Below, one piece after another: positions 1 to 64,000 of a stretch of 64,000 nucleotides of DNA; the first letter of the stretch is position 1, and every line of letters starts with the position of its first letter. The stretch comes from Hydra vulgaris. Its lineage: Eukaryota > Cnidaria > Hydrozoa > Anthoathecata > Hydridae. The DNA is taken from the NCBI RefSeq assembly GCF_038396675.1, contig NC_088921.1, forward strand, positions 68,026,001-68,090,000, in the 5' to 3' direction. Below the pieces are notes generated by a model. The model ran no database searches. It saw nothing but the letters and a program-made list of their open reading frames with translations, and was not told the DNA's origin. The translations under genes were made by a program, and so were the position numbers.

Positions 1-263
1 TTCTATAAATATTATAGAGATCCAGTATTTTAGCTTTAACTTTGTCTTTGCGTTGTATTGGAATTCCAGCTTTATCCCATTGATTTTGAATTTCCACTAC
101 AACTTTTTCAGCTATAGCACCGTTACAACTGACATGTTTGGTTTGTTTCATTGGCCCATCCTTCAAAAAGAAAAAGAAACGCAGCACATCTCCTTTCGAA
201 GAAATTCTTGTTGGTAGTAATTCAGTTAATGGTTTTCCTAATAACCAGATGTCAATATCTTTC
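1..263 (-). CDS. Partial exon of a transposase-like gene, cut by the window edge
   Basis: The minus strand is open for all 87 codons from a splice-acceptor-like CTCAG (ending at 264) to the window edge, with one leading base, so the exon would start in mid-codon. Readable motifs in order are DIWLLGKPLTELLP, GDVLRFFFFLKDG and EIQNQWDKAGIP. The last one (acidic residue, Trp, then a Pro about six residues on) resembles EIELIWRKLNIP near 44710 in the gene carried by the 41-50 kb element, so I infer an N-terminal exon of the same kind of mobile-element protein. There is no start codon and no catalytic residue in view. Base use is less AT-skewed than its flanks, as expected for coding DNA. Function is not established; a host gene exon remains possible. 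Confidence 0.45.
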
Positions 264-2269
264 CTGAGGCAGGCCTATTCATGATCGTTTTTAACAGTTT
301 CTTTAAAACTAATGATTCCGTATTATAGTGTAATATATACACTATACAGCGCTACAAAATTTCACATAATATATTTTAATCAAATCTGTTTGTCATATAT
401 TTTGTTGAAAAATTTTAAAACAAACAAAATATTTTTCAAATAAACAATGCAGTCTGCTTCTGTCTGATGAGTAATTCTTGTTTATCTTCTTTCATTAAAT
501 TTTTTTCCTAAAAAAAAATTTAGATAAAGTTTAGAAAAATATTTAGATTAGTTTAGAAAAAGGACTAACATAACTTTTAATAAGAAAGTTCAGGCAGCAG
601 GTGGCAAGGCTTAAACATGACTAAACAACTTGATATTTTGTATTTTATCACAAAATAGATGAACGAATGGGAAAATTGCCAGGGAGCAAGATTCTGAGAG
701 AATTTTTTTTTCACCATGCATCTCTAGAGCGCCCTAATGTACATTGGCCGGACCTGATTTCATCGCATTACGCCAAAACCATGATTAACCGAAGTGTCAA
801 CCATCGAAGACATTTGGGCTATTTTGAATAAAAAAAATCTTTGAGGGTGACTGGAAAGCAAAAGTTGTGAAGCAATTTTAAACCAGAATAAAACTTTGTC
901 TGAAAAACATTGATTTTAAAGTTGTATTTTAACTTTTTTGATCAACTCATCTTAAAGTTGCCCGAGTCCAAAGAAACAGACTGGGCGAAGACAAACATAA
1001 TTAAAATAAATAACTTATAACTCTGTTTAATGATATTTTTATTTAATCTCTACCTTAAAAATTATGAGAGTAATTGCCCTTGAAAGTTCGGATTTTTAAT
1101 AACCACCCGTTACTTGAAGTAATGAATTCTTTGAATAATATATATTTTATTGGAAAAGGTCTCACACAATATATTATTAAATCTCTTTTTTTTGCTTACA
1201 GAAGAATTGATTGATAAGTGATGTCGAAAATATGAATACTTTTTTATATGCGACTTTATTAATTTTACAATCCAATTTTTCATTAATTCTGTTGAATTAT
1301 TCTTTTTTTAAATTATTTACTTCAATCTAAATCATTTCTTTGTCTCAATACTTTAATTCTTCCTATAGGCAAATGATCGTTTTTGTTCTGGAAGTGCCTT
1401 TGTGTAGAAAATATGTTGAATTATTTTTCTAATATTATCATTTAATTTTCTTCATCCATTTTTTAAGAACTTGCCAAATTTCATAAAAACGTTTTCATAC
1501 TTTCATGCTCTATTTTCTCACGAGGTACCTAATCTTCTTTTGTCGTTTTATTGACTTATAAATTAAAAATAAAACAATAAAGTTCTATATCGAAATTACC
1601 GATGAACTTTAATTTTCATTGTTGATCACAATTGTGCATTTTGAATAGAGCAGTCAAATAGTCATCCGTAACACGACTTCGAAAAATAACTAGCCGAATT
1701 AGGTCATCGAGGAAGACAGAAAAAATTTTAATAAAAGGAAAACTGCAGAAATATATAGTGCACATTCTTTGATACGGTTTGCTGCATTATCCTTTAATTT
1801 TTGGAAAAATCTTCCTAGCTCTAATGTTACTACTAATGACAGATTACAGACGAAAACTTCTTATATGCATGTTTAACATACATAACCTGGGAACTAATAA
1901 AGTTTACTTTTTGTCCTGGTAGTAAAAGAGTGTTTCAGTGAAGTAGTGCTGCGTTACTTCACAAAAACCCTATTTACAGAAGTCGCTTACCTTTAGCTCT
2001 TTTGTAATTCTTTTAATAGACAAAATAAAAATTGAAATGTGTAGCAATCTTTACTACATAGATCCACCAGAAAAAAGACGTTCTTAAACGTTCTTAAATG
2101 TTTCTTAAATTAATATTCATATAACTTCAATTAAAAAGCAACAAACAGCTGCAACATGCAACATTAAGAAAAACACATCAAAACTTTATTTGTTACTTTA
2201 TCTCCAATTCAAACTAAGACACTTCGAGAAATTCTAATTTTATGAGCCAAAAAGGCTTGCTCTCAGACA
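264..2269. other. AT-rich stretch without a recognisable gene
   Basis: I see no supported gene. The only coding-like patch is a 54-codon plus-strand ORF from ATG at 667 to TAA at 831, containing SSHYAKTMINRSVNHRRHLG. Its composition looks like protein, and it may be a remnant of a mobile-element ORF, but I do not recognise it. The rest is A/T runs. Confidence 0.4.
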
Positions 2270-3773
2270 AAATCGTTGTTGTTAACAACTTTAATGCTCA
2301 TCACCCTAAATAGCTTGGCACTAGTGTCAGTGAATCTGAAGACGTTAAGGCCTACAACTTTTGCCTTTCTCAATCTCTAACAAAAACACTCAACTTTCCA
2401 ACTTGCTTTTCAGACAATCTGAATCATTTATCTTCTTTACTCGACTTATGTCTTGTTCTGATCCTAGTCAGTGCTTGGTTGAATCTCTCTAAAACTATTA
2501 TCTCATTCTGCTTCATCATCAGAATTCACCTATTATCGCAGCTTTTACAACTACTTTAAAGCTGACTGGGACTCTTTCCATAATTTTCTTTTTAATTCCC
2601 CTTTGGTAGAAATCTTTCGTCATCCTGCTGATAAATGTGCTTCTCATCAACATCATCTCTTGATTCCACTAGTCTCGTTTTACCTGATATATCTAATAAC
2701 TTACCTTCTGATCATCAATATAGATTTTGATCTATTTGTTCTACTGATGATATTTTAACGGTAATAACCGATAGGTTTATTGTGCACTAGATAGATGTGT
2801 AGAGACTAAGGCTATCGCTCTCAACATTTCTAAAGCCTTTTATAAAGTTTGCATGTTGTTCTTCTCCATAAGCTTCTTTCTTACAGTGTCTCATGTAACA
2901 TCTGTAAGGTTATTGAATCCTTCCTTACCAATCGTAGTATAAAATTTGTCCTCGATGGACAACACTCTTCTTCATATTCTGTAATTTCAGGGGTTTTCCA
3001 AGGTACTATCCTTGGTCCTACACTACTTTTTAATTTACATTAACAATCTCTCAGAAATTCTAACATTTAAGGTGACATTGTTCGTTGATGATAATACCAT
3101 TTATTCTTATCTTAATAAGAGGCCAACACTATCTGATTGTTTGGAGCGGACATTTAAGCTTGAAAATAATCTCAATTCTGCTACAGCATGGGGCTCTCAG
3201 TGGCTGGTAAACTTTAACTCAGATAAAAAGTAGCATCTGCTAAGATTGCATCTCTTTATCTTGCTTGCCACTTTCTCACTCAAGGTTCTGTTCTTTATCT
3301 CTATCTATTTCAAATACGTCCTTGTACAAAGTACAAAAACGTATTGTAAATGTAGTTGGACTTGCTCTAGCAACCAACCTCTAACCATTATTACATCATC
3401 GTAATGTTGCTTTTCATTCTCTTTTCTATAAATACTTTGATGGGTACTGTTTGAAAGAGCTTGCGTCTCTTGTTCCACTATTAAAATTAATTCTCGTGTT
3501 ACTTGTCATTCAAATTAATCTTCTCATCCTTTTACTGTAACTGTTCATAAGTGCTCCAAAAATTCTTATTCGTCTAGTTTTTTTCCTCTAAAATCAGTTC
3601 TTTGGAATTTGCTCCGTTCATTTTTGTTTTCCTGATTAATATAATTTGCAATTTAAGTTGCCTGTTAACTGTTGTCTTGCTCTATAAGCTTCGTTTTATC
3701 TCTTCTAGTAACTTCCAATTCTAATAGTCGCTGCTTGCAGCCTTGTTGGAAGTGAAGATGTTGAGAGAAAAAA
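2270..3773 (+). pseudogene. Decayed, internally deleted copy of the CR1/jockey-type LINE at 45808-48973
   Basis: The DNA aligns by eye along its length with the intact LINE at 45.8-49.0 kb. The block near 2277-2345 matches the endonuclease segment around 46450, 2840-3230 matches the reverse-transcriptase core around 47820-48200, and the end (3710-3765) matches the 3' UTR with its GCTGCTTGCAGC hairpin. Several internal blocks are missing, for example between the DNA equivalents of 46858 and 47267, 47325 and 47665, and 48198 and 48358. Frames are broken: two short open pieces (2849-3043 and 3012-3233) carry the remains of the SGVPQGS and FADD motifs, the latter now read as FVDD. It cannot encode a working reverse transcriptase. 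The short A-rich run after 3766 is what is left of a poly(A) tail. Divergence suggests an older insertion than the 46-kb copy. Confidence 0.9.
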
Positions 3774-4000
3774 ATTTCGTTTGTTAACGTTTCATGGGGT
3801 GAGCAACAAGGTTGTTGAAGAAGCCGAAGCGTACTTAGCAGTTGTTAATAATTTAACAATGAAAGCACAACTTTTTGAAGTAGTAGCCTCTACCAGGACC
3901 CGGCCAATTATAAAGTAGAATTATTAGCTTTTAAGTAATTGGAATGGACAATGTTTTGTTCAAACCGTTGGTAGATATGTTGAAGTTCTGAGATTTCAAT

Positions 4001-4056
4001 TTGATGCGTTGATGAAACTTAAATGCGATAGCAATTAAGTTTCATCAACGCATCAA
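4001..4056. repeat. Perfect 22-bp inverted repeat (hairpin)
   Basis: Arms 4001-4022 and 4035-4056 (core GATGCGTTGATGAAACTT) are exact reverse complements around a 12-nt loop. It abuts the SINE-like sequence that follows. Origin unknown. Confidence 0.85.
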
Positions 4057-4190
4057 GAAGTTCCGAATTCGAACGCAAGCAAGAAGTTCCGAATTCGATT
4101 CCCACCACGTCCCTGGTAGTACTGCGCTTTTTTCTCCGCGCAGCGGCCTTGTTTCTCAAGATTAGTGTTTTGGAGAGTTGAGAGTTTTTT
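4054..4190 (+). repeat. Possible tRNA-derived SINE fragment with a duplicated segment
   Basis: The 19-mer CAAGAAGTTCCGAATTCGA occurs twice (4054-4072 and 4080-4098). The second copy runs into CCGAATTCGATTCCC, which resembles a Pol III B box, followed by a GC-richer segment (4105-4150) containing CCGCGCAGCGG, unusual in this AT-rich DNA. No convincing A box or poly(A) tail is visible, so this may be only the 3' part of a SINE or an unrelated repeat. Confidence 0.3.
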
Positions 4191-4605
4191 TTGCATTTAC
4201 CAAATAAGAAACTAAAACAAACAAGAAATTGTTTTGTCTACAAGTTACATTGAGAATTGATGTAACTGCCTATTACAGACGTAATTTAATGTGTTGGAAA
4301 GCAACAAGTTCAATCGAAATAAAATCTCAAACGCTATCTTCAAAGATAAAAATAAAGCAATAGAATAGTTTTTAAACAAAAGAAAACACTTACACAAGAA
4401 GCAGTAACTGTTGCAAACACTAAAAATGTCAAAAATATATATAAAAAAGTACAACTAATTTATATTCTTTTATACAATAGTTTTAAAAACAATTTCGGTC
4501 AAATTAATTGCGTCCGATCTTTATAAATGTGGATACATGATACTGAAAGTGCCATCGTTTGTAAATCAATTATAAATCACAAAACGTACTAGGTGTTTCT
4601 ACAAA
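4191..4605. other. AT-rich spacer
   Basis: No gene or repeat that I can support. A minus-strand open stretch near 4245-4454 is low-complexity and hydrophobic. Confidence 0.4.
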
Positions 4606-5726
4606 ATGGGTCGAAAAAATTCTTTTGGTGCTCAAAACTGTGCTGACGCTGTTAAAAAATCAGCAGAAGAAACAAAAATTGAAAGACTTTGGAGGATATA
4701 GAATTTATAACCATAACAGAGAAAAAACAAAATGCTTTATTTTCGAAGACTCAATTAAGCCCTCCAGTAGGTTAGCTGTTTTACTTTTGTATCATATTGT
4801 TTTACATATTATTCAACAACTTCTGGTATTATTATTTTTGTTGTTATTGCTAACTTTTTTCCTTAAAGATACCTAAATAATGACCATGACTGCCTATCAC
4901 TCCATAAGGGCTAAAATGATCTAATGAGCATCCTTCTCTTCCAAGCTCACCTGATTCACTCAATATTTGTGATTCAGTGGACCGTGGGTCAGCAGAGACA
5001 TCAAACAATTCACCTGAGCTAAATGGATTTCAAAGTAAGTCATCAGAATCAGACGGAAAAATCTTCTCCAACAACAATGAATATGGCTCAAACTGACCTG
5101 TTAAAGGTAAATTCTGTCCCCTCTATCTGGCCAGTTGTTTTGAGCCAAGATGCAATCATTTTAAATGGACCACTTTCTTATTCTTTAAAGCAACGAGATT
5201 ATCCCCATGATTTTAAAAATAATTTTTCCTTTATACGTGTTTTATAAATCCTTGTCTAATAAGGAAACAACACAGGCCTGCAATGGTTTTCCTCTTTAAA
5301 ATCTGAGTAACGTTTTTTATAGTTTCTGATGTGCTGATTACGAGAAAAATAATAAAAAAAATCCATCACGTCAGGATTTTTTGATATGGAGATTTTGCTT
5401 TAAAATGTTTGAGCGCCTACCTTTTGAAATGTCTAAAACGTTATTAATTTACTTCAGCTCAATTTTTATTTCATATAATTAGTGTAAGGGAACATAGAAA
5501 TTAACGCCAATTAGTAATTTGTTAATGACTACATAATAAGTATTAGTAATTCGCATTAAACATGTCAAAAACGGGTCATTTTGGCTTAATTTAGTAATGA
5601 GCTCATTATTACATAATGATTTGGTAATATTAACTAATTGTTGTGAATATTATTAAAAAAGGGTGTAATTAAGATAAACCAAAGGATTTTTGTATAAGTA
5701 CCCGCACTGATTTTGAAATTTAACAG

Positions 5727-7423
5727 TTGAAGTGCGCATTTTGCAATATAAACTTTAAAATGGCATCGCGAAGTTGTTTAAACTCTCCTAATTGTTTCTT
5801 TTATATTTGCGGGAAATTTATGGTGATAAAACAACGAAACAGTATTACAGACTTTGTAAAAAATATTTATAAAAGTTATTTTGGACTCGTTTTAAGTAAC
5901 CAAGACAAAACTTGGGCACCTCATAAAATTTGTACGACTTGTTTATTAGAACTTCGCAAGTGGTCAAAAGGACAGAAAAATAGCTTCAAAATTGTTTCGC
6001 CTGTGCTATGGAGAGAGCCTAACGACCATGTTAAAGATTGCTACTTTTGTTGTTGTGACATAACTGGATACAATTCATAAAATAAAAGGGACATAAACTA
6101 TCCAAACGTGTCATCAGTTACGCCTTCAATATTTGGCGATTCAAAAATGGTGCAACCCCCGGTTCCAGCTCTACAAATTGAAAATTCTGACTATGATATA
6201 GAGGAAGAGGATGTACACCAATCTGATCCTGAATTTCATGGAGATTTTGACGCTTGTCAGCTCTTTTCACAGTCACATTTAAACGACTTGATAAGAGATT
6301 TGAATCTTCCCAAAGATGCAGCGGAACTCCTCGGATCACCATTAAAAGAAAGAAATATGCTGGCACCTGGTACTTCATTTTCATGGTACCGTCACAGAGA
6401 AAAAGATTTTCTTCCATTCTTCACTGAAGATGAAGATTTAGTGTTCTGTAAAGATATTTCAGGCTTGACGAAAATGTACGACATTGAATACGATCCTAAC
6501 GAGTGGAGATTGTTTATTGACTCCTCAAAAAGAAGTTTGAAAGCAGTTCTTCTGCATAATGGGAATACATATGCCTTGTTACCTGTTGCACATTCTGTCC
6601 ATTTAAAGGAATGTTATGAAAATTTGGAAAAGCTTTTGACTAATATAGCTTATGAGCAACACGGTTGGATGTTATACAAAAAGGCCAACAAGGTGGTTAT
6701 ACAAAATACCCGTGCTTTCTTTGCGAGTGGGATAGCCGGGATAAACAACATCATTGAACCAAAAAGGAATGGACTCCAAGAACTGAACTAACCCTAGGAT
6801 TCAAAAACGTACTTAAACAGAGTTTGGTTCCCAGAGAAAAAGTTTTACTGCCACCATTGCACATCAAATTGGGTATAATGAAGCAATTTGTGAAGGCTTT
6901 AAATAAAGAGGGGGAAGACTTCAAATATCTGCATTCAGTTTTTTCATCTTTATCAGAAGCTAAGATAAAAGAAGGAATTTTTGTCGGCCCTGATATTAGG
7001 AAGTTAATGTCGGATGAAAAGTTTGATGAAAAACTTAATGATATGGAGTTGCAAGCATGGCAGTCACTTAAGGAAGTGGTGACAAAATTTTTGGGGAACA
7101 ATAAAAGCTCCGACTATAAAGAAATAGTGGCCAAAATGATTTCCAATTTGGGTGTAATGGGTTGTAATATGAGCATTAAACTTCATTTCTTAAATTCTCA
7201 TATTGATTACTTCCCAGAAAATCTAGGAGCCGTTAGCGAAGAACAAGGCGAAAGATTTCACCAAGATTTGAAAGAGCTTGAAGTCCGGTATCAAGGAAGA
7301 TGGAATACCAACATGATGGCGGACTATTGTTGGTTATTAAAGCGCGACGATCCAAACCGGAAATTTAAGCGAAAATCGCACAACCGAAGCTTCCAGGAGA
7401 AAAGGATCAGGTTCCACAAATGA
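5727..7423 (+). pseudogene. Decayed mobile-element-type gene with N-terminal zinc-binding motifs, nested in the hAT remnant
   Basis: A single ancestral frame can be followed for about 560 codons. It starts KCAFCNINF (the codon where ATG is expected is TTG at 5727), continues through Cys pairs (CTTC, CYFCCC), LFIDSSKRSLKAVLLHNG, YTKYPCFLCEWDSR, LPPHIKLG-like PPLHIKLGIMKQFVKAL, HFLNSHIDYFPENLG, EEQGERFHQDLKELE and MMADYCWLL, and ends at TGA 7421-7423. Breaks are TAA at 6078-6080, a frameshift near 6680 and TGA at 6755-6757. I know this as a multicopy family of uncharacterised proteins in cnidarians and arthropods. The DSSKRS, HxHFLxSH and GERFHQ motifs suggest an RNase H-like transposase fold, which is an inference. 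The location inside a hAT gene and multicopy nature argue for a transposon origin. Element ends were not found. Confidence 0.7.
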
Positions 7424-7959
7424 AATTTAAATGTTATTTAGACTAGTGTTAAGTTGTTATTATATTTTAGTTGTTTTTTAAGTTAAAAATAATGTTCTGT
7501 TTTAAATATATATATTTTTATGTGAAATCTTCTGTTTTTTTGCTATTTTCTATCTGTGCCTTTTTTGAAAAATCTGGAGGTGATAGAGAAAAACTAAGTA
7601 CATATTCGAAATCAGCGCACCAAAATACCCTAGAATCAGCTATCAAATTCCAGAGAGGAAGTTATGACTCTCATTTTGCAGGCCTGTGCAATAGAAAGAA
7701 ATTTTTTGGCTCGGAGCTTGACCACCAAGGCTCTCTATTAATTCCCTTGGTCTTTCTTGAACTCGGAAACAATATTTAAATACGAGGAGTTCATTTTTTT
7801 GGAACAAAGGAACCAGGGTTCAGCAAGGTAAACTCATAGGCTGTGTGAAGCTGTATCAATCCAGCCCATCGCATCAAAGTTCTGCATGGATTAGAAGGAG
7901 ACATCAGTTTGTCTTACTGGTTCCATTATTATCATGTTTGTAGGTAAAACAACATAAGA
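7424..7959. other. Spacer between nested pseudogene and hAT core
   Basis: Probably contains the right flank of the inserted 5727-7423 element. An open stretch at 7471-7779 (plus) is not recognisable and starts without good context. I could not identify terminal repeats or a target duplication. Confidence 0.4.
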
Positions 7960-8449
7960 TTATGAGAAAGAAAATGGAAAGTTTTGTGCCATTATGCGGA
8001 TTATTGGTAATCTCAATCCGGTATTTGCATCCCACTTGGAAGATGTAAACCGCCATAAACAAGAGGGTTCTAGTATGAATGCTTATTTTCTCTCTCCATT
8101 GTTTCAAAATGAGTTTATAAGACAATGTATTGGTATCATCCTTAGTGCAGATGTTGAAGAAACGCAAGATGTTATCTACTTCACCATCAAAGTCAACGGT
8201 ACCCTCAACGTATCTCACACTGAGCAGATAACGCTTGCTATTTTTTTTCTCTATGAAATAGAAATTAATTGCTAACAAATCAAAAAAATTTCTTGTGTGT
8301 TGAAGATTTTGAAAGAAGAAAGAATTTGATATAGCCATGCTTATCACTAATGTGATCGCCTTGCTAGGTTTGGACCTCCAAAACTGTCGCAGCTAGGGGT
8401 ACAATAATAGATTCAATAAGTCAGGTGCTTTCAAAAAAGATCAAGTTTT

Positions 8450-8912
8450 ACAAAGACAAAATCAATCGGAGGCTATTGGCTTTTGGTAAATAGTTTTTTA
8501 TTGTCAATACATGAGCTCCGTCTTGTCATTAAAAATCTATTTAGTGAAATTCTTGTCAATTTAATGATGGCCCTCCATCGGGTAGAACTTTCACTAAAAA
8601 ATACGTACAAAGATTCAACATTTCTTAAAGATGTTTTGATCTTAATGGAAGATCAAAATATGGAAGATCATGATATGAAAATGTAAAACTGTGTGAATAC
8701 CACATGCACGCGGTGTGCACGCAATTTTACATTTTCGGAATTAACGAAGTTGTAGCAACCAATAAGCTCCATATTGGCAAGATATTTTATTACAAAATCT
8801 TTTATTGTATTTTCTTTCTTCTATTTAGATTTTTATTTTTTTATTTATAAAAACTGTAAAATGAATTATTAAAAAGTTGTAATAAAGAACAAAAAAAAAA
8901 AAAAAAAAAAAA
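8450..8912 (+). repeat. Probable poly(A)-tailed retroposed segment inside the hAT remnant
   Basis: AATAAA at 8881-8886 is followed four bases later by an uninterrupted run of 22 A (8891-8912), the layout of a reverse-transcribed mRNA 3' end. The upstream DNA (about 8450-8880, including a 67-codon open stretch at 8483-8686) does not resemble the hAT protein that resumes near 9180. The left boundary and target duplication are not clear, and a chance A-run next to AATAAA in AT-rich DNA is the alternative. Confidence 0.35.
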
Positions 8913-9785
8913 TTTTCATTTCTTTTCTCACTCGCGTGTGTTGTTTTACCTACAAACAAGATTAATCATCATAATTTATTAATTAAAATAATTAAACAAA
9001 TGCTTAAATTAATATTTTCTATATAACTTTATAGCTTTTCTATCCAAAATTTCACAAATAGTTGTTCTCCATTTAGCTGACTCAGATTTGATTCGTTTTT
9101 GAGGCTCTAAACATATATCAGTAGAGCCGTCTTCAACAATTTGAAGTCATTACCATCGATGATAAGTTACTTTTAATTTAACGGTTGCTGGAATTTGTTA
9201 AACGGATGAGGAGCTCTTGGTCGCAGATTTTTCATAAGGCTGTAGCTGTGGCTAGATCTCTTGGATTTGAAATTGAACTCGCTTTGCTTAATGAGGCATT
9301 AAACGCCCATTTCCACGACAGCCACAAGAAAGAATTCATTCTAGATTTGAGGCATAGAGAATGATTGACGGTTCTCATTTTTCTGGTTGCATAACGATGA
9401 GCTTTCCACACAAAAAAAATGTACTCTTAAACTTGCTAGGCTTTATCCAAGAGATATGAAGAGAATCTCATTGAAAAAGTTTGCCGCTTTAAAATTTTCC
9501 ACAAAACACTTTTCAAAAAAGAAAATTCACTGCAATTAAACTCAATAAAGCCTTTAAGAAAAAACTTGAATGCTTTTTCCTGTATGTTTGCATCATGCCC
9601 CGGTTTTTCAATTTACTGAAAAGTCGTTCAGTAAATTGACGATTGTAAAAAACTTTCTCTATTTGACCATGGGATTGGATTGTTTTACTGAACATTGTAT
9701 TGTTTTAACTGAAGAAAATTTGGCAAAAAAGGTGATCTTCAACGATGTCATTTATATATTATTTAATATTAGTTTTGATTAATGA

Positions 9786-11560
9786 ATCGTTTCCTAATCC
9801 AGAGAATTCAAACTAAGGCAAAACAACAAGTGCTATATTGAATGCAATATAGACCACATGTTGCACAAAATGAATGAAACAAACTTTCAGTGACTATTGA
9901 GTTGTCCATCATAATTAAGGTGCGAGTTTACAATCAATCATTGGCACAACAATGAGTGTTGGACTGCATGCAAAGAGCATGATCAAGAACCATGTTATGT
10001 CCCAGTAAATTACTCTACCACAAACAGTAATTGGCGCAACTTCGGTTAACATGTTCAAAATCGGCTGGATGTCAGTAAAATAAGTAAAAGAAAAGAATGT
10101 AAGTTAATGTATTTTTAATTTGTTCTTAAGATACTTTTGTGACAGATTTGTACAAGTCTCGAAAACCAACAGTAAAGAGGTGAGGTAGCACATCTCTGAT
10201 AATTTGTAAACATAAATAGTAAACATTTTTTATTCTTTCAAAATTTGAAACTAAACTATATTGTTGCATAAGAAACTGGATAATTACGGAAAAAATAAAT
10301 AAAACAAAAGAAAAAAATAACAGGGTAAAAAGAAGAAAAATCAATATTTTTTTTGTTTGAATTCCTAAAACGTTTAAGTTAAAAATTATTTTTTGTATTC
10401 TTTCACTTCACTATTGTGGTTAACCTCCTTCATTTTTTAAAGAGACATATACCACTTCCGAAATACGCCTTAAATAAAAATCAGTTCATACAAAAATTTT
10501 CAAGACAAAAAAATTCACCACAGAAAAATAGCACAGCAAAAGCTCAACAATTACAACAACAAAAAGTTGACTATTTTAAGAAGGTACATATAGCAAAATA
10601 AAACTAACATAGAACTTTTTATTTATAAAATATTTTAAATATATATTTTTTTTATAAAAACATCTACCTGCCTGGTTAGTGTGGGATGAATATACCTCCC
10701 TGGTTAGTGTGGGATGAACATTCTTAAAGATGAACATGTTGTTAAGAATAAGAATATTTTTAGGGATGAATTCAATACAAAACTTTTTTTAATGATAATA
10801 AATAAAGTTTTTATGACATACATTCATTATTTGTTGCAAACCACACCCAAACTAACTAAATATTAAAAAAAAATGGTAAAAAAAAAAAATGGTATAATGG
10901 CGTAAATATTAAATTTCCATTTTATATATTGTTTACAAACTTAAAACAATCATTTTAAATTTATAGATAAGTAAAACATCACAACCTTAAAACAACCTTT
11001 TAATATAAAGGGATTGTGATCTATGACTTTATCGTTTTACTACTGATTGTTACAGATATTTGATATCATTGTACGAAGTAAACAACATTAAAACAGTTGT
11101 TTCTCAAATTAACAACATTAAACTAAAAAATTTTATATAAAATATTAGTTTTTTATTTTTTGTTCATACTTTTATTATGCGGCAAATTCAAATACTCAGA
11201 CTTTAAAATAATTTACTTTTTTAATACTAATTCTACTAGCACTAACAAAACCTCATGTTTAATTTACATACTCCTTAACAAGCATCTCTATTAACAACAA
11301 TAATTATTTCCATCTCTGCGCATGTTTCATGATTAAATAATGATTAATGGTAAAAGTTGTTAAAGATTTGTCTCTCATTTAGTTTATTTTTGGATCTACA
11401 GCAATTATAAATAGTTAAGTAATTATTATAAGACTGCAAGGTTGCTTAATTTTTTTTCAAAAATTTTTTTTTAAGGATATAAAGTTTTAGCCTAAAAAGA
11501 TACAAGTATTATATTTAGTGCAAACCAGTATTGGGTTTGGGCGGAATTAAAAAGTAGCTT
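9786..11560. other. AT-rich region with one small tandem duplication
   Basis: No supported gene. At about 10670-10730 the string CCTGGTTAGTGTGGGATGAA occurs twice in tandem with a period of roughly 28 bp. Open stretches at 10126-10344 (minus) and 10416-10601 (plus) are low-complexity. Confidence 0.45.
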
Positions 11561-12091
11561 GCTAAAGGCAGGGCCGGCGCCAGCATTTTTTGGTCTTTGA
11601 GATAGCTAACTTCCAGACATGGAACAAACTCCAAACATTTATATGTTTATACTTATGTCAAATAAAAATGGTTTGCAAAAAATTGCGATGATTGGAGCTT
11701 GGGAACAAAAAAGCCCCAAGTTTTTTGCCTAGTCTGCCCCAAACGTGAGAGCAACAAGTCGATGAAATATTTTTTCCACTATTTTTAACTAGACTTATAT
11801 TCATCGATAAATTTTAAGTTTCATAGTAAAATAGTTTAGCATTCAAAAATTATGACCATAGAAAGTTTAAACCCCCCTCAGTTTGAGGGGGTTGCAAGTT
11901 TTGAATGTTCATAATTTTTGAACGCTAAGAGATAATACTATGAAACTAGTAGACTATGAAGTCTAGTTGAAAATAGTACAAAAAAATTTTTTCATCAACT
12001 TGTTGCTCTCACGTTTGGGGCAGGCTAGGCAAAAAATTTGAGGCTTTTTTGTCAAAAACCAAAAAATGCTGGCGCCGGGCCTGGCTAAAGG
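11561..12091. mobile_element. Fold-back hAT-type MITE with 8-bp target duplication
   Basis: The element spans 11569-12083. Its ends are inverted repeats starting CAGGGCCGGCGCCAGCATTT on the left and, reverse-complemented, CAGGCCCGGCGCCAGCATTT on the right. The direct repeat GCTAAAGG flanks it at 11561-11568 and 12084-12091. An 8-bp duplication and CAGG termini are hAT hallmarks. The two halves remain complementary almost to the centre (near 11872-11895, a short hairpin of CCCCCCTC against GAGGGGG), so the whole 515 bp could fold back. It has no coding capacity and would depend on a transposase in trans. Confidence 0.9.
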
Positions 12092-12360
12092 TGCTAAAAT
12101 GAAAATCCCTTGAAATGAGTAAATATCTCTTGCAAGGTTTTTCTTATAAAAAGTTATAGATCTGTAGTCGCTTTAATAACGTCATGACTTCGTCACGCTT
12201 ATGAAAGCTATTTTGCAAAAAGATTTTCGAAAAATAAATTTAATACAATTTGCACTTTAGTATAGTTAATATTTACATTGAAACATGCATTTTGAAATTA
12301 CATTAATATATAAACAACATTATTGAATATATTGTAATGTTCAAAAATTAATAAATAATG

Positions 12361-12751
12361 TTACTCCTCAGTTTTATTTGGTTCAATTTCAGTCAGTATA
12401 TCAATTTGACTGTTTTTAATATTATTGGTGTCTTTGTTTACATTTATAGCATGCAAAGTGCTGTGTTCATTTTTTATTTCGCGAATGACTTTTGCAATGG
12501 CTTTCTTCCATTCTAAGTTTGTAAACTTTTTCTCAGTTTCTTTTTTTCCTATCCTGAAGACAAGGGCATCGATCACAACAATCGATATAACTAAGAAGAT
12601 TACTGATAACTTACCTAGACCAAAACAAAAAATAAATAAACAGTTAAACATTAGAAGAAATAATTTGAAAAAATAAGAAATTGTAAAAAAAAACAAACAA
12701 TTAAAACAATTAAAAACTTTATTAGAGGATCTTACCAAAAGTTTGAGACAT
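12361..12751 (-). CDS. Small two-exon single-pass membrane protein, unrecognised
   Basis: Reading the minus strand, exon 1 has ATG at 12751 and ends TTTTG at 12736, followed by the donor GTAAGA. The intron is 12735-12615 with a T-rich tract and acceptor TCTAG, and exon 2 runs 12614-12361 to TAA. Joined phase is correct and gives 89 residues beginning MSQTFGKLSVIF. Residues about 8-27 form one hydrophobic segment (LSVIFLVISIVVIDALVF). The rest is charged, Lys/Glu-rich, and ends EIEPNKTEE. The topology would be a short N-terminus, one membrane helix and a polar tail of about 60 residues. I do not recognise a family. It has no similarity to mobile-element proteins, and the strong splice sites make it the best host-gene candidate here. 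It could still be a chance reading frame. Confidence 0.5.
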
Positions 12752-13681
12752 TATCCGACAATTACTTTAGGATGTATTTGTTCTTGGTGTTTTTATTAAA
12801 TGTTTTTGTTTTGAAATGTTTTACAAATTTAAAACTTTTATTTATTACTTTTCTATGATATTTCACGTGTGTTTCAATTATATTATTATAAATTCCGGTA
12901 AAACGATAAAAACTGATAGATGCAAAAAAGAAATAATAAGCATAATGACGAATATCAGACGATAAAAATTGAATTTTAATAAGAACCTAACTTTAATTTA
13001 ATTTATCTGTTTGAAAGTTGCGATTTAAAGGTGTTTTTTGTTATTACGTATTATTAAAAAATATTATTTATTAATAAGATGTTTCTCAGAGTTATTGCGA
13101 CAGTTATTTTTATTATAAGAAAATATAAATTTGATAATTAAAATCGGCTTTAAAATAGAAAAAACAAGAAACAAAAAATATAAAAAAGTCTGCGTTGATA
13201 ATTTGTTTAGTAACACTATGCAAAAGTATCCCTAAATTTTTGCCTGCGACCATAGTTTTGTAGTTTTATTTATGAATATCGTATAAGTAACTTAAGTTGC
13301 ACATAACTAAGATTTTACGTAGGGCTCTAAGGGTGGAATGCAGGAAGCGAACCTGAAATTTGAAGTCATACTTCAAATCTAAAATTTAACTTGAGCAAAT
13401 GCAAAAAGTTAACTTGAACTCAAGTTATACTTGAAAACCGGTTATCATTTTGTATATATGTGGTGAAAAGTTATAAAGAATTTTCTATTTTTAAAAGAAT
13501 TTTCGAAATATGTTTGTCAATCTACTCATTTCATGAGTGAATTACAAATGAATAATTATTTTTATACTATATAAATATATTTCACCTGTACAATAGCTGT
13601 CTATTGCATTTTGGTTTTATGCTACTGGTTCACTTCAAGCTTTAAGTAAGAAAATATTTATATTAAAATATCGATAATTAT

Positions 13682-13685
<4 letters not shown>
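12752..13685. other. AT-rich intergenic DNA
   Basis: Upstream side of the small membrane-protein gene. No other gene or repeat seen. A run of CTTGAA/AACTTGA-like words at 13370-13440 is suggestive of a simple degenerate repeat only. Confidence 0.4.

Positions 13686-13760
<75 letters not shown>
13686..13760. repeat. (AT)n microsatellite
   Basis: Uninterrupted alternating A and T, directly abutting the left end of the MITE at 13761. Confidence 0.95.
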
Positions 13761-13764
<4 letters not shown>

Positions 13765-14132
13765 CATATTTTAAAGAAAAACACGATATTTTTTAATCTA
13801 GACATGTTTCGTAGTTAACATACTACATTTTCAAAAGATAAAATTACAATTTAAAACTGTATAAAAATATAAAATCAAAATTTGAAGACATTACAGAAAA
13901 ATATTAACCGACAAATAGAATTGTTACAAACTAATAAAAATTATAATACAAATTATGATACCGTAAATTGCAAAAAAATAAAAATATAAGTAAATTAAAA
14001 AAAAAAAAACTAAATAGACAAATTTATATTATAATGAACAGTTTGTTTATTTAAAGATGGGTTTTCCCATTATGTTAACTACGAAACATGTCAAGATTAA
14101 AAAATATTGTGTTTTTCTTTAAAATATGTTCA
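13761..14132. mobile_element. MITE with 61-bp terminal inverted repeats
   Basis: Arms 13761-13821 and 14072-14132 are inverted copies with only a few differences, starting TGAACATATTTTAAAGAAAA. The interior (about 250 bp) is AT-rich and non-coding. The left arm begins exactly where an (AT)n array ends, and another array starts 28 bp beyond the right arm, so the target was probably TA-rich. The flanks do not allow a target duplication to be read, so the superfamily is unassigned; Tc1/mariner is plausible. Confidence 0.75.
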
Positions 14133-14158
14133 CATTTATTGCTATTACGTTGCTCAAG

Positions 14159-14159
<1 letters not shown>

Positions 14160-14254
<95 letters not shown>

Positions 14255-14283
14255 GCATATACACACACATATATATATATATA
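14160..14283. repeat. (AT)n microsatellite with a short (AC) interruption
   Basis: Perfect AT alternation to 14246, then ATGTATATATGCATATACACACAC-type variants up to the TA that borders the Tc1 element. Confidence 0.95.
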
Positions 14284-15465
14284 CAGTGGTTGCATAAAGT
14301 CTTTGCCACACTGCTGAGTTTTACACAACTTGTACTTAGGTTGCCTTGGTATATTACTTTTTAAATGTTTTCCTTCGGGAATTTGTCTAAATCTCTAATT
14401 GGACATCTCCCGCGTTACTAGCAACGGTTTTCATATAGTTTAACTTGTTAATTTAATTGCTATTGTTGGTTGATTGAGACATCTGCCACTATCTTCAATA
14501 CAATCTGTATTATACTGGTAAGTAAAGTATAGTTTTTGGATGTTTTTGTGCATATTTGTTAAAATTTGTGGTTGCTGTATACCACATATTATCACTCTAT
14601 AACTTTTACTACAATTTTGATTGGTTTAACACCATAGTAATTATCAATTAATTACTAATTATAATTGGTAATTATAATTAGTCTAATTAACTACAATTAC
14701 ACATATTTCATTATTTCACACCAAATCTCTAATTTATTTTTTATTCTTGTCAACTAAACTTAACGTGAACAATTATTTTCGACATAATTTTATGAGTTAT
14801 TAGAAAAAAAATGTGCTTTTTTGTATAAGAATGTTATCGATATGGCCATCCCATTATCTCTTGAACGACGCCTGCAAATAGTGGTAATGGCAAAACAAGG
14901 AATTTCCTACAGGGACATTGCTAAAGCATTAAAGGTTAGCTTGAGGACTGTCACCTACACCATCAAAAGAGAGAGAGAGAGAGAGATACTGGGACAGTAA
15001 AAGACAAAAAGCGTTCTGGCAGATCACGCAAAACGACCATTCGGGAAGATCGGCTTTTGGTTCGGGCAAGTCTAGCTAATCGCTTCAACACGGCATCTGA
15101 TGTAGCCAGTTACATGGGAAAAACGAACAGCATCAATCTTGCAGCAAGAACCGTAAGGAAACGCCTTCAGCAAGCTGGGTTGAATGGCAGAATTGCTGCC
15201 AAGAAGCCATTATTGCGGCCTGACAATATTGTATATAATATATTATATACAAGGCGCATACAGGCAGTCATTGATGCGCGTGGTGGACACAGAAAATATT
15301 AACATTTTTTTATATTTGTGTTGTTTTTTTACAAGTGCTATGCATTTATATTATTTGAGTCATGTTTGGTGCTGTTTGGTGGTGCTGTAACTTTTTCATA
15401 TTAAAAATAAATAACTTTTTTCTTGTTTTTCCTGAGTGTGGCAAAGACTTTATGCCGCTACTGTA
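14282..15465 (+). mobile_element. Tc1-like DNA transposon, internally deleted, TA target site
   Basis: The element 14284-15463 has inverted ends CAGTGGTTGCATAAAGTCTT (left) and, reverse-complemented, CAGTAGCGGCATAAAGTCTT (right), each sharing a further TTGCCACACT. TA dinucleotides flank it at 14282-14283 and 15464-15465, as for the Tc1/mariner superfamily. The 1.18-kb length is short for a Tc1 element because the coding region has lost its catalytic half (see the pseudogene at 14842-15302). Both sides are (AT)n arrays, so it inserted into a microsatellite or arrays grew from the flanking TA. Confidence 0.9.
14842..15302 (+). pseudogene. Tc1-like transposase remnant lacking the DDE domain
   Basis: ATG at 14842 opens a helix-turn-helix region typical of Tc1 transposases (SLERRLQIVVMAKQGISYRD, then IAKALKVSLRTVTYTIKR). 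A run of GA repeats at about 14970-14987 then shifts the frame. In the new frame the protein continues RSGRSRKTTIREDRLLVRAS, NRFNTASDVASYMG and ARTVRKRLQQAGLNGRIAAK, the second DNA-binding half, up to LLRPDN near 15230. There it jumps to RRIQAVIDARGGHRKY and TAA at 15300-15302, which is the normal C-terminus. About 150-200 residues holding the three catalytic acidic residues are therefore missing. The product cannot catalyse transposition; a DNA-binding-only fragment is conceivable if the frameshift is ignored. Confidence 0.85.
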
Positions 15466-16434
<969 letters not shown>

Positions 16435-16464
<30 letters not shown>

Positions 16465-16680
16465 TGTATGTATGTATGTATGTATGTATGTATGTATGTA
16501 TGTATGTATGTATGTATGTATGTATGTATGTATGTATGTATGTATGTATGTATGTATGTATGTATGTATGTATGTATGTATGTATGTATGTATGTATGTA
16601 TGTATGTATGTATGTATGTATGCATCTATGTATGTATGAATGTATATATGTATATGTGTGTGTATGTGTATGTGTGGGTA
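16435..16680. repeat. (ATGT)n tetranucleotide microsatellite
   Basis: About 47 perfect ATGT units to 16622, then degenerate units with TGTGTG. It presumably arose by slippage from the neighbouring AT array. Long open frames across it (Met-Tyr-Val-Cys repeats) are artefacts of a repeat without stop codons. Confidence 0.95.
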
Positions 16681-17036
16681 TCTTAAAAGAAGAGGGGGGG
16701 GGTGACTTATCTGTGTTTACGCCAACGAAGACCTCAAAAAAAAAGTTTTTTGTTGGCTAACATTTGCCGACAGCCAACAACAGATTCAATTTTGCTGACT
16801 CCAGCATCCAAGTTTGTCAAATAATTTTTGAAAATAATTTTTGTTGGGGGTTTAGACACCTCCTACGTCTAACTCCCTCGAGACAACCTTGTACTGAGGA
16901 AGAATATACAGAATTGTATTGAAATAGAAAAGAATATTTTTCTTTGAATTGCCTAGTAACTAAAGGTCCTTCAAAAGAAATTTTGTATGCTTGTATTCAA
17001 TAGGCTAGATGTGTTCAAGGATCACGAGTAAATATT
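16681..17036. other. Spacer, no gene seen
   Basis: Contains a G-run (16691-16701) and otherwise unremarkable sequence. Confidence 0.4.
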
Positions 17037-17336
<300 letters not shown>

Positions 17337-18033
17337 TGGCATTTAATAATTCATTTTAAGTTTGCTTTCAAGACTGGTCTGTACCAAACTTCAAAAATCG
17401 ACTTGAAATCTGATTTTTCAAGAACGAATTCATTTTCAGCACAAGCGTGACAGTGGAATGTTGTTTGGAATTTAAAAAACATTTTTTCTTTGCAATACTC
17501 CATTTCAAATAGTATTAAAAAATTTTATAGACATTATTGTATCTTTCTTTACTTTTCAATGCTTCGCAGCATTGCATTTCTAAAAAAATGATTTTGGGGT
17601 ATACGATGAAATGTAAAATTATAATGAGGAAATTGGTTCCGAACCATCAACGAGAGGTTTTGTAGCAAAAATAAAATAAATTGTTGACTTGACTCTTTTT
17701 ATAAATATTTAACTTTTCGAAGAATAAAAACATAAATAACCGAAAAGTATCAACAAAGAAAATCTTTTAATTGATAAAGTAAATAAAAAACTTAATTTGA
17801 AAAATAAGTTTATCTTAGGAAATAAAAAAAGCATTCAAAAACATAGAAATGCTCTTATGAAAGAATCCTTAAAATTGTGTTTATTAAAATTGGTGAATTA
17901 ATATGTAACATTGTTAATATTTTTTAAATTTTCATATTAATTTCATGTTACTTTTGTTATTTTTTTGGATTTTTTGGTGCTTCAAGTTTTCTAATAATTT
18001 CAGAAGGCCTCACTTTAAATATGAAATTCAGTG
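17337..18033. other. AT-rich spacer left of the 18-22 kb transposon
   Basis: No gene or repeat supported. Confidence 0.4.
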
Positions 18034-18859
18034 ACTTCACACCCATTGGCAGAAGAAAAAATTACTCTAACAAGCTCCAGAAAAACCCTTTAGTAGGAGC
18101 AATTTTGACACTTTCTTGATCTCAAAACTATAAAAACTGAAATCATCCATCTTCATCTGTGGAAGAAATTTCATTTTTAAATTTTTGCTTTATAAAAAAA
18201 AGATTTTGGCATTTTTACAGCAGCAGTAACCTTAAATTTTCAAATTGTAAACAATTAAAAACATATAATCTGGTTAGAGAAACTAATTAGAATCTAAAAC
18301 TGCAAATAATTTTATTTTTATTAAATCTGAGAATGAGCAATTGCTAATGACTTACATTGCTCTTTTGTTACGTTAACTTAAGATATTCATTATAAAATTT
18401 TGCAATCATTAATTGAATATTGTTTGTAACTTCCATGCTGTAAGTTAACCAAGATTAAAAAATAATTTTTAATTTTGAATCTATATAATTTTTACCTAAT
18501 CCAGGATACAGCAATTATCATTTTTAAATTTATGCTATTACTCAAATTTTGAACTGTGCTCTTAAAAAATCTACATTTCAGTATTGTTATAGAAAAAAAG
18601 AATAACTTCAGTTTCTAAACCTAAATTGAAGCAAAAGAATGCCAAATCAAGCTAAATCACTCATTGGCTGCAGAAAAACCGTCTGTTTTCTCTGCATAAG
18701 AAAGAGCTCAAAGTACTGTGTTATTTTTTATATTTTCTTTAATATTTTGATTTATTTATAAAACATTTATTTCTTTATTTGAATGTTTAACATAAATTAC
18801 TTTTGATATACATTATCTGATGAGCTTTATGTAATGTTTTCAAAGTTCTCACAAAATCT

Positions 18860-20771
18860 ATGATGGATGATGTGTTGAGCATACTTTCATCAAGTCTTGA
18901 TTTTGCTGACAACAGAGTGCCTCTTGGAATATGTGATACTAGCCAAATCACCATAGGAAAGAAGAAGAATGGAGCAGAATTCTATTTACCACCTATTTTT
19001 GACTTCACATCTGTCAAAGTTTGACCTTCAACAAGAGACAACAACTGTGACTGCCTAATTTGCCAGATTGGTCGAATGAAAGTTTTTGAAAAGCACCCAA
19101 TTTATGATCAAGAAAAATTGGAAACAGGCCACACTCAAAGAAGATGCTCAGACTGCCTCTCATATTCACACTTCGAGAAAATATGAGACAACTAGCCATC
19201 ACGGATTCTAAAGTCTCTGGCAAATTGCATCCACTATTGTTGCAGATAAAAAATTCTCTCCACATGGGACAATCAGACTGTCTTATGCAGGTGGTGGTTG
19301 CCCCCTTCCACTAACTAAAGGTAATTTAAGTATCTTTCAATTAGTAAAACATAAAATAGACTTTTAGTAAAGTCAACTGAATGAGAAAGCTGCTTTTTGC
19401 TAGAGTTAAAAAAATTTAATGGCATTACTATGAATGTAATATAATCAAGACAATAATGTGATGTGATGATAACATTCAGGTTCATCAAGAGAAAAAGACT
19501 CTTTGGTGATGGTCCTATCATGAGCACTCAGGGTCTTGTGCAAGTCGAAGTCAACACAGGCCTGTTAAACACAAACATGAAGAAGCTTGCTTCAATTATC
19601 CATCACGTGTCCAAGGGTCAAATTTTGGAGCCTAACTTCCATGAAAAACTTTGTGATGCAGGAAAATAACACAAAAATTATTTCATTCAAATAAAAACTG
19701 GGGTTAGTAATGATAAGTTGCAGAAACTCCAATAAATTGTTGTGCATTGCAAAGATCTTGCAGATCTCCTCAATGATGTTCTAGTGAAAAGACAAATCTA
19801 TTCATCACACATTGTAAAGCTTGGCCTTGATGGTGGTGGTGGTTTCTTGAAAGTAAGTTTGGGCATTTAATAGGCAGAGCAGAGCATGGAGGTAGGGCCA
19901 TTAACAAGCAAGAAAGCTTTAGCCACACCGACTGCCAGGGACTGTGTAGTCAAGAAGCAGCTGTTAGTTGCAATTGCTAAGGATGCGCATGAAAATTGCA
20001 GTAATATTCAAAAAATCCTCAATCTTCTTGGAATTGAGAAAGTTGACCTCCTTCTCTCAACAGATTTGAAGTTAGCCAACATCGTTTGCGGCCTTAAGTC
20101 ACATGCCAGCTCTCACCCTTGCACATGGTGTGATGCCTCTCACAATAATTTAGCCCAATGTGGCACCCCTCGAACATTTGGCTCTTTGAAACGATGCTTT
20201 GGAGATTTCAATGCAAGTGGTCAGGATTTGAAGAAAGCTAAGCTTTTCAAAAATGTTGTCAAGCAAACTTGTCTTGGACATTATTCCACCAATGGAACTC
20301 CACTTACTTCTTGGTATCGTATACCTTAACAAGCTTGGGCAGTTTGCAGACAATGAATGCAGGAAAATGCTGAAGAAGTTGGATCTTCTTCAGAGAATGG
20401 CAGAGCAAGATTGCGCATTTGACATCATTGATATAACTGACACAATGCGAAAATTTGATTCTGTGGTTTCTCGATGCTTTGGAAACAAATTGGAAACTGA
20501 CTATGTCGAAAAAATTGACGAATTTCACACTGAATACTTGTCCTTGACAAGAGGAAGCATCACTCCAGAGGTTCATCCAGAATTTTTCCACGTGAAAGAG
20601 TTTATTGAAAAACAAAGGGAACCACTAGTAAAATACAGTGAGCAGGCATTAGAGGCTTTGCACCACAACTTCAAATTACACTGGAGTAGATACAAAAGGC
20701 CAGCTGATCACCCTGAGTATGGGAAGTGGCTGCAAGCCTGTCTGGTTGACTACAACAGCAAAAGCTTGTAA
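18860..20771 (+). pseudogene. Decayed gene of the 18-22 kb transposon, transposase-like, unrecognised family
   Basis: ATG at 18860 begins MMDDVLSILSSSLDFADNRV. In-frame TGA follows at 19022-19024, then Cys pairs in CDCLICQIGR and RRCSDCL (possible zinc ligands). Later pieces read LVQVEVNTGLLNTNMKKLAS (19530s), LGLDGGGGFLKVSLG (19830s), LSTDLKLANIVCGL and HPCTWCDA (20060-20140), then after a frameshift near 20260 LDIIPPMELHLLLGIV, and finally SEQALEALHHNFKLHW and WLQACLVDYNSKSL ending TAA at 20771. The last 170 codons (about 20270-20771) are undamaged. Motifs such as DGGGGFLK, PCxWC and the HHxF region recur in a multicopy invertebrate protein family I recognise but cannot name; a DDE-type transposase is inferred. 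At least four stops or frameshifts make it inactive. Confidence 0.7.
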
Positions 20772-20997
20772 GGAAAAGAAAAGTACGAATACTAGAAGAT
20801 AGTGCACATTTTTTAATATAATACATAATAATATATAATAATACTTCAATAAGAAAAATCGATTTATTCACTCTTGGATAACTTGTTGAGTAAAAGATGT
20901 TGTACTCAACCATAGCCTAAAGATCATTGATGAAACTATCGAAGATGCAATTTTCCATTGTTGTTTCTTCTGATTTTGCAGATTATTAAAAAAATAG

Positions 20998-21903
20998 TAG
21001 GGGAAAGGCGCCTATGATGGCATAGCGCCTATGATGGCATACCGCTCATATTTCCATTAAAATTGGTTTCGGTAAAAAAATGATTAAACCTACATGACTA
21101 TACTGACTTTATATTAGTTTTAGTGAAAAAACGTCTCTTGTGCACAAGTATTGTTTTTACAATCAACAAAAATCAATTTTGGGATGTGCTGTTGTAGTTT
21201 TATTTCCTTCATATATTTAAGATTGTTATTTTACTATTAACTGTGCAGAAATGAAATTTTTATGCATTTTATATTCAGGTTTTGTGCATTTAGTGGAATA
21301 GTTACTTTAATTTTATCTTTTGAACAAAGCAGACACAGCTTGTTTTAATAAAAATGATGACTTTTACCTATGATGGCATACTGACGAGTTGGGGGTGTTG
21401 AAATATTGACGAGTAGGGAAAACCTTTTTTTTTTATTAGAAAAACTTATTTTTAAGTAAAGTTAAAAGAAAGCGATGCTCCAAAATTTTTTTTTGGTCCA
21501 AAAAATACGTAAAACGCAATATATCCTATGCGCATGCGCAAAACTTTACAATGCTGGTGTGTAGCATGAAATGGTAAATTAGGATGGTTTCGAGTAATTT
21601 CTGGCCTTTCTGAGGAAAGACTCTAAGGTTAAATGAAATCATTAAGTTACCCTCGATCCTAACTAGCCCCATCCTCTCCTATGCCATCATAGGAGCAGTG
21701 GTTGCCTATGATGGCATACTTGTGCTTTTTTTGCAATAAGAATAACTTATAAAAAAAATAAAACTGATGAAAACTCCCAGAGTAATTATTGTTCTAGATG
21801 TAACAAGGGATGTATCCATATCAAAACTTTTATTATTGGTCTTCAGGATACTGAATAATGAAGCTTCAAAGTTAAGTATGCCATCATAGGCGCCTTTCCC
21901 CTA
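20998..21903. mobile_element. TA-flanked MITE carrying six copies of a 14-bp motif
   Basis: Element 21000-21901 (902 bp) has ends GGGGAAAGGCGCCTATGATG and the reverse complement, flanked by TA (20998-20999 and 21902-21903), as for Tc1/mariner-type MITEs. CCTATGATGGCATA is present at 21011, 21028, 21367 and 21705 and in inverted orientation at 21680-21693 and 21877-21890. The repeats may be transposase-binding sites. There is no coding capacity. It is nested inside the 18038-22276 transposon and therefore younger. Confidence 0.85.
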
Positions 21904-22074
21904 TTTAAAAACTTGATTTGTTATATGATCTTTTGCAATTTTTTGTTAAAACAGTTACCTTTACGTGTTTTTTATGCTAATCTAGAATAATCTATTTAAA
22001 AATTTGATTTGTTATATGATCTTTTGCAATTTTTTGTTAAACAGTTACGTGTTTTTCATGCTAATCTAGAATAA
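21902..22074. repeat. Tandem duplication, two units of 83-90 bp
   Basis: Units 21902-21991 and 21992-22074 share TTGATTTGTTATATGATCTT and ATGCTAATCTAGAATAA with small indels. The first unit starts at the TA bordering the nested MITE. Confidence 0.85.
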
Positions 22075-22118
22075 AGAGTATTTATAATACTATAAAAATG
22101 CCAAAAAAAATTGAATGC

Positions 22119-22153
22119 TTATTCTTAAGAAATTTTAAATTTCTTAAGAATAA
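22119..22153. repeat. 17-bp perfect palindrome
   Basis: TTATTCTTAAGAAATTT (22119-22135) and its reverse complement (22137-22153) around one central base. Confidence 0.9.
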
Positions 22154-22280
22154 ACAAAATTTTAAACGCACTTTTTCTTCTGCGGATGGTGATAAATGAT
22201 TTCAGTTTTTATAGTTTTGAGTTCAGGAAAGTGTCAAAATTGCTCCCACCAATTTTTTCTTCTGCCAATGGGTGTGACTT

Positions 22281-23490
22281 ATTTGGTCATTTGGTATATA
22301 ATAACATTAATATTGTAAAATGCTTTATGTAAAAAGCAAGAAAGAAAGTTAAGTTTGTTTTGTATCATAAGTTGTATCCTAGAAATGTACTTATGAAATA
22401 AGTTTTTTGAAGTTTTAAGTTTTTTTAAGTTTTTTGAAAATTTAATAAAAATTCTAAGGTGGCATTACCCCCATAAAATGCTAGAATAGAATTAAATAAT
22501 TTTTTGGCAATATTTGCAGAATTTTATCTCTTGTTATAGTATTAAATTTTGATTAGGCTAGTTTTGCCAGTCTTCTTTTGGCCTCTTTTTTTCTAAAATT
22601 TAAAAAATTGTTTTTTTAGCCTAAATTAAAAAAAACAAAAAAACAACCGAAAACTGTTGCCATAGTTTTTAATTAATTTTCTGCATACTCCCAACGTAAT
22701 TAGCGTTTGGTAAATTTTTTTTTTTTAATAGAAATTTCAACAAGAAAAATGAATAATAACAACCTTGATGAGGCAATGATGAGCCAAATTGGACAAGAAT
22801 TACCCCTGCAGCATTTTTTGGTCAAGTTTTTTTAGAATTTGCCATATTTGAGATTTTTTATTTTAAGTAACAGTTTGTTGTATTTTTTCTTTTGAATAGT
22901 TTTTGTTTATTAACATGTTATTTTAAAGGAGGTTTAAAATGGAACAAGTGCATTTACTACTTCGTATTGACATACATTGAGACAAAGTTGTACTAAATAA
23001 TGTTGTTATGTATCTTGGTGTTAAATATTGGCATATTCTTTCTAAATTGCAGGCGGACAAGTATCATACCATCTCTTTTTTATCACCACAAACTGAGGCA
23101 GAAGCAGTTTTCGCCATCTTTATACAACCTTCTATAAATTCCATGTGATACGGTTATTTTTCAAAAAAGTTAAATGTAATTTTCTTTCGCTTCTTCCAGC
23201 TGCTCATCAGTGAGCTGTTTTGTTAGAGGTTGTTAGTGGTAACTCTGCTGCCCACTGTGAATTACTCCAATCAATCAAGTCCCACGTAAGCTATGCAATA
23301 AAATTGAGAGTAGGATCTTCAAAATGCCACACATTATTTGATTAGCTTTTGTACTTCGTTATTCTCTAGCTCTCTGTATACGCTTAACACCTATTTCTTG
23401 AATTTGTGGCTGCTTATCTGATATCATTTCCAAAACAATATTTTCTTGATGACAAAAGAATGTATTTGGTTGAATAACTTGTCTACTAAA
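22281..23490. other. AT-rich region, no supported gene
   Basis: Right flank of the 4.2-kb transposon. Scattered T- and A-runs; no recognisable motif. Confidence 0.4.
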
Positions 23491-24119
23491 TTAATTAGGA
23501 CACCTGGCAGATACCGTGATTTGACTATTGTAATGCATAGATTTCTCCTTCCATAAAAAATAATTGACTTCTTTTTGATGATGAACCACATAGGGGCATA
23601 TACACGCATAATGTATGTTGCTATAGCTTCTAAATTTGATGAGGAATTGTGGTAGAACCATATAATCTGAAGACCCTGTTAGCATTGGTGAGCTATCAAG
23701 ATTTAGGCAGTTTTCCAGAGTTAGATTGGCAGAACAAGTGCCACTTAGTACAGATGTCAAAAAGGCAAAGCTGATCAGTAATGAGTATTTTTCTGTCCAT
23801 ATCATGACTCCTAAATCAATGATATATACTTCCCCATCACTATGGTTTTCTTCTTATTGAAAGTACAGTCATTTTTACCATTTAAGTACAACGCCTTTAT
23901 TTGAACCTCACTAAATTTCAAGTTAATCGTGGCTATAAAGCGCTGACATTTTATCTTGAGGATATTTTCATTATGTGAAATAATGACAATATCCTTAAGT
24001 ACAGCTGATATCATAGGTATAGCAGAAATTATAGAATCTAGTGGCACTACATCATTAAGGTTTGAGCTCTGTTGGCTTCGAATACTCTGTAGTTTTTTTC
24101 TTCTTTGTCTAATAATCAA
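23491..24119 (-). pseudogene. Unrecognised minus-strand coding-like region, probably broken gene
   Basis: Two adjacent minus-strand open stretches, 24119-23811 (102 codons) and 23805-23491 (104 codons), follow each other in different frames and have protein-like composition. The upstream piece includes NLNDVVPLDSIISAIPMIS and FIATINLKFSEVQIKALYLN. The downstream piece has a hydrophobic start (LLISFAFLTSVLSG) then NLTLENCLNLDSSPMLTGSS. They may be one gene broken by a frameshift near 23808. I know no family for it and see no terminal repeats around it. A chance pair of open frames is also possible. Confidence 0.3.
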
Positions 24120-24544
24120 ATACCCAATTTTAAGTTCACCTCTTTATATTCCAGGAAAATGTGCTCCATAGCTAGTACCATATTAACTTTGGCATAGCAT
24201 CATTACCTAAGATCTTTGCATTGGCATGCAAATACATCAATCAGTTTGACTTTTTTATTTTCTCTGTCAACAGTTTTTTTTTTTTTTTCTCTGTCAACAG
24301 TTGGAGTTTTTTGTTCTGCTCAAAAAAATTAACAACTGTCTTTGTCAAGGATGTAAATGATGACACATGTTTGTTGCTGTTAAAGCTATTTCATTCTTTT
24401 TGTTAGTTTTTTAAGAAAGTTTCTGTAAAATTATAATATATATTTAATTGTACAATTATTTGAGAAATGATGTGCAGTATAGCTTGCTATCATTTTCTTA
24501 CAAATATTCCATATGCCGCATAGCTTCTACTCCCGTAGACATTT
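24120..24544. other. AT-rich spacer with a short duplication
   Basis: TTTTCTCTGTCAACAGTT occurs twice, near 24257 and 24286, otherwise nothing seen. Confidence 0.45.
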
Positions 24545-24764
24545 CCCAGCTAGCACAAACACTTCATTTTAGAATCTAAAGTGTTATTCCTTTTACACGT
24601 CTAAATTTAGATAACTATAAGACATCTAATAGTAATCATCTTTTAGACGACGAATATGAGCTCATATTTGTCGTCTTATTGTTATCTGAATTTAGACGTC
24701 TAAAAGTTCTCAATATTTTAGATTTTAAAAAACGTCTAAAAGACGTGTTTGTGCCGGTTGGGTT
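24543..24764. mobile_element. CCCAG-type MITE
   Basis: Element 24545-24762 (218 bp) has ends CCCAGCTAGCACAAACAC and, reverse-complemented, CCCAACCGGCACAAACAC. TT flanks both sides. The interior is itself largely self-complementary around AGACGACGAATATGAGCTCA, with TTTAGACG-type words on both arms. Its ends resemble those of the large element at 41275-50477 (CCCAGTAGGCAC) and the MITE at 55953-56236. Confidence 0.8.
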
Positions 24765-26239
24765 GCTCCTCAGAGAGTGGTTTTGAATACCCAAATTGCA
24801 GATGATCTGTTTTATATCTTAACATTTTATTTATTGAAATATAATTAGCAAAGTATTAGTATTAGTATAGTATTATCATAGTATTAATAAGCATAGCAAA
24901 GTTTGAAGTTGTACTTAGAAACATGCAATGTTTTAACAATTTTTTTATATGAAAAACATTATAAGTAATATAGTGTAATGATTTTATTCTAATAATATTT
25001 AAAAAACAAGTTTTTTTAAATTAGTTATATTATAAGGCTAAATTCAAACTGAATTCAAACTATAAAATAACTTACAATAAAATAAGTAACAACTCAGAAA
25101 TCTTTTAAACCGAACAAGTTAAATATTATGAATATAGTCCATGCTTTACTCGTAGTTTCAACACAAATCAAATTCGTAAAATTTATATTATAACAAACTG
25201 TATAATGTAGTATACCGTAAAACCGTGAGGGTGTACTTTGGTAGGTTTTTAAGCATTTTTGCAAAAAAACTATTAGTTATAACATTTTTTTCTGATTCTT
25301 TTTTTGCCGATATAACATTATACCTTTCCTTTATAAAATTTCATTATTACTTTTTTCTTTTTTGCTCGTATTACTTTTTTTTTTAAGTACAAAGTGTTAT
25401 CAATCTCATCCTATCGTGGGCGTGACTTCACCCCTTCACCCAGGTCACCCCTCTTAGGAGTTATAATCTATTAATTCCTTATGGCTTATAATTTAACCCG
25501 CTTCACAAGTGTCATTAACACTTTTTTTTGAAGTTGCACTAAATTAGGACACAATATACAAGCAAACTTATAACTTATTACTGGTAAAATTATCAATTTA
25601 AAAAACAATTTCGCTATCGAATATATCCAAAAAACGGACATAAAAAGAAAAATAATAATGTTAATTTGCTAAACATAGCAATATAATAATATATAGTAAT
25701 ATTATAATATATTTTACTGAGGAATTTATTCGTCAAACACGTAAAACACAGACATGTACACAATTGTTACTATACTAGGTTTCAATTTTTAATACTGTTG
25801 TAAACTCATGTGTGTGCACATTTCAATTCCAGCAACCTGTTGTCGATTATTTTAAGATAAACAAACCTTAAAACACAATAAAGAAAATATTTAATATAAA
25901 TGATATACCATAATACAAAATGGAAATAAGTTTTTACTAATAACCCTGTAAGAAACATTTGTTGCTAATTCTTTATTTCTAAATTACTAAAAAAAATTAT
26001 GTTATTTTAATAGTTTTACATTTCAATGTATTAAACAAAAATTAAATGCACTACAAAAGATAACCTTACCTGCTAAGTGAAAGGTTCTAAAACACACATC
26101 ATTATCATTATAAAAGTTCTTTTTACACACATCATTAGTTGTAAAATTTTTACATACATCAAGAATAAAAGAAAAAAAAGTCTCTCACCTTTTTATCTAA
26201 TAAAAATAAACATGTTAAAAGTATTATTAATAGAATTTA
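24765..26239. other. AT-rich region, no supported gene
   Basis: At 25210-25480 there are words such as CCGTGAGGGTGTACTTTGG and CGTGGGCGTGACTTCACCCC that look like decayed MITE ends, but I could not pair them into clear inverted repeats. Confidence 0.4.
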
Positions 26240-27190
26240 AATTTGATACCTCATGCCTGAATGCCACATGTCTAAAGTAGCAAGTTCTTTACAATTATGA
26301 ACAAGCAATACATTTGCAAAAATTGCAAGTAAAAAAAAAAAATTTTACAACTAATTTAAACTTACAGTGTGATATAGCATGACACAATTCTAAAATAGCA
26401 AATTATAAAAGCATATACAAACTTAAATAAACAAATTATAACAACCTATATATAAACTTTGCTGTAACTAGCCTAAATAAATACCCATAAAAAAATGCAA
26501 GTAAACATTTAACTGATTTATTTTACAACTGATGAAACTTACAGTGTAATTTTGCATGCCACGTGCCTAAAATAGTCAATTATAAAAGCATATAAACAAA
26601 TTTTATGCAAACTTAGCTGTAATTAGCCTAAATAAATATACCCATTAAAATAAAAATACCTAAATGCCACATGTCTAAAGCAGCAAGTTCTATACAAATA
26701 TAAACAAGCAATATATATTGCTTAACAATATATATAAACTTAGTTGCAACTAACATAAAAAAATTGCAAGTAAAAAATAAAAAAATAGTTTTACAACTAA
26801 TTTAAACTTACAGTGTGATATAGCATGACACGTGTCTAAAATAGCGAATCACAAAAGAATATACAAACTTAAATAATAAAATTAAAACAATCCATAATAA
26901 AACTTTGCTGTAACTAGCCTCAGTAAATAACCATGAAAAAAATGCAAGTAAACAGTTTACAACAGATTTATTTTATAACTGATGAAACTTACAGTGTGAT
27001 AATGCATACCACATGTCTAAAATTGCAAATTATTAAAAGCATATAAACTAGTTCTATGTAAACATAGCTGCAACTGACCTAAATAATGATACCTATCAAA
27101 AGAAATGTTAACATTTTTAATTTTACAACTGATTTAAATTTATACATAAGTTAGTATATGTCACGTCTAAAATAGAAAATTATACAAGAA
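26240..27190. repeat. Degenerate tandem array with a ~446-450 bp higher-order period
   Basis: CTTACAGTGT followed by TGATATAGCATGACACGTGT-like sequence and CTAAAATAGCAAAT recurs at 26361, 26538, 26807 and 26988, with a weaker copy near 27150. The alternating spacings (177, 269, 181) show two subunit types; like units repeat at 446 bp (26361 to 26807) and 450 bp (26538 to 26988). A second shared word, ATGCCACATGTCTAAAG, is at 26261 and 26664. It is non-coding. Confidence 0.8.
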
Positions 27191-27234
27191 TATATACAAG
27201 TCATATAGTCTATATTATAGAAATAATTGTTCAA

Positions 27235-27332
27235 CTAACTCTTTAGTTTATCACATAAAAAAAATTATAAATATATTCAATGGCATTGAATATATTTATA
27301 ATTTTTTTTTATGTGATAAACTAAAGAGTTAG
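27235..27332. repeat. Near-perfect 48-bp inverted repeat
   Basis: The arms run from CTAACTCTTTAGTTTATCAC inward to ATTCAATG, with a 1-nt loop and one extra T in the right arm. Confidence 0.9.
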
Positions 27333-27335
27333 TAG

Positions 27336-27358
27336 GTAAAGCATTGACAATGCTTTAC
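27336..27358. repeat. Short hairpin
   Basis: GTAAAGCATT and AATGCTTTAC around GAC, four bases beyond the preceding long hairpin. Confidence 0.8.
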
Positions 27359-27408
27359 ATAGAAAAATTTAAATAAGTTTAACAACTTTTGAAATTACAA
27401 ATAACAGA

Positions 27409-27495
27409 GTTTAATTTAAACTTTGTTTATCCATTTGCTTTCTGTAGTAAAATTTAGTAGAAAAAGCAAATGGATAAACACAATTTAAATTACGC
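27409..27495. repeat. Inverted repeat, about 30-bp arms
   Basis: TGTTTATCCATTTGCTTT (27424-27441) is exactly complementary to 27463-27480, and flanking TTTAATTTAAA-type sequence extends the pairing with mismatches. Confidence 0.85.
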
Positions 27496-27767
27496 TTTTT
27501 AAAAATAGTTTCGAAATGTGAAGCTATTTAAAAAATGGCAAACTAAACTTACTGCAAAAAGCCTTTTATCTACGACTTAAATGTGGTTTAAGAAAAACGC
27601 ATTTTAAAACTTTATCATTTATAAATAAAGAACTATAATATATTGACCAATCTAAATCAAACAAACAAGATTTAAAAATATAATTTACAGAGGAAGCACT
27701 TGATAATTACTTATGGAAACCCTTTTTAATAAAATTTCAGTTGTTTTTCATCGGATTTGAATATTTA

Positions 27768-27872
27768 ATCCGTTGAATTAACGAAATTTCGAAGAACCCG
27801 TTAATTTTGAGATTTTACTCCGTTAATTTTGAGATTTTGGGTTACGAATTACTTCGTTAATTTAACGGAAAA
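27768..27872. repeat. Imperfect inverted repeat, MITE-like
   Basis: AATCCGTTGAATTAACGAA on the left and TTCGTTAATTTAACGGA on the right pair, with a tandem CCGTTAATTTTGAGATTTT between them and a further CCGTT/AACGG hairpin just outside (27880-27900). Confidence 0.55.
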
Positions 27873-27958
27873 AAGCAATCCGTTGCTTTTTCTAACGGAT
27901 TGTTTTTAGAGTTTATCTGGTATATTGAAGAGTATATAACTAATGAGAATAACTGACG

Positions 27959-27999
27959 AGTGGTATATTCCAGTAGTATTATAACTGGAATATACCACT
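27959..27999. repeat. 16-bp perfect hairpin
   Basis: AGTGGTATATTCCAGT and its exact reverse complement around a 9-nt loop. Confidence 0.9.
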
Positions 28000-28652
28000 T
28001 GAACATCTAAGTATAGATTTTTATAAAGCAACTTATCGCAAAAAATTAAAATTATAAGATTTTGGATATTTTTCAGTGACATGTAAAGGTCGTTGTTTTT
28101 GTTATTTGAGTCAGGTTAATCCCAAAACATTTGCACGAGTTCGAATTTCTTCACAATCATTATAATTTCAAAAATATACACAGAATATAATTATACAACA
28201 GAAAAAAAAAAAAGAATTGGTTGTTTATTTCGCAATTACATTTTAAGGTCGATACTTTTATAACAAACAGGCGAAATTATAAAACTCACACCCATTATCA
28301 CCAATTTTACGGTTACTCTATTTTTATTAAATATTATTAATTTATAAACAGTATCTTAAATCAAACTAAATACCATTATTAACATTTAGAAATTTTGGTT
28401 TTTGTTAAAACCCCGAGTAGAGCATGGATTTTAGTATTTGCCTAATTTTCAATTTTTTTAAATTACTAAGAGTATTAAGTAATATTAGCCAAATGTTGCT
28501 GCCGGGGGTAATTATTGTCCAATTTTGGTTTTCTTAATCTTATTATTTTTATTTTTCTTCTAAATGATATAGAATTCAGGGAGAAAAAATTATTTTCACT
28601 CCACCCGATTAATCATTTATAAAGTCTTTAAAAAGATATAATATATAACATA

Positions 28653-28687
28653 TTCATTTGCACCAAATAATATTTGGTTCAAATGAA
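28653..28687. repeat. 17-bp hairpin with one mismatch
   Basis: TTCATTTGCACCAAATA against TATTTGGTTCAAATGAA; weaker pairing continues outward through ATATAT. Confidence 0.8.
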
Positions 28688-28897
28688 TTTAATATATAAG
28701 AACAGAAGATCAAAAAGGTATACATTATTGTTTAATGCATTATCCTTTAAGCCGAGTCAGTGAAGTTTACATAATAAATTTTAATAAAATCCTCGACAAT
28801 CTCTATGTTAGGTGTTAAATGGAATGTTATAAGTGAAACTTTGTATTTGTTTAATAAAAAAATTTATACTTCTGTTAAGAATAAAATTTTCTTTTAT

Positions 28898-28966
28898 TAA
28901 AAACCATAATACTAGTAAAAATGTTTTATTAGGAATAAAACATTATTACTAGTATTATGGTTTTTA
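28898..28966. repeat. 33-bp hairpin with one mismatch
   Basis: Left arm starts TAAAAACCATAATACTAG; right arm 28934-28966 is its reverse complement with one change; loop AGG. Confidence 0.9.
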
Positions 28967-29169
28967 TAAGGTCTATATTTAAATTTTTTCATTCTATTTT
29001 GCTCAGTCGTTTTTGTTCAAGATGTCTCAAATAAACTAGAATATATTTTAAGTTTGTACATAATTATAGATTAAAAGAGCTTTTAAAAAGTCAATATTTT
29101 TTAAACCCAATTTTATCGTGAAAAAACACTCAGTTATATAAATATATACACTTAATAAAACCCGACTTA

Positions 29170-30615
29170 ATATGGATAAACAAGTTAAACAAGCATCAAA
29201 AGATAAATCGTCTACTTTCTCCCAACTTCAAGCAGCACCACGTGATCGCAAACACCTACTAAAACTGGCGTTTAACAAGGCCTCACGCAAAATCAAAGTA
29301 AACGCAAGGGTAATCCTCAGATTCTGTATGGCTTAATTAGGCTAAAAATTGTAACGATCGTGTTTGAGCTCTCAAAAATAAAGACGCCATGCTAATATCT
29401 GACGGATCCGAGATTTGCAACTTGTTAAACAATCAGTTTTTCTCTGCATAAAGCAAATACCTCGCGGATGATTCTCCTAATTTCCAGCCACGCACGGATG
29501 AGGTTCTCAGCATAAATGAAAACATCTTTTTTTAAGCTGCTATCAATTTGCGTATCTCTAAACTGGAAAAATACAAATCACCAGGTATTGATAGATTCCA
29601 TCTGTACATCCTTTCAGAAGCCTAATCTGCACTCTCCTTGCCTTCTCCGTTGATATACAAAAAATTTTTCACTACCGGTGCTGAATCTACTTGTTGGAAG
29701 TAAGCCAACGTAACACCTATTTTTAGGACAAACCCAGCACGTTTATAAGCTGTTTGTTGACGACGTAAAACTAGTAGCGGTTATAAAGATCACCTCCGAC
29801 TATCAAACTTTCAAAAATGACACTGCCCGCCTTATAAAATGGGCCCATACCTGAAACATGAGTTTTAACATAGACAAGTACAAATCTTTGTTCTTGGACA
29901 AAAGATTTAACAACCGCTTTAAAACCATTCTCATTGAAAATATACCGGGTTTGCACATAACCTTCACAGTGACCTTATCAAAAATGAGCCTCGACGTGAC
30001 CAGTTCTGAGCGCGACCTCAATATAATAGTCAATGACTAAATCAAGTGGCGGGATTAAGTTGCACACGCTGTTGCTAAGGCTAACATAGCGCTAGTTATA
30101 ATAAAAAGAATCTTTCACCATTGGCATATTAACAGCCTTCGTATACTTTATATAACGTATGTACGAAACATCTTTAGTTCTGTACTTCCGCATAGAACCC
30201 TTATTATCGCCAAGACTTTGACGCTCTTAAAGCAGTGCAAAAAAAAGACACTAAGTTTGTGCCTCATCTCATGCCTTTAAAGTATTGCCAAAGACAAGCC
30301 CCTACAAATAATTAATCTCTGGAGGAAAGACGGCGTGGAAGTAACCTCATCCTATACATAAAGATGTACCATGGCCTCTACAATGTCGACCTCCAGAGAC
30401 CAAACCAGTTAGCTGCAGCATTAATTGTGCATGGTCCTGCAAAAAGCCTCTGAGGGCAGTGTCATCGAAATCAACGCTAAGCAGTAAGTAACTATGTCCA
30501 ACGAGAACTTTTCTTCACCAATCGCAGTCGTACCTGACTAGAATTTACTTTAGAATTCCTTCATATCCGCTGCATCATTGAACAACTTTAAAAAACAACT
30601 TGATACATATTAAAT
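29170..30615 (+). pseudogene. Heavily decayed non-LTR retrotransposon (reverse transcriptase remnant, second family)
   Basis: With many stops and frame changes, conceptual pieces follow the order of a LINE reverse transcriptase: KYKSPGIDRFHLYILSEA (29560s), ANVTPIFRTNPAR (29710s), LFVDDVKLVAVIKITSD for the catalytic box (29755-29805), NMSFNIDKYKSLFLDK (29855), SERDLNIIVND (30010s), KANIALVIIKRIF (30080s) and a C-terminal SAASLNNFKKQLDTY (30570s). The DNA does not resemble the LINE at 46-49 kb, so this is a different, older family. Two-Asp FVDD sits where YADD/FADD is expected. The upstream part (29170-29560) may hold the end of the endonuclease domain, but I see no clear motif there. Confidence 0.7.
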
Positions 30616-30812
30616 ATGTATTTGTAATAAAAGTTCAGAACAATATGATAGAGTAAAACCGGGTCAAATCGCACACCATATCATTCCGCACACTGATCGA
30701 AATTATCAAATAAAACCTAAACGAATATGGCTATGAAAAAAATACAGAACTATCTCCTCTATTCGAATTGATAAAACTATATGCCGATTCAACTTCATTT
30801 TTTTCTTTTTTT
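30616..30812. other. Spacer with a MITE-end-like word
   Basis: GAGTAAAACCGGGTCAAATC at about 30651 recurs as GAGTAAAATCGGGTCAAACT near 32581 in the same orientation. No inverted partner was found for either. Confidence 0.4.
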
Positions 30813-30942
<130 letters not shown>

Positions 30943-31033
30943 ATATTTGAGGCTGTTTTGTATTATAATAATAAAACAAAACTCATAGTCGTAAAAGAGT
31001 GCTCAATATTAAAAAGATACTTCAAATAGATCG

Positions 31034-33071
<2,038 letters not shown>

Positions 33072-33558
33072 TTTCTTACCAAGGACGGATACAAAGATGG
33101 GAGTATCCCCCTCCCCCCCCCCCCCCCACTCATCTTAAGAATTATCAATCTTCAAAATATTATTGATAGAAATTTAAAAAAAAATAAAAATACAAAATAT
33201 TATTTTGCAACATTTGAATTTTTGGCAAAAAAAAAGTTAGCTATATACACATTTAATATATTTATTAGTAAACTAATTTATAAGCATTTTTTACGCTCTT
33301 CGCGTGCATCTTATTTTTGTTCAATATGACTTAGATGCTGAGCCCGTTCACAATCATTTAAAGTACCTTCAGCACTTTTGATTTTAAAAAATTTACACTA
33401 ATTACACCTATCTTTTTTTCTTTGCCGGAAAGAATTATTGAGCTTAGTTAGAAAAATGATCAAATGAAACAGTGGTTTTAGCTGAAAAAATCATTTTTTT
33501 TGGTCATATAACCCCCTCCCCCCTAGGACAATGACCTGGATCCACCCCTGTTTTAGAC
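33072..33558. mobile_element. Small hAT-like element containing a copy of part of the neighbouring transposase-like gene
   Basis: The ends CAAGGACGGATACAAAGATG (from 33080) and, reverse-complemented from 33550, CAGGGGTGGATCCAGGTCAT look like decayed hAT inverted repeats, with C- and G-rich runs just inside. The flanking octamers TTTCTTAC and TTTTAGAC agree at five of eight positions, which is weak support for a target duplication. The interior segment 33288-33460 is a near copy of 34523-34690, part of the gene described next, in the same orientation. It is either a deletion derivative of that gene's element or a captured fragment. Confidence 0.45.
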
Positions 33559-33662
33559 ATTATTTGGTTGTGTTCAAGTAAAACATTTTTTTTTTTCATG
33601 AAACAATTATATTAAGACATAAAAATAATTAAGAAAAGTACATCGGAGATGCACATGAATTA

Positions 33663-35432
33663 CTAAACACAAAGAGTTGCCATATAATTTCTATCAATCT
33701 CAGGCATGTAGGGCATCATTTTTTTAATATCTTCATTCTTCTCTTTTGAAAGTAAGTGGCTTTTTTTGGTCTGAATTGACAGTTTTGGTGCAGTTATGGG
33801 ATATGCTGTAGATTTCTTTTTTCTTAATGATTGGGCACCTGCAAAAACTAAGGTGAAGCCGTCTGCATGTTTTGTTTTAAATGAAACAGTAAAAGGATGA
33901 TTGGAATAGTATTTTAATTGCTTCACTTGAGTAAGGGCACTTTGGTAAAGTTATAGCTTTTAGCTCCAGCTTGAATATTTAAAAAATCAACATCTTTCAT
34001 CTGCAGGATATTGAAAGGTTTCTGTCGCCTAACAGACTTTAGTATTCTGATCAGACCCAGTGAACTGTATACCTCAGTTTTTTTTAATTTTTGGTCAATG
34101 CTGCTATGAACTGCATCAACCTCTTGAACACAGCCATGTCTGCTTGCAGAAAACTTTTGAGTGATAGATTCAACATCATGATGAGCATTTTAAAAATGCT
34201 TCATTGCCGTGCTCATAATACTGATTCTATTTTGCGGAACGCAAGAATCTGACCATAAAATGAGGTTCTTAAGTTGTGGATGGGTGGTAAGCACAGATTC
34301 TAAAATTTGTAGGATTGCAGATGCCAAATCATTTCCGGCTCTGCCAGATTGGCTTTCAGACCAGATACAACAATAAACATCTTTATCTAAAGAAAGATGT
34401 GCTGTCATGTTATAAACATACAGCTTTCTAAGATAAAAGAAGTTGGATATCTCAGCCTTGGGAACTGTTAAAACATTTTGTACATCAAAACAGAGAACAG
34501 GATGTCCTGACTGTCTGTCTTTTTTGCGCTCTTCGCGTGCATCTTCTTTTTGTTCAATATGACTTAGATGCTGAGCCCGTTCACAATCACTTAAAATACC
34601 TTCAGCACTTTTGATTTTAAAAATTTCACACTTATCACACCTATCTTTTTTTCTTTGCTGGAAAGAAATATTGAACTCAGTTAAAAAAATTTCAGAGTAT
34701 AAGTGCTTTTTAGCCGGTTGAAATCGTTTTTGCTGACAAAAGTCATGGTAAAGCTCATACAGTCGACTAATAGACAATTCAGACTCAAAGTATTTTCTAT
34801 TTGTATTAGCACGGCAATAGTGCGATTCTATAGTAATAGTGTTTCCTAACGCCATCTCTGACCGCGTCAGGAATTTTCTTTTTTGTATGTTTACCTTGTT
34901 TTCTTGGGGTAGGCGTGTTTGTATCTGTTTGGAAATGTTTATAAAAATATGAAATTCTTTGTTGGCTTATGTCGAGAGTGTTTAAAAAGAAAGGTTTGCA
35001 AACTCTGATGGGAATCCCTGCCAGGTGAAAAAAGTAGACAAATGAGTATTGCCGCCTCGATGAAATTGCAAGTGTTCGTTTAGTTTTTTTCACAATACGT
35101 GTTGTATTTTCATTATAAAAGTGTGCTTTGAGGTCATCATTGAGTCCCCAAAATTTGTTAAATAGTAACTCCCGTTGCTCTTGCGGAATATAAATGTGGC
35201 ATTTAAATTTACAGTTAGTACAGTCCTTCTCATTATTGATTTCTCTCTTTCTTCTTATCATTTTATTCCTGCTTTTATACTCCTGGCCAACTTGACACCT
35301 TTTTTTCCAGCTATCTGGATTTCTGGTTCTTTTACGTCCAACTTTTTTTTTTGTCGAGAGTTGCTCTATTGGCACAACTATTTCTAAATCCGTATGTAGT
35401 AGCTTATTGTGGAAACTTGAATCGACACTGTA
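33663..35432 (-). pseudogene. Decayed transposase-like gene (multicopy invertebrate family, unnamed)
   Basis: Read on the minus strand, a splice acceptor (T-rich, then TCTACAG) at 35433 opens an exon beginning VDSSFHNKLL. Order of motifs: KKKVGRKRTRNPDSWKKRC, Cys-rich CTNCKFKCHI, RVCKPFFLNTLDIS, IPDAVRDGV, then after a frameshift near 34820 ESHYCRANTNRKYF, FNISFQQRKKDRCDKCEIFK, HPVLCFDVQNVLTVP, RKLYVYNMT, LILWSDSCVPQNR. A stop at 34187-34189 follows, then GCVQEVDAVHS, VRRQKPFNILQMKDVDFL, one more stop near 33924, and KQLKYYSNHPFTVSF to a stop at 33663. Asp in CFDVQN and WSDSC and Glu in VQEVD are candidates for a DDE triad; that is inference from spacing and position. Similar proteins are common in cnidarian and insect genomes. 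At least one frameshift and two stops make this copy inactive. Confidence 0.7.
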
Positions 35433-35474
35433 GAAATAAAAAGTATAAACTTTAGCTACATTTAAAAACAACAT

Positions 35475-35979
35475 AATATTAAAAAAAAATCAAAAATTAA
35501 TGACAATTGGAATTTCATAAGCATCTTAATTAGCAGGGTAATATAAGTTATTTTTTTACAGTTAGGAAATAAATAACATAAAGAATTTAGTCTTACTTAA
35601 AGACTTTGCACAATATATATATAATTATTTAAAGGCACAATATATATAGTTATACATATAGTTATATATATATAGTTATACATATAGATTTATAGTTAGT
35701 TAACTACTAGTACTGTGTATGAGAGCTAGTCTTAAGTTATTTTAGCCCTTTAATGCACGATATTTATATAATAGTTGATAATGCACGATATAATAGTTGA
35801 CTATTTTATCGTTAAAAGAACATAAAATGGAATCCAATTATCGGAAAAATAAAATTTTCCTTTTTATTTTCAAATTTTAAAATTACCATAGTAATAGAAA
35901 CTACTTACGAGTCGGTATTAAGTAATTCAAAGTCAACTGTTTCTTTTGTAACTAAACCAATAAACTAGGAGCCGTTAAA
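35475..35979. other. AT-rich spacer
   Basis: Contains a short imperfect (AT) patch at 35608-35700 and no supported gene. It would hold any upstream exon and the right terminus of the preceding pseudogene's element; neither could be identified. Confidence 0.4.
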
Positions 35980-36172
35980 TACAGGAATGGCTCCCTATTT
36001 TGATTGGATGAAAAAATTTTGTTTCACAAAGTCCGAAAAACATTTTTTCTCGTTTACCGGATATCGTGACTTGTATATGTTATATATGGAACATGTATAT
36101 GAAATATTATGAATGTATTCTTTAGATCGGAGCAAATATTTTGACCAATCAAATTAGGGAGCCATTCCTGTA
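35980..36172. mobile_element. 189-bp Tc1/mariner-type MITE
   Basis: Element 35982-36170 has inverted ends CAGGAATGGCTCCCTATTTT and, reverse-complemented, CAGGAATGGCTCCCTAATTT, continuing GATTGG. TA flanks it at 35980-35981 and 36171-36172. Non-coding. A truncated, inverted copy of its left half lies at 53040-53132. Confidence 0.85.
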
Positions 36173-36510
36173 AAAGTTTTAGGTTTTATTTACCTAAACT
36201 TTATTTACCGCTATTGTTTTTAATTTGTTTATAGTATTATAGTTTACTAACTTTGTTAATTTGTTTTTATGTTATTCTTAAGTAAAACATATACCGAGAG
36301 TGTTAAGTAAAACATGTACAGAGAGTAAAACATAAAATTATATTATTTTTTGTTATACATTCAATGTGTAAATAAAAATTTTATTTATTTTTATTTACTA
36401 ATTTTTATTTTATTAATTTTATAAATAATTAAATAATAAAAAATTTTATAAATGTATTTTATTAAAATACAGTGTTTTTTATTACCACATTGATTGTATA
36501 ACAATATGTT
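36173..36510. other. AT-rich spacer
   Basis: No gene; ATTTTATTTATTTTTATTTA-type low-complexity sequence. Confidence 0.4.
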
Positions 36511-36740
36511 TTGTTATTGTAAATGTATTATAATACACTTACAATAGTTACCCTGTGTGTTACACACAGGTTTGTAATAGGTAAATGTAATAGGTAAGTG
36601 TATTATAATGCACTTACCTATTACATTTACCTGTTACATTATTGCATTTAATAATTAACCTGTGTGTAACACTCAGATTAATTATTATAAATGTATTATT
36701 ATACATTTACAATAAGTAACATGTATTATTATACATTTAC
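36511..36740. repeat. Cluster of interleaved inverted and direct repeats
   Basis: A 33-bp-arm hairpin at 36574-36637 (TAGGTAAATGTAATAGGTAA and complement, two mismatches) sits beside a 9-bp hairpin at 36552-36570 (CCTGTGTGT). ATGTATTATTATACATTTACA-type words repeat at 36690 and 36722. The segment could fold into a branched structure. Confidence 0.8.
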
Positions 36741-37929
36741 AATAACAAAGCAACACAATTTTTTACACGCTACTACTAAGGCAATACTTTTACATTCTAA
36801 GCTATGGCAATAATTTCAATCAGAGGTTTGTTGGTTCAAAATAAAATTAAAAGTTAAATTGATATGCTTCATAAAATTATATTGAACTAATGATTCTCTA
36901 TTAAATTGTTTTATTAACTAATAAAGTTAAATACATGTAGGTCAAAAGTTAAAATTAAATTAAGTTTTTAAATGATGTAGTTTTCTATAACTAAATTTTA
37001 TCTTACTATTAGGATGTCAACAAATATTATCTTACTGCCAAGATCTTTCTTTAAAATATATGTCTTTAAAAAACATTGAGCGATCTAACTGTAAAATACA
37101 CTATGTAAGCTAGTGTATTCTAAAATTTGACTCTATTTGGATTTTTCAATGACTAGATTTGTTCAATGTTGGAGTAAATTTCTGGCAAATTTTCTGATAC
37201 CACAACAACAATATATCTCTTAACTAGTGTCTTTACCAGTCCTTTGAGGTGGTAAGCTGCTATCTACTAAAATGATAATTTTAGTTTATTTTCAAATTTG
37301 TTAGCTTCATAAAATATTATTGTTCAACTAATGACAACTAGTGACATTTAAGTTAAGAGTTCTATAGAGTTTTCTATAGCTCAACTCTAAGTTATTCCAA
37401 TAATGTGTCTACACTATACAATTTTTGCTTGAATTCAGTTTTCATTTATTCTGATCTGTCTTACCACAATTATTTGTTCCCCTACAATTTTTTTGCTGTT
37501 ATTCCTTTGCCTCAGCTACTAGAATTTCAAGATCTTTGTTTTCTTTTATTGTCAAATTATGAAGCTCTTTGATTGATTTATATCTTAGCATCTACAAATT
37601 TACTCAGATTCTTTATTACAAAGTTTTTTTGACAATAATTTATTAGTTTTACCAACAATGGTCTTGAACAATGTTATACAATATTGTCTTTTTTACCAAG
37701 CCGGATCACTTTAATTATATTTTTCTTAACAATATGTGAAGTAGTTATAGTAAATATTTGAATACAAAATTACTCATCTTTTTGGTATGATTTATCTAAT
37801 GAGGTAATGTTACTTTCTGATACTCTAAATAGTATTATGTTGTTTGGCCTTCAACTTTGTTTTGTAATCTCCTAATTTATGAGTTTACCTGCACCAGAAA
37901 TCTTTTACAAGACCAATGTGTCTGGTTAA
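36741..37929. other. AT-rich region, no supported gene
   Basis: T-rich on the plus strand with no recognisable motif. It could be intron or intergenic DNA. Confidence 0.4.
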
Positions 37930-37934
37930 AAAAT

Positions 37935-38002
37935 GAAAAAGGAGAGGGTCTTAAAAAGCTCTGGGTGGGTGGGAAAATTTTCTGAAAATTAATAAATGCT
38001 CC
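37935..38002. repeat. Dispersed direct repeat, copy 1
   Basis: Contains AAGCTCTGGGTGGGTGGGAA and shares about 65 bp with the copy at 38800-38870. Confidence 0.7.
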
Positions 38003-38799
38003 TTGTGTATAAAGCAGTTGAAATACATTTTTTTATGAACTCATTGCTCACAAAATGTAACCTTCCTACACACTCCACAAGCCCATTTCCCAGATATTTT
38101 TGCTTGGTCATTCTAAACTGGATGACTAATGTCTTTATCATGTTAATCCTTAGCTCTTTTGTTTCAATTCCATCTTTTCAACACTGAAACTTTTCAACAC
38201 TATATATTAATTCTCCTTCAACTACATAAATTAGTTTTTATCCTAAAATAAGTCTAAACTCTTTACAAATAGATTACAAGACGGTTATAAAAACCTAGGG
38301 TGTATCACTGAACAATGCTGCACACCAACCTTTACTCTCAAACTAACACTCTCTTTCTTTTGTTTTCATTTATGTTGTGATATTTTCATACGTAGTCATG
38401 AGAACTTTTTTAACATCTGAATATCATTAAACCCATCGCACAAGCTCTCATGGCACTTTTTCAACGTTAGCAAGCAATAGGAGACTCTGAGCTCTATTAA
38501 TAGCTCTGATTTTACTTCACTAAATTAAATTACCTTTGTATACAGCTTTTACTTTTTTTCGAATGAGGAAACCTACTTAAATAATATAATTGTTGTTACT
38601 TTATCAACTTTATCTTAAACACACTTTTTTTTATGAAAAAAACTTATAAAAAACACCAATAACACAATAGAGTGAACTAATTGAAACTTAAAAGCTGTCA
38701 TATTATTGATTGTGATCATGTTAAACAATATGCTAATTAGGTCTGTTGTTATTTTTATACTAAATAAAAATTCTTTCTTTATCTATGCGTGGGAATTTT
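38003..38799. other. AT-rich spacer between the two direct repeats
   Basis: No supported gene. A 63-codon plus-strand open stretch at 37996-38187 has no recognisable motif. Confidence 0.4.
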
Positions 38800-38870
38800 A
38801 GAGGGAGGGGGTGTCTTATTAAGCTCAAGGTGGGTGGGAAAATTTCCCAAAAGTTAACAAACGTCCCCCC
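38800..38870. repeat. Dispersed direct repeat, copy 2
   Basis: Contains AAGCTCAAGGTGGGTGGGAA and a following AACAAACGTCCCCCC. It is the same repeat as 37935-38002, in the same orientation. Confidence 0.7.
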
Positions 38871-39882
38871 TTTTTTTATCTAGGACTCTAGAGTATTTAT
38901 TACTATAGAGCAAACATCTATTTTCATTTCTTTTTTTTTTTATAGACTTGTGTGTTTGTGTTAAGTAAGTAAGTATAAAATTTTACAAAGGTGTTGCCAA
39001 TTTTTATGTATTCTTTATATGTTTATCTTTTAGAAGGCTACAAAGTAAAATTCAAAAGTAAATGATAATTAAATCTATATAATTCACCCCAAACAGTTAT
39101 ACATGAAGTCTAAGATGCAGATGGTGAAGATTTGCTGCACGTCACATTAATCAGAGTAATGTTTGTGATTACATCAAACACCTTATTAGAGTCATGATTT
39201 AGTAAATCTTGATGAAAAAAACTGTTTGGTAAAAAAGTCTTTTACCAAAAAAAAATCTCTGTTAAATTTAGAATTATTCAACTGTCTAAAAGATTACTTC
39301 TATAAAAAAAGTGTAGTGCATACATCTCGATGTGTTCTTTTTCATTAATTCTTTGTAAATAAAAAGTTAATTTGTCAATGCAATATATATCAAATTTAGC
39401 CTATTTCAAAAAAGTGTGATTTTTTTAATCAAATGTAACACTAAGTAATCTAATGCTGAAAGTCGATAAAGTGCGCTTTGCCCATGCGCTTTGAAGTTTA
39501 GAGTTGCTAAAATAAGAAAATTTGTTTTGTCATATATTATACTGCAGAAAAACACTAAAATTAAGGTAAATTGAAAATATTAATTGCTCTGGTTACCAGC
39601 GAAGTCAGAAGCGATTGCCATAAAAACAATGTCAAAAATTGCATGCTGTGTGCATGCAAGTGTTTGTTACCTAAATGAATTCATTTTTTCTGCAATTTAT
39701 TTTTATGTTAAAATGCTAACGAAAATTAAATTCTTGTTGCTATTTTAATATTCACGAATTGTAAGAAGGAAAAAATTAAAAGCGCATTTTCAACTTCCAT
39801 CAACTAGAAAAAAAGTTGATATCAAAATTTTTAACCTTGATTATAGCCAGTTATGAATATTTTTTTTTTTTCAATGAAATGA
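38871..39882. other. AT-rich region, no supported gene
   Basis: Nothing recognisable. TGCATGCTGTGTGCATGCA near 39642 is a short imperfect palindrome. Confidence 0.4.
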
Positions 39883-40066
39883 TTAGGGGTCGTCCACAAA
39901 TTACTTTACGCTATAAGGGGCAGGGGGTTTGGTGATTTTGTGATGACTCGTACAAAACTTGCTTCTAAAGTGTTACGATTTTGAGACATAGGTGGGGGGG
40001 GGGGAGGGGGAAGGAGGGTTAAAAACGGTCAAAAATTGTGTGACGTATTTTATGGACGACCCCTTA
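39883..40066. mobile_element. 178-bp PIF/Harbinger-type MITE
   Basis: Element 39886-40063 has inverted ends GGGGTCGTCCACAAATTACT and, reverse-complemented, GGGGTCGTCCATAAAATACG. The 3-bp direct repeat TTA flanks it (39883-39885 and 40064-40066), fitting the TWA target preference and G-rich termini of PIF/Harbinger elements. A G-run occupies 39994-40016. Non-coding. Confidence 0.8.
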
Positions 40067-40698
40067 TCAAAAAACTACATTAGACTTTATATTTATTAGT
40101 TAACCGAAAAATTAAATTGACATTTAGTTTTGTAATTATTTGCATTATTCCAAGAAAAGTTTATTTTTCAAGTTTAAAAAAATAAAAATCATAAATAATG
40201 TAATAAAATTATTATTAGTGAATTTTTCAACTAAAGATATTAACTGTTCTAAATACTCAACAAAAAAAATCAGCTATCCTGATTTCAACAATGCTTTGGA
40301 TTGCATAACTTCTAAAAGTTGTGTGAAAAATGATAAAAAAAGAAAATTTGTGTACAACAAATTTTATTTTTTTATTTTTAAAAACACAGTTACAAAATAA
40401 AGTTAAAATTAGCTCATCAGTTTTTTAAATTTCCATATGAAAAACCATCTGAATGCAGAAACGAACAATGCATGCGACATCGTGATTTACATGCTCGCAA
40501 ATGTTCTAGACATGCCATTTTGAAAAACTTTTTCGACCGTGCAAAGAGTACCTTGGATATGATATACCATAGGAATTTTTTTATGCTGAAGATTTGCAAC
40601 CCGCTTTTTTTTAGCAAAAGCATTAAAAATTTTAAAAGCAGTAAGCTTAACCGCTTCGCATCTATCTCGTGCGCAATAAAACCAATTGGTTATTACCG
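40067..40698. other. Region left of the truncated MULE gene, unresolved
   Basis: Would be expected to hold the rest of the MULE catalytic domain on the minus strand, but I find no matching motif. The gene appears truncated just inside 40720. Open stretches on both strands (40140-40400 and 40417-40702) are not recognisable. Confidence 0.4.
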
Positions 40699-41309
40699 TT
40701 AGTAAATCAGCAGTATAATGAGAAAATCATATGCATTTGTGCCATGCGTAGAATCAATACAAACACCATTTTTTCCAAACGGTTGCAGCATTTTTTTTTG
40801 ATGTTCTGTTTGCATTATAATTATAAAGTCTGATTCTTTAAATGTATAACATGTATCTAACTCACCCTGTAGTTTATAATATAAAACAGGACTATTTCCC
40901 TTCATTTGCCATTCTTTTAGCCAAATTGCAACACTGTCTTAACCATTGGCATGAAGTTGTATAGAAATAATGTTGAATGCTTTCTCTAGGTTTTTGATAT
41001 CTTGACGCTGGGTTAAATGTAACCTGGATTGAACACAACTTGTTTCATCTCTAATATCATCTAGGATTCTATTTTTGGTTACACCCATTTTAAGTTTGCT
41101 AGCAATTTCTTGCCTTTGAACACTTGATTGAGAAATATGTTGAATTTCATTTTTATGTCCATAGTGTGAATAACAAGCATTAACAATCTATCTACGGTTT
41201 GGGTAACTTAAAGTGTGGACGTGCAATTTTTAACAATTTTTCGATTTCCTATTAAGTAGATATTTGAGATCATACCCAGTAGGCACAGCGACGTGACAAA
41301 ATCGTGAAT

Positions 41310-41510
41310 TTCACGTCATTTTGGCACGTGACATTTAGGTGACTTTTTGTTCCCCATGAAATGACCAATTCACGTGATTTATGGACGTGTTTTTCACGTT
41401 ACTTTTGGCACGTGATATTTAGGTAACTTTTTGGTCCCCATGAACTGTCTAAAAGACGTGCTTTTTACGTTAATTTTGGCACGTAATATTTAAGTAATAA
41501 TTATGCTTTA
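41310..41510. repeat. Subterminal tandem repeats of the CCCAG element
   Basis: Three decreasingly similar units of about 70-75 bp, each with TTTTGGCACGTGATATTTAG-like sequence followed by GTAACTTTTTGGTCCCCATG. ACGTG words may be transposase-binding sites. Confidence 0.75.
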
Positions 41511-41736
41511 TAAAAACGAAGTGTTTGGATTCGTGTAAAGAAAAAAACTCATCGTCGAGGAAATATTTAATACGTATTAAATTACATGGTTTTATTAGTC
41601 AGTATATTAGTTCTTGATATAAACATTTTGAATTTGTAATAAAAGCAACACTTTTGTTAAAATATCCTCCTTATATCCAATAAGTAATAAGTACAAAGTC
41701 ATAGATCTGCAACTTACGAAGAGCACACTTCGATCC

Positions 41737-41876
41737 ACAAAGAGCGCACTTCAAACTTAATCTAACGAACCAGTCGATATATTCTCCCATAAAAGCACGC
41801 TTCAAACATAATCTAACGAATCAGTCGATATTTTCTCCTATAAGAGTACGCATCAAACTTTATCTAATGAATCAGA
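41737..41876. repeat. Tandem repeat of about 55 bp, 2.5 units
   Basis: Units share CTTCAAACTTAATCTAACGA and CAGTCGATATTTTCTCC. The last partial unit is where similarity to the second copy at 43890 begins. Confidence 0.75.
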
Positions 41877-42030
41877 TTTAGCTGAAAGAAACGAATAAAA
41901 TCTTAAATAATAATATGGTTATTTAATAACTATCTTAAATCACAAACTTTTAAAACAAATCTTACTTGGTAAGTTGCCAACCATTTTGGCAACAAGATTT
42001 TCTAGTTGTTTTCTTTTATCTAAATCATTA
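41840..42030. repeat. Internal direct duplication of the CCCAG element, copy 1
   Basis: Shares CGCATCAAACTTTATCTAAT and TTTTGGCAACAAGATTTTCT with copy 2 at 43890-44125, same orientation. Confidence 0.8.
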
Positions 42031-43739
42031 AATAATTTTAAGAAAACAATACTACATACAATGTAGAAAAATAAAAAAAGTCATTTGCCTTCTAATTTTA
42101 TACTCTTATTGCTAAAAAATAAGGATTTAATAAAAAAAGACATAACAAAAAAGTCGACAGATAAATAAAAAAAAGAAGTATAAAATATAAAAATACAAGT
42201 CTAAAAAAATATTGTTTATCTAATATATCTATATCTAATATCTGTCTATAGATAAATATATATATATATATAAAGTTAATAACTGAAGGGCGTGATTAGA
42301 AAAACACCTTATGTGATAACATCTGATTAAATAATTTGTTTTCTTTGTTTTCCATCTTCTTATATTTGCACTTGATTCTGCATTAACTTGTTCATACATT
42401 AACTCACTAGATGCAAAGGTTACAGCCCACGAAGTTGCTTTAAATGAGTAATCTACAAAGTTTTGAACATTAAATGTAATTTTAGAATGCACATAGAAAA
42501 TTATAACAATTTAAAAAAATGTAATAGTTACCACATAACCTCACAACATTATAGTGGGGATTTTATATCATGATTTTCCTACCCATGGTGAGATTTTCAC
42601 CTTGAGGCTCCTTTTGCTGTGGAAACATTCACCACGGCTAAGGTGCCTCATCTACCCCTTATAATTATATATAATATATTAAGTATAAAACTAAAAGTAT
42701 GTATAATAAAGTATTGTCAAATTAGGTCACCAATATATACCGAGTACTAAAAATTCAACTCAGAACCAAGTTACATTCTCCAACAAGATATGAACTAAAT
42801 TAAATTCTTGCTACAGGGTGCGATCACAAAAGAAGACGAAAAGAGGGAAAAGTGAATTTTCTCAAACTTTAAAAGTTAAAAGGTTATTGTGTCTTACTAC
42901 AGAATGATATACCTAGGCAATAACATAACAATACCATTGGATCTTCCTAGTCAATAATATTTTATACAGAACTTATCATTTATCATGTAGTTTAATAAAT
43001 TTAATAATATAAAAGCTATAATAACTTATTTATTATTAAATTAATTACATCGACAAATTTGACAGTCTAAAATATTATATAATAGGGTAGAAAAAAAAGT
43101 ATACCTTGTATTAGGGTTTGATCTTTTGCATGTTGCAATATGAGAATTATCTGCCATAACGTTACACGATTTTGAACTAAGCTTTTTAATATATTTATTA
43201 AACCTAAATTGACAAAAAATTGATATAAAATAATATAATATGTTTAGATAAAATATTATATATGTGACATTTTATTTTTGTCAAAAATGCATTGCGATGT
43301 TATAAGATATCTTATACCCTGATATATCTTATACCCTGAAATATCTTATACCCTGATACTTTTTTTATTATTATAAAACTACAATGCAAAATAATTATAT
43401 TATTATAAAAGTATAATAAAAAGTAATTACAATAATGAATATATAAACTATATATTTCATATAATCATTATATTTAAAAAATTCGGAAAATTGTTTGCGG
43501 AAAATATCCTGAAAAAATTCAGAATATTTTCCCCCTAATTTTTCCCTTAATTTTGCATTCAGCCAAGTTGACAATAATATATACTTTAACTTGCATGTAT
43601 GGAAAACTTTTCGGATATTTGGAAAAAGATAAATTTCAGAAAAATATCCGGTATTCCGGGAATATCCCAAAAAAAATAATTCCTGAAACTATATTATAAA
43701 AAAATAGTAAATAAAATAAAGAATATCTTTCCAAGTTTC
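42031..43739. other. Interior of the shorter CCCAG element, no gene supported
   Basis: Minus-strand open stretches at 42235-42492 and 43395-43670 have no motif I recognise. A 17-bp tandem repeat (ATATCTTATACCCTG core, three units) lies at 43306-43356. The segment 43050-43140 (TCTAAAATATTATATAATAG...) is similar to 49965-50040 near the right end of the larger copy. Confidence 0.5.
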
Positions 43740-43887
43740 TAATTATAGGTTTTTATTGAGAATAAAAAAAGTTCCAAAATACACAATATTTTGGCAACGT
43801 AACTTTCATGCTTCAATCAAGTAAAATTGTAACCTGGACGAGGTCACCTAAAATATACATGATTGAAACGTGAAGAAGGAAACTGGG
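43740..43887. repeat. Internal right-end copy of the CCCAG element
   Basis: Matches 50335-50477: GGTTTTTATTGAGAATAAAA, TATTTTGGCAACGTAACTTT, GTAACCTGGACGAGGTCACC and a final ACTGGG. About 13 bases next to the terminus are missing compared with the right end at 50477. Confidence 0.8.
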
Positions 43888-43889
43888 TA

Positions 43890-44125
43890 AGCATGCATCA
43901 AACTTTATCTAATGAATAAGTCGATATTTTTACCAATAATAGCTAGCGACACCAAATTTAGCTAAAAAGAAACAAATAAAAACTTAAATAATAATATGAT
44001 TATTAAATAATTATCTTAAATCACATATTTTTAACACAAGTCTTACATGGTGAGTCGCCAACTGTTTTGGCAACAAGATTTTCTGGTGTTGCTATTTCTT
44101 TGATCTAAATCATGAAACAATTTTT
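43890..44125. repeat. Internal direct duplication of the CCCAG element, copy 2
   Basis: Starts GCATGCATCAAACTTTATCT directly after the internal right end; see copy 1 at 41840. Confidence 0.8.
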
Positions 44126-45807
44126 AAAAAAAGCAATGCTATATTTGAGAGAAACTTGCTTTACATATTGGAAGGTTGTCAACATTGAAAGATAAGTATA
44201 ATGCAGTTTCAAATACAATAGCGTCATAATCATCTTTTTGTGGGGGAAACATTGAACAAATCCGCATTAATAACCTGTTTTATATTGTACATTAGGGGTA
44301 TGACTAAAAAATTTTTTTAAGAATTTTTAATTCCCCCTGTCACCATGAGTGGAGAAGTTATATTTATAAACAGAAAATATAAGTTTTTAATGTTAATTTT
44401 TGAAAAAGATTACCCCCAAGCTGAAAATAATTTTTCCTATCTTTTTAATGTTATCCTAATAAGTTATAAATATTGCTAAAAATGGTCTTGCTTCAGACAA
44501 GAATAAGAAAGTTTGGGAATCAAATTTAGCGAGATTTGAAAAAGCTAAGACTTCAAGAATATGTGCTATTGTTAAAAGTATTAGTGAAATGAATAAAATG
44601 TCTTCAGAACAGCATATTATTTTTAAAAGTTTTTTAAATATTATATTTAAAAGTTTCTCATCAAATGTTAAAAGCAGAAATGAGAGAGTTGGCTAAAGAA
44701 ATTGAACTAATATGGAGAAAGCTGAATATTCCAATTTTACAAGGTAAATCACCATCAGAAAGAAAAATAGAAAATGTATTGAAAACACTTGACAAAAATA
44801 GTCGAAAACCTGGAACTCAAAATTTTACCCGATTGTTTAACAAAACTGATGAGAAAGGTGAGTGGTTGTGTCAGGAAGATAAAGAGTTTTATGGTCTGCA
44901 AATGTCAATAAATGGAATAGTTGGATATTGTGCCACGATTGAAGATACTGAAGGTATTCATCCAAGAAAACTGGTGTTGATAAAGAAACAAATGTTCAAA
45001 AAACAAATCAGCCAAGACTGAGATTTCAATGAACCAGCTAGTGAAGGAGGTTATTCAGTAACTGAAGAGCAGTGTTCCAGCAGTGATACCGAAGCTAAAG
45101 ATGTCGAAAGTTTGTCATCATCATCTAAAAGATAAAAAACAAATTTGTCTGTAAATTTGGTGATTTCTGCAAAGATTAGTACCAAAAAAGCACATAAAGT
45201 CTGCAAAACTTTATCAAAAAATGGAATTTCTATTCCTACTCCAACTCATAGTGGTGTCTTCAAAGATGTCGGGAAAGAAGGAGAAAAGTTGAAAGCAAAT
45301 TATATAGAGAACTTAAAAAATGAAAAGCGGTCTTTACACTTTGATGGAAAACACATAGAGAAAATGGAACATCAAGTAGTTGTTTTTAAATAAAAGAAAG
45401 GGGTTAGACTTGCTGTTCTTTAGCTGATGAATGGAAAAGGTGAAACAATATTTAATGGGATAAAACTTGTGCTGGATGAATATGAGCTGTGGCTAGCCAT
45501 AAAAATGGTTGTATCTGATACAACATATGTAAATATCGGAACAAGAATTGGTGTAGTAACACTGTCACAGAAACATTTCAAAACCATTGGACTAGAAAAA
45601 CCTTCTTTTTTAGAATGCCACCACCATATTTTACATGTCATGAATAATCTTTTTGAAAAATCAACAACAAAACCAAATCTTCATTACCCATATGTGACAA
45701 GATTATGGCAAGAGTACAAGAACCCGAAGTTATTACTTTAGAATACTGGAGATCCTTTGACAAAAGTGAATTGGGTAGGCTGGCGAGATGACATGGACTT
45801 CCTGTAT

Positions 45808-45883
45808 CACTTAATACGCCCTTTGTCACTTAATAAGCCCTTTATCACTTAATAAGCCCTTTATCACTTAATAAGCCCTTTGT
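45808..45883 (+). repeat. Four 19-bp tandem units at the LINE 5' end
   Basis: Units at 45808, 45827, 45846 and 45865, consensus CACTTAATAAGCCCTTTAT, differing at one or two positions. They may be 5' UTR monomers or the product of 5'-end joining during insertion. Confidence 0.9.
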
Positions 45884-45908
45884 TACGGCTTAGGGTTTAT
45901 TAGTAGTA

Positions 45909-48893
45909 ATGAGGCAATTGCTTGGGCTATTAAACGGTGTTCTGAGTACTAACTATGCTTTGAGTCAAGTTCTTCAATCTAATTTAAAAATGAATAAAGT
46001 ACCAAAAACTATAAAACACAAAAAATCATCATCACCAAGTTCTCTAAACCTATCATTCACGAATATTCGTGGTCTTCGAAGTAACTTTTCTTCTGTTGAG
46101 TCTTATCTCTTGCAAAGTTCACCAGACCTACTTGCTCTTTGTGAGACTAATTTGAGTTCGGCTGTCTCATCTTGTGATCTTAGTGTTGATGGTTATCTTC
46201 CTCTGATTCGTAAAGACTCCAATAGCCACATGCTTGGCCTGGGCATTTACATTCGTAAGAATTCACCTGTTTGTCGTGAAACTAGGTTTGAATCCACAGA
46301 ATATTCTTTCATGTGCTTTCGTTTAGCACCACTTCACGCTATTGCCTTTCTCTTTGTTCTATATCGATCTCCTTCATCTCAAGACTGTACACTTTTTGAT
46401 GTTATTTCTGATCATATTGACCAAGCCCTCTCTCTTTATCCATCAGCTAATATAGTTGTTGTCGGTGACTTTAATGCTCACAACTCTGAATGGCTTGGCT
46501 CTAGTGTCAGTGACTCTGCAGGCATTAAAGCCCACAACTTTTGCCTTTCTCAATCCCTAACTCAAATAGTCAACTTTCCAACTCGCTTTCCTGACAACCC
46601 TAATCATTTACCTTCTCTACTCGACTTATGTCTTGTTTCTGATCCTAGTCAGTGCTCAGCTTCTCCACATTCACCCTTAGGTGCTTCTGATCACAGTTTG
46701 ATCTCTTTAAAACTAATATCTCATTCTTCTTCATCACCTGAATACCCCTACTATCGAACCTCTTATAACTACAGTAAAGCTGACTGGGATTCTTTCCGTG
46801 ATTTTCTTCGTGATGGCCCTTGGGTAGAAATCTTTCAACTTCCTGTCGACAAATGTGCTTCTTATATAACTTCGTGGATTCAGGCTGGCATGGAATCTTT
46901 TATTCCCTCTCGACGATTCCAGGTCAAGCCTCACTCTCCTCCATGGTTTTCCTCACACTGTGCTGCTGCGATTGCCAATCGAAACCGTTACTTCCATATT
47001 TATCAGCAAAACAATTCTCCAGAAAACAGACGTCTGTTTATTACTGCTAGAAACAACTGTAAAAAGGTTTTGTCTAACGCCAAAACCCGCTATTCTCAGG
47101 TCATGAAATCTCGTATCTCATCTCAAAAATTAGGCTCTCGTGTCTTCTGGAGAATCTTTAATAATATCAATAATAAGGGCAAATCTATAATTCCACCTCT
47201 CTTGTATGGTTCAGACTTTGTCACCTCACCTAAAGACAAAGCCGAACTGTTTGCTAAAAACTTTTCATCAATATCATCTCTTGATTCCACTAATTGCGTT
47301 CTACCTGATATTGCCAACAAACAGGTTGATTCATTGCTTGACATTCATATCACTTCAGCATCTGTATCTAAAGTGATTTCCTGTCTAGACTCTTCTACAG
47401 CTTGTGGCCCAGACAACATACCTGTTATTGTCTTGCAGAAGTGTTCTCCAGAGCTGTCGTCTATACTCTCAAAACTATTCAACAAGTGCTTATCAGAGTC
47501 TTGTTTTCCAGCCTGCTGGAAAGCCGCATCTGTTATCCCTATCTTCAAAAATTCTGGGGAGCGATCTGATTCGTCTAACTACCGTCCCATAAGTCTTCTT
47601 CCTATCATAAGCAAGGTTTTTGAATCTTTAATTAACAAACACTTAATTTCTCATCTTGAATCTAATAACTTACTTTCTGACCATCAATATGGATTTCGAT
47701 CTTCTCGTTCTACAGCTGATTTGCTAACAGTAATAACTGACAGGTTTTATCGTGCATTAGATGAAGGTGGAGAGGTTAAGGCCATTGCTCTTGACATTTC
47801 AAAAGCGTTTGATAAAGTTTGGCATGCTGGTCTTCTCCATAAGCTTTCTTCTTATGGTGTATCCGGCAACATCTTTAAGATCATTGAATCCTTCCTTTCC
47901 AATCGTAGCATAAAAGTTTTCCTCGATGGACAACACTCTTCTTCTTATTCTGTAACTTCAGGGGTTCCTCAAGGTTCTATCCTTGGCCCTATACTCTTTT
48001 TAATTTACATTAACGATCTTCCAGATATTCTCACATCTAAGGTGGCATTGTTTGCTGATGATACTACCATTTATTCTTGTCGTGATAAGAAACCAACACC
48101 CTCTGATTGCCTGGAGGGGGCATTTGAGCTTGAAAAGGATCTCACTTCTGCTACAGCATGGGGCTCACAGTGGCTGGTGAACTTTAATTCAGATAAAACT
48201 CAATTTTTTTCAGCCAATCGTTATCGCAATAATTTAGATCTTCCTATATTTATGAACGGTGATGTACTCGATGAGTCACCTACTCTTCATCTTCTAGGAT
48301 TAACTCTTACTTCCAATCTTTCTTGGAAACCATATATCAAATCGGTTGCAAAATTAGCATCTGCTAAGGTTGCATCTCTTTATCGAGCTCGCCACTTTCT
48401 TACTCTGGATTCTATTCTCTACCTCTATAAATCTCAAATCCGGCCTTGTATGGAATACTGTTGCCATATCTGGGGCGGATCTTCTAATGATGCCCTTTCT
48501 CTTTTAGACAAGGTGCAAAAACGCATTGTAAACATAGTTGGACCTGCTCTTGCAGCCAACCTTCAACCATTATCACATCGTCGTAATGTTGCTTCTCTTT
48601 CTCTTTTCTACAAATACTATAATGGGCACTGCTCGAAAGAGCTAGCGTCTCTTGTGCCATCTACTAAAATTCATTCTCGTGTTACTCGTCATTCAATTAA
48701 GTGTCATCCTTTTTCTGTGACTGTTCCTAAGTGCTCCAAAAACGCTTATTCGTCTAGTTTTTTTCCTCGAACATCAGCTCTTTGGAATTCGCTTCCTTCA
48801 TCTTGCTTTCCTGATTCATATAATTTGCAATCTTTTAAATCGTCCGTCAATCGTTATCTTGCTCTACAATCTTCATCTTTTCTCTTACAGTAA
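45909..48893 (+). CDS. LINE polyprotein: APE-type endonuclease and reverse transcriptase, intact
   Basis: The 994-residue ORF starts at ATG 45909 (MRQLLGLLNG) and ends TAA 48891-48893 without a break. An APE-type endonuclease occupies about residues 45-270: FTNIRGLRSN, LLALCETNLS (Glu79), VVVGDFNAHNSEW (Asp187), and LGASDHSLI (Asp261-His262). The reverse transcriptase follows at about 480-770: NYRPISLLPIISKVFE, IALDISKAFDKVWH (Asp629), SGVPQGSILGPILF, and FADDTTIYS (Asp717-Asp718), then the thumb and a C-terminal tail. Motifs place it in the CR1/jockey group of non-LTR elements; the exact clade needs a tree. The enzyme would nick target DNA and prime cDNA synthesis from the element's RNA in the nucleus. 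The intact frame and long poly(A) indicate a recent insertion. N-terminal residues 1-40 have no known domain. Confidence 0.9.
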   Translation: MRQLLGLLNGVLSTNYALSQVLQSNLKMNKVPKTIKHKKSSSPSSLNLSFTNIRGLRSNFSSVESYLLQSSPDLLALCETNLSSAVSSCDLSVDGYLPLIRKDSNSHMLGLGIYIRKNSPVCRETRFESTEYSFMCFRLAPLHAIAFLFVLYRSPSSQDCTLFDVISDHIDQALSLYPSANIVVVGDFNAHNSEWLGSSVSDSAGIKAHNFCLSQSLTQIVNFPTRFPDNPNHLPSLLDLCLVSDPSQCSASPHSPLGASDHSLISLKLISHSSSSPEYPYYRTSYNYSKADWDSFRDFLRDGPWVEIFQLPVDKCASYITSWIQAGMESFIPSRRFQVKPHSPPWFSSHCAAAIANRNRYFHIYQQNNSPENRRLFITARNNCKKVLSNAKTRYSQVMKSRISSQKLGSRVFWRIFNNINNKGKSIIPPLLYGSDFVTSPKDKAELFAKNFSSISSLDSTNCVLPDIANKQVDSLLDIHITSASVSKVISCLDSSTACGPDNIPVIVLQKCSPELSSILSKLFNKCLSESCFPACWKAASVIPIFKNSGERSDSSNYRPISLLPIISKVFESLINKHLISHLESNNLLSDHQYGFRSSRSTADLLTVITDRFYRALDEGGEVKAIALDISKAFDKVWHAGLLHKLSSYGVSGNIFKIIESFLSNRSIKVFLDGQHSSSYSVTSGVPQGSILGPILFLIYINDLPDILTSKVALFADDTTIYSCRDKKPTPSDCLEGAFELEKDLTSATAWGSQWLVNFNSDKTQFFSANRYRNNLDLPIFMNGDVLDESPTLHLLGLTLTSNLSWKPYIKSVAKLASAKVASLYRARHFLTLDSILYLYKSQIRPCMEYCCHIWGGSSNDALSLLDKVQKRIVNIVGPALAANLQPLSHRRNVASLSLFYKYYNGHCSKELASLVPSTKIHSRVTRHSIKCHPFSVTVPKCSKNAYSSSFFPRTSALWNSLPSSCFPDSYNLQSFKSSVNRYLALQSSSFLLQ

Positions 48894-48942
48894 CTTCCAA
48901 CTTTAATTAGTGGCTGCTTGCAGCCTTGTTGGAAGCGAAGAT

Positions 48943-48973
<31 letters not shown>

Positions 48974-49410
48974 TAGCTTGTTATAAAAAGTTCAAAAGCA
49001 CAGGTACCTTTCCAAAAGTGAATTTCAAATCACATCCTGCTATAAGCAATTCAAGATGGAACTTGAGAGTAATTTTTGTTCTACTTGCTTACATTCTAAT
49101 ACCAGACTATCAAGAATCGAAATCTGCTCAAGCAGCATGCAACTTCATCTGTGGTTCATGGGGTGATATATGGTTTGGTGATCACTACTTCAATCCTGCA
49201 GATTTTGTTCATCTATTAGAAGCATGCAATGAGCATCCAAAAGCATTAAAATTGTTGAAGACATTTTGGTCCACAGAGCCAACACCAATTCCAACACAAG
49301 GGTCAAATATATGTGCAGAACGTGCAGTAAAAGTGATGCAAGATTTAGTGCCTTTATGTCATAGCATAGAAAAACTTAACATTAAATACTTATTGTCAAA
49401 TACACTGTAA

Positions 49411-50334
49411 AATAATTTTAATTATTCATGTTTATTGGTTTTCTATAAAGTACTGGAACATGTGTTGCAAAATTACATTTCTTATATTCCATAAATCTTG
49501 TTTTTAAATGGGAGGGGTGGGGGGGGGGGGAAATACAATTCAAATATATATATTAATCATATAATATTTAAATAATTTCAAAAAATGAAATAAATAAGTA
49601 TTAACCTTTTTTAACAAGTAAAGCACAAGATCAAGATGTCATATATTACAAAAAGATAAAGTATATAATAATAATATATACATATATCAATAATAAATAA
49701 CATAACACATTTGTTTATTGATATTATCTTGGATAAATTCTTTAACCTTTTTGTTAAAAACCAAATAATACAAGAAAATCTATTTTTGGTTTTTATCTAA
49801 TCGACTCTTGAGCAATAATGTATGCAGAAGTTCTACAGACATTATTATTGCTCAAGAATCAAGAATAAGTTCTGCTAGAACTTATAATTTGTCCATGTAG
49901 CTTACTTAATTTGATATTAAATTTGTTTTAACATAACTTATTTTGTACTAAATTAAGTAAGCAAAATGGACAAATTCGCCAGTCTAAAATATTATATCAT
50001 AAAGTAGAAAAAAAGCATACCTTGTACTTGAGTTTAATCTTATTTGTGTGGCAAATAGGGACGCTTGGTACTAATTTATTTAACTTAATTCGATGTAATT
50101 TGGATATTAGATATTACAACTTAAAATATATTGGACTATTTAGTTCTGTTTTAAATGCATTGCGTTATAATTTATTATATAGACCAAATTTTTTTTTTTA
50201 ACTATGATTAAACTACAATAAAAATTAATTATATCATCATAACAGTAAAATAATTATAACTAATATAATGAATACAAAAACTATACTATAAAAAAATAAA
50301 TAATATAATAAAAAATATTATTTCATATTTCTTA
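49411..50334. other. AT-rich 3' part of the CCCAG element with hairpins
   Basis: No gene. Hairpins: CTTGAGCAATAATG pairs across 49807-49856 with a 3-base insertion; ATAAGTTCT/AGAACTTAT near 49865-49885; AATTTGTCCATGTAGCTTAC (49887-49913) pairs with 49950-49976 with two mismatches. A G-run (49508-49528) is also present. The segment 49965-50040 is similar to 43050-43140. Confidence 0.6.
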
Positions 50335-50477
50335 TCACAGGTTTTTATTAAGAATAAAAATAGTTTCGTTAGGCGCGATATTTTGGCACGTAACTTTCAC
50401 GTAAAATAGTAACCTGGACAAAGTCACCTAAAATAAACGTGATTGAAACGTGAGTAAAACGTTGCGTGCCTACTGGG
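50335..50477. repeat. Right terminal region of the CCCAG element
   Basis: Contains TTTTGGCACGTAACTTTCAC, AAAGTCACCTAAAATAAACG and the terminal GTGCCTACTGGG. It is the inverted counterpart of the left end at 41275. Confidence 0.85.
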
Positions 50478-51327
50478 TATAGATTAAAATAATATTTGTA
50501 TATCATATATATATAATACATAAAACTCTAAATATAGTAAAGATAATCATCATCTGTATAATTTTAAAAGATTTTTAAAACAAAGTGACCTATAGCACAC
50601 AAAAACTAAACATGTTTAAGAGTTTTTAGATATTTACATTAGGTGTTCTAATATTGTTTGAAATAAATAATGTATTTAACAAAAATTTAATAAGAAAGTG
50701 GTCACTGAATTAAGTCTTATAACAGTAATTAGATAAACAATGCTAATAAATTAAAATTTGTTGCAAATACAAATATTTTTCTTCTTCTAAATATCGTTAT
50801 TTACTTGATACATACCACTACTTTTAACTAGTCTTTTCTTCGCAATGCATTTATAAAATCCACTTCTGTAGCATTGATAGTATGATACTTTCCTACCATC
50901 TTTATCAATCTTTTCACCAGAAGGTAAAACATATTGTGTTGCATTATTACTTTCAATATCTGATTTCCACATTTCAAATTCTAAAAAATTATTTACAAAA
51001 ATCAAATAATTACTACAAGACAAAAAAGGAGAAAATGAATTTGAAAACAATTATCATTGTGTAACAACTTATATAAAAAAATTCATAACATCAACAGGAA
51101 CTGGACTAAAACATAGGCAATAAATATTTTTTAGAACCTATTCATGTTAGTAATTATGTTTGAAATTATTACAAATTCAAAATCATTTTCACAACACATA
51201 ATCACTAACATATTAAAAAAATAATAAAGCAAGAATACAAAAGTTTGTATGCAAAATAAATGGCACTTTTACTCTAAACTATATTTAAATAAAACATTAT
51301 TTACTTTTAAAAACATTAAAGCATTAC

Positions 51328-52864
51328 CTCGATAATTAGCAAACGATAATTTTTCTTTCAGAAAGGTATAAAAATGAACTGCAGATAAATGTTTTCTTAA
51401 ATCCTTAATTCGCCTACATTTAAATCCACATTGAAGACAAAAAGAATTTCCTGATTGAATATTTTCTTGTGCTTCATCAATTGATTTGTGTTTATTTTTC
51501 ATATGCTGCAGCATGTTTTTTTTTTGGGTGAAAGAGATAGTGCAAATTGCGCATTTTAAAGATAAAAAATTGGTATTTTTTACATTGGCCATTTTCTTTT
51601 TATTTATGTTGGATTCGAAAACATTTGTATATATGGCATCTTCATCAGAATCAGTATCACATACTTCAAAACTGGTGGAAACTTCACGCACAATAGTGGT
51701 AGGAACAACAAAATCAAGATTTATTTCTTTTGAGATAAACCATGACATTAAAACTAATCTTAAATATTTAGAATATTTAGTAGGGTCTTTTAGAAAATTG
51801 TAATTATTGTTCTCTATTTGACCATTATTTATCATACAGTTAAAGTAGTCATATTTTAAGCAAGAGATTGCACATACTATTATGGTAATAACTCCACAAA
51901 TATTTCCACATGTCTGCATGGGATAATTTTCTTTGCAAAAAGAACTGCATTTTTTAACTCCATTCATGTGTGTCTTTGGATCATGACAATAAGTGATATT
52001 AAAGCTTTCGCTTATGTGATACAATTTTCTGATTAATAATTTAACTTTAGTTAAAAAATCATCTGGAGCTGTCCATCCTAAAGAATCTCCATAGTAAAAA
52101 TTACCTTCAATACTATTATAAACTGCAAGTGTCCAGTGGCAACCTGCATTTAAATCTGTGCCAGAAAATGTTTTCTCATTGTTTCCTCCAATATTTATAA
52201 TAAAGATCAGCTTTTCAGGGACAACAGTTATTCTTGATACATAATGCTCAATATTTCCTAAAAAGTTAAAATAAATTACCTTTGAATGGCCTTGAATAGA
52301 GTTTAAAATGCTAGAAATTTGCAGCATATGATCTGATGAAAGCCATCTAGCACAACATAACTCAGCTAAAGTATTAGGGTTCATCACATATTCTGATATT
52401 TCTTTGTTAGCTGGCCTTCTAAAAAGCACTTCTTTGAATTTTTCTATTAAATTTTGAGAAGGAAAAATACTGATTGATTTTGGTACTAACTTGGGAGAAT
52501 TAAACCATGTTAACTCTTGATCAACTGCTAGCTTCATTTCTTGAACCCTATGAAGAGCTATTAGATGCTGAACACTTTCATACATGAACTTTCCTAGGTT
52601 GCATTCTATATAATGGATTCCACTCGCAATATTATTGCGCATAGATAGTTCAGTGGACCATTTCATTAACTGATGTTTAGGTGGTAAACTTTTAAGAGAA
52701 AATACATCATCAGTTATATCCACAGGAGACTGGCGTGTTTTAATAGAATAATCTTGAACAGATTTAATAAACTGTTTCTGTGACTCGCAAGCATTATGTC
52801 GATTATAATTGTTGATCGCAAGGTGATTAAGCTTTAACTTGTTTGAAGACAAGCTAGCAGATGC
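51328..52864 (-). CDS. Exon 2 of the MULE-type gene: Ulp1-like cysteine protease plus two C2H2 zinc fingers
   Basis: This is the undamaged 1537-bp exon of the gene above. The protein before the protease domain (residues about 1-200) has no domain I recognise. The catalytic set His, Asp, Gln, Cys occurs in the order and spacing of C48 (Ulp1/SENP) peptidases, which remove SUMO or ubiquitin-like modifiers; the six-residue Gln-to-Cys gap (QTCGNIC) is the usual one. The C2H2 fingers (CAICTISFTQKKNMLQHMKN and CLQCGFKCRRIKDLRKHL cores) suggest nucleic-acid binding. Ulp1-type domains are known in several MULE and other large transposons. If exon 2 is not spliced at 51328 it reads on to a stop at 51269, giving 532 residues. 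Substrate and activity are unknown. Confidence 0.75.
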
Positions 52865-52943
52865 CTAAACAAAAGTTATGTCTTTTAGAAGAAGAAAAAT
52901 TGCATTATCTTTAATGAAATAAAACTGTACTAAAACTCACCAT

Positions 52944-53039
52944 CGTTATTGCGTATTAGATACTAGAATCTAGTAGCGAGTTCTATCGCATTTATATTGT
53001 ACATATATTATATATATATATCCATACTAAGGCATAAAC
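52944..53039. other. 5' flank of the MULE-type gene
   Basis: AT-rich, containing a short (AT) run at 53005-53018. Would hold the promoter and 5' UTR; no defined promoter motif is recognisable. Confidence 0.35.
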
Positions 53040-53132
53040 TTTTTTTAAATACGGCAACGAGAAAAAATTGTTTTTCGGACTAAGGAAAACAATCTTTTTT
53101 CGTCCAATCAAAATAGGGAGCCATTCCTGTAT
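53040..53132. mobile_element. Truncated, inverted copy of the CAGGAATGG MITE
   Basis: The reverse complement starts CAGGAATGGCTCCCTATTTT and follows the left half of the 35982-36170 MITE (GATTGGACGAAAAAAG, TTAGTCCGAAAAAC) before diverging. The other terminus is absent. Confidence 0.75.
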
Positions 53133-53652
53133 TTAACGATTAGTAATAAACTTACTTGACGACATTTTGAAAATATCAAAATAAAAAGTCACGTGACTTG
53201 CGCTACAACATTGATTTGCAGATTTGGGCATTAGAACATTATAATACTAAAATGTTTTAAAAAAGTGAAATAGAATAAGATAAAACTAACAAAATACGTA
53301 AAATTGTAATTAGAACAAAGTCAAATTGAATAAATCTTGACGAAGCAGAGGAGGTAATAATTTATTGATAAGTGGAAATAATACATTATACTTTTTTAAA
53401 CAATAAAAATTGGTTTTTGCACAAAAAAAAATTTGTAGATAGAATAAGATAATACTGAGGGGACGATATGTTAAAAAAATAATAATAAAATAATCGAAAA
53501 TATTAAATGTAAAGAAAAAAAAATTGTGCGGTATTAAGCCACATTCTGATAAAACCGCCCACCTGAGAAAACATTGAACTTTTTAAATTTTTTACTTTTT
53601 TTTTTAATTGGTTTTTAACACAACTTATATTTAAGAAACTATATTAAATTTT
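53133..53652. other. AT-rich spacer with a dispersed repeat block
   Basis: 53436-53475 (ATAAGATAATACTGAGGGGA) is an inverted match to 32715-32757. TTCTGATAAAACCGC at about 53547 and an inverted TTCTGATAAAATCGC near 55232-55246 could be inverted ends around the pogo-type pseudogene, but pairing is short. Confidence 0.4.
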
Positions 53653-55028
53653 TTACATTTTTTGCAACAACAAAAATTCCAACGACATATTTCTTTGGTA
53701 AATATGTTTTTTTTGCACAACCGTTCCCGACACATCGAATTCTCGCATTGCAACATTTCTTATGTGTAATTGTACTCTACATTTTTTACTTTTTGCAACT
53801 TTTAATCGTTTGGCTGCCGGTACTTGTTTTTCATTATTGTTTTGCTGAGGTTGCTCAGCATTGTTATGCTCTGGTATTTGAGTACTTGGCATAGAGAGTC
53901 TACGTTTTGGGTTAAGTTTAGCAACTTTCACGGCTTTCTTGGTTGCTTTTTCTTGTTGTTTGAGGAATTCGATCACATTTTCTTCGGTAATACATTTTCC
54001 GCCAAGTGTAAAACATTTACCACTTTCGTACAGCTGCTTGAGAAACGGTGGAAAATATTGTTTATCTAAATTCTTACATTTTGAGTCTTTGTAATACTTT
54101 GTAAGAATTTCATTCCGTGCTTTTTTGACTTGACAATAAACACCTCTATCCAATGGTTGTAGAATATGTGAAGAATGGTCTGGTAGACAAATCAAGATTG
54201 TATTGTATTTTTTGCACAGCAATACCGCTTCCAAAGTTATGTGAGTTGTATGCTTATCTAATACTAAAATATGAATACCACAAATTTGCTCAGTTTTGGG
54301 TATAAATCATCGTGCTCCATCCAACCTGATTTTGAAATTGAATATTTGGTGCCAACTGGACCACCTCTTGCCCAGTCAAGAAGAAAGTTTCTTATGGCTT
54401 TGTATATCACAAATGGTGGTGCAAAATGCCCATCAGCGTTGCAGAAATTGTTTACAGTATAATGAATTTTTCATTGTTGTCAGTAAGTTTAAATGCACGT
54501 CTTGTCTCTTTTCGACACACTACACTTGATCCCCCGAAAAACCTGTTTCATCACAATTCCATATATGCGACCCAGAAAGTTATACGAGTTTGTTAGTATT
54601 GCTTGGTGACGCATTCAAAATAACGATCAATTTTTTCTGGCGTACAAGAAGCGGCTCTTTTAGATGCTAAGTTATCCGCTTTTCTTATTGAAATTTCTTT
54701 TGACCATCTTTTCATAAAGGCATAAGTCTTTATCAGGCTTGCCATTTTTGAATAAGTGCAATTGATCTTCGCGTTTAAGGTATTCACATACAATTTCTAG
54801 GATTTCATTTTGGGTTAAACGATAACCCCAATCATCAAGTAATTAGAATGCATGCACCATCAATCTTTCTGTTTATTTGAGAGTGTCGTTGTTGTACCTG
54901 AGCCATGGAAGCCTTTGTTGTTGTTATTTTTGCGATCTTTGAGTCATTGATGTTTTATTTTCTTTCATATCAGTTAATGCGGCTAGAATATCGTCGTCCT
55001 TGTTTGTTTTTGTTTTTTTAGTTGACAT
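53653..55028 (-). pseudogene. Pogo/Tigger (jerky-like) transposase pseudogene
   Basis: Minus strand, ATG at 55028 (MSTKKTKTNKDDDILAALTD), soon broken by a stop. Pieces in order: LLDDWGYRLTQNEILEIVCE (54840-54770), FKNGKPDKD then AFMKRWSKEISIRKADNLAS (a CENP-B-type DNA-binding domain, 54740-54640), ADGHFAPPFVIYKAIRNFLL and DWARGGPVGTKYSISKSGW (54440-54320). A frameshift near 54290 follows, then ICGIHILVLDKHTTHIT with the second catalytic Asp, and an open 193-codon tail (54234-53653) starting EAVLLCKKYNTILICLPDHS and continuing SHILQPLDRGVY. This order and LPDHSSHxLQPLD identify the pogo branch of Tc1/mariner. The basic tail (AAKRLKVAKSKKCRV) may be a nuclear localisation signal. Multiple stops and shifts upstream make the copy inactive. 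Confidence 0.85.
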
Positions 55029-55417
55029 GTTAAAGTGAATAAGTTAAATTGAATTGAGTGAGTGATGTTTATATTGAGAAATAGTATAATAATTTGTTTT
55101 TAATGAGTAAGAATTTATTAAATTCACAAAAAACATTTTACTTCATTCATAATTAAATCGGAATTAACACTAAGTTAATTAGATAAAGATGGGCGCTTAG
55201 TCACTTGCGAAAAACTAAACTAAGTAATTAATCGAGGCTGCGATTTTATCAGAAAAAAGAGTTTCTTTACTTTTTTGATTTTTTATTTAACTTTTTGTTC
55301 TAGCTGCATAGAAATTATACTATCAAAATTAAAATTAAATTTCCGAAAAGATAGTGCTAAAATTATTTTTATATCAGTTCTGAACCAAGCTCTCTCTCTC
55401 TCTCTATATATATATAT
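55029..55417. other. AT-rich spacer
   Basis: No gene; short CT and AT repeats at 55391-55417. Confidence 0.4.
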
Positions 55418-55682
<265 letters not shown>

Positions 55683-55950
55683 ATTGCAGTGATCTATACT
55701 GCACAAATATTAAAATACTGTTTTGCAAATATAAAAAATATATGGCAAACATATTTTAATATTGTATAAAATATGTACAAAACTATATTTTTTTATAACT
55801 CATGTCTTATATTAAATGTCTTATAACCATTGTGCTTTCTAATTGAAATTTTTATTGAGACTATTAGCATTTAGCCTTAGAATTAACATTTTCCGATGGA
55901 TTTCGATAAGATTATAACAAATTGTTGACGCTTTTCATACCCATATCTAA
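55683..55950. other. AT-rich spacer
   Basis: Nothing supported. Confidence 0.4.
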
Positions 55951-56238
55951 TACCCAAGAAAAATAGTTTTATAGAATTTCTATAAACTTTTGGAACATTT
56001 GGTCAATAGAAATTCTATAGAATTCTATAAAATTTCTATAGAATCTCTGTTAATTTTTATAGAAATTCCACTTTAGTTTTTTTTCCTACTTTTTATGTTA
56101 TAGAAAATAAAGTTTTATAGCAATTTCTATAGAAATTAATAGACATTCTATAGAAATTTCATAGAATTTTATAGAATTTCTATAGACCATATGTTTCAAA
56201 AGTTTATTAAAATTCCATAGAACTTTTTTTCCTGGGTA
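55951..56238. mobile_element. CCCA-type fold-back MITE
   Basis: Element 55953-56236 (284 bp) has ends CCCAAGAAAAATAGTTTTAT and, reverse-complemented, CCCAGGAAAAAAAGTTCTAT, with pairing continuing well over 80 bp inward. TA borders both sides. The interior is built from repeated ATAGAAATTTCTATAGAAT-like words, themselves palindromic. Its termini are of the same CCCAG kind as those at 24545 and 41275. Confidence 0.8.
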
Positions 56239-58189
56239 TATGATGCTTTTGTGTCTATCCCAACGACACTTTCCATTTTCTGACTATGACAAGAGTATTT
56301 TGTAATATTCAATGGACTGTGATTGGCTTTCAAAAAATCTTCTCACGAAAAGACATTTAGTATAGGTAGTGAATTGACTTGCTCAATGTCCTTATTTACC
56401 AAATCACAGTAACCTTCAGTCCAAGATTTAGAGTTAAGCTGTAAGTTTAAAAAATCTATTGTGTTCATTAGTATATCTGGACTTGAGAATCCTTATAAAG
56501 GCTGCAGTTCAAACTTCTTTTCTTTCATTATTTATAATTTCCAATATTATATTCTCATTGGTGGCAAAATATGAGTTTTGTTTTTAAACTTGCTCCATTG
56601 CCTTCATTGTATTTAACATCAACAACTGCATTTTTTATTGGTTGAGTCAGATTCCATTAAATGTGAGCACCATCTATTGTCAAATAGTGTGATTTGATAT
56701 GGATTTATTATAATGCATAGCATTGCATTTGGCTCTTTAAAAGTGAATTGCTCTCTTTTTACTCCCGAATTCCGTTCGGCATAAAACCTATCATTTCTTT
56801 TAAGTCTTGATATTATATTTAAATTGGATGCTTTTCCCGTCAATCTACGTACTTGTGAGAAATATCCGTCTTAATTGATGGAAAACTCAATTTAGGCCAC
56901 ATATTTTTAATTTCTGTTGTAACTAATTGAAAACAGGAGAGATTCTATGAATATCTATTAAATCTATCTAAAAAATATCATACAATTGCATTTGGAAATT
57001 TAGAATCTTTATCAAATCTTGTCATCATTACTGCGAGTGTAAAATGTTACCATGATACAAAGAGTTGCTTTTTATTAATTATATACTATTTTTGAATACG
57101 AAGAAATAAAATATATACACTTATATTATAAAATTTATTACAAATATAGATACTAAAAATGATTTAAATAAAATAATATTAGAACTTATTGCGATTCGTA
57201 CAAATTGTTCAAAATAAAATTTGATATAGCAAGGTATGCTGTTCAGATTAATACTTTAATATAATAAAAAAATATATATAAATAAAAACTTAGAAATTAG
57301 TATTACATCAATAGATTCTTTGCAAAGTCATTGCAGATGGCGGTCGTGTTTTTTTAACCGTTGAAAGAAGGAAATAAAGAAAGAAAATCAAAAACTGAGT
57401 TAATCGTCAATTGTTAAAATAAAGAATTCAAAAATATCAAAAGAAAATGAAGAGTCAAAAAAAAAACAAGTCATATTATAAACAAAGAAACACTTAAAAA
57501 GTAAATACTCAAATTTTACGCTTAAAAAAAAAAAAAAAAAAAATTTGAACATCGATTTGTACTAAGTCCGTACCAACTTTTCTACACCTTTTTTTATCGC
57601 CGAAAGTAACAAAAATTTATTATTATTATTATTTTTATTTTGTAGAAGTTTTTGTGTTTGCATTTTCGTTTTGTAGTTTTTGTGTTTTGCCTTTCCGTAT
57701 GCGTAAAGTTTGTTTTATTTGTGCTGTTTTGCTAATTGTTTTTATTTTTCTTTGCTGTTATTAATTGAGTGTTTTCATATTTTTTGTCGTATTTAATTTA
57801 TTATAGCTTTATCGTTTTTTTAATTTTAGATTAATTTAATTTACACATGCTTTTATTCATTAATATTATTTTTTTGTTTGTTTATTTTTTTTAGGTGTCA
57901 CTCCAATGACTAGTTTTCAACTATATGAGTGACACCTAACCTAATTTTGTATAATTATAAAAAACTTGTAATTTTTCAATTTTTGGTTGAATAAATGCAT
58001 CGAAAATTAATTAGGAGGTTTGAATAAAAAAATTTAATAAATTTTTTTTTTGCAAAAATTGTGGCGAATTGTTCAACCCCTAGGAAAAGGCAAAAAAAAT
58101 TTATATAGTTTTTATAATTTTTTACACCAGTTCATAACCACTGCTTGTCAAAACTTAAAACAAAAGTGTGGTAATAACCCGCTCTATTA
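56239..58189. other. AT-rich region with one hairpin, no supported gene
   Basis: TTAGGTGTCACTC (about 57892) pairs with GAGTGACACCTAA (about 57926) across a 22-nt loop. A minus-strand open stretch at 56619-56843 is unrecognised. The A-run at 57524-57542 has no clear retroposon upstream. Confidence 0.45.
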
Positions 58190-58563
58190 GGGGAGAGTGG
58201 GGAGAAGTGGGGCACGTAAATATTTTTATAGGGTAGTTGCTATATCTTTTTTATTTGATGTATAAATTGAACCAAACAAGTTTTTATGAGTAAACCTTAT
58301 TTTTAGGCACCAATTCAATTCTCTTAAGTTTTCAGCCAATTATAGCTAAGTATATAAATTTTTGATTTTAAAAAAACCTTTCCATTGGGGTAAAGTGGGA
58401 CAAGTGTCAATGGAAGTGGGACAACTAAATTTAAAACAATATTTCACCTAATCGACATTAAAATGTTCAAGAGCTTTCACCAATCAAAATAATCAAATGG
58501 GGACGGGAAGAAGCGGGCATAAATATTTGTTTTTTTCTGTCTCACTGTCTCACCCCAATGTAT

Positions 58564-58565
<2 letters not shown>
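58190..58565. mobile_element. Left part of a GGGGAGAGTGGGG-type element, truncated
   Basis: After a TA at 58188-58189 comes GGGGAGAGTGGGGAGAAGTG. Related words (GGGGTAAAGTGGGACAAGTG, GAAGTGGGACAAC) follow at 58388-58430, and CTCACCCC near 58550 is the nearest complementary end, just before an (AT)n array. MITEs with such ends are common in invertebrates; the right terminus here is not clear. Confidence 0.4.
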
Positions 58566-58659
<94 letters not shown>

Positions 58660-58746
58660 GAATATATAGTATATATATATATTATATGTATATATATACA
58701 TATAATATATATATATATATCATATATATATATATATATAAAAATA

Positions 58747-58815
<69 letters not shown>

Positions 58816-58850
58816 TATATATATTGTACATATATATATATTATATATAC
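58566..58850. repeat. (AT)n microsatellite with imperfections
   Basis: AT alternation broken by TAATATGAATATATAGTATA-type sequence around 58654-58750. Confidence 0.95.
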
Positions 58851-61397
58851 AATTTTTTAAATTAAATTTTTTTTAAATGAATTTTTGTATACAGATTATA
58901 CTTATGCATGAAATTAATTAATAAATTAAATTTTAACAACTTTAAAGTTGTTGTTTTATTGAGTGGGGACGAAAAACAACGCAAAAAAAGGCAGACTAAT
59001 AAAAATAAGCCTGAAATCTTAGATGAATTTTGAAAAGAAATTGAGGATATTTAAATAAAAGTTCTATAATGAGAGTTTCACGTAAATTCTCACAAGAAAT
59101 CACGACTAATTCCGACTTGATTTTTTTTTTTTATTTGTTTAATTTTGTTTATATATGTCGTGTGATGTTGATTTTTAAATAAAATGCTTTTCACACTATA
59201 ATATTATTGCACAGATTATCGCAGCAATATATTTTTGTTTGATTTATAAGCATGTTTAAAGAAAAACTTTTTGATATGTATATAGAACAGAAAACTAAAT
59301 AGTCACAACACAAAAAGGTAATTTATAAAACTGCAGATTTTTTAGAATACATATTTAACATCCAATTTGCTTAATTTTTATAGCTTTTTTAATTTTGAAA
59401 GCTTTTTCTGCTTATAAATTTTAAATTTTTATTGCAGTTATTATTTTTTTATTATTACTAATAGTATTGTTATTTTAGCAATAATAAAGATCAAAATAAT
59501 AATAGTAGTAAACATTGAAGTTATAAATAAAATTTAGTAAACAATAATTTTATTTTTATTCTTAACTATTTACTCACTCTAAAGTATATTTTAAATTTTT
59601 ATGTAGGCCGAAACCAGAAATGGCTAAAAACTAAACTCATTTTTCCAAGGGTCTATTTCCTCACCTCTATCATCCAGTGAACAAACTACAAATTCATTAT
59701 TGTCAGTAATAAAATTGCATGAATTTAATTATTACTTAGTGTTTATTTCTTTTATCAATTTCTACGCATTTTGAAATGCATATTTATAGCAGTAACTTTG
59801 CGGATTCAATCACGTATAGACAAACTTGATGTTTTTGACAGCGATTCTCCAGTTCATCAAAATGAATAAAATCCTCAGAATGATAGGTGTTTTTATGATT
59901 ATAAGCAAAAAATAACTATATCTAATCCTATACTTGAAATTAATCAACTATCAAGACGGACAGTAGTTCAATTAAACCTAAAATGTGCGGTGATTCAAGT
60001 AAAAATGGTTCTGGTTTTTGAATTAAGCGTGGTCCATAAAAGTGTTAAATTCATGAACAGTTTAAGTTTTTTCGTAGATTTTACGGTACAGGTTCCAGAA
60101 CACGGTATTGTTCTGAAAGCAAGTTTTATGGAAAAAAGCAAATGGCGAAAGGTTTATTACGAGAATGGCTAATTTATTTTCTAATAATTGGCTAGAGTAG
60201 GGTAGTGCTAGTTATGCAATTTTTACTAAATCTAACAAATCTATTGAACTGCACGTCATATTTGCATACTTTTTTTTTACCTATTTGAAAAAAAATGGGT
60301 TAAGACAAAAGTTATTTTCGGATTTGTTTGTAAAGATTTTGAAGAAAGCTTATGAACTGTTTAACACGCATTTGCGGATGCATTGAACAGCTGTGTGGGG
60401 TAAGTTAAACGATAAACAAACTAATGCACTTCAATGGTTACTACAAAGTATATAAAACCCGCATAAGGATTGTTATAAATTAGATATATATTTTAAATCT
60501 CTATAAAATATTCAGGGTAAAGGTATAAAAATTTTTAATTCTGAAGTTAAATGCACCTAAAAGAAAAAAAAATAATTTTATAACTTTTTTATTTTGAAAC
60601 TAAAACAACTTTTTTTAATAAATTATTTTAACAAAGCAAAACTTCATGGATGAATAAAATATTAAACATTTACAAATAAATAAATGTCTGACTTCGATGT
60701 CCATTTTGCAATTATAACACTTACCGTTTTGAAGCTCATTTTGTGTGAGAAATTCATTCATTGTGTGAAGCATAATTGTGTCTTGCACTTGTTTTTAAAG
60801 TTTCTTTCTCTTTTTTTTTTTGCGTGTTTAATTCTTAACTTTCTCTTTATGATCTCTGAAAGATTGATGGGCAGATGGTTTTATTTTTTTTCTTGATAAG
60901 AACTTTTATGAGATCCAATAACTGATACGTCTAGTAGCTGTGACTTAATGCTACAGTGTGTTTAGGAAAACATTTGCTATATTTAATGTTTCTCATTGTA
61001 AATGAGAAGAATAACTGTCCTATAGACCAATGGAATTTTATGTCAATTTGAAAGCTTTGCATACTTAATAAAATGCTGTTTGATTTTTTGAACTCATATC
61101 TGAATACAGTCCGGTGGACAAGTGTTAATAAAACTTTCTTTTTAATTTTTGAAAGAAAAAAAAAATTTTAGGCACTGTAAGGCAGACACTAGTCATCTTT
61201 TTTCCAGAGGTATTGCCACCAAGGTTTTGCTTGACTTTTGCAGCCACCGTTTTTCTAGGTTATAGCACTCCCACATAGATACCCCAGTTTTGTCAACATT
61301 TCGTATTTATGAATCACTGAACTTGTCTATATCTATAATTTATTAGACTTATCATACTTTTACATTTTCAGCGTTAAAACATGTTGCTCTTGTTGCT
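58851..61397. other. AT-rich region, no supported gene
   Basis: Open stretches at 59990-60172 and 60684-60896 (plus) are short and unrecognisable. No inverted or tandem repeat of note. Confidence 0.4.
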
Positions 61398-61693
61398 TCA
61401 GGTTTCATATTAGATAATTCAGGTTTCATATTAGATAATTCAGTTTCATATTAGATAATTCAGGTTTCATATTAGATAATTCAGGTTTCATATTAGATAA
61501 CTCAGGTTTCATATTAGATAATTCAGGTTTCATATTAGATAATTCAGGTTTCATATTAGATAATTCAGGTTTCATATTAGATAATTCAGGTTTCATATTA
61601 GATAATTCAGGTTTCATATTAGATAATTCAGGTTTCATATTAGATAATTCAGGTTTCATATTAGATAATTCAGGTTTCATATTAGATAATTCA
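61398..61693. repeat. 21-bp minisatellite, about 14 units
   Basis: Unit TCAGGTTTCATATTAGATAA plus one T, nearly identical throughout. One unit near 61440 lacks a G, and one near 61500 has a T-to-C change. Because 21 is a multiple of three and the minus-strand frame lacks stops, it reads as a Glu-Leu-Ser-Asn-Met-Lys-Pro heptapeptide repeat (61426-61707). There is no credible gene around it. Confidence 0.95.
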
Positions 61694-63190
61694 AGATTTT
61701 TTTTCAAAAAACTGTTAAGATTATTTTTCCCATTTTAATTTATAGTTTACGATATTTTGAAAGATTACGATATTTTATTTATAGTTTAAAACTACAATAT
61801 TTTGATTTCGTAACAACATACGCATAGACAAAGCAACATCTGTAAAAGTACATCGATAAAATATAGATGCCATTTGTCGTAAATAATTTTATTCGGAGTT
61901 TTCTCGCTCATGGGAAAAGATTAATCTAACTTTTAAATAAACTATAAATGATTTGCTATTAGAGTTTAGTTTTGAATTGTATTTTATTTATGTCATTCTC
62001 CAAAAAAGACCTTGCTGCATCCATAAGCTGCTTTCTTGTAATAGTACCAAATAGATGTTTTCTTCTTATAATTACAAAATATGTAAAGTATGTAATTTGG
62101 AAAACGTTATTTAGCGGCAGTAAGTGCAAATAAATCAAAAACTATTTTCCGGTAGCTCGAGAATTTTAATAACTTTAACGTAACAAGTATATGAAGGCAG
62201 TGCTTTGTTAGTGTGAAAAAAACAGTTTAATATAAAAATAGTAATATTTGTTTATTTATCTTTTATATTTTTTATAACTATATTTGTGCAGTGTTTAAAT
62301 AGAGAAACCTGATAACCTACACACCTTGTTAAACTTGCTAAACTTACCCCTTCAAGTCGAAGTGACTCATAATATGGTTGTAGAGTGAACGCTAGAATTT
62401 ATGAATTATTTGGCTCAAAATGATTCTTACTCCAACAACTATTTAATGTGCATTGTTTTATCATTCTAAGTACCTATCTTTCATCTTTTATTGTTTTGCC
62501 ATGCGATGTGTAGTTTTTGAAATATTTTAATTGCCTCACTGGATTACTATGCGTTAATTTGCCTTAGGTCTGGAGTATACCGGGAGACGCAAGTGATAAT
62601 TTTGATTCTCAATTAGCATGAGATAGAGAGTTTGATTCTCAATTAGCATGAGATAGCATGAGTTTGCGGCACATTGCTTAAACTTAAATGAACAAACTGC
62701 CATAAAATGCGGCTTTTTTACAGTTAATTTTTTTTCTATCTTGCAACTACTACATACGTTTTTTCCAATTTCAACGAATAGCTGGGATGTAAAACAGCAC
62801 AGAGGAAGCAAAAGAGTACTTAAACCATTATCACACGTTGGGAGAATCATGCAAATGCCACTAAGGTGGTTCTCAATTCTTTTAATACAATTTTGACAGC
62901 ATTTAATGAGATTGTCGAAGGTTTCTCTCAAAAAATGAATGTATGTAGTAGTTATTGATTATGCTTAAGAGAGATATTAATAAGCGTATATTTTTTTGGA
63001 TGACTTTAAACTTTCAGAAAAAATCTATTGACAGAAAGTTTAAAAATTTAATTGACTTTTTATTCTGACAAACTAGAAGATTTTTTATACAGAATTGAGA
63101 CAGGTACATCAAATTAGAATTCACATCAAAAATTCAGTTCTTTTGTTTTGAAATTTACCAAACAAGATAAACTTCAAGATAAACTTGCAT
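61694..63190. other. AT-rich region with a small tandem duplication
   Basis: TTGATTCTCAATTAGCATGA occurs at about 62600 and 62630. A Cys-rich minus-strand open stretch (62931-62554, LIKCCQNCIKRIENHLSGIC near its start) covers 125 codons but lacks an ATG and family resemblance; I do not call it a gene. Confidence 0.45.
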
Positions 63191-63389
63191 CTGTTCTTTT
63201 TTTTTTTTTAGGTGCCCTAAGAAGACCTATCGGTCTTATTACAGAGCACTGCTGAAGTGCATTTAACCAGGAAATTCACGACTCCTTCCTTACCGTGACG
63301 CGAAAATATGTCCAGAGTTCGTTTCGAACCTGGATCTTCTGCTTATAAAGCAAGCGCTCTAACCACTGCGCCACGGCCGCACTGTTCTT
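63191..63389 (-). mobile_element. tRNA-derived SINE with poly(A) tail and 8-bp target duplications
   Basis: On the minus strand the element starts at 63381 with a tRNA-like head. A box TGGCGCAGTGG lies at 63373-63363 and B box GGTTCGAAACG at 63330-63320, followed by a body of about 110 bp and a poly(A) tail (T-run 63199-63210 on the plus strand). CTGTTCTT occurs directly outside both ends (63191-63198 and 63382-63389). The head can form an anticodon stem (TTGC/GCAG around TTTATAA). It would be transcribed by RNA polymerase III and mobilised by a LINE in trans. Its tail does not obviously match the 46-kb LINE 3' end. Confidence 0.9.
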
Positions 63390-63691
63390 CCGAATGTCAA
63401 ACGTGTCTTTAACAATTTTTAACATTTATCATAAAAATTGTTCTACGGAGTGCTCGTTTTCAAAAATAAAACTAACTAAAAATAAGCAACAAAGTAGTAT
63501 GCTTCAGGAGCGATTAGAACGCCGAGCCAAATTTCTATTGAATTAAATATTCTCTACTAGATCAATTTTGATGATATAATAAACGATTTTTTTTAAGGGT
63601 ATATTATCTAACAATTTAAACTTTGATATCGTTTATATTTTTTTTTGTGACTGTCATAATTCTAAATGTATAAAAAGATAAAAAATGTAAA

Positions 63692-63692
<1 letters not shown>
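63390..63692. other. AT-rich spacer
   Basis: Nothing supported. Confidence 0.4.

Positions 63693-63764
<72 letters not shown>
63693..63764. repeat. (AT)n microsatellite
   Basis: Uninterrupted AT alternation. Confidence 0.95.
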
Positions 63765-63767
<3 letters not shown>

Positions 63768-64000
63768 GTAATATATCTAAAATAAATAATTAATGCCAGA
63801 TTAATTATTATTGTTTTTCATATTTATGAAGAAACGTTTTATGTGGGTTAATAAGTATTTACTTATATGAGTGTACGTACATTTTATTTAATACTCAATC
63901 TTGAGAGTTGATAATAGTTGATGCTAGTTTGACAAAAATTCCTATTAAATGAATAGAACCTATTTAGTTCAGGAAACTGTGTTGAAGGACATTATAATCA
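63765..64000. other. AT-rich right edge of the window
   Basis: Nothing supported. Confidence 0.4.

Follow-up and report, generated by a model that had tools for sequence, protein, structure and literature searches.

The 64,000-nucleotide stretch of Hydra vulgaris DNA analysed here (the window) raised the question of whether a protease-like domain, zinc fingers and the transposase of a Mutator-like (MULE) element are joined in one spliced gene, and whether the protease part outlived a broken transposase. The initial annotation had proposed such a gene at 40699..52943, along with HMM searches for Peptidase_C48 and MULE domains, a genome search for full-length copies and terminal inverted repeats (TIRs), and dN/dS analysis of exon 2. 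On the minus strand, exon 1 (52943-52941) consists of the start codon ATG only and is followed by GTGAGT, with an intron of 76 nt ending in the acceptor GTTTAG before 52864. Exon 2 (52864-51328; 1537 nt, 512 codons) is open and carries a putative Ulp1-like cysteine protease domain and two C2H2 fingers. Its donor GTAATG leads into an intron of 347 nt, whose acceptor TTTTAG precedes exon 3 (50980-50816; 165 nt, in phase), which holds the first half of a WRKY/FLYWCH-like finger. When joined computationally, exons 1-3 gave 568 stop-free codons, and an open frame of 531 codons would arise by chance with a probability of ~6e-20 at this base composition. All three intron borders recurred in phase in a 76%-identical family, in which ATG is likewise followed by GTGAGT, confirming that the junctions are phase-correct; in L007 and L008 the first splice donor was changed beyond GTGA.

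The identity of the protease-like domain was examined at the level of residues, profiles and folds. As the initial annotation had observed, a His-Asp-Gln-Cys set (H243, D260, Q317 and C323) lies within exon 2, with H and D 17 residues and Q and C 6 residues apart, and the core around it runs approximately from W174 to about residue 380 (51725..52345, minus strand). The arrangement H243-x16-D260 and Q317-x5-C323-G equals the spacing of yeast Ulp1. The H-D...Q-C-G pattern, which was picked after being seen, occurred in 40 of 200,000 shuffles, and each of the four residues was retained in 15 of the 16 loci covering them; near-identical copies make up 8 of these. The search for Peptidase_C48 (PF02902) drew a blank at E up to 1 for the window protein and for all 10 family members, and at E up to 10 for the core; one of the family members showed a weak PH_ULP match (E 0.016). 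PDB sequence searches with the protein, the core and a family profile listed no Ulp1 or SENP chain, the matches being C2H2 fingers and, as a chance match, one chain named gp91. Two single-sequence structure predictions were of low quality (pLDDT 37 and 42), and in the fold search with the first of them (pLDDT 37) no match reached E 0.001, the top probability being 0.12 among the matches listed (50 of 183). NCBIfam gave no match for the three element proteins tested, and protein and motif scans of viral contigs found no relatives. We term the domain Ulp1-like on the basis of its catalytic spacing and conservation. The lack of a C48 profile, PDB or fold match would also suit a papain-like peptidase of another kind, or a relative without catalytic activity, in place of an Ulp1-type SUMO protease, but the spacing and the four conserved residues speak against this. 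Ulp1 domains have moreover been reported in Mutator elements of Hydra, as passages of PMC2836005 state, and we consider such a different peptidase unlikely.

Downstream of the Ulp1-like domain, the two C2H2 fingers named in the initial annotation were found at residues 438-459 (51488..51553, minus strand), with Pfam matches below the cut-off, and at residues 476-497 (51374..51439, minus strand), by motif. The module YYQCYRSGFYKC, annotated as FLYWCH-like, was located in exon 3, which carries just the first half of the finger, the rest opening exon 4 at 41248. We had considered the second half to be missing; this was ruled out by compact copies of the element, in which exon 4 begins with it. 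MULEs often carry a zinc-binding domain such as WRKY-GCM1/FLYWCH or SWIM. Exon 3 matched Pfam WRKY weakly (E 0.044, below the cut-off), and neither exon 3 nor the transposases of compact copies matched Pfam FLYWCH or SWIM; in the compact copy L012 the finger letters and a SWIM-like CxC...CxH motif were seen by eye. The exon 4 remnant in the window (40727..41248, minus strand) comprises the second finger half and the start of a MULE transposase, with PF21056 at E 0.00036, below the cut-off. The transposase motif CIDSTHGTNAYDF lies in its piece 41187-40727, on the same strand as exons 1-3, as had been noted. The contrast drawn earlier between undamaged exons 1-3 and a broken transposase exon also held, the latter being interrupted by stops and a frame shift and cut short at about 40721. 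HMM searches for MULE domains passed the Pfam cut-off in compact copies: the full transposase of L012 scored 28.4 bits for PF10551 (Pfam MULE; cut-off 27.6) and 40.2 bits for PF21056 (cut-off 27.2), and L021 scored 28.1 and 43 bits, respectively.

The extent of the element was determined by comparing copies. The features within 40699..52943 are real, but the true element is larger, a 17.2-kb MULE insertion spanning 35967-53144 with its gene on the minus strand. The copies have common sequence from ACTAATCG inward and are mostly unlike outside it, which sets the 5' boundary. The outermost 89 bases at this end form the 5' TIR (53056..53144, minus strand), and copy comparison placed the 3' TIR at 35967..36054 (plus strand). 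The two repeats are 90% identical over 83 bases (35973-36054 versus 53138-53056). The insertion is flanked by an identical 8-bp target-site duplication, AATAAACT, at 53145..53152 (5' end) and 35959..35966 (3' end), a length within the range of about 8-11 bp for MULEs. Perfect 8-bp duplications were present in 4 of the 5 copies tested, namely the window copy, C11 (GTTTTCAA), C8b (GAAATTAT) and C2, where the duplication is merely a run of eight T. The fifth copy, C4 (L048), lacked a duplication and differed in its 3' boundary, and a search for the 3' end of compact copy C12 did not find it.

The truncation of the transposase might have been private to the window copy, but this was ruled out by a truncated tail common to 9 of 47 loci. 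Among the 30 transposase loci L009-L038, 8 had the truncated tail and the other 22 had C-terminal transposase sequence, which was found in none of the 9 truncated-tail loci. Given the shared tail and the 8-bp duplications in 4 of the 5 copies tested, the truncated branch therefore moved as a unit, spreading after truncation. What had seemed the private decay of one copy proved to be an inherited trait of a spreading non-autonomous branch.

We further investigated if exon 2 is under selection, given the earlier suggestion that the protease part might persist as a separate product. Between families, dN/dS was about 0.24 (0.22-0.28) at a dS of about 0.5. Within the branch the answer depended on the mutation model: 40 nonsynonymous or stop changes were counted against 17 synonymous ones, and the neutrality test gave P 0.17 with the transition bias taken from non-coding sites, versus P 0.046 (a shortage of nonsynonymous changes) with equal rates. 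The branch may have retained a selected protease, made without the transposase and aiding its own or its relatives' mobilisation like an accessory gene. Such a role would fit the spread after truncation, an exon 2 free of in-frame stops in 4 of 7 branch copies despite the lost C-terminal transposase, and the 17 of 21 pairs with a dN/dS below 1. Against it, stops were found in the other 3 of the 7 copies and the catalytic His was lost in one more (L003), pairwise dN/dS reached 2.2, on very few changes, and exon 2 varied like the adjoining non-coding DNA (52 of 1537 versus 40 of 956 sites, P 0.33). A selected protease is on balance improbable, and persistence as a separate product was not clearly supported. 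It is similarly very doubtful that a MULE branch shed its transposase and spread an Ulp1-like protease and DNA-binding fingers as a portable accessory factor, borrowing a transposase in trans; if it did, the portable protease might, for example, clear away SUMO marks, be it at its own ends or at relatives.

Other genome copies answered whether the modules belong together. The genome search recovered compact copies that run on from the protease and finger exons into a full transposase, and 18 of 38 loci (16 places) contained protease, finger and transposase sequences side by side. Because the modules adjoin in phase with conserved splice borders in other copies, and because the score of the full transposase exceeds the Pfam MULE threshold, one gene that joins a protease-like domain, C2H2 fingers, a WRKY/FLYWCH-like finger and a MULE transposase via predicted splicing is supported at the DNA level. 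The view of the initial annotation that a protease and an animal MULE transposase share one gene stood at this level, and its interpretation as a whole was partly supported. That exon 2 belongs to an independent, unrelated gene next to which a MULE landed, as the ~9.6 kb between exon 3 and the transposase piece in the window might suggest, has next to no likelihood, since it is refuted, barring assembly artefacts, by the compact copies with modules adjoining in 16 places and matching splice phases, and the 5' TIR lay upstream of exon 1 in 8 of 8 copies (L001-L008). The feature is very probably a Mutator-like DNA transposon with a protease-finger-transposase gene, the window copy coming from a truncated non-autonomous branch.

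The family polypeptide would be encoded by four exons spliced in vivo and would reach ~1,200 residues, a length summed over exons and not taken from one fully open copy. It would comprise the Ulp1-like cysteine protease domain, two C2H2 fingers, the WRKY/FLYWCH-like finger, the MULE transposase and a SWIM-like finger. Cut-and-paste transposition is the likely mechanism, in which the fingers would bind the element ends and the transposase would cut and join, leaving the 8-bp duplication. The probable target of the protease part is the transposase, or a host factor in repair or silencing, which it would free of a SUMO- or ubiquitin-like tag. The non-autonomous branch with the window copy acquired a TA-flanked insert in intron 3, shed the C-terminal transposase, and was presumably mobilised in trans. 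In this laboratory animal, near-identical copies with or without a transposase beside the same protease offer a natural comparison for the role of Ulp1-like proteases in transposons.

The implied novelty of this combination was not borne out, as hydra and lancelet Mutator transposons with Ulp1 domains have already been published (PMC2836005). The Ulp1-bearing MuDR/Mutator elements of Hydra magnipapillata (Repbase Reports 2008, cited in PMC2836005) share the Mutator superfamily, the host genus and the Ulp1 domain with the window element, which, compared by description only, may be among those very Repbase families; the C2H2 pair, the split finger and the truncated branch are not mentioned in the passages of PMC2836005 on them. 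Ginger1 of Hydra, as outlined there, is similar in being an animal DNA transposon, with Ulp1 or OTU protease domains in transposase genes, many with introns, whereas its transposase is Gypsy-integrase-like and its protease C-terminal, unlike the MULE transposase and N-terminal protease of the window family. The combination of a MULE with an Ulp1-like protease is also found in plants, in elements that carry ULP1-like genes (cited in PMC2836005). The invertebrate clades Spectre and Ghost are also animal MULEs; in the account of PMC6446971, Spectre combines a C2H2 finger with 8-bp duplications and ends of 74 bp (76 in its table), and Ghost takes in cnidarian sequences. By description, they differ in that the passages of PMC6446971 on these clades mention no protease for either.

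An insert in intron 3 at 41275..50477, with ends CCCAGTAGGCAC and a TA duplication, is missing from compact copies, and window position 41274 was joined straight to 50478 in 13 loci (12 places). Inside it lies a non-LTR retrotransposon frame (45894..48893, plus strand) encoding an endonuclease and a reverse transcriptase (RVT_1, E 6.5e-37; Exo_endo_phos_2, E 5e-14). The segment 35981-36171 had been considered a separate small element, which was ruled out by the C11 copy, where it forms the element's own 3' end. In place of the remaining transposase, the window copy and its sister copies carry retrotransposon-like sequence (40610..40726, minus strand) that is 73% identical to the nested retrotransposon.

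The gene in the window was laid out on the minus strand, with exon 1 consisting of the ATG alone (52943-52941), a 76-nt intron, exon 2 (52864-51328, 1537 nt), a 347-nt intron, and exon 3 (50980-50816, 165 nt). When joined computationally, exons 1-3 gave 568 codons and no stop, bearing out the phase-correct splice junctions noted in the initial annotation, and the His-Asp-Gln-Cys set (H243, D260, Q317, and C323) and two C2H2 fingers were all present in exon 2 as described. The transposase exon was indeed broken: the piece carrying CIDSTHGTNAYDF (41187-40727, minus strand) contained one in-frame stop, and C-terminal transposase sequence, sought across the window, was absent. The ZSWIM RNaseH-like model matched this piece below threshold (E 0.00036). 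G+C content of the window was 22.5-39.5% in 2-kb steps.

The genome (911,502,276 bases, 15 contigs) was searched, and the exon 2 protein, the transposase piece, and exon 3 matched at least 84, 41, and 36 pieces respectively, which are pieces instead of copies and include those of the window itself. Sequences of exon 2, exon 3, and the transposase adjoined in 18 of 38 loci, or 16 places since two pairs were the same place; in one of these loci (L003) the transposase part was just 27 residues. The claimed union of a protease-like domain, fingers, and transposase in one gene is thus supported at the DNA level. In 13 loci (12 places), window position 41274 was joined straight to 50478, so these compact copies lacked the insert of the window's third intron, which had inverted ends CCCAGTAGGCAC and a TA duplication. 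In compact copies, the exon after exon 3 supplied the remaining half of the finger at its start and then ran on into the transposase; the frames were 658 codons long in L012 and 615 codons long in L021, each taking in some intron codons at its beginning. L012 passed the Pfam cut-offs for MULE (28.4 bits, cut-off 27.6), for which a profile search had been suggested, and for ZSWIM1-3 RNaseH-like (40.2 bits, cut-off 27.2). Judged from these sequences, the gene structure is real and ordinary in kind, and it belongs to a family of MULEs to which a protease-like domain is fused.

The 17-base end motif occurred 3 times in the window versus 0.05 expected. ACTAATCGTTAAATACAGG was the start of sequence common to eight near-identical copies, whose outside flanks were unlike except for a flank common to copies C4 and C8b, and the other end was set at 35967 by comparison with the C11 copy. 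The window element was bordered on either side by AATAAACT, and C11 by GTTTTCAA; among three further copies tested, the duplication was GAAATTAT in C8b, eight T in C2, and none in C4. Based on the copy ends and 8-bp flanking duplications, the element extends over 35967-53144 (17,178 bases, nested insertions included), and the extent of 40699..52943 first assigned was too short. An extra, inverted element end at 36139-36172, inside the 3' end and also in C11, is possibly a nested small element. The 5' inverted repeat of L008, a compact copy, was doubled in tandem. A window repeat (26236-27708) recurred beside the 5' ends of truncated copies L004 and L007, which had one common flank.

From about 40721, retrotransposon-like sequence stood in place of the transposase C-terminus, and this tail was common to 9 of 47 loci (L003, L009, L010, L018, L022, L023, L026, L027, and L031). 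Among L009-L038, the 30 loci with transposase, the tail was found in 8 and C-terminal transposase sequence in the remaining 22. Several truncated copies had their own 8-bp duplications, indicating at the sequence level that the branch moved after losing the transposase domain, from which we infer mobilisation in trans. The window copy is a non-autonomous, nested, partly decayed member of this branch, which spread after the loss.

Borders of the three introns recurred in phase in a family whose protein is about 76% identical, which favours cis-splicing. The borders read ATG/GTGAGT and TTTAAG/GTATCT in L042 and L044, with AAAG/GTAGTT in L042 and GTTTAG/AATTTG, AGTG/GTATGT, and ATAG/GCACTC in L021 (L021 and L042 being the same C1 copy). 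The first donor was altered beyond GTGA in L007 and L008. Since Hydra transposon transcripts are also described as trans-spliced (PMC12220107), the exon 2 acceptor could take a trans-spliced leader as well.

The geometry of the protease set was by itself suggestive but short of proof, because the pattern, defined post hoc, was also found in 40 of 200,000 shuffles. Each of the four residues was kept in 15 of 16 covering loci, 8 of which were near-identical copies; the exceptions were L003 at H and a decayed relative, L047, at D, Q, and C. Against an Ulp1 identity, the proposed Peptidase_C48 search gave no Pfam match in 10 family members and no Ulp1 chain was among the PDB matches listed by sequence or profile; predicted structures, like the fold search, were too poor to be informative. 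Given the spacing and conservation of the four residues, the domain most likely works like Ulp1 and is labeled Ulp1-like rather than as an established C48 member.

Selection on exon 2 was evident between the window's family and the one about 76% identical (dN/dS 0.22-0.28, dS about 0.5), which points to longer-term constraint on the protein. Within the branch, seven copies were compared (L001-L007; tail observed in six, L006 assigned from the intron insert alone), and pairwise dN/dS ranged from 0.24 to 2.21, being <1 in 17 of 21 pairs. There were 40 nonsynonymous or stop changes versus 17 synonymous. When the transition bias was estimated from 40 non-coding changes, nonsynonymous changes were expected to make up a share of 0.763, and the probability of 40 or fewer of 57 was 0.17; with equal mutation rates it was 0.046. 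Variable sites numbered 52 of 1537 in exon 2 versus 40 of 956 in non-coding sequence (P 0.33), stops occurred in three of the seven copies, and L003:1501-3093, with the truncated tail and an open protease exon, had Arg for the catalytic His. Weak residual constraint may thus be present in the branch, carried over from full-length ancestors or still at work, and these tests give no clear support to the protease persisting there as a useful separate product.

Ulp1-bearing Mutator transposons of hydra and lancelet are already published (PMC2836005, citing Repbase Reports), and a MULE survey (PMC6446971) lists a cnidarian element with an OTU domain, MuDR-6_HM, and the Spectre clade, which has a C2H2 finger, 8-bp duplications, and ends of 74 bp. 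No description of the C2H2 and split-finger architecture turned up in the searched open-access literature on animal Ulp1 MULEs. Hydra MULE-MuDR is presented as a putatively active, expressed class, not among the most expressed (PMC12220107).

Open pieces at 44463-45741 and 48949-49410 (plus strand) flanked the nested retrotransposon (45894-48893) and looked by eye like parts of one protein that it splits; the pieces tested had no Pfam match over cut-off. Just outside the 5' end of the element, a fragment at 53653-54306 (minus strand) matched DDE_1 endonuclease (E 2.6e-12) and is presumably a pogo/Tigger-type remnant. A second retrotransposon copy of the same type as that at 45894-48893 lay at 2263-3774, 75-88% identical in pieces.
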